Positions 1-43,637 of a DNA stretch of 43,637 nucleotides are shown piece by piece; position 1 is the stretch's first letter; every line of letters starts with the position of its first letter. The notes under the pieces were generated by a model that was not told where the DNA came from, made no database searches, and worked only from the letters and a program-made list of their open reading frames with translations. A program made the translations under genes and the position numbers. This stretch comes from Candidatus Eiseniibacteriota bacterium (lineage in GTDB: Bacteria > Eisenbacteria > RBG-16-71-46 > SZUA-252): NCBI GenBank assembly GCA_005893165.1, contig VBOR01000053.1, positions 1 through 43,637 of the forward strand, in the 5' to 3' direction.

Positions 1-283
1 AGATGTCGATCGTGCGAGTGGCTTCGGTCTCGAGCGTCTTCAGCTCTTCCTCCGTGAAGCGCACGTACTGGTCCTTGGCGAACTCGTACCCCTTGACCAG
101 AGAGGTTCTCTCCAATACTTCGTTGCAGGCGGGGCAGATCTGCTGCTGCTTGATCCGGCCGCCGCACTTTTCGTGGAGCAGGTTGAACGAGAGCCCCATG
201 GACGAGGCGGCGGTGTACATCTTGACGGGGATCGAAACCAGCCCGAACGAGAGCGTTCCCGATCCAATGGAATGTGGTGGCAT
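1..283 (-). CDS. ku: Ku protein, N-terminal part (cut by window edge)
   Basis: Bacterial Ku is a homodimeric ring that binds DNA double-strand ends and recruits LigD in non-homologous end joining. Only the first 94 codons are inside the window. They read GSGTLSFGLVSIPVKMYTA near the start, which is the typical first strand of prokaryotic Ku, followed by the LHEKCGGRIKQQQICPACN segment and KGYEFAKDQYVRFTEEEL, both standard in this family. The start is the ATG at 281-283, with an AAGGAGG ribosome site about six bases upstream. It is divergent from ligD with a 128-base gap, the usual Ku-LigD partnership. The rest of the gene (family length about 260-300 residues) lies off the left edge, so completeness cannot be judged. 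Confidence 0.95.
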   Translation of the reverse strand, partial: MPPHSIGSGTLSFGLVSIPVKMYTAASSMGLSFNLLHEKCGGRIKQQQICPACNEVLERTSLVKGYEFAKDQYVRFTEEELKTLETEATRTIDI

Positions 284-329
284 TCTATGTCCTCCTTGGG
301 GACTGCCGGGGAGGCTAACACCATGCTCT

Positions 330-338
330 GTTATACTC
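330..338. promoter_or_regulatory. Possible -10 element in the ku/ligD divergent gap
   Basis: The gap 284-411 contains TTATACTC, which gives TATACT on the plus strand (332-337, towards ligD) and TATAAC on the minus strand (towards ku). It is the only AT-rich hexamer of this type in the gap. No convincing -35 box sits 16-18 bases away on either strand, so this is only a candidate. Confidence 0.25.
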
Positions 339-411
339 AACCCCGACTCCAATATCGGACCTCCCAGGCCCGGGCTTTAGCGCCCCGGAGCCCGTCCAAA
401 GACTAAATGCC

Positions 412-3027
412 TTGAGCTCGACCCGCGGTTCCCATCTCGAAAAATACCATCAGAAGCGGGACCCCGCCCGGACGCCCGAGCCCTTCGGGGGCGGCCGTCC
501 GCCGGCCGCGCAGGCCCCTGCCGGTGCGCCTCCCCGGTTCGTCGTCCAGAAGCACTGGGCGCGCAACATGCATTACGACCTCCGCCTCGAGCTGGACGGA
601 ACGCTCAAGAGTTGGGCGGTGCCCAAAGGGCCCTCGACGCGCGTGGAGGAGAAGAGGCTGGCGGTCCACGTCGAGGACCATCCTCTGGAGTACGGCTCGT
701 TCGAGGGAGTCATCCCGGCAGGGAACTACGGAGCCGGATCGGTCATCGTGTGGGATCACGGGTGGTTCCGCTCCTTCAAGCCCGAGGATCCGCTCGAGCA
801 GTACGAGCGTGGAAAGATGGAGCTGGAGCTCTTCGGATTCAAGCTCCGCGGGCGCTGGACGCTCGTGCGCATGGGCAAGAAGGAGAAGGAATGGCTCCTG
901 CTCAAGAAGGCGGACGGTGCCGCGAGCGAGAAGGAGGCGATCGATCGCTATCCCGAGTCGGTGATCACGGGATTCACGGTCGAGGAGATGCGGGACGTGC
1001 CCGGCACGCTCCAGGCGCTCCGGGAGCGGGTCCGGTCGCTGGGCGCGCCGAGGGGGGAGATTTCGATCCGCTCCGTGCCGCTCATGCTGGCCACGCTGGC
1101 GGAGCGCCCTCCCTCCGGGGCGGACTGGTGCTTCGAGATCAAGTACGACGGCGTGCGGGTGCTCGCGGAGCGAAAGCGCGATGGTGTGATCCTCATCGGG
1201 CGGAGCGGCGAGAACATCACCGGGCGGTATCCAGAGATCACGGCCGCTCTTCGCGCGCTGCCGCCGGATCGATTCGTGCTGGACGGCGAGATCGTCGCGG
1301 AGAACGAGAGCGGACGGCCCAGCTTCCAGCGGCTCCAGGCGCGCATGCACCTCACCAAGGCGCGCGACATCGAGGCTGCCCGGATGTGGGTTCCGGTGCG
1401 CGGCATCTTCTTCGACTGCCTCGGGCTCGAGGGGCATGACTTGCGCAAGCTTGCACTGTCGGAGCGCAAGGAGCTCCTCGCGCGCGTGGTGCCTCCTCTG
1501 GGAACGGTGCAGGGCTGCGATCACGTGCTGGAGCACGGCGAGGCATTCCTCGAGGCTGCTTCCGAGATGGGGCTCGAGGGGATCGTGGCGAAGCGGCTCA
1601 CGAGCCCGTACTCCGGCCGGCGGTCGGCGGACTGGATCAAGGTCAAATGCGACCGCCGGCAGGAATTCGTGATCGGCGGCTACACGGAGCCCCAGGGCTC
1701 GCGCGCCCGCTTCGGGGCCCTCCATGTCGGTCTCTATGAGGGGCGCCAGCTGGTCTACGTGACGAAAGTGGGCACCGGATTCGACACGGCGGGCCTCGAG
1801 AGCATCGCGCGGACGCTCGCGCCGCTCGGGCGCGAGACGTCTCCCTTCGACGTGGGGACGCCGGCGGGACGCGGGCATCACTGGGTCGAGCCGCGCCTCG
1901 TGTGCGAGATCCGATTCACGGAGTGGACGCGGGAGGGAGGGTTGCGCCATCCCATCTTCCTGGGATTGCGTCCCGACAAGCGCCCCGAGGATTGCCGCCG
2001 CGAGGAGCCGGTGCGGATCCGCGCCGCGGAGGAAACGCAGGTCAACGCGGCGAAGCCCACGAACGCGGCGAAGCCCACGAACGTGGTGAAGCCCACGAAC
2101 GTGGTGAAGCCCACCAACGTGAAGAAGGTCTTCTGGCCCAAGGAGGGCTACACCAAGGGCGATCTCATCCAGTACTACGAATCAGTGGCACCGCTTCTCC
2201 TGCCCTACCTGCGCGACCGCCCTCTGGTGCTGACGAGATTCCCCGACGGGATCGATGGAAAATCCTTCTTCCAGAAGGACGCGCCCGTGTACGTGCCCGA
2301 CTGGGTCCGCACGGAAGTCGTGCACTCCGGAGACGGGGAGCGCGACATCCGCTACTTCGTCGTGGACGACCTCGAGTCGCTGCGCTACGTGGCGAACATG
2401 GGAACGATTCCGCTCCACGTCTGGAGCGCCTGCGTGAGCTCCCTCGAGAACCCGGATTGGCTCGTGCTCGATCTCGATCCCAAGGAAGCGCCGTTCGCGC
2501 ACGTCGTCCAGGTGGCGCGCGCGCTGAAGACGATCCTGGACGAGCTCGAGCTTCCCGCCTTCATCAAGACTTCCGGCGCCACCGGCCTGCACGTGCTGCT
2601 TCCCATGGGCCGCCGGTACACGCATGAGGAGACGCGAACCTTCGCGCGGCTGCTCGCGATGCTGGCCGTGGACGCCGTGCCCGAGATCTCGACCGTCACG
2701 CGCTCGATCAAGGGGCGCGGCGGCAAGGTGTACGTCGATTTCGGTCAGAATGGACGGGGGAACACGATCGTCGCGCCCTACTCCGTGCGCCCGCTTCCCG
2801 GAGCGCCCGCCTCCTGTCCCTTGCGCTGGGATGAGGTGACGGCGCGGCTCGATCCCGCCCGCTTCACCATCCGCACGATCCCGGAACGCTTCGAGAAGAT
2901 GCCGGATCCCGCGATCGACGTGTTCGGGCCTGGCGTGGACATGGCTTCCGCGATCGGGGCGATCGGGCGCCGGATGAGGAACGGGCGCGAGAAGGATTCG
3001 GCGACCGCGAAGAAGAGCCGCAAGTGA
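412..3027 (+). CDS. ligD: LigD: multifunctional NHEJ DNA ligase (phosphoesterase-ligase-polymerase)
   Basis: LigD processes and seals double-strand breaks held by Ku. The 871-residue protein has the Pseudomonas-type domain order. Phosphoesterase domain, about 40-190: H48, H54, D56, R58, H90 and Y94 match the known active-site set of P. aeruginosa LigD at a constant offset of six. ATP-dependent ligase domain, about 220-535: adenylated lysine K244 in EIKYDGVR and motif EGIVAKR. Primase-type polymerase domain, about 570-850: metal-binding D687 and D689 in VLDLDP. A four-copy NxxKPT linker joins the last two. The start is taken as TTG 412 because no in-frame ATG precedes the catalytic region (the first is M53); the ribosome site is weak. 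The stop overlaps the next gene's GTG. Confidence 0.96.
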   Translation: MSSTRGSHLEKYHQKRDPARTPEPFGGGRPPAAQAPAGAPPRFVVQKHWARNMHYDLRLELDGTLKSWAVPKGPSTRVEEKRLAVHVEDHPLEYGSFEGVIPAGNYGAGSVIVWDHGWFRSFKPEDPLEQYERGKMELELFGFKLRGRWTLVRMGKKEKEWLLLKKADGAASEKEAIDRYPESVITGFTVEEMRDVPGTLQALRERVRSLGAPRGEISIRSVPLMLATLAERPPSGADWCFEIKYDGVRVLAERKRDGVILIGRSGENITGRYPEITAALRALPPDRFVLDGEIVAENESGRPSFQRLQARMHLTKARDIEAARMWVPVRGIFFDCLGLEGHDLRKLALSERKELLARVVPPLGTVQGCDHVLEHGEAFLEAASEMGLEGIVAKRLTSPYSGRRSADWIKVKCDRRQEFVIGGYTEPQGSRARFGALHVGLYEGRQLVYVTKVGTGFDTAGLESIARTLAPLGRETSPFDVGTPAGRGHHWVEPRLVCEIRFTEWTREGGLRHPIFLGLRPDKRPEDCRREEPVRIRAAEETQVNAAKPTNAAKPTNVVKPTNVVKPTNVKKVFWPKEGYTKGDLIQYYESVAPLLLPYLRDRPLVLTRFPDGIDGKSFFQKDAPVYVPDWVRTEVVHSGDGERDIRYFVVDDLESLRYVANMGTIPLHVWSACVSSLENPDWLVLDLDPKEAPFAHVVQVARALKTILDELELPAFIKTSGATGLHVLLPMGRRYTHEETRTFARLLAMLAVDAVPEISTVTRSIKGRGGKVYVDFGQNGRGNTIVAPYSVRPLPGAPASCPLRWDEVTARLDPARFTIRTIPERFEKMPDPAIDVFGPGVDMASAIGAIGRRMRNGREKDSATAKKSRK
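2044..2115 (+). repeat. 18-base tandem repeat, four copies, in the ligD linker
   Basis: Four in-frame 18-base units (2044, 2062, 2080, 2098) encode NAAKPT, NAAKPT, NVVKPT and NVVKPT. Units 1-2 are identical in DNA and units 3-4 differ only at the last base. They sit exactly between the ligase and polymerase domains, so copy number would change linker length without breaking the frame. Confidence 0.95.
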
Positions 3028-3701
3028 CCAGCGCCACGGAGCTGAAATTCCTGGCGAGCCGTTCCGCCGGAGAGGTCTCGGCCCTGCTGGACCGCCCCGA
3101 CACGGCGCGACGGCTCCTGGTGCTGGGGCACGGTGCGGGCGCCGGCATGCGACATCGCTTCATGAACGACGTTGCTTCCGCGCTCGGATCGCGGGGCATC
3201 GCGACCTTCCGGTACCAGTTTCCCTACGTCGAGAACAAGCTCTACCGTCCCGACCCTCAGCCAATCTTGTTGTCCACCGTGCGATCCGCCGTCGAGACGG
3301 CCCGTGCCGCGGCCGGCGACTTGCCGCTTCTCGCGGGGGGCAAGTCCATGGGCGGCCGCATGACCTCGCTCGCCGCTTCGAAGGAAGCGCTGGAGGGCGT
3401 GAAGGGGATCGCATTCTTCGGCTTTCCGCTGCACCCTGCCGGGGCCCCGGCCACCGAGCGGGGAGAGCATCTCGACCGCGTCCAGGTACCCATGCTGTTC
3501 CTCCAGGGAACGCGCGACAAGCTGGCGGAGCTCTCGCTGCTTCGGCCGGTGATCGAGCGGCTCGGCCCGCGCGCGACGCTCCACGTGGTCGAGGGCGCGG
3601 ATCATGGATTCGACATGCTCAAACGATCGGGACGGACCTCGGCCGAGGTCCTGGAGGAGCTTGCCGACACGGTCGCGAAGTGGGCGGAGCGGCTGACATG
3701 A
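3024..3701 (+). CDS. Alpha/beta hydrolase, KANL3/Tex30-like family
   Basis: A 225-residue alpha/beta hydrolase. It shows the N-terminal LVLGHGAGAGM oxyanion-hole segment, the nucleophile elbow GGKSMGGR (serine in GxSxGG), an acid-region segment VPMLFLQGTRDKLAEL and the late histidine in GADHGF. This set is typical of the small bacterial proteins related to KANL3/Tex30, whose substrate is unknown. The start is the GTG at 3024, overlapping the ligD stop by four bases (GTGA), and it overlaps the next gene the same way, so the three genes are probably cotranscribed. Linkage to ligD may be only positional. No signal peptide, so cytoplasmic. Confidence 0.85.
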   Translation: MTSATELKFLASRSAGEVSALLDRPDTARRLLVLGHGAGAGMRHRFMNDVASALGSRGIATFRYQFPYVENKLYRPDPQPILLSTVRSAVETARAAAGDLPLLAGGKSMGGRMTSLAASKEALEGVKGIAFFGFPLHPAGAPATERGEHLDRVQVPMLFLQGTRDKLAELSLLRPVIERLGPRATLHVVEGADHGFDMLKRSGRTSAEVLEELADTVAKWAERLT

Positions 3702-4393
3702 AGATCCGGGCCGGAACCAGCGGATGGTCGTACAAGGAGTGGAAGGGCTTCTTCTATCCCGAGAAGCTTCCCGCGAAGGACATGCTGCGGTACTACTCCG
3801 AGCGCTTCCCCACGGTCGAGGTGAACAACACGTTTTACCGGCTGCCGAACCTGACGACCCTCGAGGGGTGGCTCTCCCAGGTGCCGGAAGACTTCTCCTT
3901 CGTGCTCAAGGCATCGAAGCGGATCACCCACGACAAGCGGCTCAAGGACGTCGGGGATTCGGTGGACTATCTGCTCCGCACGTCGGGGACGCTGGGAGCC
4001 AGACTCGGTCCGTTCCTCGTGCAGCTTCCGCCCAACATGAAAAAGGATGTCCCGCGGCTGCGGGATTTCCTGGCGATCTTTCCCGCTCGGGCCGCCTTCG
4101 AGTTCCGCCACGCGTCCTGGTACGACGACGAGGTGTACCAGGCGCTGCGCGAGCGGAACGCGGCCTGGTGCATCGCGGACACCGGGGAAGAGGGAGATCC
4201 ACCCTTCGAGTCGACGGCGGACTGGGGCTACCTGCGCCTGCGGCGCGTCGCGTACGAGGAATCGGACCTCGAGTCCTACGCGGATAGGATCCGCAACCAA
4301 AGCTGGGGCGAGGCCTACGTGTTCTTCAAGCACGAGGATGCGGGAACCGGCCCCAAGCTCGCGGCGCGCTTCCTGGAATTGTGCGGGGTCTAG
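3698..4393 (+). CDS. DUF72 family protein
   Basis: A 231-residue protein opening with KIRAGTSGWSYKEWKGFFYP and continuing with LRYYSERFPTVEVNNTFYRLP, FSFVLKASKRITH, GPFLVQLPP, AAFEFRHASWYDDEVYQAL and YLRLRR. These are the landmarks of the DUF72 (YecE) family, a TIM-barrel-like fold. The biochemical role is not established. The start is ATG 3698, overlapping the preceding stop (ATGA). DUF72 genes are often found next to ligD in soil bacteria (recalled, not checked here), so a DNA-repair connection is possible but unproven. The TAG stop lies in CTAG, which also supplies the TAG stop of the convergent gene. Confidence 0.93.
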   Translation: MKIRAGTSGWSYKEWKGFFYPEKLPAKDMLRYYSERFPTVEVNNTFYRLPNLTTLEGWLSQVPEDFSFVLKASKRITHDKRLKDVGDSVDYLLRTSGTLGARLGPFLVQLPPNMKKDVPRLRDFLAIFPARAAFEFRHASWYDDEVYQALRERNAAWCIADTGEEGDPPFESTADWGYLRLRRVAYEESDLESYADRIRNQSWGEAYVFFKHEDAGTGPKLAARFLELCGV

Positions 4394-5040
4394 ACGGTCC
4401 GCGTCGCTTCCAGCCACTCGCCGACGGCATCCACCTCGGTGGGATCCAGATCGTGTCCGCGCATGCTCCATTGCAGATCGACCGAGGCGCCGGCCCTTCT
4501 GAGCCGGTCGGCAAGCGCCTCGACACGCTCTGCGGAAGCGTAGGGATCGCGGCGGCCCGCCGCGATGAGAACAGGCTTCCCGGAAAGATGGGGTGGACGC
4601 GGGGGCTCGAGGGGGAGGATCGCGCGCAGGAGCGCGGCGCCCTCGAGCAGGGAATCGTCGAGAAGGAGAAGGGCCGCGGCCATGTTCGCACCGTTGGAAT
4701 AGCCTAGCGCCCGCACGCGACCCGCATCGAAGCCGTAATGCCGGGCTGCCGAGCGAACGAACCGACCCAGCTCCCCGGCGCGCCGCACCAGGTCCGCCTC
4801 GTCGAAGACGCCGATCTCCAGTCTCCGGAAGAATCGAGGCATGCCGTTCTCCAGCACCTTGCCGCGAGGGGAAAGGAGACTGGCATGCGGCGCGAGCCGG
4901 CGCCCGATCGAAAGAAGATCGCCTTCGTCACCGCCCGTGCCGTGGAGGAGAAGGACGGTGTCTCCGCTCGTGCCCGGCTCGAATCGATGTAAGAAGCCCA
5001 GGTCCTCGTTACCGGCGTGCCTGGAGGGGTCCGCCTTCAT
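4390..5040 (-). CDS. Phospholipase/carboxylesterase-type alpha/beta hydrolase (MhqD-like)
   Basis: A 216-residue alpha/beta hydrolase with LLLHGTGGDEGDL at the oxyanion hole, nucleophile elbow GYSNGANMA, aspartate in AAGRRDPYA and catalytic histidine in MRGHDLDP. This fits the small carboxylesterase/phospholipase family that includes Bacillus MhqD and E. coli YpfH. It lies directly downstream of, and overlaps by ATGA, a ring-cleaving dioxygenase gene. The same pairing occurs in the quinone-responsive mhqD/mhqO genes of Bacillus, which suggests a role in aromatic or quinone detoxification. The start is ATG 5040. There is no signal peptide. Confidence 0.87.
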   Translation of the reverse strand: MKADPSRHAGNEDLGFLHRFEPGTSGDTVLLLHGTGGDEGDLLSIGRRLAPHASLLSPRGKVLENGMPRFFRRLEIGVFDEADLVRRAGELGRFVRSAARHYGFDAGRVRALGYSNGANMAAALLLLDDSLLEGAALLRAILPLEPPRPPHLSGKPVLIAAGRRDPYASAERVEALADRLRRAGASVDLQWSMRGHDLDPTEVDAVGEWLEATRTV

Positions 5041-5864
5041 CGGCGCACGACCGGTGCGGGGCGAGGCGGGCTGAGCGGGGGGAGCACGGCCTCGATTCGC
5101 CGGCGCTCGGGCTCGAGCCAGGGTGGCAGCACGAGCGACTCGCCGAGATGCGCGGGATGTTCATCCACGCTGAACCCAGGACCCTCCGTCGCCAGCTCGA
5201 ACAGGACTCCGCCAGGCTCGGTGAAGTAGACCGACTTGAACCAGAAGCGATCGATGACCGGCGTCGGATGATGCCCGGATGCTTCGACGCGCGATCGCAT
5301 CTCCTGCTGATGCTCCGCACGAAATCCCATGACCTCCGTAAGGAACGCGGCCGTGGGAGACAGCCCACGCTCGCGGATCCTTGCGCCGTGGAGACCGCGG
5401 ACCTGGTGCTCGGCCGCGACGGGGCTCGACGCGGAGGGCGTGAAGGCGCGCCCGCGGGGCGCGGCCGACTCGACGAGCGCGACCTTGAGCCCATGAGGAT
5501 CGGTCAGGGGAAGCGCCTTTTCGCCGAAGCGGGTCTCGATCGCGCCGAGAGGAGTGCCGTAGCGGTTGAGGCGCTCGGCCCACCACTTGAGAGTGTCGGG
5601 CGGCACCGCCAGGGCAACCTCGCTGGCCAGGCCGTGTCCGGGGACCGAAGGGGCCGCCTGATCCCATGGGAAAAAGGTAAGGTCCGTTCCAGGGTGCCCT
5701 TCGGCGTCGGCGTAGAAGAGGTGGTACGTTCCGGGGTCGTCCTGGTTGACGCTTTTCTTGACCAGGGACATTCCCAGGATCCCTGCGTAGAAGTCGAGAT
5801 TATCCTGCGCGGGACCCGCGATCGCGGTCACATGGTGGAGCCCGGCGACGGGTTTCATATCCAC
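5037..5864 (-). CDS. Ring-cleaving dioxygenase of the VOC superfamily (MhqO-like), possible internal deletion
   Basis: A 275-residue glyoxalase-fold protein. The first half is canonical for MhqO/LinE-like extradiol dioxygenases: VAGLHHVTAIAG, NLDFYAGILGMSLVKKSVN, DDPGTYHLFYAD and DLTFFPW. The C-terminal IDRFWFKSVYFTEPGGVLFELAT is also typical. From memory the family has about 310 residues and a second HHVAF-type motif before the last module. Here GFRAEHQQEMRSRVEASG joins the two parts directly, so about 35-45 residues and a probable iron-ligand histidine are missing. The enzyme may be impaired. The start is either GTG 5864 or ATG 5858; neither has a clear ribosome site. It is operonic with the hydrolase downstream. 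Confidence 0.85.
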   Translation of the reverse strand: MDMKPVAGLHHVTAIAGPAQDNLDFYAGILGMSLVKKSVNQDDPGTYHLFYADAEGHPGTDLTFFPWDQAAPSVPGHGLASEVALAVPPDTLKWWAERLNRYGTPLGAIETRFGEKALPLTDPHGLKVALVESAAPRGRAFTPSASSPVAAEHQVRGLHGARIRERGLSPTAAFLTEVMGFRAEHQQEMRSRVEASGHHPTPVIDRFWFKSVYFTEPGGVLFELATEGPGFSVDEHPAHLGESLVLPPWLEPERRRIEAVLPPLSPPRPAPVVRR

Positions 5865-5933
5865 CTACGATGCGCCAGGGAAGCGCCGCGATTCAAGAAG
5901 GGGATCACGAGCTCAATCCACGGGAGGACCGGC

Positions 5934-6290
5934 GTGAAGATCGAGACGAAGCGGTTCGAAAAACCGGATGAAGCGCGCGCCTTTCTCAAGGGCACCTTCG
6001 ACCTGGCGAAGCTGGGCGGGATCACGATCGGCCGCGCCGCGTACGAGCCGGGGTGGAAATGGTCGGAGCATGTGGGACGCGATACCGGGGAGCGCTACTG
6101 CGAGGTGGAGCACGTCGGCCTGGTGCTGAAGGGCAAGGCCGCGGTCCAGATGAAAGACGGCGGAGAATACCGGGTGCTCGAGCCTGGAGATCTCTTCCAC
6201 GTGCCGCCCGGGCACGACAGCTGGGTGGTGGGCAACGAGCCCTACGTTTCGATCCACTTCCTCGGGGCGGAGCGCTACGCGAAGAAGTGA
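5934..6290 (+). CDS. Small cupin-domain protein
   Basis: A 118-residue single-domain cupin. The first cupin motif is around AYEPGWKWSEHVGRDTGERYCEVEHVG and the second around VLEPGDLFHVPPGHDSWVVGNEP, with GDLFHVPPGHD typical of motif 2. Histidines in both motifs suggest a bound metal, but no substrate can be assigned. The start is GTG 5934, chosen because GGGAGGA lies five bases upstream and the upstream frame has no homology. It stands alone, divergent from the dioxygenase and convergent with proC (12-base gap). Confidence 0.85.
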   Translation: MKIETKRFEKPDEARAFLKGTFDLAKLGGITIGRAAYEPGWKWSEHVGRDTGERYCEVEHVGLVLKGKAAVQMKDGGEYRVLEPGDLFHVPPGHDSWVVGNEPYVSIHFLGAERYAKK

Positions 6291-6302
6291 GGCTGCCGCG
6301 GA

Positions 6303-7121
6303 TTACTCCTTCTTGTACAGGCGCCCCGCCTTTTCGGCCGAGGAGATGATGCCTCGGATCAGGGCCGACGAGAATCCCGCGTGCTCCATTCGATTGAGGC
6401 CGGCGATCGTGCACCCGCGAGGCGTGGTCACCCGGTCGATCTCATGCTCAGGGTGATGTTTTCGATTCAGGAGAAGGGTCGCGGCTCCCCGGGCCGTCTG
6501 CGAGGCGATGAGGAGCGCCTCCTCCGTGTGCAGCCCGATCTCGATTCCGCCCTGGGACGCGGCGCGGATGGCGCGGAGAAAGAACGCGATCCCGCACGCG
6601 CCCAGCACCGTGGCCGCGATCATCTGCTCTTCGTCCAGCACCAGCGTCGGTCCCAGCGCGTCGAAGATCGGCTGCACGGCCTCGATCGCCTTTCGATCGG
6701 AGCCCTGCGCGGCCAGGCACGTCATGGATTCCCGGATGGCCACCGCCGTGTTCGGCATGGCCCGCACCACGGCGACGCCGGAGGGCAGGCGTCTCTTGAT
6801 CTCCGCGATGGATACCCCGGAAACGACCGATACAACGATGTGCGTGCCGGGACGAAGCCGCGGACCGATTTCCTCGAGCAGGCCATCGATCTGTTGCGGC
6901 TCGACCGCGACGACGAGGAGCGGAGCGCGGCGTGCCGCCTCCTGGTTGTCGCTGAGGACCACGAAGCCGCGCCGCTCGAAGGGAATGAGGAGCTCCCGCC
7001 TGCGGCGGGTGAGCAGCACCTCGGACGGCGGGAGGCATCCCGACTCGACGATCCCGTCCGCGATTGCGGTTCCGATATTCCCGGCGCCCAGGATCGCGAC
7101 CGGCTTGGGAGTGGAATTCAT
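6303..7121 (-). CDS. proC: Pyrroline-5-carboxylate reductase
   Basis: The last step of proline synthesis, reduction of pyrroline-5-carboxylate with NAD(P)H. The 272-residue protein has the Rossmann start VAILGAGNIGTAIADGIV, VVAVEPQQIDGLL, the conserved VVRAMPNTAVAIRESMT segment and the C-terminal signature region VTTPRGCTIAGLNRMEHAGF, followed by the dimerisation helices. The length matches the family. The start is ATG 7121 with GAGG just upstream. It is monocistronic, convergent with the cupin gene. The signature reads TTPRGCT where TTPGGTT is usual; this does not hit a known catalytic residue. Confidence 0.93.
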   Translation of the reverse strand: MNSTPKPVAILGAGNIGTAIADGIVESGCLPPSEVLLTRRRRELLIPFERRGFVVLSDNQEAARRAPLLVVAVEPQQIDGLLEEIGPRLRPGTHIVVSVVSGVSIAEIKRRLPSGVAVVRAMPNTAVAIRESMTCLAAQGSDRKAIEAVQPIFDALGPTLVLDEEQMIAATVLGACGIAFFLRAIRAASQGGIEIGLHTEEALLIASQTARGAATLLLNRKHHPEHEIDRVTTPRGCTIAGLNRMEHAGFSSALIRGIISSAEKAGRLYKKE

Positions 7122-7283
7122 GGTCCTCAGGGCATCGGCACCAATCGAAACGATGCTGACCGGGATCATCCACCAACCTCCGCGGCCGCCCTTCAATCCT
7201 ACGCGCTGTTCGAAGCGGAAACGTAGAAGGGGTTCGAGGGTTGTAACACGCGCCACGGGGCGTTCTTACAAGCCCTCGTTGCT

Positions 7284-8111
7284 GTGATTCCTGACGTCGT
7301 CGGGAAGATCTGCCTCGCGCTCACGCCGCTCACGAACCACTGGTGGAACGTCACGTTTCATTTCACGGCGCGCGGCCTCTCCACTCCCGCCATGACCGTC
7401 GGCGGCCGGACGCTCCGGATGACGTTCGACTTCGTGACGCACCAGCTCGTGTTCCAGACCTCGGACGGGGTCACGAAGACGATTCCGCTCGAGCCGCGAA
7501 CCGTCGCCGAGTTCTTCGAGAGAGTGATGGAGACGTTGCGTGATCTCGGCATCCAGGTGCACATCTGGACCATGCCGGTCGAGATCCCGGACCCGATCCG
7601 CTTCGAGAAGGACGTCACGCACCATTCCTACGATCGCGACGCGGTGAACGCCTTCTGGCGCGCCCTTCTCGCGATGAAGCCCGTGTTCGAGAAGTTCCGG
7701 TGCGCCTTCATCGGGAAGTGCAGCCCGCTCCATTTTTTCTGGGGAGGCTTCGACCTGGCGGTGACCCGCTTCAACGGGAAGCGGGCGCCGGAGCGGCCGG
7801 GCGCGAACTCGATCGACCGGGAAGCCTATTCCCACGAAGTGATCAGCCATGGATTCTGGCCGGGGAGATTGCCGGCGCTCGACGCGTGCTTCTATGCCTA
7901 CGCCGCCCCCGAGCCGCACGGCTTCAAGGAGGCGAAGATCCTGCCCGCGGCTGCGTACTACGACAAGGGTTGGTCCGAGTATTTTCTCCCCTATGAGGCG
8001 GTTCGCAATGCCCGGAATCCCGCCGAGGACCTGACGTCGTTCCTGAGCACGACGTACGAATCCGCCGCCAGGCTGGCGGGATGGAGCCGGACGGAGCTGG
8101 AACGGAGGTAG
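7284..8111 (+). CDS. DUF5996 family protein, N-terminus apparently shortened
   Basis: A 275-residue protein matching DUF5996: VGKICLALTPLTNHWWNVTFHFTARGLSTP, FDFVTHQLVF, PDPIRFEKDVTHHSYDRDAV, CSPLHFFWGGFDLAVTRFNGKRAP, SHEVISHGFWPG and the C-terminal YFLPYEAVR. The function is unknown. Most members I recall begin about 20-25 residues earlier with a W...TLHLWTQ segment before VGK. Here the sequence upstream of VGK does not resemble that in any frame, and GTG 7284 has no ribosome site, so the 5' end is probably altered. The stop codon region supplies the ribosome site of the next gene, implying cotranscription. Confidence 0.85.
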   Translation: MIPDVVGKICLALTPLTNHWWNVTFHFTARGLSTPAMTVGGRTLRMTFDFVTHQLVFQTSDGVTKTIPLEPRTVAEFFERVMETLRDLGIQVHIWTMPVEIPDPIRFEKDVTHHSYDRDAVNAFWRALLAMKPVFEKFRCAFIGKCSPLHFFWGGFDLAVTRFNGKRAPERPGANSIDREAYSHEVISHGFWPGRLPALDACFYAYAAPEPHGFKEAKILPAAAYYDKGWSEYFLPYEAVRNARNPAEDLTSFLSTTYESAARLAGWSRTELERR

Positions 8112-8115
8112 ATCG

Positions 8116-8385
8116 ATGGAAGCCGCGACGTGCGCCCATCTCGAGCAGATCCAGGATGTGAAACTGGCCAAGAAACGTGAATGCGAGGAGTGCGTCCGCA
8201 TCGGATCCAAATGGGTGCACCTCCGCACCTGTCAGAGCTGCGGCCGGACGTTCTGCTGCGATTCCTCACCGAACAAACACGCGAGCAAGCACGCGCGGTC
8301 GAGCACCCACCCCGTGGTCGCGTCGGCCGAGCCCGGCGAGCGCTGGCTCTATTGCTACCCAGACGAGGCGTACATAGAGTACTGA
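8116..8385 (+). CDS. UBP-type zinc finger protein
   Basis: An 89-residue protein made of one zf-UBP domain. The metal ligands appear in order: C and H in TCAHLE, CEEC (22-25 region), CQSCGRTFCC, then HASKHARSSTHPV, and it ends in ERWLYCYPDEAYIEY. In eukaryotes this domain binds ubiquitin C-termini (USP5, HDAC6). Stand-alone bacterial versions are common in actinobacteria and other soil bacteria, with no settled role. The start is ATG 8116 with GGAGG seven bases upstream, inside the end of the DUF5996 gene. Confidence 0.92.
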   Translation: MEAATCAHLEQIQDVKLAKKRECEECVRIGSKWVHLRTCQSCGRTFCCDSSPNKHASKHARSSTHPVVASAEPGERWLYCYPDEAYIEY

Positions 8386-8552
8386 CAGCCAGTTCCGTCG
8401 CTACATTCACGCGTTGCAAGAATGCGATCCTCCCCCTCGCTCGGCCCGCCCCTCAACATGCGCTTCGATCCCGTCGATAAGTCCGCGGTACGGTTTCGGG
8501 CACCGCTCCGCACCGCGGCGCCCGCGTTCTCCAAGGGAATGGAGATCCTTCC

Positions 8553-9353
8553 GTGGGCCTGGTCGAAGCGGTCGCGCGCATCCCGGCGTTCCTCGAGAGC
8601 CTCGTCGGTGAGGACCTGCAGCGAAGCATCACGCGCGAGTATCATCGCGCGCTTCAATCCGGCTGGCACAACTTTCCCTCGTCGGTCAGCCTTCCGCGTC
8701 CCTGCGGACTCGAGCTGCCGGAGCGGGTGATCGAGCTCCTGCTGGCGCGCCTTACCTACGCCCCCGGCGCACGCGTCCTCGATGTCGGCTACGCGAACAG
8801 CATGACGTGCCACCGGGACCTGATCCGGTCGCTTCCGTTCCCGCGAAACCTCACCGGCATCGACATGGCCGACCCCGTGTTCGACGCGGACGAGCTCTAC
8901 CAGGAGAAGGTCTGCGGCGACATCTGCGAAACGGAGTTCGCCGACGACAGGTTCGATCTGGTGTGGTGCATCTCCTCGCTCGAGCACATCGGAATGGACA
9001 ATTCCGGCTACGAGGGCGCGACCTTCCCCGGGGCGCCCACCGCCGAGCGGGCGGTGGCGGAGATGCTGCGCGTCACGCGCCCCGGCGGCTCCGTCCTGGT
9101 CACCGTTCCCTTCGGAAAATACGAGAACCACGGCTGGTTCCGGAATTTCGATGAAGCGACCCTCGAGGAGCTCCTCGATCCCGTGAGATCCCAGGCGACC
9201 GTCCACGAGCTCTACTTCGGACACTCCCACGGCTCCGGGTGGTCGCGTGCCGGCGCCGAGGAGCTGGCGGACACCGGATATCTGGATCAGCGGAACGACG
9301 GCGCCGCGGGGCTTGCGGCCGTGATCCTCGAAAAGGACTCCGGCTGGCAGTAG
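8553..9353 (+). CDS. Class I SAM-dependent methyltransferase
   Basis: A 266-residue methyltransferase. Motif I is ARVLDVGYANS (about residues 72-82), the acidic ribose-binding residue is in LTGIDMADP, motif post-II is FDLVWCISSLEHIG, and EMLRVTRPGGSVLVTVPFG is the usual motif after the substrate strand. The N-terminal 65 residues (helical, LQRSITREYHRALQSG) are not assigned. The substrate is unknown. The start is GTG 8553 with GGAG eight bases upstream. There is a 167-base gap after the zinc-finger gene and a 22-base gap before the HAD gene. Confidence 0.88.
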   Translation: MGLVEAVARIPAFLESLVGEDLQRSITREYHRALQSGWHNFPSSVSLPRPCGLELPERVIELLLARLTYAPGARVLDVGYANSMTCHRDLIRSLPFPRNLTGIDMADPVFDADELYQEKVCGDICETEFADDRFDLVWCISSLEHIGMDNSGYEGATFPGAPTAERAVAEMLRVTRPGGSVLVTVPFGKYENHGWFRNFDEATLEELLDPVRSQATVHELYFGHSHGSGWSRAGAEELADTGYLDQRNDGAAGLAAVILEKDSGWQ

Positions 9354-9375
9354 CCTCCTGGCGTATCCTTTCCGG

Positions 9376-10050
9376 ATGCGTTCCCAGACCTCCTTCCTCT
9401 TCGATCTCGACGGCACGCTGGTGGACAGCGTCTATCAGCACGTGCTCGCCTGGCACGAAGCGATCCGCGCCGAGGGGATCGAGCTCGCCGTCTGGCGCAT
9501 CCATCGAAAGATCGGGATGAGCGGCGGGCTGTTCACGAACATGCTTCTGCGGGAGATCGGCGTGGAGCTCCCGCCCGACCGGATCGAGAAGATCCGGCGG
9601 GGTCACACCGAGGCCTACAAACGCGTCGCGAGCACCGTGAAGCCTCTGCCCGGCGCCCGGGAGCTGCTCGTGGAATTGACCCGGGTCGGAGTTCCCTGGG
9701 CCATCGCCACGAGCGGGCACATGGAATCCGCGGCCCGGACGCTGGAGGCGCTCGGGGTGGACCTGAAACGGACCGCCGTCGTGACGCGCGACGAGGTGGA
9801 GCACGCCAAGCCCGATCCGGATCTCTTCCTCGCGGCTGCGGACAAGCTGGGAGTGCCGGTGGAGACGGCGTCCGTCGTGGGGGACAGCGTGTGGGACATG
9901 CTCGCCGCCCAGCGGGCGCGGGCGCTGGGGATCGGGCTTCTGTCGGGAGGCTACGGTCCCGAGGAGCTGGAGCGCGCGGGGGCCTATCGCGTCTACGAGG
10001 ACCCCCAGGACCTCCTCGATCACCTCGACGAGGTCGGCGGAAGGCGCTGA
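9376..10050 (+). CDS. HAD-superfamily phosphatase (phosphoglycolate phosphatase-like)
   Basis: A 224-residue HAD hydrolase with a C1-type helical cap. Motif I is FLFDLDGTLVDS with nucleophile D10 and acid D12. Motif II serine/threonine is in AIATSGHME, motif III lysine is in HAKPDPDLFLAAADKLG, and motif IV is SVVGDSVWDMLAAQRAR. This resembles Gph/PGMB-type sugar-phosphate phosphatases; the substrate cannot be read from the sequence. Start ATG 9376. It ends 17 bases before the end of the convergent 19-kb cluster. Confidence 0.9.
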   Translation: MRSQTSFLFDLDGTLVDSVYQHVLAWHEAIRAEGIELAVWRIHRKIGMSGGLFTNMLLREIGVELPPDRIEKIRRGHTEAYKRVASTVKPLPGARELLVELTRVGVPWAIATSGHMESAARTLEALGVDLKRTAVVTRDEVEHAKPDPDLFLAAADKLGVPVETASVVGDSVWDMLAAQRARALGIGLLSGGYGPEELERAGAYRVYEDPQDLLDHLDEVGGRR

Positions 10051-10067
10051 CCCTGCCTCGTTCCGCT

Positions 10068-11930
10068 CTAGAGGTTCGTCACGTACTCCAGCGAAGCGGT
10101 ACGCTCGTCGAACAGGGGCGTGACCCCATTCGCGTACTTGAAGTGACGGTAGTTGCCTCGCACGACGATCGCCTGATGCGGAGCGAACTCCCATCGCGTC
10201 TCCATGCGCGGGGCCACGTCGTAGTCGGTGCCGGAGTTGCCATTCCGCGACCGCACGATCTGGACCTGAGCGTTCGTGAGGACCCGCGAGCGAAACGCGG
10301 CCCACGAGAACCCCGGCCCGACCGAGCTCACCTCGCTCACGCTGACTTGGAAATCGGTCCGGGAGTAGTTCCCCGAAACCGTAACCGTCCATGGCGGTGA
10401 GATCCCCAGCGCCCAGTTGGCGAAGAGCGTGAGGCTTTCGGTGCTGTTGTTTGTCACCCCGGCCACGTTCTTGGATTTCTGGAGCATCGCCGAGCACGAG
10501 ACGGAGTGCTGGATGCCGGCGTAATTCCACGTCGTATGCGGCGAGATGGCATACATGCGGGTCGTGTTCCGCGTCCCCTGGAGGAGTGAATCCGATCCAT
10601 CCGACTCGCTGGTGTAGAGCGAGAGCTGCGCGTCGGTCCCGAACTGGAGCCCGGGCTGCCACGAGCCGTTCAATCCGTAGCTCCGCCGGCGCGTATCCGC
10701 GATGGCGCTGGTGTTCACGCCCTCGTTCTGAAGACCCGCGATCCCGTCGAGCGACAACTTTCCCTTCAGCATCTGGACTCTCGCGTTCGCGCCCAGCTCC
10801 AGGCGGTCTCCCGTAATCCCGGTGTTGCCGAGCGTCTTGAATCCACCGTTAAGGTATTCGGCTTTGACGCCCAGGCGCGAGAGCCCCGTCTCATGGAATA
10901 CCTGAAGTCCCAGGGCATGCCCGTCCAGCGACGAAGCGTTGGATCGACGGTCGCGGTCGTACTTGGACAGCGCCGTCTCGAGCTGCGCGCGGAGATGCCG
11001 AACCGGCATCGCACCCTGCAGCTTGGCCGAATAGACGGTGTTCGCCTCCGGAGTGATGGCGAGCGTGCTCTCCGCGCCCCCGAGCGATCCCGCGTCGTCC
11101 GTCGCGCGCAGAACCGAGATCTCGACCGAGTTGGCACCCGGATCTCCGTACCCGATTCGCCCCGCGGTCATGTTGCGGGCGAATTGCGGACTCACGGGAT
11201 ATTCGGGGGTAGGCGTGATCGCCTTTCGCGCGCGTCCGCTCGCGAATCCCAGGCGCCAGTGGCTGGGATTTAGCTCGAACCCGCCGCCGAGGAGCGTCGC
11301 GTCGGCGAGCGTGTAGCTGGAGAACTGGGGCATGAGGTTCCCGGCCGTAAGCCCCGCCCATTGCCAGTGGGGAGCGATGGCCAGCTGGTTGATGTTCTGC
11401 CGGTAACGCACCTGGTCGCCGGATACGAGCGCTGAAACGGGCACTTGAATCCGGTCTCCGACCACGCCGACGGTCAGACCCGTCACGACCCTCGCGCTGT
11501 GGTCGGGCCGCGTAGGGGCTCCCGAGCCGTCGCGGCTGTAGGTCTCTCCCGTGAGCGATGTGGCTCCATGGAGCCGCGCCCAGTTCGGCCCGACCCCGGT
11601 CGGTTGGACCGCCGGAGAGACGGCGGTGGGAGTCTCCGCGGGAACGGCACCGGCGGGAACGACCTCGGGGACGCTCGGCGTGGAGACCGCTGAATCCGGG
11701 GAGGCCTTCTCTTCGACCGCGCCGGGCTGAAGCGGAGACACCGAGGTCGAGTCCGCGGTTTCGAGAGGGTTGCCCGGAGCCTGCGCCAGTCTCGTGTCCG
11801 TAACGCGTTCGATCCCCGCCGCGGCGCGGCTCTGGGATGCCGGTGAGGTCCCACGCTCGTGACCGCTCCGCGATGCCGCGGACGCCGCTTCCGCCCCCGG
11901 GCGCCACAGCGAGACCAGGGCATGGATCAC
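10068..11930 (-). CDS. Predicted outer-membrane beta-barrel protein (end of surface operon)
   Basis: A 620-residue protein. Residues 1 to about 150 are rich in Ala, Ser, Pro and Glu and look like a flexible linker. From about 150 onward the protein is a long series of alternating polar/aromatic beta strands, for example GLTAGNLMPQFSSYTLADAT, WRLGFASGRA and TRWEFAPHQAIVVRGNYRHF, as in an outer-membrane barrel of about 16 or more strands. The start is GTG 11930, overlapping the stop of the FN3-like gene (GTGA), so the two are translationally coupled. Oddly, no good signal peptide follows this start. The protein may once have been continuous with the upstream one, or the true start is damaged. 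Family not identified. Confidence 0.7.
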   Translation of the reverse strand: MIHALVSLWRPGAEAASAASRSGHERGTSPASQSRAAAGIERVTDTRLAQAPGNPLETADSTSVSPLQPGAVEEKASPDSAVSTPSVPEVVPAGAVPAETPTAVSPAVQPTGVGPNWARLHGATSLTGETYSRDGSGAPTRPDHSARVVTGLTVGVVGDRIQVPVSALVSGDQVRYRQNINQLAIAPHWQWAGLTAGNLMPQFSSYTLADATLLGGGFELNPSHWRLGFASGRARKAITPTPEYPVSPQFARNMTAGRIGYGDPGANSVEISVLRATDDAGSLGGAESTLAITPEANTVYSAKLQGAMPVRHLRAQLETALSKYDRDRRSNASSLDGHALGLQVFHETGLSRLGVKAEYLNGGFKTLGNTGITGDRLELGANARVQMLKGKLSLDGIAGLQNEGVNTSAIADTRRRSYGLNGSWQPGLQFGTDAQLSLYTSESDGSDSLLQGTRNTTRMYAISPHTTWNYAGIQHSVSCSAMLQKSKNVAGVTNNSTESLTLFANWALGISPPWTVTVSGNYSRTDFQVSVSEVSSVGPGFSWAAFRSRVLTNAQVQIVRSRNGNSGTDYDVAPRMETRWEFAPHQAIVVRGNYRHFKYANGVTPLFDERTASLEYVTNL

Positions 11931-12916
11931 CGAGCTTCTCGGAGCTTGGCAGCGCGCATGGGATCCGATACCCACGTGAACGTGTAGACGCGGCTCTTCC
12001 CGTCGTTTTCGCCGAAGGTGATCACCGGGCCCTTGCTGAGCTCGATGATGGAGAAGTTGGGGCTCGGCATTCCGCCCCCGATGGCCGGTGGAGCGCCGAA
12101 GGCTTTGACACCGATCGGAGGCCCCCCAAGACCTCCCAGAGGGAACGCTGCCTGGACACGCCACGCGTACGTCCTCCCTTCGACGAGCAGGGGCGCTGAA
12201 GCAGGATATGGAATGGCGCTGGTCTTGTTGAAGAGCGCTTCGTAGATCGGCCGATTCGCCTCGATGGCCTGTGGTGCCGTCTGCCCGGGGAGCATTTCGA
12301 CGAGCCGGAACCAGTGCGGCAATTGGAGGCCGACCTGCGACATCACGGGAGTCCACTGAAATACCGGCTGCGGAACCGAGACGATGCTTCCGTTCTCGGG
12401 AAAGATCAGCGTCGGAGGCTTGGGAAAAAACACCAGATAGGTCGTACAGGTCTGGAATGACTGGAACAGGATCCCGCTCTGGGTCCGCACGTTCGTGAAA
12501 TCGGCGCAAATGGTGTAGGTGCCGTCCGGAAGGCGGCCGGTTCCATCGACCGCTTTGCGAACGTCTCCGGTGAACGCCATGCGGGACCAATCGGTGATCA
12601 GCTGGGTCGGGTAGACGACGTAGCCGGGATTGTAGGTGCGCGGGAGGGCAGGCGTGCTTCCTACCACCACCCCACCCCGAGAGATGCTGATCTGAAGATC
12701 CGCGAGAACCGGTTCCGACGCCGAATTCGTGACGGCCATCGTGATCAGGGTATTTGCCGTTCGCCACGTGGAGGGGAACGGGGGAGGGAGTAAGGCGACC
12801 CTCGAAACCGTCGCGCCAAAGGAAATACTCTGCGCCTGCGCCGCCCGCCCGCCCGATGCTAGGACGGACGCCAGGATCAGAAGCAGGGAACAACGGAGAC
12901 GAAAGCCGGAATTCAT
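11927..12916 (-). CDS. Exported FN3/Ig-like protein
   Basis: A 329-residue protein with a Sec signal peptide (LLLILASVLASGGRAAQAQS, about residues 10-30). The first domain (about 30-160) is a beta-sandwich with NSASEPVLADLQISISRGG. The second (about 165-310) has the pattern PENGSIVSVPQPVFQWTP, then WFRLVEMLPGQTAPQAIEANRP, and TYAWRVQA, a fibronectin-III-like arrangement I associate with exported proteins of FCB-group bacteria. The start is ATG 12916, 13 bases after the stop of the 1273-residue gene. The end overlaps the barrel gene. It probably acts as a periplasmic or surface partner of the barrel (inference). Confidence 0.75.
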   Translation of the reverse strand: MNSGFRLRCSLLLILASVLASGGRAAQAQSISFGATVSRVALLPPPFPSTWRTANTLITMAVTNSASEPVLADLQISISRGGVVVGSTPALPRTYNPGYVVYPTQLITDWSRMAFTGDVRKAVDGTGRLPDGTYTICADFTNVRTQSGILFQSFQTCTTYLVFFPKPPTLIFPENGSIVSVPQPVFQWTPVMSQVGLQLPHWFRLVEMLPGQTAPQAIEANRPIYEALFNKTSAIPYPASAPLLVEGRTYAWRVQAAFPLGGLGGPPIGVKAFGAPPAIGGGMPSPNFSIIELSKGPVITFGENDGKSRVYTFTWVSDPMRAAKLREAR

Positions 12917-12929
12917 GGGGTCCCCTTTT

Positions 12930-15900
12930 CTAGGGTCGGATCAGCCGCGGCTGCGCCGGATCCTGCGGCACCACAAGTTGTCCTGGTCCTTCCTTCTGGA
13001 TGGATCTCAGGATCGACGTCGAGGCGCGCGCCTCGTTGTTGCCGGGTTGCGAATCGTTCGCGGCCGAGGCGGTCGCGATCGCCGTGAGCGACGTTCCGGA
13101 AGGCGTCGTGACCTGCCACATGAGGGACATCATTCCCCCGGGCGCGATATTCACCGGAAATTCGCGGCGTGTGGATTCGGAACCGTCGACCTGAAGCACG
13201 CCCATCACCGTGCCGCTGCCCGCCGCCGTCCCGATGTTCCGGACGACGATGGTGATCGTCAGGGGGTCGTTCGGCTTCGGCATGCCGGGCGCGTAGGTGA
13301 TGTCGGAGGGCAGGATCTGCAGATCCGGGCGATCGAGCTTCGCCATCATGAGGCCGCCGGCTCTCACCTCGGAAGTCGCGATGACCCCCGGATCGGATTT
13401 CAGCTCCGGGTTCGCGACGAGCATCGGCTGCTGGAGAAAGGGCTTCACGAGCATCACGCCCAGAGCCGTGGTGATCTCGCGCGTGGCCTCGACGGTCTGT
13501 CCCGAGACCGTGGCGCGGCAGAGAAGGACGTGCGAGCCCGCGGCCGGAGTCCAGCCGGGAAAGCCGGTGAAGACGTAGTCCTTCCCGGCCACGATGTCCC
13601 CCCCAGCCTCGCCGATCCTCACCTGGTCGGCGAAGATTTCCACCCGGACTCCCTTCGCATCGGCGCTTCCCATGTTCTGGGCATGGACCGGAGCCGACTT
13701 CGATCGGTTTTTGAGCCGAGCCGCTCCGATCGCCCCACGTGACCACGACGCGGACATCGTGACGCCCCGGCGTGGCCTTCCAGGTCTTGAATCCGCCCGC
13801 GAGCACCGGCTTTGCGACCGGCACGTCGATTTTCGTCTCGCCGAGCTTGTCCCCGCCGATGAAGGCCTCCAGCTTGACCTTGCTCGCGGCCTGCCGCTCC
13901 GAGTTGAAGAGACGGACGGACAGCGAGACCTCGGTCCCCACCGGCGCGGGGTAGGGCGTGAGCACGATGCTGTTCGCCGTGACCCCGAGCAGGGACATGC
14001 TGAGGGCGAACTTGTTCCCCCGCATCAGACCCAGCGATCGTGTCTGGGCCGGTGCTGCGTACGTGGGCGCCATGACGAGGGGCGTGAGCATGCGCGTCCT
14101 CGGCATGGAGCCCGTGGCCAGAGCGGGGCGTCCGGCGTCGATGACTCCCGAGCCTTTCCCGACCAGCACCGACCTGGTTGCCGCACCGCTCGCGACGTCT
14201 CCGGGACGTGCCGCCGCCGCACTCACCGTGATCTTGTCCGTCGCGGTGGATGTCAAGGGGCGGCCGCCGGGACCCTTACCGGCAAGCTCGATGAGGACCG
14301 GGAACGTTCCCGGTCTGGGAGGGGTCCATTGCTCGAAGGTGACCGTGCGGCGCTGCCGCGGGAAGAGGACGCCGAGGCTCTTCGTGGCGACGATCTTGTT
14401 CTCGACCTTCAGCGTGCCTCGCACGTCGCTGAACATGTGGTCGAAGGGATTCGTCACCGTGAAGGCGAGGCTGACCGGTTGGGGGCCGGAAGGCGCCGAG
14501 GCCGCGGTCATGGCCTGGGACGTCGAGGACATGGTTCCCTGTGGACCGGTGCCGCCGCCGCTCGTCGGCGCGCTCGTGCCGCCTGTGCCGCTCGTGCTTC
14601 CCATCGTCGTCTTGCCCGAAGCGGTGCCGCTCATGGCGTGAACTCCGCCTCCGGTTCCCGTCTGGTGCATCATCTGGACGCCGCCGGATGCCACCGTTCC
14701 CGTTCCGACGACCAGGACGGCCGGCATGGATCGAACGGTTTCGATCTTGAGGAAGCCGGGATCCGTCGCCGTCACGAGGCCCCCGTGCATCGACCCGAAC
14801 GCGCCGCCTTTGATATGGCCCCCCGCGCCTCCAACTCCTCCGCTTCCGCCGCCGCCCCCTCCTCCCGCCGGGGCGGGAGACACCGGCACGTCGCCGAAAT
14901 CCATTCGGTTGTTCGCCTGGGTCCCCTCGTTGTCGCAGTAGGCCTCGAGGGTGACGTTGTGGTGATTGCCCGGATGCGAAGGGGTCCAGGGCACCGTGAT
15001 CGTGGTGCTGCCTTTCGTTCCGATCACCGTCGGCGTGGAGTTCGCAAGATCGGTGGAAGCGTTCTCGCGCAGATAGAGCACGACGTTCGTGGCGGACGCG
15101 GTGCCGCTGTTCACCACCGTGAACAGAAGGGGCGTCGTGACTCCGCTCACGATCTCCTCGACGGCCTCGACGCCCGAGATGCTGAGGTCCGCCATGTTGG
15201 CCGGCGTGGGAGGCGGAGGAACGCCCCCGCCGCCGCCACCACCGCCGCCTCCCTCGAAACCTCCGGACTCGCCGCCTCCTCCTCCGCTCACGAAGTTCTC
15301 CGCGGTCTTGGCGATCCACGCATCGAGCATTCCGAATAGTGCTGCCTGGAGCTTCTCCTTCACGGCTCCCGCCACACCCTTCGCGCCTCCGGGCTGCGAG
15401 GCGAGCTCGGTCGCGATCTGACCGGCCCCGGTCGATGCCGCGGCGGCCGCGAGGGATGTCTTGAGGTGCGAAAGGAGCTGGTAGGAGAGCTTCGGCTCGC
15501 CCGGCTTCGAGAGGTCCTTGCCGCCTCCGAGAAGCCCGAAGTGACTCTCCACGCGCCCGTACCACCAGCGCATCTCCTTCGAGTCCGCGCCCGGCGTGTT
15601 CCACATCCGCGTGATTTCGGCCGCGCGATCCGACCAATTCCATTGGGGAAGCTCGGAGACGGTCTTGGAGGAAGGCGGCTCGGGCTCCCCCTTGGAGCGG
15701 TCCATGGCCGTTCGCCACAGGATTCCGGCGAAGGAGGACTCGACTCCCTGATTGGCGCGGAGGTCGCTCAGGTTGTTGAACGCCTGCGTGTAGTACTGCG
15801 ACTGATCCTTTTCCGTCCCCGCTGCCGTGGAATAGCCGGTCCCGATGAGAAGGAGCTTTCCGGGGAAATCGCCCTGGAGCTTCGCGACGAGGTCGGGGAA

Positions 15901-16752
15901 GCGGTCCACGGCGTTCGCGCTCACACTCCCGGGAAACCACTCCAGCGACACGACGTCGATGGCGGCGGAGCCCAGGATGGTGCTCAGGTAGCTCCGCAGG
16001 GATTCATACGCCTGCTGGTAGCTCTCATCGGTGAGCGGAACGTTGACGATGGCGCCGAAGCGGATCAGCTCGTAGTCGAAGGAGGCGCTCGCGAGGACCG
16101 GGGTCGCCTGAAGGGACGTGCCCGCGAGGGCCGTCTGCTCCGATGCGTGGAGCTTCTCGACGGTCGCTCGGAGGATCTCCGCCGCCTTCGCCGCTTCCAG
16201 GGGACCGTGGCTGGCCGGATGATTCATCGGCCGCTCCAGCTGGTAGAGCATGATCTGCGAGTAGGACTGAGGATCGCCGGCCTTGCCCACGAGCTCGATC
16301 GTCTTCGCGGCAAAGGCCCCGACCCGGTCGGGATAGTCCCCCGGCAGCGCTTCGCCCGCCGGGGCGCCGACCAGGAGCGGCGCCAAACGGACGTCGTTCG
16401 CTTTGGCCCACACGCAGAGCTTCGCGAGGCGCCCGGCGCCCTGGTCGCCCAGCTCCTTCACCTCGACCGGAAACTGGATGACGTTGAAGCCCGCGGATTT
16501 CAGATATTTGTCCCAGAGCTTCTGGACCGAGGCGACGGCGTCCTCGGGGCTCGCGCCGGGGGGCAGGGCATCCATGTCGAGCCCGACTCCGAAGATGGGG
16601 AGGAGTCCCGTCGCGCTGACGGGCGAGGACGAGGCCGCGGAAGACGCGGGTGCCGCGGGCGCAGCATCTCCCTCTGCTCGCGCCCATCCGGGCGCGGCCA
16701 TGAGAATCAGCACAAGTGCGGCCAGTGCGGGCGACCTCGTTCCCACGTTCAT
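12930..16752 (-). CDS. Large exported protein: barrel-like N-domain, Gly-rich linkers, CARDB-like domains (frameshifted)
   Basis: Signal peptide at 1-26 (ALAALVLILMAAPGWARAE). Residues about 50-400 look like a glycoside-hydrolase-type TIM barrel (AGFNVIQFPVEV, IDVVSLEWFPGS, KLLLIGTGYSTAAGTE, FAGILWRTAMD), without a catalytic pair I can fix. A tract of about ten glycines and PPPP follows, then about five CARDB/Ig-like domains (ADLSISGVE...FTVVNSGTASATNVVLYL; RPDLQILPSD...IVVRNIGTAAGSG) separated by Gly/Thr/Ser-rich linkers. The frame opened at ATG 16752 (GGAGGG upstream) loses domain similarity at about 13,710; the CARDB pattern resumes in another frame and ends at 12930. Removing one A from an A5 run gives one 1273-residue protein. 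Likely a surface adhesin or matrix protein. Confidence 0.75.
13708..13712 (-). other. Frameshift site in the 1273-aa CARDB gene
   Basis: On the minus strand the gene reads ...GSAQ then a run of five A. Deleting one A joins TWGDRSGSAQ to NRSKSAPVHAQNMGSADAKG, restoring the CARDB pattern. The upstream frame beyond this point turns into an Arg/His/Gly-rich sequence typical of a shifted frame. Confidence 0.8.
15199..15288 (-). repeat. Polyglycine/proline-coding GC tract
   Basis: A GC-rich, near-homopolymeric codon tract (GGx repeats) encodes the GGGG...ESGGFEGGGG...PPPP linker between the barrel-like and CARDB regions. Such tracts vary easily in length. Confidence 0.8.
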
Positions 16753-16786
16753 GATCGATTCCCTCCAGAAGTGATACGGACCCTCA

Positions 16787-18121
16787 TCACGGGCCTTGGT
16801 CCGGCACGGATTGGGTCACCCCAAGCGCGATAGCGATGTCCGTCAAATGCGAGAATTGCGGCTTGTGGGTCGTATCGAGGACCGCGGCCGACCGTACCGC
16901 GTCTTTGTAGCCGTCCCAGTAAAGATCCACCCAGGCCTGGGGCAGCTTGTTTTCGAAGATCGAGGCATAGTCCGCCTTGCTCCGCGACTGATAGCCGGTG
17001 AAGTAGTCGGCGTACGCGAGCGGGATCAGGTAGGGTTTGGGCCCGGCCTCGTTCACGTTCTGGACGCTGGCGAGTGGCCGGCCCTCGAGGCCCATCGTGC
17101 ACAGGGTCTCATACAGCTTCGCGATCGGGCTTGCCGGCGTGCGGAAGAGGGCGGCGTCGTTCGTCTTGATGGCCCGGAGGAACTTGCCCAGGCCCATATG
17201 CCAGGCGTACTCCGAGAACGTGAGCGAGATGATGTACTCGTTGTGCACGATGAATTGCGGGGGGATCGACCGAATCTGGAACTCGGCATACCCGGCCAAC
17301 ATGGGTGGGGTACTGGTGACTTCGTGGGCGCCCGCTACCCTCAACTGGTCGTACAGCCAGATGTCCTGCGACGGAAACTCGAACGCGCTCGCGCAGGGGT
17401 GGTCGTTCAGATAGAAGCTGCGCGGCGCGAGCGCCTTCTCGACAAGGACCACGTCGTTGTCGGCGAACCACTTGAACATCTTGCGGCGCATTTCCGAATC
17501 CACGGTGAGGGCCATCGTGTTCGCGATCCCCTCCTGATAGGTCGCGCGAAGATTGGGAACCGCTTCGACCGTATAGTGCTTTCCGTCCGCGCCGTAGTTG
17601 TACCATCGGCTGCTGAGCCAGAATCGGACATCCTGACGGTCGGAGCGATCCTGGGTGTGCACCAGCTCGTGGACGAACGTCCTGCCGTGTCCGTCGTCGC
17701 ACGCGTCCCAGCGGGTGAAGGCGCCCGCCGAGAGCGGCGCATCGACGTCGTTCACGAGCGTGAGCATCACGGGCTTGTCGAGCACCTTGAGGATCCAGGC
17801 TGCAAGGGACTGTAGGGACTCGTCCCCCCCCTGGCTCGGAGGCTTCACCAGTGCGCGGACCAAGCGCTGAAGACCGGGCACCTTGGGGCTGGTCCAGAAG
17901 AGACCGCTTTCCGTTCCTCTCGCGATCGCGCCGTTGTCCAAAATCAGCGGGGGCACGGTCGTCTGGTTCGGCGTATCGACGTAGTAGAAGACCAGCTTGC
18001 CCAGCAGATACGTGCGGTCGGCGTCATCCGCCGACGCCGGCCGCGCCGCTCCGAAGCAGGCGGCGGTGAACAGGGAAACCAGCAGCAGCTGTCGGAAGCA
18101 AAGGGGAACCAATCGATTCAT
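16787..18121 (-). CDS. Exported HExxH metallopeptidase-like protein (gluzincin pattern)
   Basis: A 444-residue protein with a Sec signal (LLLVSLFTAACFGAARPASA, about 12-31). The zinc-binding motif FVHELVHTQD puts HELVH at 151-155, and YQEGIANTMA at about 196-204 provides an EGxA glutamate as the likely third ligand, the order found in clan MA gluzincins. Both histidines and the catalytic glutamate are present, so it is probably active. No family is named with confidence. The start is ATG 18121 with GAGGAG seven bases upstream. It lies between the four-paralogue block (95-base gap) and the CARDB gene (34-base gap), suggesting that it processes or modifies co-exported proteins of the operon. 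Confidence 0.78.
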   Translation of the reverse strand: MNRLVPLCFRQLLLVSLFTAACFGAARPASADDADRTYLLGKLVFYYVDTPNQTTVPPLILDNGAIARGTESGLFWTSPKVPGLQRLVRALVKPPSQGGDESLQSLAAWILKVLDKPVMLTLVNDVDAPLSAGAFTRWDACDDGHGRTFVHELVHTQDRSDRQDVRFWLSSRWYNYGADGKHYTVEAVPNLRATYQEGIANTMALTVDSEMRRKMFKWFADNDVVLVEKALAPRSFYLNDHPCASAFEFPSQDIWLYDQLRVAGAHEVTSTPPMLAGYAEFQIRSIPPQFIVHNEYIISLTFSEYAWHMGLGKFLRAIKTNDAALFRTPASPIAKLYETLCTMGLEGRPLASVQNVNEAGPKPYLIPLAYADYFTGYQSRSKADYASIFENKLPQAWVDLYWDGYKDAVRSAAVLDTTHKPQFSHLTDIAIALGVTQSVPDQGP

Positions 18122-18216
18122 GGTCACGCTCCTCGATGGACGTCGGTCAAAGACCGTCATGTTCCTGGCGTGGACTGGGAGACGCCGAGCGCAACCGGCG
18201 TCATGGTTCTCGCGCC

Positions 18217-20247
18217 TCACCCGGCGGATGGAAGTTCGTCCACGAAGAGAATTGCGTCGCTCGCGCTCTTTCTGCCCGAAGAAACGACCCGGTTGCCCTT
18301 CAGCCGCCAATCGATCTGGTAGTCATAGTTCACGACGTCCGCGGGCAGGATGAAATCGATCTTGTCGGAGAGCTGCCCCTTGGTCGCGTTCAGCGTCACC
18401 GTCTTCACCTGCTCCGTGTCGCCCAGCTTGTAGAAGAGCTTCACGGTGATGGAGCGGACCCCGGCCGCGGTGATGACGTCGGGATCGGCCTGAAGATCCA
18501 CGCTGTGCTTCTGGAAGGGAGGCGCCAGGTTGATCGCGCCCGCGTTGGCCTTCTTCCATGGCTGCACGACCTCCTTCCCGCCGAAGAAGCTCCAGGTGGT
18601 CTGGTACTCGTAGTTCATCCACTGGCGGCGGTCGGAATCGTTCTTCCAGCCGTAGAGCAGCTTGAAGTTGTTGCCTTCCTTGTTGAAGTTGACGCGGTCG
18701 ATGCGCACCTCGTCCTGCGTCTCGTCGCCGCCCTGATGGTGCTTGCGCATCTGAACGGTGGCGAAGTTCACGTAGTCGCCGAAATCCTTCGCGTTCATTC
18801 CGTCCACGAAGACCACCAGCTCGCGCTGCTTGTAGAGGGGATCGTCCAGGTTCACCTGGCGGAAGTTGTCCCCCTCTTTCATGAGACTCCGCATGTCGCC
18901 GATGTTCTCGTCGAAGCGAAGCGTCAGGTTATCGGTCGTGTACTTGTTGAGGTCGATCTTGAAGATTCCGCGCTGGTGCACCCTCTTCATCTCGAAGGAG
19001 GCCAGCACGGCGAAGCTGGGTGCCGATTCCTCTTTGCGCTCGGCGACAGGTCCGCCGGACCCGGGAGCGTCCGTAGGACGGGCTTCATCGGCATAGGTGG
19101 GACTCAAGGAAGGTGTGCGTGGCCGATATCCGCGGGGCCGGTCGTCCGCGGCGTCGGTGGCGGTTCCCGCCGCGGCCTTTGCGCTCCCGCCGGTGGCCGA
19201 TGCGGGAGCCGGGGTGGTTGCCTCGGCAGCCGCCCGGTTCTCCTCCCGGATGGTCTTGTTCTCAGCTCGGATCTTTTCGTTCTGCTGCTCCGTCGCGGTC
19301 CGGTTTTCCTTCAGCATCGCGGTGGCGCGATCCAGCATGCTGGGCTGGCCCCCCGTTCCCGTGAGGCTCGAGAGGTCCGGCGTGCCGGTGCCCCCCATGG
19401 GGGAGAACATGATTTCCGCGATTTTGTTGTAGGCGGTCGTGATCAGGGCGTCCAGCTTCTCGTCCTCACCGACCTGAGTGAGCTTGATCGCGCCTTCGCG
19501 CTTCAGGTCGTCGAACGCCCCCTTGATCTCCGCGGCCAGGAATTGGGTCGCAATGCCCACCGAGAACGCCTTGTGCTCGTAGATCTGGTCGAAGTTCGCC
19601 TCGATGAGCGCGCGGTGGGGCGACCGGTAGCCGCTCATGTCCATCTCGAAGCTGAAGCTGATGTCCGGCGTCGGCGTCTGGAACGATTCCCAGAGGATCT
19701 TCGCGCCCAGTTTCGTGACCTGGATCGACACCGCCGCCTTGTCCCCATCGAGGAGGGGCGCGTTCCCCAGGCCCACGACCTGCTTCGTCATGTTTCCGTT
19801 TGTATCCTTGAACGAGGAGACCAGCCCGAACTTGCCCGACTTGTAGACGACGGGGCCCACCAGCTTGGCCCCCGGCGCGACGCGAACGAGTGCCCGCTGC
19901 GCCGCCGCGATCTGCTCCTTGGTGACGCTCAGGGCGACGACCGCGTGCACGATGCCGCCCCCTTCGCCTTCCCGCGCCTCCGCCTGGTCCGCGCCGGAGC
20001 GCACGTTCTCCACGTAGCGAAGGAAGGAAAACTGGGGCTTGCCATTTTCGTCCATCGAAAGATGAGGCTTGTCGTTTACGTAGTAATAGACGAGGGGATC
20101 GTTCAGGTCGGGAAAGCAGACCAGCTCGCCCGCCCGCACCGGCTTGTCGAGGAGGATCTGCTGGGCGGACGCCGGCGCCACCCAGGCGAGGGCGACCGCG
20201 ATCGCGAGAAGGACGGTCCCCAGCGTGATCTTGTCGATGGCCCTCAT
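18217..20247 (-). CDS. Exported paralogue D of the four-member surface family (676 aa)
   Basis: Signal peptide at 1-29, then AQQILLDKPVRAGELVCFP, almost the same opening as paralogue B. Shared landmarks: YYYVNDKPHLSMDENGKPQF (about 54-73), GLGNAPLLDGDK (159-170), TPTPDISFSFEMDMSG (191-206), VNLDDPLYKQRELVVFVDG (465-483) and YEYQTTWSFFGG (547-557). Unique to D is a charged heptad-like helix with repeated EN/REEN (about 305-342), then an Ala/Pro/Thr-rich disordered stretch to about 415, so this member is probably a coiled-coil oligomer. It ends in FVDELP, as does B. The start ATG overlaps the stop of paralogue C (ATGA). No known family recognised. Confidence 0.8.
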   Translation of the reverse strand: MRAIDKITLGTVLLAIAVALAWVAPASAQQILLDKPVRAGELVCFPDLNDPLVYYYVNDKPHLSMDENGKPQFSFLRYVENVRSGADQAEAREGEGGGIVHAVVALSVTKEQIAAAQRALVRVAPGAKLVGPVVYKSGKFGLVSSFKDTNGNMTKQVVGLGNAPLLDGDKAAVSIQVTKLGAKILWESFQTPTPDISFSFEMDMSGYRSPHRALIEANFDQIYEHKAFSVGIATQFLAAEIKGAFDDLKREGAIKLTQVGEDEKLDALITTAYNKIAEIMFSPMGGTGTPDLSSLTGTGGQPSMLDRATAMLKENRTATEQQNEKIRAENKTIREENRAAAEATTPAPASATGGSAKAAAGTATDAADDRPRGYRPRTPSLSPTYADEARPTDAPGSGGPVAERKEESAPSFAVLASFEMKRVHQRGIFKIDLNKYTTDNLTLRFDENIGDMRSLMKEGDNFRQVNLDDPLYKQRELVVFVDGMNAKDFGDYVNFATVQMRKHHQGGDETQDEVRIDRVNFNKEGNNFKLLYGWKNDSDRRQWMNYEYQTTWSFFGGKEVVQPWKKANAGAINLAPPFQKHSVDLQADPDVITAAGVRSITVKLFYKLGDTEQVKTVTLNATKGQLSDKIDFILPADVVNYDYQIDWRLKGNRVVSSGRKSASDAILFVDELPSAG

Positions 20248-22232
20248 TGAGGTTTCCCTCCGAGGAGCTCGGCGAATTTATTGAGCACCTTATCCTTCGC
20301 GCTCGTGGCGGCGTCCAAGGCGGCGGTCTTCGCCACCGCTTTCAGCTCCGGCTGATCGAGCATGTCCTTCGGGATCGCCGCGTAGATGTAGTCGTCCCCG
20401 ACCTTGGCGCTCCACGGCGTCGCCATCTTCCCGTCCGTCTTGTGATCCACGACCAGGCGGTAGGCGTAGCCCTTCGCATCCCGGTCCATGAAGATCTTCT
20501 TGGAGATCAGGGGCTCGTTCTTGGCGGGGGAGATGCTGAAGTTCTCCTCCATCTCGGTCCCGAACTTGGGATAGTGGACCTGCACCGTGATCCGGGTGAT
20601 GTTGCTCGCCTTCATGGCGTCGAGGTCTCCCTCGACCTCCACGGTCCGCGGCGCGATCGGAGCCGCCAGCGTCACGCCCTCCCAGCTTCCTTTCTGCCAG
20701 GGTGGATTCGGCGGCCAGACGTTCCCGCCGCGGAAGCTCCACTGCGCCTGGTACTCGTAGACGTCGGGATCCTTGTCATCGCCGCGCGCGTAGGTGACCG
20801 CGGCGTTGATCCCCCGATCTTTGAGATATTTCGCGTCGATCGTGACGTGATCTTCGAACGGATTCCCCGCGCTCCGGGCCTTCCGCACATTCACGGTCAC
20901 GTAGTTCGCCTCTTGCTCGAACATGTCCTTCGCGTCCAGATCCAGGATGAAGTTGATGTCCCGGTGCTGGAAGAATGGATCGTTCAGGTTGACCGCGGCG
21001 ACGCACTTGGGGTTGTCGCGCACGCCGTCGTACCAGGACGCCAGATTGCCCACGAGCTGGCAGCTGCGCTTGACGGCCATGCGGTAGTTCAGATTGATCA
21101 CCTTCGACTTTTGGGCAAACGCCTGCTTGAACGACTGCTTCTTGTAGACGTAATGCTCCCCATACTGAATGTTGGGATTGTCCTTCTTCTCCTGCTCCGT
21201 CGGCTGTGTCGCATTGGACGGAGGAGCGGGCTCGGTCATGGCGTTCAGGAAGTACTGGAAAAAGGCTTCCCGCACCTTGGCCACGCGCTCGTCGCTCACC
21301 AGCTCGTCGAAATGGATATCGATGACCTGGGCTTCCCTGAGGAAGTCGTACTGCTTGCGCATCTCGTCGTAGGAATAGGAGTACTCGGGGCTGTAGCTGT
21401 CCCAGGAGAAGACCCAGAATCCTCCGCCGGAGTGGCTGGTGCCGGTCTGCGTGCGCTTGTATTCGGCGCCCAGTGAGTCGGAGTGGGTCTCGAGCTTTTG
21501 CCAGTCGAACGTGATGGTGCCGCGCGCGGCGGGCGTCAGCGTCGTGAAGCCGAAGTTGAGCGCGATCGAGACATCGCTGATGGAGCGGGCCTTCTCGAAG
21601 GTCGAGGACAGGAGCTGAGCTCCTTCGGCGCTCAGGCGCGAGGCGGCGGCGCACTTGCCGCCGGGGATGAGCGGCGCCTTCCCGGAGGTCAGGAGCTTGC
21701 CCGCCATCTTGTCGTCGGAGAGCGTGGCCGAGATGATCTGGAACGACCCTCCGTCGCTGCCCTCCGCTTCGAGGGGAACGGCGCCCATCACGATCCCCTT
21801 CGGGTGTTCTTCCTTGATCTTTTCCTTCAACTCCTTTTCCTGGTCCGGCGTGAGCCCCCACTGCATGAGGAAATGCATGAGCCCGCCGTTCACACCCCCC
21901 TGCTCGGCGCGTTTCTCCGTCGTAAACTTGAGAAACAGGAATTCGGGCGTGCCGTCCGGCCGCTGGGAGAGATGAAGATTCGCCGGCAAGTAGTAGTAGT
22001 TCTCGGTCCTCGTTCCCGGAGCGGGTCCCGCCTGGGGATAAAGCGTCACGGTCGTGTTGTCCTTGAGCACGATGTCGATCTTGTGCTCGTCATCGAGAAC
22101 CACGGCCCCCGCGGGGGAGGCGACGAGGGCGCACACGGCCCACAGGCAGAGCGCACATGCCTTGAGAGAGAGAAGCCGGTGCGTCGGGCGCAAGCCCGGG
22201 ACGCGCCTGGAATGGACTGAAGCGTTCGTCAT
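20244..22232 (-). CDS. Exported paralogue C of the four-member surface family (662 aa)
   Basis: Signal peptide with a long basic n-region (LLSLKACALCLWAVCALVASPAGA, about 20-43). Shared landmarks: YYYLPANLHLSQRPDGTPEFLFLKF, GGVNGGLMHFLMQW (the A-type version), SGKAPLIPGGK, ISDVSIALNFGF, VNLNDPFFQHRDINFILD, NYVTVNVRKA and YEYQAQWSFRGG. It differs from the others by a Ser/Tyr-rich insert around SWDSYSPEYSYSYDEM. It pairs best with paralogue A. The start overlaps B's stop and the end overlaps D's start, both as ATGA, so translation is coupled. The role is unknown; probably cell-surface or periplasmic. Confidence 0.8.
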   Translation of the reverse strand: MTNASVHSRRVPGLRPTHRLLSLKACALCLWAVCALVASPAGAVVLDDEHKIDIVLKDNTTVTLYPQAGPAPGTRTENYYYLPANLHLSQRPDGTPEFLFLKFTTEKRAEQGGVNGGLMHFLMQWGLTPDQEKELKEKIKEEHPKGIVMGAVPLEAEGSDGGSFQIISATLSDDKMAGKLLTSGKAPLIPGGKCAAASRLSAEGAQLLSSTFEKARSISDVSIALNFGFTTLTPAARGTITFDWQKLETHSDSLGAEYKRTQTGTSHSGGGFWVFSWDSYSPEYSYSYDEMRKQYDFLREAQVIDIHFDELVSDERVAKVREAFFQYFLNAMTEPAPPSNATQPTEQEKKDNPNIQYGEHYVYKKQSFKQAFAQKSKVINLNYRMAVKRSCQLVGNLASWYDGVRDNPKCVAAVNLNDPFFQHRDINFILDLDAKDMFEQEANYVTVNVRKARSAGNPFEDHVTIDAKYLKDRGINAAVTYARGDDKDPDVYEYQAQWSFRGGNVWPPNPPWQKGSWEGVTLAAPIAPRTVEVEGDLDAMKASNITRITVQVHYPKFGTEMEENFSISPAKNEPLISKKIFMDRDAKGYAYRLVVDHKTDGKMATPWSAKVGDDYIYAAIPKDMLDQPELKAVAKTAALDAATSAKDKVLNKFAELLGGKPQ

Positions 22233-24049
22233 TGGGTTCCTCCTCCGTTGTTCGCGTTCACGGGTAGCTCGTCCACGAAGATGAGTCCGCTCGAATCGCG
22301 GCGTTTGTCGGTCAGCCGCTTGTTGCCCTCCATCTGCCAGGTCACCGCGTATTCGTAATCCGGCTGCCCCAGAGGCAGCGTGATCTGAACCTGCTTCTCC
22401 TCGATCGCTTCACCGGGGCGGACGACCATCTGCGGCCGGCGCCGCTCGCCGAAGAAGGGGTAATCCAGCTGCACGATCACGGCGCGCACGCCCTTCGACT
22501 TGAGCGCTCCCTGATCGCCCACGAGCTGCACCGTGCGGTGCTCGTACGGAGCGAAGAGGTCGATCATGGGCGCGCTGGTCTTCTTCCAGTCGCTCTCGAA
22601 CGCCCCGCCCCCCTTGAAGCTCCACCGCGTCCGGTAGGCGTAGTCCAGCCAGGCCATGCGGTCCTCATCCCCGTTCCAGCCGTAGATCATCCGGAGATCT
22701 TCCACGCCCTTCTTCACGGAGGCGCGGTCGAGCACGACCTCGCGCAGGGTCTGCTCGCCGTTCTGGTGGTCCTTGCGCAGGGTCACCGTGACCGTGTTCA
22801 CGTAGCTGTCGAAGTCGGGAAGCAGGGCCGCGTCCACGGATACGTGGACCTCGCGCTGCTGGAACGTGGGGTCGCCCAGGTTCACCGCGCGGAAATAGTG
22901 CGGGTCCTTGCCGTATCGCTTGTGGACGTCGCCCATCTGGAACGTCACGAAGCTGTGCCGCTGGACGCTCGAGCGATGATTGAAGGAGAGCTGACTCTTC
23001 CCCTCGCTCCGGATCTCTTTCCTCTGATACCCCACCGAGGCGCCGAAACCGGTTGTCTTCCGCGCGCCCATGGGGCCGTTCGGGTTTCCGATCTTGGAGA
23101 GGGCATCCATCAACCCTCCGCTCTGGTCCGGAGGAATGCGCTCGGGCTCGACCGGGCGGAACATCAGCTCGAGGAGCTTGCTGTACACGGTGTTGAGGAG
23201 CGCTTCCATGGACGCGTCCGATCCGCTCGAGCGGAGGTTGATCGCGTGTTTCTTGAACATCTCGTCGAACGCCAGGTCCACGTCCGCGCCGATGAAGTAG
23301 TACGAGGCTCCCGCCTTGAACGACTGGCTCTGCTTCACCTCGGACCAGTCGATCGTGAGATCGGCGTCGTAGGCTTCGGAGAGCCCCTCGAAGGTCATGT
23401 CGAAGACCAGCGAGACGTCCGGAGTGTTCATCTGGAAGCTCTGCAAGAGAAGGGAAGCGTGCTCCGGGTCCAGGTCGAAGGAGAGCGCGAGCCGGTTTCC
23501 CTCGAGCACCGGTGCGCGTCCGGTCGCGATGACCGCGTGCTCGGTCGTTCCAGCGCCCGCGTCCCCGCTGGTCCCTTCGGCCGTGGCCGTCCCGGCGGAG
23601 GCGTTTTTCAGCACGGAGGAGACGAGCGTGTAGCGTCCGTCCTGGAAGACGATCGGACCGCGGACCACGATCTCGTTCTTCTTGTACCGTCCCCGGAGCG
23701 TCCTCTCCGCGTCGCGGATCATCGACTCCGGTGTGTCGAGGAGCACGAGAAAGGTGAGGATCCCTCCCCCCTTCGCCTCGGTGATCGTCGCGGCGCGCGC
23801 GCTGTCCGCGGTCGCGTTCACCACGTAGCGGACGAAGGAGAACTGTGGCCGGCCCTGATCGTCGGTGGCCAGCCGCGCCGCGGCCGGCAGATAGACGTAC
23901 TGGAGCGAGTCGCGGGCGACGGGGAAACACCAGAGTCCCCCCGCGCGCACGCCGCGGTCCATCAAGACCTGCTGCGCGCTCGAGCCTTCGGGTAAGGCGA
24001 GCGCCGCCGCCGCGACGAGGAGGAACATCGCTGTGACGGACCTCGTCAC
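22229..24049 (-). CDS. Exported paralogue B of the four-member surface family (606 aa)
   Basis: The start is GTG 24049, overlapping A's stop (GTGA); a long open frame further upstream is antisense-like shadow inside gene A. Signal peptide about 3-26 (AMFLLVAAAALALPEGSSAQ), then AQQVLMDRGVRAGGLWCFP, the same opening as D. Landmarks: YVYLPAAARLATDDQGRPQFSFVRY, ATGRAPVLEGN, NTPDVSLVFDMTFEGLSEAYDADL, VNLGDPTFQQREVHVSVD, NTVTVTLRKDHQ and YAYRTRWSFKGG, with C-terminal FVDELP. No catalytic motif is evident; the whole protein looks beta-rich. Family unrecognised. Confidence 0.8.
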   Translation of the reverse strand: MTRSVTAMFLLVAAAALALPEGSSAQQVLMDRGVRAGGLWCFPVARDSLQYVYLPAAARLATDDQGRPQFSFVRYVVNATADSARAATITEAKGGGILTFLVLLDTPESMIRDAERTLRGRYKKNEIVVRGPIVFQDGRYTLVSSVLKNASAGTATAEGTSGDAGAGTTEHAVIATGRAPVLEGNRLALSFDLDPEHASLLLQSFQMNTPDVSLVFDMTFEGLSEAYDADLTIDWSEVKQSQSFKAGASYYFIGADVDLAFDEMFKKHAINLRSSGSDASMEALLNTVYSKLLELMFRPVEPERIPPDQSGGLMDALSKIGNPNGPMGARKTTGFGASVGYQRKEIRSEGKSQLSFNHRSSVQRHSFVTFQMGDVHKRYGKDPHYFRAVNLGDPTFQQREVHVSVDAALLPDFDSYVNTVTVTLRKDHQNGEQTLREVVLDRASVKKGVEDLRMIYGWNGDEDRMAWLDYAYRTRWSFKGGGAFESDWKKTSAPMIDLFAPYEHRTVQLVGDQGALKSKGVRAVIVQLDYPFFGERRRPQMVVRPGEAIEEKQVQITLPLGQPDYEYAVTWQMEGNKRLTDKRRDSSGLIFVDELPVNANNGGGTQ

Positions 24050-25872
24050 GGTGTGACCCCCGGCGCCCCCGGCGTTCCGGCAGCCGGGGAGCCCGTAGCC
24101 TCGGGCGGCGTGAGGAAGAGGTAATCCGAATCCAGGATGGCGAGCTTGCCTTCCTTCGAGCCGTTCTTGGCGTGCCAGGTCACGCGGTACGCGACCTGGG
24201 AATCCTTGTCCAGGATCAGTGCGATCTTGGAGGTCGGCGTGGTGTCCACGGCGCGCAGGGTCACCCTCTTCACGACCCTCGGCTTGCCGGCCAGAATGGT
24301 CGCGAACTCGACCACCGCCGTCGCGATCCCACGTTCCCCGAAGAGAGAGCGGTCTGCTTCGATCTCCACCACGCGCTTGTCGAAGGGCGGGCTCAGAGAG
24401 AGCGCCGCGTCGGAGCCTTTCGTCCACCGGTCCTGCCCCGCGGGCACCGAGATCGTCGGCCCGCCCCGCAGGCTCCAGCGGACCTGGTATTCGTACGCGG
24501 TCCAGTCCTGGCTGGTCATCCCGAGGCGCGGGAAGGCGACGTTCTGGGTCGTCTTTCCCGCCTCGACGTCGGCCCGGTTGAAGGTCACCGCCTTCGTGTA
24601 CGGAGGACGGTCCGGATAGCTCTTCCGGAAATTCACGGTGACGAAATTGAGCGCGTCCTGAAACGAGTCGATGTAGTCGCCGTCCACCTGGAAGTAGACG
24701 GGACGGAACTCGAAGTCGGGGTCGGACAGGTTGACGACGCGGAAGTAGCGCTGGTCCTGACCCATCGCCTGATACAGGCCGCCCAGGTTCCCCGCGGTGT
24801 CCAGCGGCACCTTGATCGTCGATTTCTTGCTGAGACTCAGGACGAACTTGTTCTGACGGATGTCCTTCCGGTTCTTCAGCACGTACTGGTTGTCGGTGAA
24901 GTACTTGGTGTCGTCGGATCCGAGGAACGTGCTCGCAAACCAGCCCCGCTCCTGGCGGCCCTGGATCTGGTTCGCCTCCACCGCCGTTTCCCGCTCCGGA
25001 TCCTTGGCCCACCCGGTCTTGGAGTCGAACATCAGCTCGACCAGCTTGTCGGTCACGAGCTGGAGGACGCCCGCCATGTCGTCGGCCTTGATGCCGAGCC
25101 CCGCCGTGCGGTCGAGCACTTCGATCTTGAGCGTACCGTCCCGCTGGAGATTGTCGACGGCGTTCCGGAGCTGGGTCTTGGTGTAGTCCTGTTGCACGTT
25201 GGTGGTCGAGCTGAAGTGCTGGTACACCGTGGACACGTCGGCGGTGATCTTGGCGTTGTATCCCTCCACGGCCGCCTCGTAGTAGCCGTGAATCGCGACC
25301 GAGACGTCGGACGTGGGGCTGGTGAGGGAATTCCAGAGGAGCGTGGCCCCCTGCTGCCTCAGGAGCGCCGCGACCACGGCCTTCGATCCGGGCATGAGCG
25401 GCGCGCGTCCGGATGTGACGAGGGAACGGGTGAATCCACCTTCCGCCTTGTCCGAGAGAACCGCCGAGACGACCTCGAAGGAGCCCATCCCGTCTTCACC
25501 GTCCTTGATGGACTGCATGAGCGGGACCGGCCCCAGCACATGCGCGCCCGCCACCTTCTCCCGGAGCGCGTTCTCCACCCGCCGGACCACGGGATCCGGC
25601 AGCGTGAACTCGACCAGGGCGTGGAACAGACCGCCGTTCGTCCCGCCCGCCTGGTCGACGTACTTGAGGCACAGGAACTCGAAGGTCGAGTCCGCTTTCA
25701 TCGCGAGCCGTGGAAACTGGGGCAGGTAGTAGTAGGCCGTCGGGTCCTCGCTGTCCTGGAGGAGCTGGACCCCCAGAACCGCACGGGAGCCCTTGTCGTA
25801 GTTGACCAGAGCGGAGGCGGGACGCGAGCCGGCGAAGCTGAACAGGAGGAGGAGAAGGAGCACTCGTTTCAT
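24046..25872 (-). CDS. Exported paralogue A of the four-member surface family (608 aa)
   Basis: Signal peptide at 1-21 (KRVLLLLLLFSFAGSRPASA). Landmarks with positions: YYYLPQFPRLAM (47-58), GGTNGGLFHALVEF (76-89), LGPVP (113-117), SGRAPLMPGSK (154-164), TSDVSVAIHGYYEAAVEGYNA (187-207), VVNLSDPDFEFRPVYFQVDG (379-398), NFVTVNFRK (409-417) and YEYQVRWSLRGG (460-471). These positions set the pattern used to align B, C and D. It is closest to C. The start is ATG 25872 with GAGG about nine bases upstream, 16 bases after the 395-aa gene. It ends with a Pro/Gly/Ala tail. The function is unknown. Confidence 0.8.
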   Translation of the reverse strand: MKRVLLLLLLFSFAGSRPASALVNYDKGSRAVLGVQLLQDSEDPTAYYYLPQFPRLAMKADSTFEFLCLKYVDQAGGTNGGLFHALVEFTLPDPVVRRVENALREKVAGAHVLGPVPLMQSIKDGEDGMGSFEVVSAVLSDKAEGGFTRSLVTSGRAPLMPGSKAVVAALLRQQGATLLWNSLTSPTSDVSVAIHGYYEAAVEGYNAKITADVSTVYQHFSSTTNVQQDYTKTQLRNAVDNLQRDGTLKIEVLDRTAGLGIKADDMAGVLQLVTDKLVELMFDSKTGWAKDPERETAVEANQIQGRQERGWFASTFLGSDDTKYFTDNQYVLKNRKDIRQNKFVLSLSKKSTIKVPLDTAGNLGGLYQAMGQDQRYFRVVNLSDPDFEFRPVYFQVDGDYIDSFQDALNFVTVNFRKSYPDRPPYTKAVTFNRADVEAGKTTQNVAFPRLGMTSQDWTAYEYQVRWSLRGGPTISVPAGQDRWTKGSDAALSLSPPFDKRVVEIEADRSLFGERGIATAVVEFATILAGKPRVVKRVTLRAVDTTPTSKIALILDKDSQVAYRVTWHAKNGSKEGKLAILDSDYLFLTPPEATGSPAAGTPGAPGVTP

Positions 25873-25888
25873 CGGGGTTACCTCGCGG

Positions 25889-27076
25889 CTAAGGGCCAAG
25901 AATGGAACGGACGCCTATGTTCTTGGACGGCGTGACGTTTTTGGACTGCGATGTGACGTCGAGGATCTCGGACCAGCTCTGGCGCTCGCGCCAGACGCTC
26001 TGGTGCTCCATGCCGTCCAGCTTCACCTCGCGGGTGCGGTAGCGGTACGGCCGGTCCAGCCGGACGGCGACGGGGAACCGGATGCCGGCGGAGTAGAGAT
26101 CCGGCTGCTCGCGCAGGAACGCGGTCTCGAGCTTCACGCGCTTTCCGCTCACGCCCTCGGCGTCGATCTCGACGCGCTTCTCCGCCAGGTCGGGGCGAAG
26201 CTCGTTGTTGAAGTCGTAGCAGTAGACGTCCAGGGCGGCGTACCCCGGGGGCGCCTTGTCGTTCAGATCCACGCGCCGCATGAGCTCGGGGAAGCGCTTC
26301 ACGTCGAGACCGATCTCGATCGCCCCCGCGCGGATCACGTGGGTGCGCACGGTGTCCGCCGGAGCGCCGCTCGAATCCGCGCGCGCGCCCGAGAGCGCGC
26401 TCTTCAGTCCCTCGACGATCTCGGGGGAGCCGGTCAATTCGCCGATCCCCGCGACCTGAGCCAGCGCGTCCCCCAGGAAGGCGTAGCCCAGGCTCAGATA
26501 GACCTGGTCCTTCTCGAGCGCCGCGCGGAAGGCCTGCGCGGTCAGGGAATCCAGTCCCACCGTGTAGACGCGCTCCGTCCACGTGCTCCCCGAGCCCTCC
26601 GCCTCACCCGTCGACTCGAAGCGGCCCGGGGGAAGCGAGGTCGTGTCCCCTCCGATCACCACGTACACGAGCGCCGTCGCGATCTTCTTCACCGGATAGG
26701 GGCGCAGGTCGGCGGGCGCGCCGGCACCGCCCAGCTCGCGCGCGACGCGCGTCAGCTCCTCGGCCGGAGGGTGCGGGAGCCGGACCGTGAACGTGACCAG
26801 GCTCTTGTGGAGGATCGTCCCCCGATCGCGACCCACGGCGCTTCCCGTGTAGCGCGTCTCCAGGAAATGAAAGTCGGGTTTCCCATCGGGCGTGGTCACG
26901 ACCGCGATCTCGGCGGGAGCGTAGTAGAAGCGGTTCGGACGGGAATCGTCCGCATAGATCGTGAGCGTTCCCGCCGCGCGCTGGGTCTTCCAGTCGGGCA
27001 CGGCGAGCGCCCGGCCGGGGAGGAGCGGCGAGGCGAGCACCGCCCAGATCAGAAGCGGCGAGAGCGTTCGCTTCAT
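25889..27076 (-). CDS. Exported short relative E of the surface family (395 aa)
   Basis: Signal peptide about 1-24 (LSPLLIWAVLASPLLPGRALA). The N-terminal part, FYYAPAEIAVVTTPDGKPDFHFLETRY then a Gly/Arg turn and LVTFTVRLPHPP, aligns with the YYYLP...DGxPxF module of paralogues A-D. The latter half (RRVDLNDKAPPGYAALDVYCYDFNNELRPDL) only loosely recalls their VNLxDP segment, so E may be a diverged or shortened member. It overlaps the upstream gene's stop (ATGA) and lies 16 bases before A. No enzyme motif is seen. Confidence 0.72.
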   Translation of the reverse strand: MKRTLSPLLIWAVLASPLLPGRALAVPDWKTQRAAGTLTIYADDSRPNRFYYAPAEIAVVTTPDGKPDFHFLETRYTGSAVGRDRGTILHKSLVTFTVRLPHPPAEELTRVARELGGAGAPADLRPYPVKKIATALVYVVIGGDTTSLPPGRFESTGEAEGSGSTWTERVYTVGLDSLTAQAFRAALEKDQVYLSLGYAFLGDALAQVAGIGELTGSPEIVEGLKSALSGARADSSGAPADTVRTHVIRAGAIEIGLDVKRFPELMRRVDLNDKAPPGYAALDVYCYDFNNELRPDLAEKRVEIDAEGVSGKRVKLETAFLREQPDLYSAGIRFPVAVRLDRPYRYRTREVKLDGMEHQSVWRERQSWSEILDVTSQSKNVTPSKNIGVRSILGP

Positions 27077-29180
27077 CGAGGCGCCCCCGGCCCCGGGAGC
27101 GAGCCGAACGCCTCCTCGAGCTGATGCTTTCCGATGGCCAGGCGGAGATCGTCGCTCGGAATCCAGCGAGTCGCCCGGTACGTGGATCCGTCTTTCATGG
27201 TCAGGGTCAGGAGATATTCGAACAGGGGATCGCCGGGAACCGACTCGCCCGGCTGGCGCGCGCCCAGGTACAGCGGGCCCAGCGGGAAATCCTTGCCGTC
27301 GGAGGACATCACCGCGGTCTTGGTCTGCGTGTCGTGAGATTCGCGCACGTGGCATCCACGGCGTATTCCAGCCAGACCCGCTTCGCCTGAGAGTCGATCC
27401 ACCCCGGCACCGAGCCCGCGATCCATTGCGCACGGCCCTGCGGAGGGACCAGCGTGCTCGAGAGGTCCCACGAGTACACGATGGGACGCGAGGACGAATC
27501 GAGCACCAGCGCGTTCAGGTACTTGAGCCGGATCGGGTAGAGCGTCTGGTTGCGCCACGGCTCCGCCCGGTTCCAGCGGAAGGGACCGAACGTAACGAAA
27601 TCCGCGAGCCGGATCCGAAGTGGCACCTCGATCGGCGGCAGCTTCCCCCCGGAAGGAAAGAGGGTAACGCGGCCGCTGATCCCCATGTCCTCGACCAAGG
27701 CCTGTAGTAGACTTTCCTTGGTCACGGGATCCGCGAGCCAGGAGACGTCGATCTGCCCCAAGAAATCCGAGAGCCCGGTGATCGCGATCTTGTCCGCGGG
27801 GATGCTGTAGCGGCGCAGATCGTCCGAGATCGAAACCGAGATGCTGTCGATCGGCATCGCGCGGAGCGCCGTGAAGGGCAACCCATGCGACTTGGCGTAC
27901 GCGGCCATGAGATCACTCGCGATCTGGCGCTCGCGGATTCCGAGCCCCGCGTCGAGCCGGGCGGCGATGGCCACCTCGCCGGCTTGTCCCTCCGACCGTG
28001 TGGCCGAGTAGATCATGCGCATGTCGTAGCCCCCGTCCTCGGTCCAGCGGAGCGAATAGATGTAGGGGAGGAAGTAGAAGAGCCCCGACGAAGGCTGCTG
28101 GTCAGGGTAAAACTTGGGATAGACGCCGAGGACGTGGCTGGCGTCGAGAACGATATCCTCCGAGCGAAGCTCGGCCAAAGGCTCGACGGCAATCGCGGCC
28201 GGGCCCTTGGCTCCTCGGTTCTGGTCCTCCGCCGGCACCCCGAACTGGTTCTGGTTGATCGGGGCGACCGTGGCCGATGGGGGAAGCATCTTCACCACCA
28301 TGTCCGTCCTCATGATGACGGCGGTGTTCGGAGTCATGAGGTTCGCGTTGCGGATCAGGACCCGGTTGTTGATGGAGGAGGACCCGCCGGAGCCCGTCAC
28401 CGCCTGCCCGGAGGAAGGCGCCGCCGCCGCTTGCCCTGGGGGCGGCTGTGCGGTCATCGCCTGCGAGGAGGACGCGGTGCCCCCCGTCGTCGGGGCGGGC
28501 GCCGGCACGACGGAACGTCTCATGATCAGCTGAGGCGACGAGCCGGGCATCGCACCGCCGGGCGCAGACAAGAGTATGAGACGGGGAGGAATCGGTGCGG
28601 AGGGCGTCGGTCCCAGCGATTGCGTCGTGCCGATCGGCTTGGGCGTCACCGTGAGCACCACGTTCTCGGGCCGGATCCCCGTCCGCCAGGGCTTCGAAAG
28701 CTCGTAGGCCTTCACGTAGCTCGGGGTCGTCTTCTCCGGCTTCGCCACGCAAACGCGCACGTATTCGGAGCGCACGTTGGTGTTCTCGGGAGCCGAGGGG
28801 TCGAGCTCCATCGTGCACTCCACCTCGCTGGCCGTGTCCTCGAGCGTGACCGGGGGCGAGCGCTTCACCGGTCGCAGGGTCTTTCGATCGGACCCGGTGA
28901 CCTCGCACCAGAGCCTACCGCCCTGAAATCCCTTGTAGGTCACGGCGAGGACGATTTTCGTCGGCTCGTCCCGCCTGACGACCACCTGCGTGACATCGCC
29001 GGTCAGGGTTCCGCCGAGGAGCGATCCGAGCGCGGACTCCACGCCGAACTTCACGCCGATGGCGGGCTTGAGTGTCTTACCGGTCAGGTCTTCCGCGGCG
29101 GAGGCGTGGATGAGGAGCGGTGACAGCAGAGTGCCGCACGAAAACAAGAGGGAGAGGAACGCGATCCGAATCCGGCGCAT
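27073..29180 (-). CDS. First gene of surface operon: 702-aa exported protein (frameshifted)
   Basis: Signal peptide about 1-29 (IAFLSLLFSCGTLLSPLLIHASAAE). Residues about 30-170 form a beta-rich domain, 190-270 a Pro/Ala/Ser linker including SSSQAMTA, and 330-480 a module FYFLPYIYSLRWTEDGGYDM...GEVAIAARLD that recalls the start of paralogues A-E. Opened at ATG 29180, the frame stops at 27309, but its last 12 codons contain AGA, ACA and CCA, unlike the rest. The neighbouring frame shows normal GC-rich third positions from VRESHDTQTKTAV and ends at 27073, overlapping gene E by ATGA. One missing base near 27,348 explains this. Alternative: a separate 79-residue protein starting at GTG 27312. Confidence 0.7.
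27346..27352 (-). other. Frameshift site in the 702-aa gene
   Basis: The minus strand reads GCCACGTGCGCGAA. Inserting one G (ACGGTGCGC) gives DATVRESHDTQTKTAV and joins the two coding frames. Third-position GC falls sharply in the old frame and rises in the new one at this point. Confidence 0.65.
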
Positions 29181-29479
29181 CGGACGTTCTCCACGAGTGT
29201 TGCCGTCCTCGCTCCTGCGGAGACACCGGTGCTGCCGCGTGCGCGAAGGATGGCCGGACTAAGCCCTGAGCCTGCGGCGGAACTACCGGAGTTGTTTTGG
29301 GCGAAGTCTCGATGTTGGACCGGGGTAACTGCGCGCTTGACCGCGCTGCGGAAGCGACGCATAGACCCCCTGCGCCGCATCCTGCACCGCCGGGAGGAGA
29401 GCGTCAAGGCCAAACTGGCTGCCTGCATCTGACTTGTTTGCTGCGACTTGGTGGAGGACCGGGCGCGGCGGAAGCCGGA
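29181..29479. other. Intergenic region upstream of the surface operon
   Basis: About 300 bases with no supported gene on either strand. It should hold the promoter for the minus-strand 19-kb operon. The only sigma70-like pair I can find is weak: TTGACG (29402-29407, minus) and CAGGAT (29379-29384), 17 bases apart. No terminator hairpin is evident at the EVE gene end. Confidence 0.4.
29379..29407 (-). promoter_or_regulatory. Weak candidate promoter for the surface operon
   Basis: TTGACG and CAGGAT with a 17-base spacer read on the minus strand, about 200 bases before the first gene of the operon. The -35 box is good but the -10 box matches the consensus at only three of six positions. Confidence 0.2.
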
Positions 29480-29884
29480 TCAATCTGCCGAAAGGTCCTC
29501 GATGGCCTTCCACTGGGCGTCCGTGACCGGCATCACCGAGAGGCGCGGGATCCGGGTCAGCGGCATTTCCGCGAAGCGCTTGTCTGCTTTGATCTCCGCC
29601 AGGGTCACGGGACGTCTCAACTTCCCGACCGGAGCGACATCCACCGCATAGAGCTTTCCTGTCCCGTCGTTTGGGTCCGGGTACGCGTCGCCGGATGCTT
29701 TCATGACCCCGACGACCGATTTCTCGTCGCCCGTATGGTAGTAGAAGATCGAGTCCCCCTTTCGCACCGACCGGAGGTGCTTCTGCGCGACCGGATTTCT
29801 CACTCCCGACCACGAAGTCTTCTTGTCCTTCGCGAGATCGTCGTAGCTGTAGTGCGTCGGCTCTTCCTTGAATAACCATTTCAT
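29480..29884 (-). CDS. EVE-domain protein
   Basis: A 134-residue single EVE domain (PUA-like fold, formerly DUF55, related to human THYN1). Landmarks: WLFKEEPTHYSYDDL, WSGVRNPVAQKHLRSVRKGDSIFYYHTGDEKSVVG, GDAYPDPND and the C-terminal LSVMPVTDAQWKAI. EVE domains bind modified bases such as 5-methylcytosine in DNA or RNA; the ligand here is not readable. The start is ATG 29884 with GAGGG upstream. It is a single gene, divergent from the TonB receptor operon. Confidence 0.93.
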   Translation of the reverse strand: MKWLFKEEPTHYSYDDLAKDKKTSWSGVRNPVAQKHLRSVRKGDSIFYYHTGDEKSVVGVMKASGDAYPDPNDGTGKLYAVDVAPVGKLRRPVTLAEIKADKRFAEMPLTRIPRLSVMPVTDAQWKAIEDLSAD

Positions 29885-30183
29885 CGTCAGCGTCCCTCTA
29901 ACTGCGGTGGCTCCATGACCACCTCCACGACCGTGCGAAACGCAATTTCTCGGATCCCGGACACACGCCGGCTGTGTCCTCGGGCGGCAAATCCAGATGA
30001 ATGAGCCGGAAAGTCTACACCAAACGCATGCGATCTGCCCTTCGCGGACCTCCGCCCCTCCGGCGCGGGATGGCTCAAGAAATCCCGCGGAAGCGCCGAT
30101 GTCCCATACGGGTAAGCACATTTCCTCGCGCCGCTCACGATCCCCGCAGCCGGAGGGAAGCGCGAGATCATTCCGGAGGTCAC
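29885..30183. other. Divergent intergenic region, EVE / TonB receptor
   Basis: About 300 bases with no supported gene; open frames here lack homology and a ribosome site. It must contain the start signals of both neighbours. I find no clear promoter pair, no Fur-box-like palindrome and no riboswitch fold. The only defined element is the GGAGG of the receptor gene at 30175-30179. Confidence 0.5.
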
Positions 30184-32088
30184 ATGGACGTCGGCCGGTC
30201 AGCCGTTCCCCTCGTAGCGGCGCTGTTCCTCTGCTCGCTTCCGCCCGGCGCCATTGGGGAATCTCTCCCCGAAGGAGTCGAGTCCCGAGGCACGCTGAAG
30301 AAGATGAGCATCGAGGAGCTGTTCAACGTCGAGGTCACCACGGTCTCCACGAAACCGGAGCCGCTCTCCTCGACCCCCGCCGCGGTGAAAGTGGTCACGG
30401 GGGACGACATCCGGCGCATGGGCGCGCTCAGCATCCCCGAGGCGCTGCGCTACATCCCCGGCGTGGAAGTGGCGCGCGTGGACAACCGGCAGTACGCCAT
30501 CACCGCGCGAGGCTTCAACGGGACCGTCGCCAACAAGCTGCTCGTTCTGATCGACGGACGGAGCGTGTACACCCCGCTTTTCTCGGGGGTGTTCTGGGAC
30601 GCGCAGGACGTGTTCCTGGAAGACGTCGAGCAGATCGAGGTGATCCGCGGGCCCGGGGCCACGGTGTGGGGAGCCAACGCCGTGAACGGAGTCATCAACG
30701 TGATCAGCAAGCGCGCCGCGGACACCCAGGGACTCCTGGTGACGGGAGCCGCGGGGAACGTGGAACGAGGGTTCGGCGGCATCCGCTACGGGGGTGCTTT
30801 GGGATCTCGATCCTTCTTCCGCATCTACGGCAAGACCCTCGATCGCGACGCATCGCTGCGGCCCAACGGCCAGAAGGCCGGCGACGATTTCAGGATGACC
30901 CAGGGAGGATTCCGGTTCGACGGGGCGCTCGGAGCTTCCAGCGACCTCACGGTCCAGGGAGACCTCTACGGCGGCTCGGCGGATCAGCCGGCGACGGACG
31001 ACATGAAGACCGGCGGCAGGAACGTGATGACGCGCTGGACCCACCGCCTCGCGGAGCGCTCCGACGTGCACGTCGATGCCTACTACGACCACACCCTGCG
31101 CGAGATGCCCCGGACCTTCCGCGAGACGCTGGATACCTACGACGTGTCCTTGCGCCACCGCTTGCCCTGGGGAGCGCGGCACGATGTGGTGTGGGGGCTG
31201 GGCTACCGCCTGACCCAGGACGTCGTCGGCAACAGCCCGGGGCTCGCGTTCCTGCCCTCGCACGAGGCACACGACCTGTACAGCGGTTTCGTCCAGGACG
31301 AGATCGAGCTCGGGAGCCGCCTCCACTGGACGCTCGGCTCGAAGGTCGAGCGCGTCGACTACACCGGGGTCGAGATCGAGCCAAGCACGCGGCTGGCGTT
31401 CACACCTTCGGCGACGCGGACGCTCTGGGGCGCGGTCTCTCGGGCGGTGCGTGCGCCCTCGCGCCTGGACCGGGATCTCTACGTTCCGAGCACGCCTCCG
31501 TACTTGCTTGCGGGGGGACCGGGTTTTGATTCGGAGGTGCTCCTCGCGTACGAGCTGGGGTACAGGGCCCAGCCCGCTCGGAATCTCAGCGCCGCGATCG
31601 CGACCTTCTACAACTCGTACGACAAGCTTCGCAGCATCCGGGGCGGACCGCCGTTCGTCCTGGCCAATGATCTCCACGGCGAAACGTACGGCGCGGAGGG
31701 GAACGCCACCCTCGAAGCAGCGAAAGGGTGGCGGCTCAGCGGAGGCTACACCTTCCTTCGAATGATTCTCCGATCCGACACCGACACTTCGACCGTCAAG
31801 CAGGCGGGGGACTCGCCGCGCCACCAATGGTTCGCGCGCTCCTCGTTGACGCTGCCGCACGGGGTCGAGGTGGATGCGGGCGTCCGCTACGCCGGCGAGC
31901 TTCGGAACCAGAAGGTGCCCTCGTACCTCGCCACCGACGCGCGGCTGGGCTGGCGGCCCGTCGCACCGCTCGAGATCTCGGCCGCGGGGCAGAACCTCTT
32001 CGATTCCCGGCACCCTGAATTCGGGACGCCGGGCACACGCAAAGAGGTGGCGCGCAGCCTCTACGGAAAGGCGACATGGACCTTCTGA
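30184..32088 (+). CDS. TonB-dependent outer-membrane receptor
   Basis: A 634-residue receptor with signal peptide (about 1-24). The region KKMSIEELFNVEVTTVSTKPEPLSSTPAAVKVVTGDDIRRMGA is the typical lead-in, followed by the plug domain (about 45-170) with VLIDGRSVYTPLFSGVFWD and IEVIRGPGATVWGANAVNGVINVISK. The barrel fills the rest and ends in the aromatic residue expected for outer-membrane insertion (ATWTF). The start is ATG 30184 with GGAGG four bases upstream. This receptor subfamily is commonly encoded with YfiR-like proteins and CHASE8-type kinases, as here; the ligand is unknown. The gene overlaps the next one by 13 bases. Confidence 0.93.
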   Translation: MDVGRSAVPLVAALFLCSLPPGAIGESLPEGVESRGTLKKMSIEELFNVEVTTVSTKPEPLSSTPAAVKVVTGDDIRRMGALSIPEALRYIPGVEVARVDNRQYAITARGFNGTVANKLLVLIDGRSVYTPLFSGVFWDAQDVFLEDVEQIEVIRGPGATVWGANAVNGVINVISKRAADTQGLLVTGAAGNVERGFGGIRYGGALGSRSFFRIYGKTLDRDASLRPNGQKAGDDFRMTQGGFRFDGALGASSDLTVQGDLYGGSADQPATDDMKTGGRNVMTRWTHRLAERSDVHVDAYYDHTLREMPRTFRETLDTYDVSLRHRLPWGARHDVVWGLGYRLTQDVVGNSPGLAFLPSHEAHDLYSGFVQDEIELGSRLHWTLGSKVERVDYTGVEIEPSTRLAFTPSATRTLWGAVSRAVRAPSRLDRDLYVPSTPPYLLAGGPGFDSEVLLAYELGYRAQPARNLSAAIATFYNSYDKLRSIRGGPPFVLANDLHGETYGAEGNATLEAAKGWRLSGGYTFLRMILRSDTDTSTVKQAGDSPRHQWFARSSLTLPHGVEVDAGVRYAGELRNQKVPSYLATDARLGWRPVAPLEISAAGQNLFDSRHPEFGTPGTRKEVARSLYGKATWTF

Positions 32089-32636
32089 GGCGCCTTCTCC
32101 TCGGGCTGACGCTCTCGATCGCGGTCCTGTGCGCCGAGGGTGGAGCGGCCGGCGCCGAGGGGCGCATGACGCGCGAGTACGACATGAAGGCGATCTTCCT
32201 CTTCCAGTTCGCCGATTTCGTGAACTGGCCGGCGAGCACGTGCCCGGACACGTTGACGCCGATCACGATCGGCGTCCTCGGGAACGATCCCTTCGGCGCC
32301 GGGCTCGACGAGGTCGTGGCGGGAGAGACGGTGGGCGCCCGCAAGCTGGTCGTGCGGCGCTTCCGGACGGTCGAGCAGGTCGACTCGTGCCACGTCCTCT
32401 TCATCTGCGCTTCCGAAGCGGGCCGGCTGGAGCACATCCACGCCAAGCTGATGGGCAGGAGTGTGCTCACGGTCGGAGAGACGAAGGATTTCGCGGCGCG
32501 CTACGGGATCGTGGGATTCGACGTTCAGCGCAACCGGTTGAAGCTGCGCATCAATGTCGCGGCCGCGGACAGCGCCAAGCTGACAATCAGCTCCAAGCTG
32601 CTCCGGCAGGCTGAGCTCGTGGCCTCGAAGGGCTGA
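32076..32636 (+). CDS. YfiR family (DUF4154) periplasmic protein
   Basis: A 186-residue protein with signal peptide (about 1-27) and the family opening MTREYDMKAIFLFQFADFVNWPAS, then ITIGVLGNDPFGAGLDEV, CHVLFICASEAGRL, VLTVGETKDFAARYGIVGFDVQRNRLKLRINVAAA. In Pseudomonas, YfiR is a periplasmic repressor of the diguanylate cyclase YfiN. Here no GGDEF gene is present and the next gene is a histidine kinase, so YfiR probably modulates that sensor instead (inference). It overlaps the receptor gene by 13 bases and is followed by the kinase after three bases. Confidence 0.92.
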   Translation: MDLLRRLLLGLTLSIAVLCAEGGAAGAEGRMTREYDMKAIFLFQFADFVNWPASTCPDTLTPITIGVLGNDPFGAGLDEVVAGETVGARKLVVRRFRTVEQVDSCHVLFICASEAGRLEHIHAKLMGRSVLTVGETKDFAARYGIVGFDVQRNRLKLRINVAAADSAKLTISSKLLRQAELVASKG

Positions 32637-32639
32637 CCG

Positions 32640-34067
32640 ATGAGGACTCCGCGGACGACCATCCGGCGAAAGCTGATCCTCGCCATCATGCTGACCAGCA
32701 CGACCGCTCTGGCGCTCGCCGGAACCGCGCTCACGATCCACGAGGTCACGAGCCTGCGGGCCCTGCTCGCGCGGGAGCTGGCGACGCGCGCGGCGATCCT
32801 GGCGGCCAACTCGACCGCGGCTCTGGCGTTTCAGAATCCCGAGGACGCGAGCCAGGTCCTCGCCGGACTGCGAACCGACCCCAGCATCGTGGCCGCAGCT
32901 CTCTACGACGCGCGTGGAGGGGTGTTCGCGACCTACCCGATGGGCGCGTCGGCCCCTCTGGTGCCGGCCGCGGCCGGCGCGATGGGGAATCGCCTCGAAC
33001 GAGCCAGTCTTCTCGTGAGCCGGCCGGTCATGGAAGGAAATCGCCGGCTCGGCAGTCTCTTTTTGAGATCCGATCTCCGCGCGCTCGACGAGCGCGTCCG
33101 CGCCCAGGTGATGGCGATTCTCGTGGCCGTGCTCGGCTCCATGGGAGTCGCGCTAGCGCTTTCGGCGTGGCTGCAGGGCGGGATCGCGCAGCCGGTCCGG
33201 ATCCTCGCCGAGACCGCGAAGGCGGTGCTGGATCGCAAGGACTACTCCGTCCGCGCGCGCGCCGTGAGCGACGATGAGCTGGGGGTCCTCGCCGAGGGCT
33301 TCAACGACATGCTCGCGGAGATCCAGCGGCGCGATGCCGAGCTGGAGCAGCGGGTTGCCGACCGGACCGCGGCGCTGGAAGCCTCGAACAAGGAGCTGGA
33401 GGCCTTCTCGTACTCGGTTTCGCACGATTTACGCGCGCCGCTCCGGGCCATCGACGGATTCAGCAAGGCGCTCCTCGAGGACTGCGGGGACAAGCTGGAC
33501 CAAGTCGGCACAAAGCACCTGGACCGCGTGCGAACCGCGACCCGGCAGATGGGGCAGCTGATCGACGATCTCCTCAACCTCGCCCGCATCTCGCGGGCCG
33601 AGCTGCGCCGGGAGCGGTTCGATCTGGGAGCCGTGGGCAAGGAGATCGCGGCGGAGCTGAAGCGGGCACAGCCGGAGCGCGAAGGGGTTCAGTTCGTGAT
33701 CGCCGAAGGCATGACGGTCGTGGCCGACACCCAGCTCCTCCGCGTCGTGCTGGACAATCTGCTACGAAACGCCTGGAAGTTCACGGCCAAGCACCCGACC
33801 GCGCGCATCGAGCTCGGGCAGCACCGGGACAACGGGCACCGGGTCTTCTTCGTCACGGACGACGGGGCGGGCTTCGACATGGCCCACGCCAATCTCCTCT
33901 TCGCCCCCTTCCAGCGGCTCCACCGGCAGAGCGACTTCGAGGGGACGGGCGTTGGGCTTGCGACGGTGCAGCGCATCATCCATCGCCACGGAGGCCAGCT
34001 CTGGGCGGATGGCGCCGTGGAGCGGGGAGCATCCTTTTCCTTCACTCTTTCGGAGGTGAAGTCATGA
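32640..34067 (+). CDS. Membrane sensor histidine kinase (CHASE8-like, HAMP)
   Basis: A 475-residue kinase. Membrane segment 1 is about 12-33. The periplasmic region 34-155 contains LATRAAILAANSTAALAFQNPEDASQVLAGL, typical of CHASE8 sensors that accompany YfiR proteins. Membrane segment 2 is about 157-178, HAMP 179-231, then a short coiled coil. HisKA has phospho-acceptor H262 in SYSVSHDLRAPLRAIDGF. HATPase has the N box LDNLLRNAWKFT, DDGAGFD and GTGVGLATVQRI. The phytochrome-like HisKA fits pairing with the Rcp1-like regulator encoded next (ATGA overlap). The upstream YfiR protein probably senses or transmits in the periplasm. Confidence 0.92.
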   Translation: MRTPRTTIRRKLILAIMLTSTTALALAGTALTIHEVTSLRALLARELATRAAILAANSTAALAFQNPEDASQVLAGLRTDPSIVAAALYDARGGVFATYPMGASAPLVPAAAGAMGNRLERASLLVSRPVMEGNRRLGSLFLRSDLRALDERVRAQVMAILVAVLGSMGVALALSAWLQGGIAQPVRILAETAKAVLDRKDYSVRARAVSDDELGVLAEGFNDMLAEIQRRDAELEQRVADRTAALEASNKELEAFSYSVSHDLRAPLRAIDGFSKALLEDCGDKLDQVGTKHLDRVRTATRQMGQLIDDLLNLARISRAELRRERFDLGAVGKEIAAELKRAQPEREGVQFVIAEGMTVVADTQLLRVVLDNLLRNAWKFTAKHPTARIELGQHRDNGHRVFFVTDDGAGFDMAHANLLFAPFQRLHRQSDFEGTGVGLATVQRIIHRHGGQLWADGAVERGASFSFTLSEVKS

Positions 34068-34522
34068 CGAACACGACCATCCTGATGGCGGAGGACAACC
34101 CGAACGACGAGGAGCTGACGCTCCGTGCGCTCCGCAAGTACAACGTCTCGAACGAAGTGGTCGTGGTGCGGGACGGCCAGGAGGCGCTGGACTACCTCTT
34201 CTGTGCCGGAGAGTACGCGTCGCGGAGCGCGAACGTGCAGCCGCAGGTCATTCTTCTGGACATCAATCTGCCCAAGGTGAACGGGCTCGAGGTGCTCAAG
34301 CGAATCCGTGCCGACAAGCGCACGCGCACGCTGCCGGTGGTCATGCTGACCTCGTCGGCGGAGGAGCGGGACCGCTTCGCGGCCTATGAAAATCACGCGA
34401 ACAGCTACATCCGGAAGCCGGTGGACTTCGACCAGTTCACGGAGGCGGTCCGCCACCTGGGACTCTACTGGCTGGTGCTGAACCAGCCGCCGCCGGCGCC
34501 GAGGAGCGGGAATGGGCGATAA
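34064..34522 (+). CDS. Single-domain response regulator (Rcp1/CheY-like)
   Basis: A 152-residue receiver with acidic pocket E10/D11, phospho-acceptor D66 in VILLDINLPKVNGLEVL, switch residue T in VVMLTSSAEERD and lysine in SYIRKPVDF. The insert between strands, YLFCAGEYASRSANVQPQ, is typical of Rcp1-type regulators that serve phytochrome-like kinases. There is no output domain, so it must pass its signal to another protein, probably the hybrid kinase next door. It overlaps the kinase gene by ATGA and the next gene by 11 bases. Confidence 0.94.
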   Translation: MTNTTILMAEDNPNDEELTLRALRKYNVSNEVVVVRDGQEALDYLFCAGEYASRSANVQPQVILLDINLPKVNGLEVLKRIRADKRTRTLPVVMLTSSAEERDRFAAYENHANSYIRKPVDFDQFTEAVRHLGLYWLVLNQPPPAPRSGNGR

Positions 34523-36074
34523 GAAACTCCAAGTTCTCGTCGTCGAGGATTCCGAGGCCGACGGCCATCTCGCGATTCGCGAGCTCGAGCGGGCGGGCTA
34601 CGAGGTCACGCATCTGCGCGTCGACACCGAGGCGTCCCTGCGCGCGGCGCTCGAGGCGTGCCGGTGGGACATCGTCATCTCCGATTACAACATTCCGGGG
34701 TTCAAAGGCACCGAGGCCCTCGCGCTGGTTCGCAACACCGAGCGGGAGCTGCCGTTCATCTTCGTCTCCGGATCGATCGGAGAAGAGACCGCGGTCGCGG
34801 CCATGAGGGCGGGCGCGAACGATTACGTGATGAAGGGAAATCTCAATCGCCTGGCGCCGGCCATCGAGCGCGAGCTGCGCGAGGCGCAGGCCCGCTCCGA
34901 GCGCCAGAGCCTGGAGGAGCAGCTCCGCCAGGCGCAGAAGATGGAAGCCGTGGGGAGGCTCGCCGGGGGCGTGGCCCACGACTTCAACAACATCCTGACC
35001 GCGATCCTGGGCTACAGCCAGATGATCCAGGGGCAGCTGGGAGCCGAGCACGAGCTGCTGCGCGAGGTCGGCGAGGTGGAGAAGGCGGCCCTGCGCGCGG
35101 CCGCGCTCACGCGCCAGCTCCTCGCCTTCAGCCGCCGCCAGGTGCTCCAGCCCAAGGTGCTCGACCTGAACGTGGTGGTCGACGGCGTCGAGAGCATGCT
35201 GCGGCGTCTCATCGGCGCCGACGTCGAGCTGTCGCTCCGGTGCGGGGAAGATCTGTGGAGGATCAAGGCGGACGCCGGACAGGTCGAGCAGGTCCTCATG
35301 AACCTGGTCGTGAATGCAAGGGACGCGATGCCCGAGGGCGGGAAGATCACGATCCAGACCGCCAACGTGAAGCTTGGCGAGGGACGAGAAGGCATCGAGC
35401 CCGGCTCCTACGTCGCGCTCGCGGTCATGGACACGGGGACGGGCATGGACGAGAAGACCCGGGCCCAGATCTTCGAGCCCTTCTTCACGACGAAGGAATC
35501 CGGACGCGGCACGGGCCTGGGGCTCTCGACCGTCCACGGCATCGTGAAGCAGAGCGGCGGCCACATCGCCGTCGAGAGCGCGCCGGGACAGGGCTCCACG
35601 TTCACCGTGTACCTGCCGAGGGTGGAAGCGCAGGCGGATTTGGAGCGGCCGCAGCAGCGCCAGGAGCCGTCGGCGAGCGGGTCGGAGACCGTCATGGTGG
35701 TCGAGGACGATGAGCTGGTCCGGAACGTGGTGGGTGACAGCCTTCGAGTCAACGGGTACAAGGTCGTCGAGGTGCCGGACCGGACCCAGGCGCTAGTCGT
35801 GGCGGAGACCTACGGCCGGAGCAACCTGCCCGTGGACCTGATGCTTTCCGACGTGGTCACGCCAGGGATGAGCCCGGGCGAGCTTGCGGACCGCGTCCGG
35901 GGAATCTTTCCGAAGATCCGAATTCTCTACATGTCCGGGTACAACGAGCACGCGTCCGCCTACGACGAGCTGATCAAATCCGAGGGTGCTTTCTTACAAA
36001 AGCCGTTTACGGTCACCGCCCTCCTCGCCAGGGTGCGCGAGGTCCTCAGCAAGAAGAGCCCCGCCCGCAAGTAG
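34512..36074 (+). CDS. Hybrid: receiver - histidine kinase - receiver
   Basis: A 520-residue soluble protein. The N-terminal receiver (about 5-120) has D58 in [11 protein letters not shown]. HisKA has H156 in [19 protein letters not shown]. HATPase (about 250-370) has [23 protein letters not shown] and [20 protein letters not shown]. The C-terminal receiver (about 392-515) has DD at 399-400 and D447 in [10 protein letters not shown]. There is no membrane segment or output domain. It completes a phosphorelay with the preceding kinase and regulator. It ends one base before the end of the convergent DNA ligase gene. Confidence 0.93.
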
Positions 36075-36075
36075 C

Positions 36076-37146
36076 TCAGCCCCCGTGGTCGCGCGCCTTG
36101 GCTCGGACCCCATTCGGTTCCAGTAGACCGAGCAAGGAGCCCTCGGGGCGCGCGATCTGCTCGAACGTGCATTGGCGCGGCGCCTTGTCGGGGCGCCAGC
36201 GCACGAGCCGCGTCCCGTGGCGGAATCGCTCGCCGCTGACGTGATCGTATTCCACTTCCACCACCAGCTTGGGCTGAAGCGGCTTCCACTCCCCCGAGCG
36301 CTCCGTGCTCCAACGGCTGGGTCCCCCCGGGGCCTTGCCGGTGAAGCCGGGCGGCTTGATCAGCTTCTCCAGCTTGGGGACCAGCGCCGCCTTCTCCGCG
36401 CCCGACATGCCGGACGTGAACCCCACGTGGTGAAGGAGCCCCTCGTCATCGTAGAGCCCGAGCAGGAGCGAGCCGATGACGTGCCCCTTGGACGCGTACC
36501 GGAATCCGCCGACCACGCAGTCCGCGGTGCGCCGCTGCTTGATCTTCTGCATGCCGGTCCGGTCGCCGGAGTGGTAGGGAAGATCCCGCCGCTTCGCGAT
36601 GACGCCGTCCAGGGCACCGCCGGTCTTCTCGTACCAGCGTATCGCCGTCCTCGGATCGTCCGCTGCCGGAGACAGTCGAACGCGCGGATGCTTCCGGAGA
36701 TACTTCCCGGCGAACGCTTCGAGGCGCTTCCGGCGCTCCTCGAGCCTCAGCTCGACGAGAGACGCTCCGCTCTCGTCGACGAGAAGATCGAACACGATGA
36801 GCATCGCGGGAGTCTCGACGGACAGCTTGCGGATGCGGCTCTCCGCCGGATGGATGCGCATGAGGAGATCGTCGAACGACAGGGTTTTCCCGCTCGGGAT
36901 CACCAGCTCGCCGTCCAGGACGAAGCGCGGCGCCTCGATCTGCAAGAGCGCCTCCACGATCTCCGGGAAATAGCGCTCCAGGGGCTCCCCGGCCTTCGAC
37001 TGGAGCGCCACCTTCTCGCCGTCGCGGAACGCGAGGCAGCGAAACCCGTCCCACTTGGGCTCGTACTGCCATTCCGGGCCCGTGGGAATCCGATCGACCG
37101 AGAGCGCCTCCATGGGCGGGTAGGGACGACGGAGCGGAAGCGTCAC
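36076..37146 (-). CDS. ATP-dependent DNA ligase (LigC-like, ligase domain only)
   Basis: A 356-residue ligase without phosphoesterase or polymerase domains. The adenylation motif has K31 in YEPKWDGFR. Other nucleotidyltransferase motifs: FVLDGELVIP, VFDLLVDESG, GALDGVIAKRRDLPYHSGDR and KIKQRRTADCVVGG. The OB-fold follows, ending with VRWRPDKAPRQCTFEQI. This size and set fit the LigC group of bacterial ATP-dependent ligases, known in mycobacteria to give backup end joining and to act in base-excision repair. The start is GTG 37146, overlapping the stop of the polymerase fusion gene (GTGA), so the two are coupled. Confidence 0.92.
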   Translation of the reverse strand: MTLPLRRPYPPMEALSVDRIPTGPEWQYEPKWDGFRCLAFRDGEKVALQSKAGEPLERYFPEIVEALLQIEAPRFVLDGELVIPSGKTLSFDDLLMRIHPAESRIRKLSVETPAMLIVFDLLVDESGASLVELRLEERRKRLEAFAGKYLRKHPRVRLSPAADDPRTAIRWYEKTGGALDGVIAKRRDLPYHSGDRTGMQKIKQRRTADCVVGGFRYASKGHVIGSLLLGLYDDEGLLHHVGFTSGMSGAEKAALVPKLEKLIKPPGFTGKAPGGPSRWSTERSGEWKPLQPKLVVEVEYDHVSGERFRHGTRLVRWRPDKAPRQCTFEQIARPEGSLLGLLEPNGVRAKARDHGG

Positions 37147-38627
37147 AGGAAGCGCTCCAGGCGCACGCGGCCGCGCGGAGCGAGCAGAGGCTTCCAGAGA
37201 TCGCCCACCTTGGCGACGCGCTGAGGCATGTTGTCGATCCGGAAATCCTCGATGCGGATCCCCCGCTCCAGCTCCTCCCACGACACAGGCGCGGACACGG
37301 TCGCTTTGGGCTGGGGGCGCACCGAGTAGATCGACGCCAGCGTCCGTCCCCAGGCATTCTGGTTGTAATCGACGAGCACGTGGCCCGCGGGACGCTTCGC
37401 GACCCGGTATTCGGCGGTAATGAGCTTGGGGGCCTGCACCGCGAGCGCGATCGCGAAGCTCTTCGCGAAGGTCCAGACGTCCTTCTGCAGGGGTCCGCGC
37501 TGGATCGGAACGTAGACGTGAATCCCCTTCGAGCCCGTGGTCTTCGCGTAGCAGGGCATTCCCAATCCCTCGAGGCCTCGTCGGACGAGGAGGGCGGTCT
37601 CGATCACCTGCTTGAACGTGGCGCCGGTCACCGGATCGAGATCGAAATGGAGGTAGTCGGGCCGGTTGTAATCGTCGCAGCGCGCGTACCAGGGGTTCAG
37701 GTCGATGCAGCCGAGGTTGATCACCCACAGGAGTGAAGCCAGGTCCTGGACGATGGGGAAGTCGATGACATTCCCCGAACCGTGAGGGATGCGGCACGTC
37801 CGGATCCAATCCGGTCTCGGCGAGGGCGCGCGCTTCATGAAGAAGAAATCGCCGTGCGCGCCGTTCGGGTAGCGCTTCATCACCATGGCACGGTCGGTCA
37901 GATGCGGAAGGAGCGCGGGTGCGATGTGCGCGTAATACTGAAGGAGATCGCGCTTCGTGATTCCCAGCTCCGGCCAGAACAGCTTGTCCAGGTTCGTGAG
38001 CCGGAGCGTTTCGCCGCCGAACTCGATCTCGACGTTCGATACATCCTTGGGGATCGCGGCGGCCAGCACGCAGCGAAGCATGAGCCCGCCGCGGCTCATG
38101 TCCCCGCGGCCCACGAAGTCACAGGGGAAGCGAAGGCGGCCGTCGAAGTGGCTCTCGATGATGTCCACGTACTTTCCGGTCGCGATGCTTCCCAGGAGCA
38201 CCACGCGGTCCTCTCGAGCGAGGACGGAGGCCAGTGCCGCGGAATCGCGCTCGAGGGGCTCGCGGAATCGCGCCTCGTTCGGCGTGACGCCGACCGAGGC
38301 GATGGAGCGCAGGTCTGGAAGCCCGACGATCGTATCCGGGGAGATCAGCCCGCGTCCCGGCGTGATGACGAGCACTCCGTCGGGCGCCGTCCGGGAGTGC
38401 GCGAAGGCGCGCCCGTACGCCAGCTTTCCGCGAAAATAGAGGCCGCTGAGAAAGCTGAATACGTCTCCGATGGGCGCTCCCTGCTCGCGCAGCCGGACGG
38501 CCAGGGGAAATGCGGCGCGCTCGCTGAGGAGAATCTGGGCACGCCTTCCGCCGCAATGAGCGGGGGAAAGAAGGAACACGGTTTGCGGATGCGCCGGAGC
38601 GCGCTTCTTCCTCGGGCGGGAGGGCAT
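37143..38627 (-). CDS. LigD-type polymerase (PolDom/PrimPol) fused to an unknown N-terminal domain
   Basis: A 494-residue protein. Residues about 205-480 are a LigD-type archaeo-eukaryotic primase polymerase: LTNLDKLFWPELGITKRDLLQYY, MVMKRYPNGAHGDFFFMK, metal-binding D329 and D331 in HFDLDPV, TGSKGIHVYVPI and VDYNQNAWGRTLASIYSVR. Residues about 15-195 are not part of that family: FLLSPAHCGGRRAQILL, FSFLSGLYFRGKLAYGRAF, GVLVITPGRGLISPDT, VVLLGSIATGKYVDI and FVGRGDMSRGGLMLRC. I recall stand-alone proteins like this but no function. Start ATG 38627. It is coupled to the LigC-like ligase, which would seal ends filled by this polymerase. Confidence 0.88.
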   Translation of the reverse strand: MPSRPRKKRAPAHPQTVFLLSPAHCGGRRAQILLSERAAFPLAVRLREQGAPIGDVFSFLSGLYFRGKLAYGRAFAHSRTAPDGVLVITPGRGLISPDTIVGLPDLRSIASVGVTPNEARFREPLERDSAALASVLAREDRVVLLGSIATGKYVDIIESHFDGRLRFPCDFVGRGDMSRGGLMLRCVLAAAIPKDVSNVEIEFGGETLRLTNLDKLFWPELGITKRDLLQYYAHIAPALLPHLTDRAMVMKRYPNGAHGDFFFMKRAPSPRPDWIRTCRIPHGSGNVIDFPIVQDLASLLWVINLGCIDLNPWYARCDDYNRPDYLHFDLDPVTGATFKQVIETALLVRRGLEGLGMPCYAKTTGSKGIHVYVPIQRGPLQKDVWTFAKSFAIALAVQAPKLITAEYRVAKRPAGHVLVDYNQNAWGRTLASIYSVRPQPKATVSAPVSWEELERGIRIEDFRIDNMPQRVAKVGDLWKPLLAPRGRVRLERFL

Positions 38628-38945
38628 GGATCAAGTCTAGCAGGCGTCGAAGGCCCCCGCCTGCGCGGCCACACCCAGCGGTTCGGCCACATTCCCCAAG
38701 CGGAGGCAGGTGAAGGCATTCCCGGGGCCCATGCGGATCGCGAAAAACCCCCACCCGGGCTCAGACGGGCCAGCGCAAGAGCCACCGCCTCCGCGTTCAC
38801 CGGGACGCATGCATGAAGCAACGTCCGCGGACTGCATTCGGGCACGGGAGATGCCCTTAGGGGAAGGACGCGAACAGCCCAGTTCGAGGCCCCTCCATCC
38901 CGAGCGGCACAACCTGGGATGGCATTCCAAGAGGAGAAGAACAAC
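38628..38945. other. Divergent intergenic region, polymerase fusion / lipoprotein
   Basis: 318 bases between divergent genes, so both start signals should be here. The only defined element is the AGGAG ribosome site of the lipoprotein at about 38,931-38,936. On the minus strand, 38,637-38,820 shows coding-like third positions in two adjacent frames broken at a G5/T5 run (VNAEAVALALARLSP and FFAIRMGPGNAF...GAFDAC), possibly a decayed gene end. I find no clear promoter pair or riboswitch. Confidence 0.4.
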
Positions 38946-39503
38946 ATGGTCCGTCGTGTCCGAGTCCCACAGAGTCTCGTGCTCGGCCTGGCACTTCTGC
39001 TCGGTGTTGCCGGGTGCTCCAGGATGCCCACGGCGCCCTTGAATCAGCCCGATGCCGGCGCGAGCGGCACCGGCGGCACCCCGGCCCAGGTGCTCGGTCT
39101 CCTGGAAGGCGGCTCGTCGAGCGCGAACAGCAAGACCGTGGTGATCGGGATTCTGGGAGGCGTCGTCTCCGTGGGCGACTTCACCGTCCTATTCCCGTCC
39201 GCGGCGCTCACCCAGCCCGCGACGGTGACGGTGACTCAACCCGACCTCAACCATCCGGTCGTGAGGCTGAGCATCTCACCTGCGTCGGCGAACCATTTCC
39301 TCTTGCCGGTACTCATGACCGCGAACGCGCAGCGCATGGACAAGGCGCTCCTGTCCGTCGCATGCATCAGCTACTACAACCCCACGACCGGGAAGTGGGA
39401 AGATCTAGGGTCGACCGTCAGCATCCTCGGCCTCACGGTTTCCACGCCGCTCTGGCACTTCTCCACCTACCGCGTTTCTTCGGAAGGCAAGGCGGGCTGG
39501 TAA
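38946..39503 (+). CDS. Lipoprotein with ZU5-like beta domain
   Basis: A 185-residue lipoprotein. The n-region VRRVRVPQ, hydrophobic core SLVLGLALLLG and lipobox VAGC place the lipidated cysteine at about residue 24. The mature part has a short Gly/Ser linker, then beta strands: VSVGDFTVLFPSAALTQPATVTVTQPD, ISYYNPTTGKWEDLGSTVSI and TPLWHFSTYRVS. The FTVLFPSAAL...VTVT pattern recalls ZU5-like domains in surface lipoproteins. The start is ATG 38946, because AGGAG lies about nine bases upstream; ATG 38919 in the same frame has no ribosome site and would put charged residues before the signal. Confidence 0.8.
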   Translation: MVRRVRVPQSLVLGLALLLGVAGCSRMPTAPLNQPDAGASGTGGTPAQVLGLLEGGSSSANSKTVVIGILGGVVSVGDFTVLFPSAALTQPATVTVTQPDLNHPVVRLSISPASANHFLLPVLMTANAQRMDKALLSVACISYYNPTTGKWEDLGSTVSILGLTVSTPLWHFSTYRVSSEGKAGW

Positions 39504-39528
39504 GCGGCCGCGGTTTGTAACCCAGAAG

Positions 39529-39563
39529 AGCCCGGCGTGGGGTGACCGCCCCTCCGCCGGGCT
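39529..39563 (+). terminator. Terminator-like hairpin after the lipoprotein gene
   Basis: AGCCCGGCG (39529-39537) pairs perfectly with CGCCGGGCT (39555-39563). The 17-base loop itself contains GGGG and CCCC that can extend pairing. It starts 25 bases after the stop codon. The T-run after it is poor (CGTGTATT), so termination may be partial. Confidence 0.6.
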
Positions 39564-39640
39564 CGTGTATTCCTGGCGAAACATGCTAGCTTTCTCTGCC
39601 ACCCACACCATCCGATCACCATATCCCTGAGGAGCCAAGG

Positions 39641-40615
39641 ATGAGCATTCGTGATGAGATCCGCAGTTGGAGCCGAACCATCCCGCTGGCGGTGCTGCTG
39701 CTCTCGGGCTTCCTGGCCGGGGTCTCGTGCCAGAAAGCCTCCTCGGGCGAGGGGCCGAGCCAGGGGCCCCGCATGAGTGCGGCGGAGGCCGACACGCTGC
39801 TTCCGTCCTATGCCAGGGATCGCGCCGAAACGGACCAACGGCTCAAGAGCGCGCCGACCTCCTACCTCGCCACCATCTTGCGCAGAGACTTCAACGAGCG
39901 CACTTCGCTCACCGTGGGCAGCGCCCCCGGCAACGACGTGCGCATCGAGGACGCCGGAGTCAGGGCGCATCATTTGCGCGTCACCGTGGCGGCGGATTCG
40001 TTCCGCGTGGAGACCATCGATCCGCGGGCGCGCTTCCAGGTGAAGGATTCGACGATGTCTCGGGCGACGCTTCCGCCGAGCGGCATCAAGGTGGGGCGGT
40101 TCTCGCTCCGGCTCTCGCACCAGCGGTTCCCCGCCATCATCGTGTTCGATCCGAAGAGCCCGCGATTCAAGGTCTACAAGGGCATCAAATATTTTCCGCC
40201 CGACCTCTCCTACCATGTCGTGACGGCGCTCGTGCCCAATCCGAAGCCCGACACGACGATCATCCTGTCCACGCGCGGGAACCGTCGACGCGCCGTCCGC
40301 GTCGGCTGGTTCGATTTCAAGGTGAACGGAACGCCCTGTCGTCTCGAGGCCGAGCGCCTGCTCGAGCCTGGAGTGGGGGAGAACGACCTGGGGTTGTTCT
40401 TCACGGATGCGACGACGAAGAAGGAGAGCTACGGCGTGGGGCGCTACCTCGATCCGGAGCGGAGGAAGGACGGCCTCTACACGCTCGACTTCAACCGGTG
40501 CTACAACCCGGCGTGCGCCTATTCGGATCACTACAACTGTCCGATCCCGCCGGAAGCGAACCACTTGACCGTGGCGATCCGCGCCGGGGAGATGGATTCG
40601 CACTACATGCACTGA
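39641..40615 (+). CDS. DUF1684 lipoprotein
   Basis: A 324-residue protein. The signal PLAVLLLSGFLAGVSC ends in a lipobox with cysteine about 30. Residues about 85-115 (SLTVGSAPGNDVRIEDAGVRAHHLRV) resemble an FHA-type strand pattern often present in this family. The C-terminal half is clear DUF1684: FKVYKGIKYFPPDLSYHV, VGWFDFKVNGT, ESYGVGRYLDPE, YTLDFNRCYNPACAYSDHYNCPIPPEANHLTVAIRAGE. The function is unknown. The start is ATG 39641 with GAGGAG seven bases upstream. It stands alone and is convergent with the 799-residue gene. Confidence 0.92.
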   Translation: MSIRDEIRSWSRTIPLAVLLLSGFLAGVSCQKASSGEGPSQGPRMSAAEADTLLPSYARDRAETDQRLKSAPTSYLATILRRDFNERTSLTVGSAPGNDVRIEDAGVRAHHLRVTVAADSFRVETIDPRARFQVKDSTMSRATLPPSGIKVGRFSLRLSHQRFPAIIVFDPKSPRFKVYKGIKYFPPDLSYHVVTALVPNPKPDTTIILSTRGNRRRAVRVGWFDFKVNGTPCRLEAERLLEPGVGENDLGLFFTDATTKKESYGVGRYLDPERRKDGLYTLDFNRCYNPACAYSDHYNCPIPPEANHLTVAIRAGEMDSHYMH

Positions 40616-40651
40616 CCGGGAGCGCGCCCACGGTGAGGTGCCGGCGAGGCG

Positions 40652-43051
40652 CTAGCGATTCCGTTCCGGTCTCAGATTCTCCCTCGAGCGCTGCGAGGGC
40701 CTCTCCCTCTGGGAATCCTCCGCCCGCGGCCTCTGTTCCTCTCGGGGCGCCGGACGATCGGGTGGCGGCGTGACCTCCGAGTGGTCGCCGCGATCCGCCC
40801 GCTCGCGTGCGTGGTACTCGCGCTCCAGGTCGCCGGGCGTGGGCGCATCCGGGGCAGGCGCGGGCTTCTCGGGCGGAGGTGCCTGCCGCTCCTGGCGGGG
40901 TGCCGGCCGCTCCGGCCGCGCCGTCGACCTGTCCTGCGAAGGCGCTGGCCGGTTCTCCTCGGGCTGCTCCTCCTTGGTCACCGGCATCCGATGCTCGACC
41001 GCCGCGTCCCCGCGCTGCCGGGCCACGTCGGGCCGCGAGTTCCGCGTCGCGGGGGTGGCTGTCGGGAGGATCGTCGGTTTCCACGCGGTCCCTGTCCCCA
41101 CCTGCCATTTTCCCCTCGTGTCGCGCCGATAAACCTTTCCGTCCTTGCCCGCGAAAATATCGTCCCGCACCGTCGCCGGCCGGGCGATGGGCCGAACGAT
41201 GGAGCGCACTCGGATCCGCTCGGCGTTCCGATCCACGCGCACGATGTTTTCCGTTCGGTTGTAGACGTTCGCCGGCAACCCATCCGAGACACGCGTCCGC
41301 ATGCGTCCCGGAGGGCGCGTGCGCAGGAGCGTCAGATCTTGGGTCAGGAGCGGACGGCGAAAACCGCCTGGGCCGAACCACATCGATCGAGAGCGGGCCG
41401 TAACGGGCGACGGCGCCGTGTGCCAGCGCGTGCCGACGCGCAGGAAGCCGGAACCGTAGCTCTGCCCAAAGCTCCACCGGCTCAGCCAGGGGTTGTAGCG
41501 CGCGTGAAAACCCCAGGTGAAGCGCCGCGGGACGTAGTGATGCCGGCTCCGCCAGGAGCCGTACCGGTATCCGGTTCCGTAGACGACCGTACCGTAGTAG
41601 GGATAACAGCCCAGGTATCCCGGCAGGTAGCCCACGTAAACGACGTCCGGCGTGGAATCGTAGACGTAGACATAGCGCACGTCGTACACGGGGCAGTCGG
41701 GCGGAATGTCTTCAATTCCAAGCGGCCGGGTATCGCTGACGCTCCACGGCCCCTCGGGGTCGTCGGAGATGTACCAGACTCCCTGATCGCACGCGTAGTA
41801 GCGGCCATCGGCGAGGATCACCTCCGCGTCGGTGTTCACGGCATACTGGAGATCCGTGCCCTCGATCCGCTCGAACTGAGGCTCGCCGTCGTAGGTCGCC
41901 TGGAAGCTGCGGTCGCTCCGCTGGATCGCGCTCGTTTGTGGTATTTCCGCATCGGCGATCGCGTCCTCCGCCTGATCGGTGCCCGCGACGCTCGCCAGGA
42001 TGTTTCCCTTGGGAGAATCCGGCGGCACGCGCCTGAAGCTCTGGGGCAATTGGTCCCCTCGGACGAAGGTCCAGGGCCCATCCGTCGACTGGGAGCGGAA
42101 CCAGCGCCCGGAGATCAGCACGTAGAGGGATTGGGTTTCGACCTCGAGCACCACGTCGCTTTCCGTGTTGGCCATATAGAGGAGCGCGTCGCCTGCGAGA
42201 GGCGCATATCGCGGCGGCCCGTCCGTGGCGATGAGCTCCGTGGGCTCGGTGGCGGTCAGCACTTCAGGGGGCGGGCCCGCGACCTGATCGGAGGCCGAGG
42301 TGTCGGGAGGGAAGATCTGGCGAACCGCGGCGGGCGGATTCTCGATGTCGCTCCAGGGTCCCAGGGGATCGTTTGCCCGGTACCAGAGGTTGGCGCCGTT
42401 CAGGTAGTAGGAGCGGTTCCGCGGATCGAAGATCACGGCGTAGGGAGTGTTCGCGGCGCGCTGGAAGGCCGATCCTTCGATCGGCTCGAACACCGGCGCG
42501 CCATCGTAGACCACGAGGATCGCGCGCCGGGTGTGGAAGAGGATCTTGGGCGGTGCGTTGTCGAGACCGGCGACGCTCGCCCGCTCCTGCTCGGCCGCCG
42601 CCAGACCTACCTGCAGCTCCTCCACGGAGCCCGACAGATCCCATCCCGCGGCCTGGGTCTCCACCAGCTGCTCATAACGGTCCGCTTCATCCGGTGTGAT
42701 TCCCGGCAACCGCACCTTGGTGACGTCGAGGTTGCGTGCGGTCACGACGCTGCTGTCGCGATCGACCTCGATGTGTTCCGTGTACCACAAGACTCCGTAC
42801 ACCGGGTTTTGGTCCTCGCTCTTCTGCAGCGAGAACGCGGCCCGTCCCGTGAGCACGTCGCCGTCCAGATGCTCGGGCTGCGGCTGGTAAATCACGAAGG
42901 AGCCGCTCGGCGAATCGAATTGGCGCGGCCAACCGGCATCGTCGGCGCGAGCGGTCATGGCAGCCGCAAGACACGCGGCCACGCCGAGCACGGCGAGGAA
43001 TCTCGCGATGCGGGGCGGGATCGATGAATGGATCCAGCGCGGCGACGGCAT
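40652..43051 (-). CDS. Exported repeat protein, 799 aa, three WF/GPW modules
   Basis: Signal peptide about 16-36 (ARFLAVLGVAACLAAAMTARA). Three similar modules of about 85 residues (about 178-250, 275-345, 385-452) carry YDGxPxFxxIxGxxLxYAxNT, then YY...xWY/F, then GPW and IPPD/VPPD. After them come YVYVYDSTPDVVYVGYLPGYLGCYPYYGTVVYGTGYRY and TWGFHARYNPW, a Tyr/Gly-rich surface-type region, and from about 690 a Pro/Arg/Glu-rich disordered tail (RPERPAPRQERQAPPPEKP). I have seen similar proteins annotated as carbohydrate-binding, without proof. The start is ATG 43051 because GGAGG is six bases upstream; the longer frame to 43102 lacks one. Confidence 0.8.
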   Translation of the reverse strand: MPSPRWIHSSIPPRIARFLAVLGVAACLAAAMTARADDAGWPRQFDSPSGSFVIYQPQPEHLDGDVLTGRAAFSLQKSEDQNPVYGVLWYTEHIEVDRDSSVVTARNLDVTKVRLPGITPDEADRYEQLVETQAAGWDLSGSVEELQVGLAAAEQERASVAGLDNAPPKILFHTRRAILVVYDGAPVFEPIEGSAFQRAANTPYAVIFDPRNRSYYLNGANLWYRANDPLGPWSDIENPPAAVRQIFPPDTSASDQVAGPPPEVLTATEPTELIATDGPPRYAPLAGDALLYMANTESDVVLEVETQSLYVLISGRWFRSQSTDGPWTFVRGDQLPQSFRRVPPDSPKGNILASVAGTDQAEDAIADAEIPQTSAIQRSDRSFQATYDGEPQFERIEGTDLQYAVNTDAEVILADGRYYACDQGVWYISDDPEGPWSVSDTRPLGIEDIPPDCPVYDVRYVYVYDSTPDVVYVGYLPGYLGCYPYYGTVVYGTGYRYGSWRSRHHYVPRRFTWGFHARYNPWLSRWSFGQSYGSGFLRVGTRWHTAPSPVTARSRSMWFGPGGFRRPLLTQDLTLLRTRPPGRMRTRVSDGLPANVYNRTENIVRVDRNAERIRVRSIVRPIARPATVRDDIFAGKDGKVYRRDTRGKWQVGTGTAWKPTILPTATPATRNSRPDVARQRGDAAVEHRMPVTKEEQPEENRPAPSQDRSTARPERPAPRQERQAPPPEKPAPAPDAPTPGDLEREYHARERADRGDHSEVTPPPDRPAPREEQRPRAEDSQRERPSQRSRENLRPERNR

Positions 43052-43240
43052 GAGTGCCTCCCGGAAGAGATGGAGTGCGGGGCCAGTCCTTCTGGCCTTC
43101 ACTGAGAAGGTACTCGCGGGGCCATGGCAGAAGTGTGGCGGCGAAAGGGCGAATTCTGGCGTGGGTGCCGAGGGGTGGCTGCGGGGTCTCGCCGGCGCCG
43201 CCCGACAGGTGTTGGCGGCTCCACGTGGCCGCAGAAAATC

Positions 43241-43253
43241 CCTGGCATCCAGG
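43241..43253. repeat. Inverted repeat CCTGG-CAT-CCAGG
   Basis: A perfect 5-base inverted repeat around CAT, three bases before the larger AT-rich palindrome. It could be a second operator half or part of the same regulatory site. Confidence 0.35.
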
Positions 43254-43255
43254 GA

Positions 43256-43274
43256 TACTTTGTATTATAAAGTA
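43256..43274 (+). promoter_or_regulatory. AT-rich palindromic operator/promoter before the last gene
   Basis: TACTTTGTATTATAAAGTA is a 19-base palindrome (nine-base arms with one mismatched pair) in an otherwise very GC-rich stretch. It contains TATTAT (43263-43268), a good -10 box. The ATG at 43279 follows within 11 bases and has no ribosome site, so the transcript may be leaderless. A repressor bound here would cover the promoter. Confidence 0.6.
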
Positions 43275-43278
43275 CTCC

Positions 43279-43637
43279 ATGGAAAGGAACCCGGCCAGCG
43301 ATCGCCCGTCACTCCTGCTCCTCCTCCTCGAGATCGTGCTGGTGCTGCCTTCGTTGGTCTTTCTCGCGGCCGCAGCCGCGCGCAGCCTCTGCGGACGCGG
43401 ACCGGTGCGAACGCTCTGCGACTCCGTCATGGAGACGGCCGCGCACATCCCGCACATCGCCGTCATGGTCCTCTTCCTTTTGATGCCTTTCGCCGCGCTC
43501 GCCATGGGAGGGGCTTTCTTGATGAGGGCATGGGGAGTGGATGGGTCGCTCCATGAAGACGCCCGCGTCGCGTCGGATCTGATTCACCGGAGGCTGCTCG
43601 TGCTCTTGCTGGTAGCGGTGACCCTGCTCGCCGGGTT
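43279..43637 (+). CDS. Small integral membrane protein, N-terminal part (cut by window edge)
   Basis: An open frame from ATG 43279 to the right edge (119 codons visible). It has three hydrophobic segments: about 11-34 (LLLLLLEIVLVLPSLVFLAAAAA), 56-80 (IPHIAVMVLFLLMPFAALAMGGAFL) and from about 105 (LLVLLLVAVTLLAG). There are two cysteines in the first periplasmic or cytoplasmic loop (SLCGRGPVRTLCDS). No family recognised. The start is supported by the palindromic promoter immediately upstream rather than by a ribosome site. Confidence 0.6.
   Translation, partial: MERNPASDRPSLLLLLLEIVLVLPSLVFLAAAAARSLCGRGPVRTLCDSVMETAAHIPHIAVMVLFLLMPFAALAMGGAFLMRAWGVDGSLHEDARVASDLIHRRLLVLLLVAVTLLAG

Follow-up and report, generated by a model that had tools for sequence, protein, structure and literature searches.

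Polymorphic toxin systems (PMC3482391) pair a constant N-terminal domain with C-terminal hydrolases that vary, the genes lying next to one another, an arrangement that resembles the genes found downstream of the operon reported here. Our locus differs in that the constant domain is tied to a multi-gene paralogous structural operon and in that no trafficking domain of a known class is present. The EAD/STAND conflict systems (Kaur et al. 2020, PMC7159879) are approached by our family in Paracoccus, where a set of non-exported relatives adjoins EAD1- and STAND-like genes, whereas the branch represented in the window is predicted to be exported and has no NTPase; a keyword search of that paper did not return the A–D family. 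Contractile injection systems (T6SS, eCIS) are similar in concept, pairing a multi-subunit assembly with variable enzymatic cargo, and a CHAP lysin encoded beside a distant branch of the family resembles the CHAP domains of phage tail lysozymes. Unlike those systems, however, the subunits of the A–D family bear N-terminal export signals, and no PHROGs or Pfam match to a sheath, tube, spike, baseplate or AAA+ gene was obtained among A–F and their neighbors. Pore formers of the MACPF/CDC class share with our proteins long strands flanking a helical insert. No NCBIfam model for the C-terminal sorting domain of type IX secretion matched A–F or one downstream protein.

The window, i.e., the whole stretch of 43,637 nucleotides that was analyzed, is the complete contig C120 of a 2.5-Mb draft genome. 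Its relevant features are listed below in their order along the minus strand.

Features of the operon and of the genes downstream of it, with positions in the window
Feature	Position	Strand	Description	Called from
F	27309..29180	-	Predicted exported protein; C-terminal half belongs to the A–D superfamily	Iterated profile (superfamily half)
E	25889..27076	-	395 aa, shorter superfamily member; conserved neighbor in most loci	
A	24046..25872	-	608-aa predicted exported paralogue, first of four	ORF
B	22229..24028	-	599-aa predicted exported paralogue; alternative start GTG at 24049	ORF
C	20244..22232	-	662-aa predicted exported paralogue	ORF
D	18217..20247	-	676-aa predicted exported paralogue with low-complexity linker	ORF
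Cargo-like protein	16787..18121	-	Signal peptide, shared N-domain, HELVH metallopeptidase-like C terminus	
Cargo N-terminal domain (profile A6)	17651..18022	-		Profile
Large exported CARDB protein	12930..16752	-	Frame broken near 13.7 kb	CARDB 2.9e-9

Paralogy and pair duplication in a six-gene operon

The preliminary description placed four tandem paralogues at 18217-25872, and this span proved exact, with A–D as consecutive minus-strand ORFs. Neighboring genes overlap by 4 bases or are separated by no more than about 20: the A/B, B/C and C/D junctions are 4-base stop/start overlaps, in the case of A/B only when B starts at GTG, and 16 bases separate E from A. A signal-peptide-like hydrophobic segment is present at the N terminus of A, B, C and D. 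The six ordered motifs that had been attributed to the four proteins were found in that order in all of them. Deviations from the consensus are minor: STFEF replaces DGxPxF in A, YVYLP and GRAPVLEGNR occur in B, YYYVN and ATVQMRK in D, and the TPDVS position is TSDVS or ISDVS in A and C. Also present, as claimed, were the string common to A and C, GG(T/V)NGGL(F/M)H, and those common to B and D, AQQ(I/V)LxD..VRAGxLxCFP and FVDELP. Pairwise blastp within the window placed the similarity beyond chance, with E values of 1e-50 (B-D), 6e-45 (A-C), 4e-42 (A-B), 4e-34 (B-C), 1e-27 (A-D) and 3e-21 (C-D), and the reciprocal best matches joined A with C and B with D.

A contig scan of genomes yielded 43 loci, most of them with whole operons of relatives. 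In a tree of 141 sequences, A, C and B+D were separate. A second tree, built on 12 loci (48 sequences), resolved A, B, C and D as one clade each, all spanning phyla, and gave the split of A+C versus B+D 100% SH-aLRT support. Alternative topologies were rejected by the AU test (A+B, p=0.0029; A+D, p=0.0048), including the one at odds with pair duplication, in which A and B are nearest neighbors. When distant relatives were used as the outgroup, the root separated {B,D} (support 99) from {A,C} (95), and the A and C clades scored 100 apiece, a placement that is less certain than the unrooted split because the outgroup branches are long. The predicted clustering of A with C and B with D was thus recovered, and the trees establish, as far as sequence comparison reaches, that an ancestral two-gene unit (one A/C-type and one B/D-type gene) was duplicated to give A-B-C-D. 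The accompanying proposal of two subunit types needs to be revised, as there are four separately conserved types and these lie inside a six-gene unit.

The originally proposed unit was also incomplete at both ends: E and F are further members of the superfamily, and beyond D the conserved locus extends to an enzyme gene. E was matched by the A–D profile at 1.8e-7, and an iterated profile united A–D with E, with the C-terminal half of F and with X1, a ~235-aa Bacteroidota protein encoded between B and C. With E and this half of F in the superfamily, the six consecutive genes, all predicted to be exported, are relatives. The reading frame of F is broken near 27.34 kb in the assembly, where the F proteins of relatives match two frames and switch from one to the other.

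The F-E-A-B-C-D order recurs patchily across phyla. We found the canonical operon in 5 of the 47 genomes of the window's phylum and in 3 of 301 Flavobacteriaceae. Bacteroidota isolates with loci are Flavitalea, Lacihabitans, Aquimarina, Flavivirga and Muriicola; further loci come from Candidatus Nitrotoga and from MAGs labeled Eisenbacteria, Planctomycetes, Armatimonadetes, Gemmatimonadota and Desulfobacterota, giving about ten lineages by label, a count to be read with the caveat that MAG contigs can be assigned to the wrong taxon. The paralogues are arranged as A-B-C-D (n=16), A-B-C-D-D (n=3) or A-D-C-D (n=3), and as D-A-C in nine Desulfobacterota-type loci; Desulfobacterota loci have neither B nor a cargo-type enzyme downstream. 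The D copies of Gallionellaceae and Armatimonadetes MAGs are up to 65-71% identical to the window's D. A second D, 74% identical to the first, is encoded elsewhere in the source genome (C72:3094-5076), and a solitary second D occurs in several genomes, so A–D need not act as one unit. Such solitary copies, together with the three-gene forms, are what one would expect if A–D were tandem duplicates acting independently, perhaps as separate binding proteins, rather than as parts of a common assembly. However, independent binders should expand and shuffle, whereas most four-gene loci have kept both the order and the one-of-each content across phyla, and we regard independence as very unlikely.

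Family identity and predicted fold

When A–F and their neighbors were searched against Pfam, NCBIfam, PADLOC and PHROGs, nothing significant was found except CARDB downstream; the best PADLOC component model reached an E value of 0.018, which is not significant, and no PHROGs family fell below E=0.03. A family profile built from 116 sequences found no PDB sequence at E<=1, including any of the MACPF/CDC proteins. The earlier view that A–D are an uncharacterized family, matching no Pfam, NCBIfam, PADLOC, PHROG or PDB family, is therefore upheld. A weak match of D to listeriolysin O (PDB sequence, E=0.033) most likely arose by chance and was discounted, since the profile of the whole family retrieves nothing from the PDB. 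The canonical family had no relatives in IMG/VR and the distant branch none in phage records, leaving a phage origin without support. Searches of the open-access journal literature returned no description of the family. Judged by the databases and literature searched, A–F fall in no described family or system.

The AlphaFold2 model of B was confident (mean pLDDT 86) and consisted of an N-terminal alpha/beta domain, in which two strands of 21-23 residues flank a helical insert, followed by two sandwiches. The only PDB matches that Foldseek returned for the whole model were generic FnIII/Ig-type sandwiches, with low TM-scores; the N-terminal domain by itself (pLDDT 83) returned nothing at E<=0.001, and a comparison with viral models gave generic matches only. 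No credible Foldseek match to the MACPF fold was obtained for B or its N-terminal domain, for which the best hit had an E value of 0.029 and a TM-score of about 0.1. Gly, Pro, aromatic and isolated polar residues make up most of the near-invariant positions of the family, with no obvious catalytic set among them. By a crude test, 139 of 147 family members have a hydrophobic N-terminal segment, and it is from such segments that export of A–F is predicted.

Downstream genes and their link to the operon

The cargo-like protein of the window is homologous (hhalign 5e-16) to HETxHTQ proteins, which sit after D in Chitinophagaceae, Planctomycetes and Gallionellaceae-labeled loci. The products of genes that follow D in Aquimarina, Flavivirga and Muriicola possess the same N-terminal domain (hhalign 6e-10, with reciprocal profile matches of about 1e-5 or weaker). 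The C termini joined to this domain differ in Flavobacteria, one of them being a peptidoglycan amidase (Amidase_2, 9e-15), and Flavivirga encodes three different cargo genes in tandem. In a whole-genome search of 29 genomes, all 17 copies of the N-domain lay directly after the operon. Among 301 Flavobacteriaceae, the domain is confined to 2 of the 3 genomes that carry the canonical operon, and in the window's phylum (47 genomes) it is confined to 3 of the 5 operon-bearing genomes; the hypergeometric chance of such overlap is about 7e-5 and 6e-4, respectively. Within the genomes searched, these profile matches link the N-domain exclusively to the operon.

Other loci carry astacin and Peptidase_C70 proteins, or a tyrosinase (3e-31), after D. 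The profiled N-domain was not detected in these proteins, which are linked to the operon by position only. Since hhalign did not link the N termini of Nitrotoga cargo to those of other cargo, we claim no universal N-domain. The large CARDB protein is probably part of the same transcription unit as the operon and the cargo gene; its counterparts lie two genes after D in locus L012 and after the cargo genes in locus L082.

Alternatively, the operon may encode a cell-envelope or matrix structure, such as a surface layer, adhesin or fiber, with the enzymes downstream acting on the matrix or on the subunits of the structure itself. Such a structure would be in keeping with beta-rich, exported proteins whose C-terminal domains are FnIII/Ig-like and with the DUF7452 repeats of Bacteroidota F, and proteases and tyrosinase could cleave or cross-link matrix. 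We nevertheless find this explanation unlikely, as the exclusive linkage of a common N-domain to several unrelated C termini, an amidase among them, is easier to reconcile with cargo than with a single processing enzyme.

Distant relatives of the family are found in contexts of another kind. In other Flavobacteriaceae (L087-L089), a CHAP-PG_binding lysin-like gene precedes genes for five or six tandem proteins of 750-900 aa, most of them relatives by profile, that lack clear signal peptides. Similar tandem sets occur on Pararhizobium and Paracoccus plasmids; the Paracoccus set adjoins EAD1-trypsin, EAD1-ATPase and STAND-like ATPase genes, and its last gene is a tyrosinase. At two further loci (L090/L091), a lone exported relative lies close to an amidase-like gene. 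Together, these contexts hint at a role in conflict or wall attack. They also bear on whether the assembly is an antagonism system that delivers variable hydrolases to other bacteria or to predators in the manner of polymorphic toxins, a reading consistent with the constant N-domain and varying C termini, the tandem Flavivirga genes, the amidase and papain-like peptidases among the cargo, and a CHAT peptidase near the Aquimarina locus. On the other hand, inspection of the called genes downstream of the cargo recognized no immunity gene, although small or unfamiliar ones could escape it; a conserved metallopeptidase is the cargo seen most often, and tyrosinase would be an atypical toxin; and delivery machinery was not identified. 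We therefore treat antagonism as a doubtful, if conceivable, explanation.

A candidate cargo-carrying assembly

The reading that we put forward, and to which we give an even chance, is that F-E-A-B-C-D encodes an exported, non-enzymatic, hetero-oligomeric assembly that carries variable enzymes. All subunits would descend from one ancestral protein, and each of A–D would consist of an N-terminal domain of unrecognized fold followed by two Ig/FnIII-like sandwiches. The complex would form outside the cytoplasm and carry, display or help to deliver the enzyme encoded directly downstream, which in the window is predicted to be an HExxH metallopeptidase-like protein attached via the common N-domain and which other lineages would have swapped for different enzymes. 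Alignments, trees and gene positions directly show the paralogy, the duplication of the pair, the conserved gene order and the linkage of the N-domain, while we infer the assembly, the docking and the biological target.

An assembly is favored by the order kept in several phyla, by the membership of E, F and X1 in the superfamily, and by the prevalence of hydrophobic N termini and the lack of an obvious catalytic set; that each of A–D is a single clade fits subunits that are not interchangeable. Carriage of cargo is favored by the confinement of the N-domain to genes after D, together with the variation of its C termini and of the alternative enzymes. The assembly is made less probable by the solitary D copies, by the lack of both cargo and B in Desulfobacterota loci, and by the finding of no outer-membrane export gene in the operon, while the positional link of astacin/C70 and tyrosinase and the distant branch without clear signal peptides count against a cargo assembly. 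Taken as a whole, the more specific picture of an undescribed extracellular machine built from paralogues, with a new N-terminal fold, docking-loaded exchangeable enzymes, a patchy spread over many phyla and a cytoplasmic, conflict-linked sister branch, is one that we hold tentatively, at somewhat less than even probability.

The locus represents a six-gene operon of one superfamily, present in about ten labeled lineages and unannotated in Pfam, NCBIfam, PADLOC, PHROGs and PDB. The A–D order is a clear example of how duplication of an ancestral gene pair produces a set of four. Through the strict genomic link between the operon and variable hydrolases that bear a docking-type domain, the putative cargo-carrying assembly is directly testable in culturable Flavitalea, Aquimarina, Flavivirga and Muriicola.

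Reading frames and other genes in the window

In the assembly, the frame of F is interrupted near 27.34 kb, the break being either a sequencing error or a real mutation; the F genes of relatives are, by comparison, uninterrupted. The gene for the large CARDB-domain protein also has a frame break, near 13.7 kb, the remainder running on in a different frame. The metallopeptidase-like protein encoded directly after D is missing ~50-70 residues that precede HELVH in its relatives G003 and G004. Judging from translation, histidine kinase and response regulator genes come after a TonB-receptor-like gene in a group that appears to be oriented divergently from the operon. Two neighbouring genes resemble bacterial LigD in its ligase and polymerase portions.

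Coordinates of the features discussed
Feature	Location	Strand
CARDB-domain protein	12930-16752	-
Metallopeptidase-like protein	16787-18121	-
F	27073-29180	-
TonB-receptor-like, kinase and regulator group	30001-36074	
LigD-like pair	36076-38627	
Solitary D, contig C72 (same genome; 74% identical)	L009:3070-5085	
X1 and X2, Bacteroidota	L011:7338-8752	
F-type protein, Bacteroidota	L015:17931-20237	
Operon-adjoining genes, Aquimarina	L021:15690-19725	
Paracoccus plasmid run	L093:5390-30714	

Solitary D copies and Bacteroidota variants

The second D copy stands alone, adjoining an outer-membrane-protein-like gene, and solitary D copies are also present in relatives' genomes. At L011 and in other Bacteroidota loci, B and C are separated by two additional genes, of which X1 encodes a relative consisting of the N-terminal domain only and X2 carries a seemingly papain-like NCSDF motif, although it lacks a match in Pfam. 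One Bacteroidota F-type protein contains DUF7452 repeats (5.7e-67).

Neighbours of related operons

The Aquimarina operon is adjoined by an ECF sigma factor, a TPR anti-sigma-like gene and a CHAT peptidase. In the distant Flavobacteriaceae branch (L087-L089), relatives without signal peptides stand in tandem, with a CHAP-PG_binding lysin-like gene ahead and a two-helix membrane protein gene after them; at L089, a sigma/anti-sigma-like pair also precedes the operon. The Paracoccus plasmid has tandem relatives in a single run together with PLD and tyrosinase and with EAD1-trypsin, EAD1-ATPase and STAND-like genes.

Follow-up and report, generated by a model that had tools for sequence, protein, structure and literature searches.

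Bacterial end joining has been described as a two-protein system of Ku and LigD (PMC3102665), and a 5'-dRP lyase activity of LigD links it to base excision repair (PMC4770248). Of about 6,000 complete genomes, 22% had non-homologous end joining (NHEJ), which generally accompanies large genomes and slow growth (PMC7719229). In mycobacteria, the stand-alone ligase LigC and the polymerase Prim-PolC perform base excision repair (BER); they are co-transcribed in some species with FPG, and Prim-PolC fills short gaps with ribonucleotides (PMC5663958). A different set of proteins is formed by YaaA and DUF6884, whose kinship is stated by Pfam. According to the 2024 Pfam paper, a positively charged cleft is common to both, and YfjM, a DUF6884 protein, binds abasic and RNA-base lesions (PMC11701544). 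In YaaA, this cleft corresponds to residues 209–213 (PMC8843374). The E. coli protein binds DNA and lowers unincorporated iron under peroxide stress, and the molecular function of the group has been called unknown (PMC4834066). Here we describe a locus of Candidatus Eiseniibacteriota in which a domain resembling the second set of proteins is joined to repair enzymes resembling the first.

The fused protein and its family

The window, i.e. the whole stretch of 43,637 nucleotides that was analysed (VBOR01000053.1), is contig C120 in an assembly of 143 contigs and 2.5 Mb. An open and in-frame ORF of 494 aa with an ATG start is located at 37143–38627 on the minus strand. The original prediction placed a domain of about 190 residues before a complete polymerase in this ORF; that is what the ORF encodes, and all the strings quoted for it are present. 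The N-terminal YaaA/DUF6884-like domain comprises residues 1–197 (38037–38627, minus strand), with a conserved core at about residues 16–188. Four motifs on the minus strand mark it: SGLYFRGK (residues 61–68, 38424–38447), with six of its eight residues invariant, K68 included; GLISPD (from residue 93, 38334–38351), which follows VITPGR and aligns with LSAxxGL of DUF6884; LLGSIATGKY (residues 144–153, 38169–38198), with an invariant K152; and GRGDMSRGG (residues 173–181, 38085–38111), in which R174, D176 and R179 are invariant. At the fusion junction (38034–38054, minus strand) the last helix of the domain passes into IPKDVSN, resembling the N terminus of stand-alone Prim-Pols, and the C-terminal tail kept in stand-alone relatives of the domain (consensus ELxYxPVxGAVRxGxRPPKL) is missing.

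The second part of the ORF (37143–38012, minus strand) is a LigD-type Prim-Pol domain. It matches Pfam LigD_Prim-Pol (PF21686) over residues 224–478, covering profile positions 1–254 of 254 (E 7e-85), and its motifs are intact: FDLDP at residue 328, TTGSKGIH (with GSKGIH) at 363 and VLVDYN at 417. Both metal aspartates expected of the polymerase are present, as well as a third aspartate (FDLDP, VLVDYN); their catalytic roles are those generally attributed to these residues in the family. The Prim-Pol stop shares a GTGA overlap with the most likely start, GTG 37146, of a stand-alone ATP-dependent DNA ligase of 356 aa (36076–37146, minus strand). The ligase has an EPKWDGFR motif and the Pfam domains DNA_ligase_A_M and A_C. 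At the other end of the contig, a Ku gene truncated by the contig border, of which the 5' part is left (2–250, minus strand; profile 1–84 of 190), is divergent from a complete, separate LigD with three domains, 3'-phosphoesterase, ligase and Prim-Pol (412–3027, plus strand). A second Ku of this genome lies on contig C105. Since Ku and a complete three-domain LigD are on the window contig, the genome has conventional NHEJ besides the Prim-Pol/ligase pair.

A tblastn search with the N-terminal part alone as query gave 96 confirmed relatives (one genome per species) in at least seven phyla. The best 80 of the 96 were kept; going by their record titles, 37 are from Verrucomicrobia, 17 from Acidobacteria, 9 from Gemmatimonadota, 8 from Rokubacteria, 5 from Myxococcota, 2 from 'Deltaproteobacteria', and one each from 'Proteobacteria' and Eisenbacteria. 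Cultivable carriers are represented by Anaeromyxobacter species (L068 and L078). The relatives are mostly stand-alone ORFs of about 205–225 aa. In the phylum of the window, the domain is present in 5 of 47 genomes. The alignment A1 has 80 rows, i.e. the window and 79 of the 80 loci, leaving out L046, which is broken by a stop. It has 35 invariant columns, among them SPA, R29, SxLYFxGK, LGSxA, KY and FVGRGDM. The proteins are very basic, with a median pI of 10.3 (range 9.1–11.6). Because the N-terminal domain finds 96 relatives with its own query and shows 35 invariant columns, it is more than a chance extension; judged by this conservation, it is a real, previously undescribed protein family. 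Relatives were not found in phages, plasmids or viral contigs. Residues 1–207 of the fused ORF have no match in Pfam or NCBIfam, and scanning the 80 members singly against Pfam, NCBIfam and PHROGs gave scattered weak matches, each in at most four members. The domain is thus not an accessory region already described for PrimPol proteins, as far as the family libraries tell. The literature searched (titles and the starts of abstracts, with most subscription papers and preprints outside) mentions no such accessory region and, within the same limits, no YaaA- or DUF6884-like protein tied to a Prim-Pol or ligase. Two PDB-sequence matches of the domain, to LmuC (E 0.38) and to isocitrate dehydrogenase (E 0.0095), were taken as chance.

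Kinship with YaaA and DUF6884

AlphaFold2 models were obtained for the window domain (pLDDT 88) and for the stand-alone L074 protein (pLDDT 93). When the Foldseek candidates were re-ranked, E. coli YaaA (5caj) came first for the window model, with a Z score of 5.7, an rmsd of 4.1 and 144 aligned residues. It was also first for the L074 model (Z 5.8, rmsd 4.2, 154 aligned; next row 4.8). Such Z scores of 5.7–5.8 are modest and under the level that the tool calls safe, and neither model matched a PDB entry at E ≤ 0.001 in Foldseek. Against BFVD, a collection of viral predicted structures, the top row is a phage protein named YaaA (E 5.4e-4, probability 1.00) and the second a phage DUF6884 protein (probability 0.99).

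Profile comparison with hhalign gave a score of 32.4 (P 3.7e-4) for the family against DUF6884, the maximum over 150 column shuffles being 20.6 and the reversed profile reaching 17.2. The DUF6884 profile covers 10 of the 15 loci with a good search match, the other five being without the motif required by the script. The alignment pairs SGLYFRGKLAYA...VITPGRGLISPD of the family with the DUF6884 stretch around LSAxxGL. Against YaaA (15 sequences) the score was 20.7, which 4 of 150 shuffles reached and which is therefore not significant. At the level of single sequences, none of the 80 members matches PF03883 (YaaA) at E ≤ 1, and DUF6884 (PF21818) is below Pfam detection in the 80 members. The YaaA and DUF6884 profiles match each other (probability 93). 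Residues 209–213 of E. coli YaaA read KKARG, and by eye an RGxMSR motif can be recognised near the C terminus of both YaaA (KKARGLMSRF) and the family (VGRGDMSRGG), a reading made without a significant alignment. The modelled fold and the DUF6884 profile thus support the predicted resemblance to YaaA/DUF6884, whereas the direct profile comparison with YaaA does not reach significance.

The likeness to E. coli YaaA (PF03883, DUF328/UPF0246) lies in its being the top structural match of the two models, in an SPA near the N terminus and in the RGxMSR stretch. However, the lysine of the YaaA ISPAK is not kept in the family, where the residue after the invariant SPA is mostly Y, H, N or R; YaaA has 258 aa, longer than the usual size of the family; and the family is linked to Prim-Pol and ligase and is without a sequence-profile match to YaaA. 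With DUF6884 (e.g. B. subtilis YfjM), the family shares the significant profile match over YFRGKLAYA...VITPxRGL and the structural match, whereas the CxxxK and LSAxxG of DUF6884 correspond to SPAxxGGxR and ITPxRG in the family. The models and profiles suggest that the domain likely represents a separate, new family within the YaaA/DUF6884 group (the 'cantaloupe' fold), belonging to neither Pfam family.

Repair partners and co-occurrence with Ku

Gene neighbourhoods were counted at 83 loci, after removal of L002 and L003, which are the window itself, and of L004, which comes from the genome of L008. In 51 of them, the gene at most 350 nt downstream on the same strand encodes a ligase (26), a Prim-Pol (21) or a small AAA_33 kinase (4). 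In 58 of the 83 loci, one or more genes of the Prim-Pol, ligase, PolX, LigD_N, AAA_33 kinase or ExoIII-like kind lie within 1.3 kb; this number includes L053 and L081, whose ligase matches are on the opposite strand. This linkage was not built in, because the query had no Prim-Pol or ligase sequence. It spans Verrucomicrobia, Acidobacteria, Rokubacteria, Gemmatimonadota, Deltaproteobacteria and Eisenbacteria. Seven loci, of which six are from Rokubacteria, have PolX immediately upstream of the domain, and Pfam scans of examples confirmed the PolX, ExoIII-like, LigD_N, ligase and AAA_33 neighbours. The remaining 25 loci, including all five from Myxococcota, have no repair neighbour; four of these (L007, L019, L034 and L076) have about 1.1 kb of downstream sequence or less, and the rest have more. 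Domain and Prim-Pol are in one ORF in the window and in a single one of the 83 other loci (L028, 576 aa). The fusion had been taken to imply a role at DNA ends or on nucleotides. Fusion is too rare to carry much of that argument, and the role is supported more by adjacency and Ku; among the loci counted, a stand-alone domain beside repair genes is the common arrangement.

Several loci depart from the usual order. Four Acidobacteria have, no more than 90 nt behind the domain gene, a gene for an AAA_33 protein of about 145 aa with GLQGSGKTT and VDNT (L081:5603–6040 and L083:2157–2594; matches also in L086 and L087), perhaps a polynucleotide kinase from its motifs. In another member of the Acidobacteria, an ExoIII-type endonuclease gene (L026:6630–7490) is directly behind domain and Prim-Pol. 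A Verrucomicrobia subgroup (L024, L029, L033, L041) keeps the domain without the ligase, and the next same-strand protein, of about 150–174 aa, is CBS-domain-like by eye. The 363-aa protein directly upstream of the domain at L005:2075–3166 has the HhH and PHP parts of PolX; its polymerase beta domains were not found by Pfam.

The linked enzymes are themselves closely related. The 23 domain-linked Prim-Pols, from several phyla, are 67–83% identical to that of the window over the aligned part, whereas identity to it drops to about 40% for those of L053 and L081 and of the window's own LigD. In a FastTree of 23 sequences, the 20 domain-linked Prim-Pols, the window included, stand on one side of a branch with a support of 0.997. 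Same-strand linked ligases are 58–82% identical to the window ligase, against 43–44% for the divergent ligases of L053 and L081. At the level of sequence, these comparisons show that the domain has dedicated Prim-Pol and ligase partner types. L053, L081 and L130 contain another type of stand-alone Prim-Pol, paired with a ligase that points in the opposite direction (about 40% and about 45% identical to the window pair), and in L053 and L081 this Prim-Pol has a long C-terminal extension.

Ku was found in 79 of the 80 carrier genomes (50 of 50 and 29 of 30), the exception being a 2.0-Mb assembly. Two yardsticks are available, the published 22% and the phylum of the window (47 genomes). In the latter, 16 of 47 genomes have Ku, among them all five domain carriers (P 0.003, unadjusted for kinship); outside the window's own family it is in both of two carriers (P 0.05), which is weak once kinship is considered. 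Since NHEJ tends to accompany large genomes and slow growth, this co-occurrence is an association, not proof. No Ku gene is within the fetched flanks of the domain at any of the 83 loci.

Possible functions of the domain

The reading that we favour, with a probability of roughly 55%, is that the domain is a protein of the YaaA/DUF6884 group recognising DNA lesions or ends and serving a dedicated gap-filling Prim-Pol and ligase in Ku-bearing bacteria. This small, very basic protein would bind DNA and would probably recognise damaged or unusual nucleotides (abasic, oxidised or ribonucleotides) at gaps and broken ends. It would then hand the site to its partners, the LigD-type Prim-Pol filling the short gap and the ATP ligase sealing it, in bacteria that have Ku-based end joining as well. 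The domain gene of the window is fused to that of the Prim-Pol. What the analysis itself shows is the family with its gene linkage and its co-occurrence with Ku, together with a likely fold group. DNA binding is suggested by analogy with the relative YaaA, and lesion recognition by the affinity of YfjM for abasic and RNA-base lesions. Compared with NHEJ by LigD and Ku, the system shares the Prim-Pol family PF21686 and the presence of Ku in nearly all carrier genomes. It differs by its separate genes and its additional YaaA-like protein, and the window has a full LigD as well.

A Ku-independent BER complex similar to mycobacterial LigC/Prim-PolC, in which the domain would be a glycosylase or AP-lyase in place of FPG, was the interpretation first favoured as a stand-alone pathway, and the Ku search served as its test. 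Because 79 of 80 carrier genomes have Ku, NHEJ-linked repair was moved up and BER was kept as a rival, unlikely but still to be taken seriously. As in mycobacteria, a stand-alone Prim-Pol and a stand-alone ATP ligase accompany a putative lesion-handling gene, which in some mycobacterial species is in the operon; judged by bit score, 5op0 (Prim-PolC) and 6sa0 are the solved structures nearest to the window Prim-Pol (178; next 173); and PolX, ExoIII-like and AAA_33 kinase neighbours suit excision repair. However, the lesion gene there is FPG, and all 19 domain-linked Prim-Pols reaching their own stop end 9–25 residues past position 280 of the window Prim-Pol (four further ones are cut by contig ends), i.e. 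they are without the C-terminal extension of Prim-PolC (alpha 8 and Loop 3, about 40 residues). The frequency of Ku also exceeds the need of a Ku-independent pathway, although mycobacteria have both. Recognition of damaged or ribonucleotides beside a Prim-Pol and a ligase would fit end joining and BER alike. It is doubtful that the domain is a non-catalytic NHEJ accessory, a tether or clamp that has no lesion specificity and recruits the polymerase and the ligase to Ku-bound ends. The Ku co-occurrence, the basic character of the protein and the swapping of partners between Prim-Pol and ligase would agree with such a function, but the 35 invariant columns, with K68, K152, D176, R174 and R179, are more suggestive of an active site or a site for nucleotide binding, and Ku is never adjacent to the domain.

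An oxidative-stress or iron protein like YaaA, linked to repair genes by co-regulation only, appears very improbable. Neither PF03883 nor DUF6884 is present in 46 genomes of the window's phylum, so that the domain could replace YaaA there, and the peroxide phenotype of the E. coli protein points the same way; yet the partners are repair enzymes in several combinations, with two direct fusions and the GTGA overlap. As for the fusion itself, the missing tail of the domain and the two separate genes in the nearest relative with the gene pair (L006) could mean an assembly error or a decayed gene. We consider this improbable: the 494-aa frame is open, both parts are intact with their invariant residues, and a second fusion exists in L028.

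Within the favoured reading of a lesion- or end-recognition protein, one may speculate from their invariance that K68, K152, D176, R174 and R179 form the catalytic pocket of a glycosylase or AP-lyase. A bolder proposal, which we consider rather unlikely, is that the family is a missing component of end joining, a YaaA-superfamily enzyme that would act at gaps and break ends, flipping out and excising damaged residues or ribonucleotides and leaving a clean gap for its dedicated Prim-Pol and ligase. It would then be a glycosylase or AP/ribonucleotide lyase of a new class.

A YaaA-like family beside a Prim-Pol and a ligase suggests an unrecognised partner in bacterial repair of DNA breaks or gaps. 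The family is absent from the family libraries searched and is a candidate additional protein for bacterial end joining; it is conserved in a number of soil phyla that have received little study. Through it, the YaaA/DUF6884 group is connected with defined biochemical partners, and its function is directly testable with three purified proteins. If the family proves to be an excising enzyme, this would supply a molecular function for YaaA and DUF6884.
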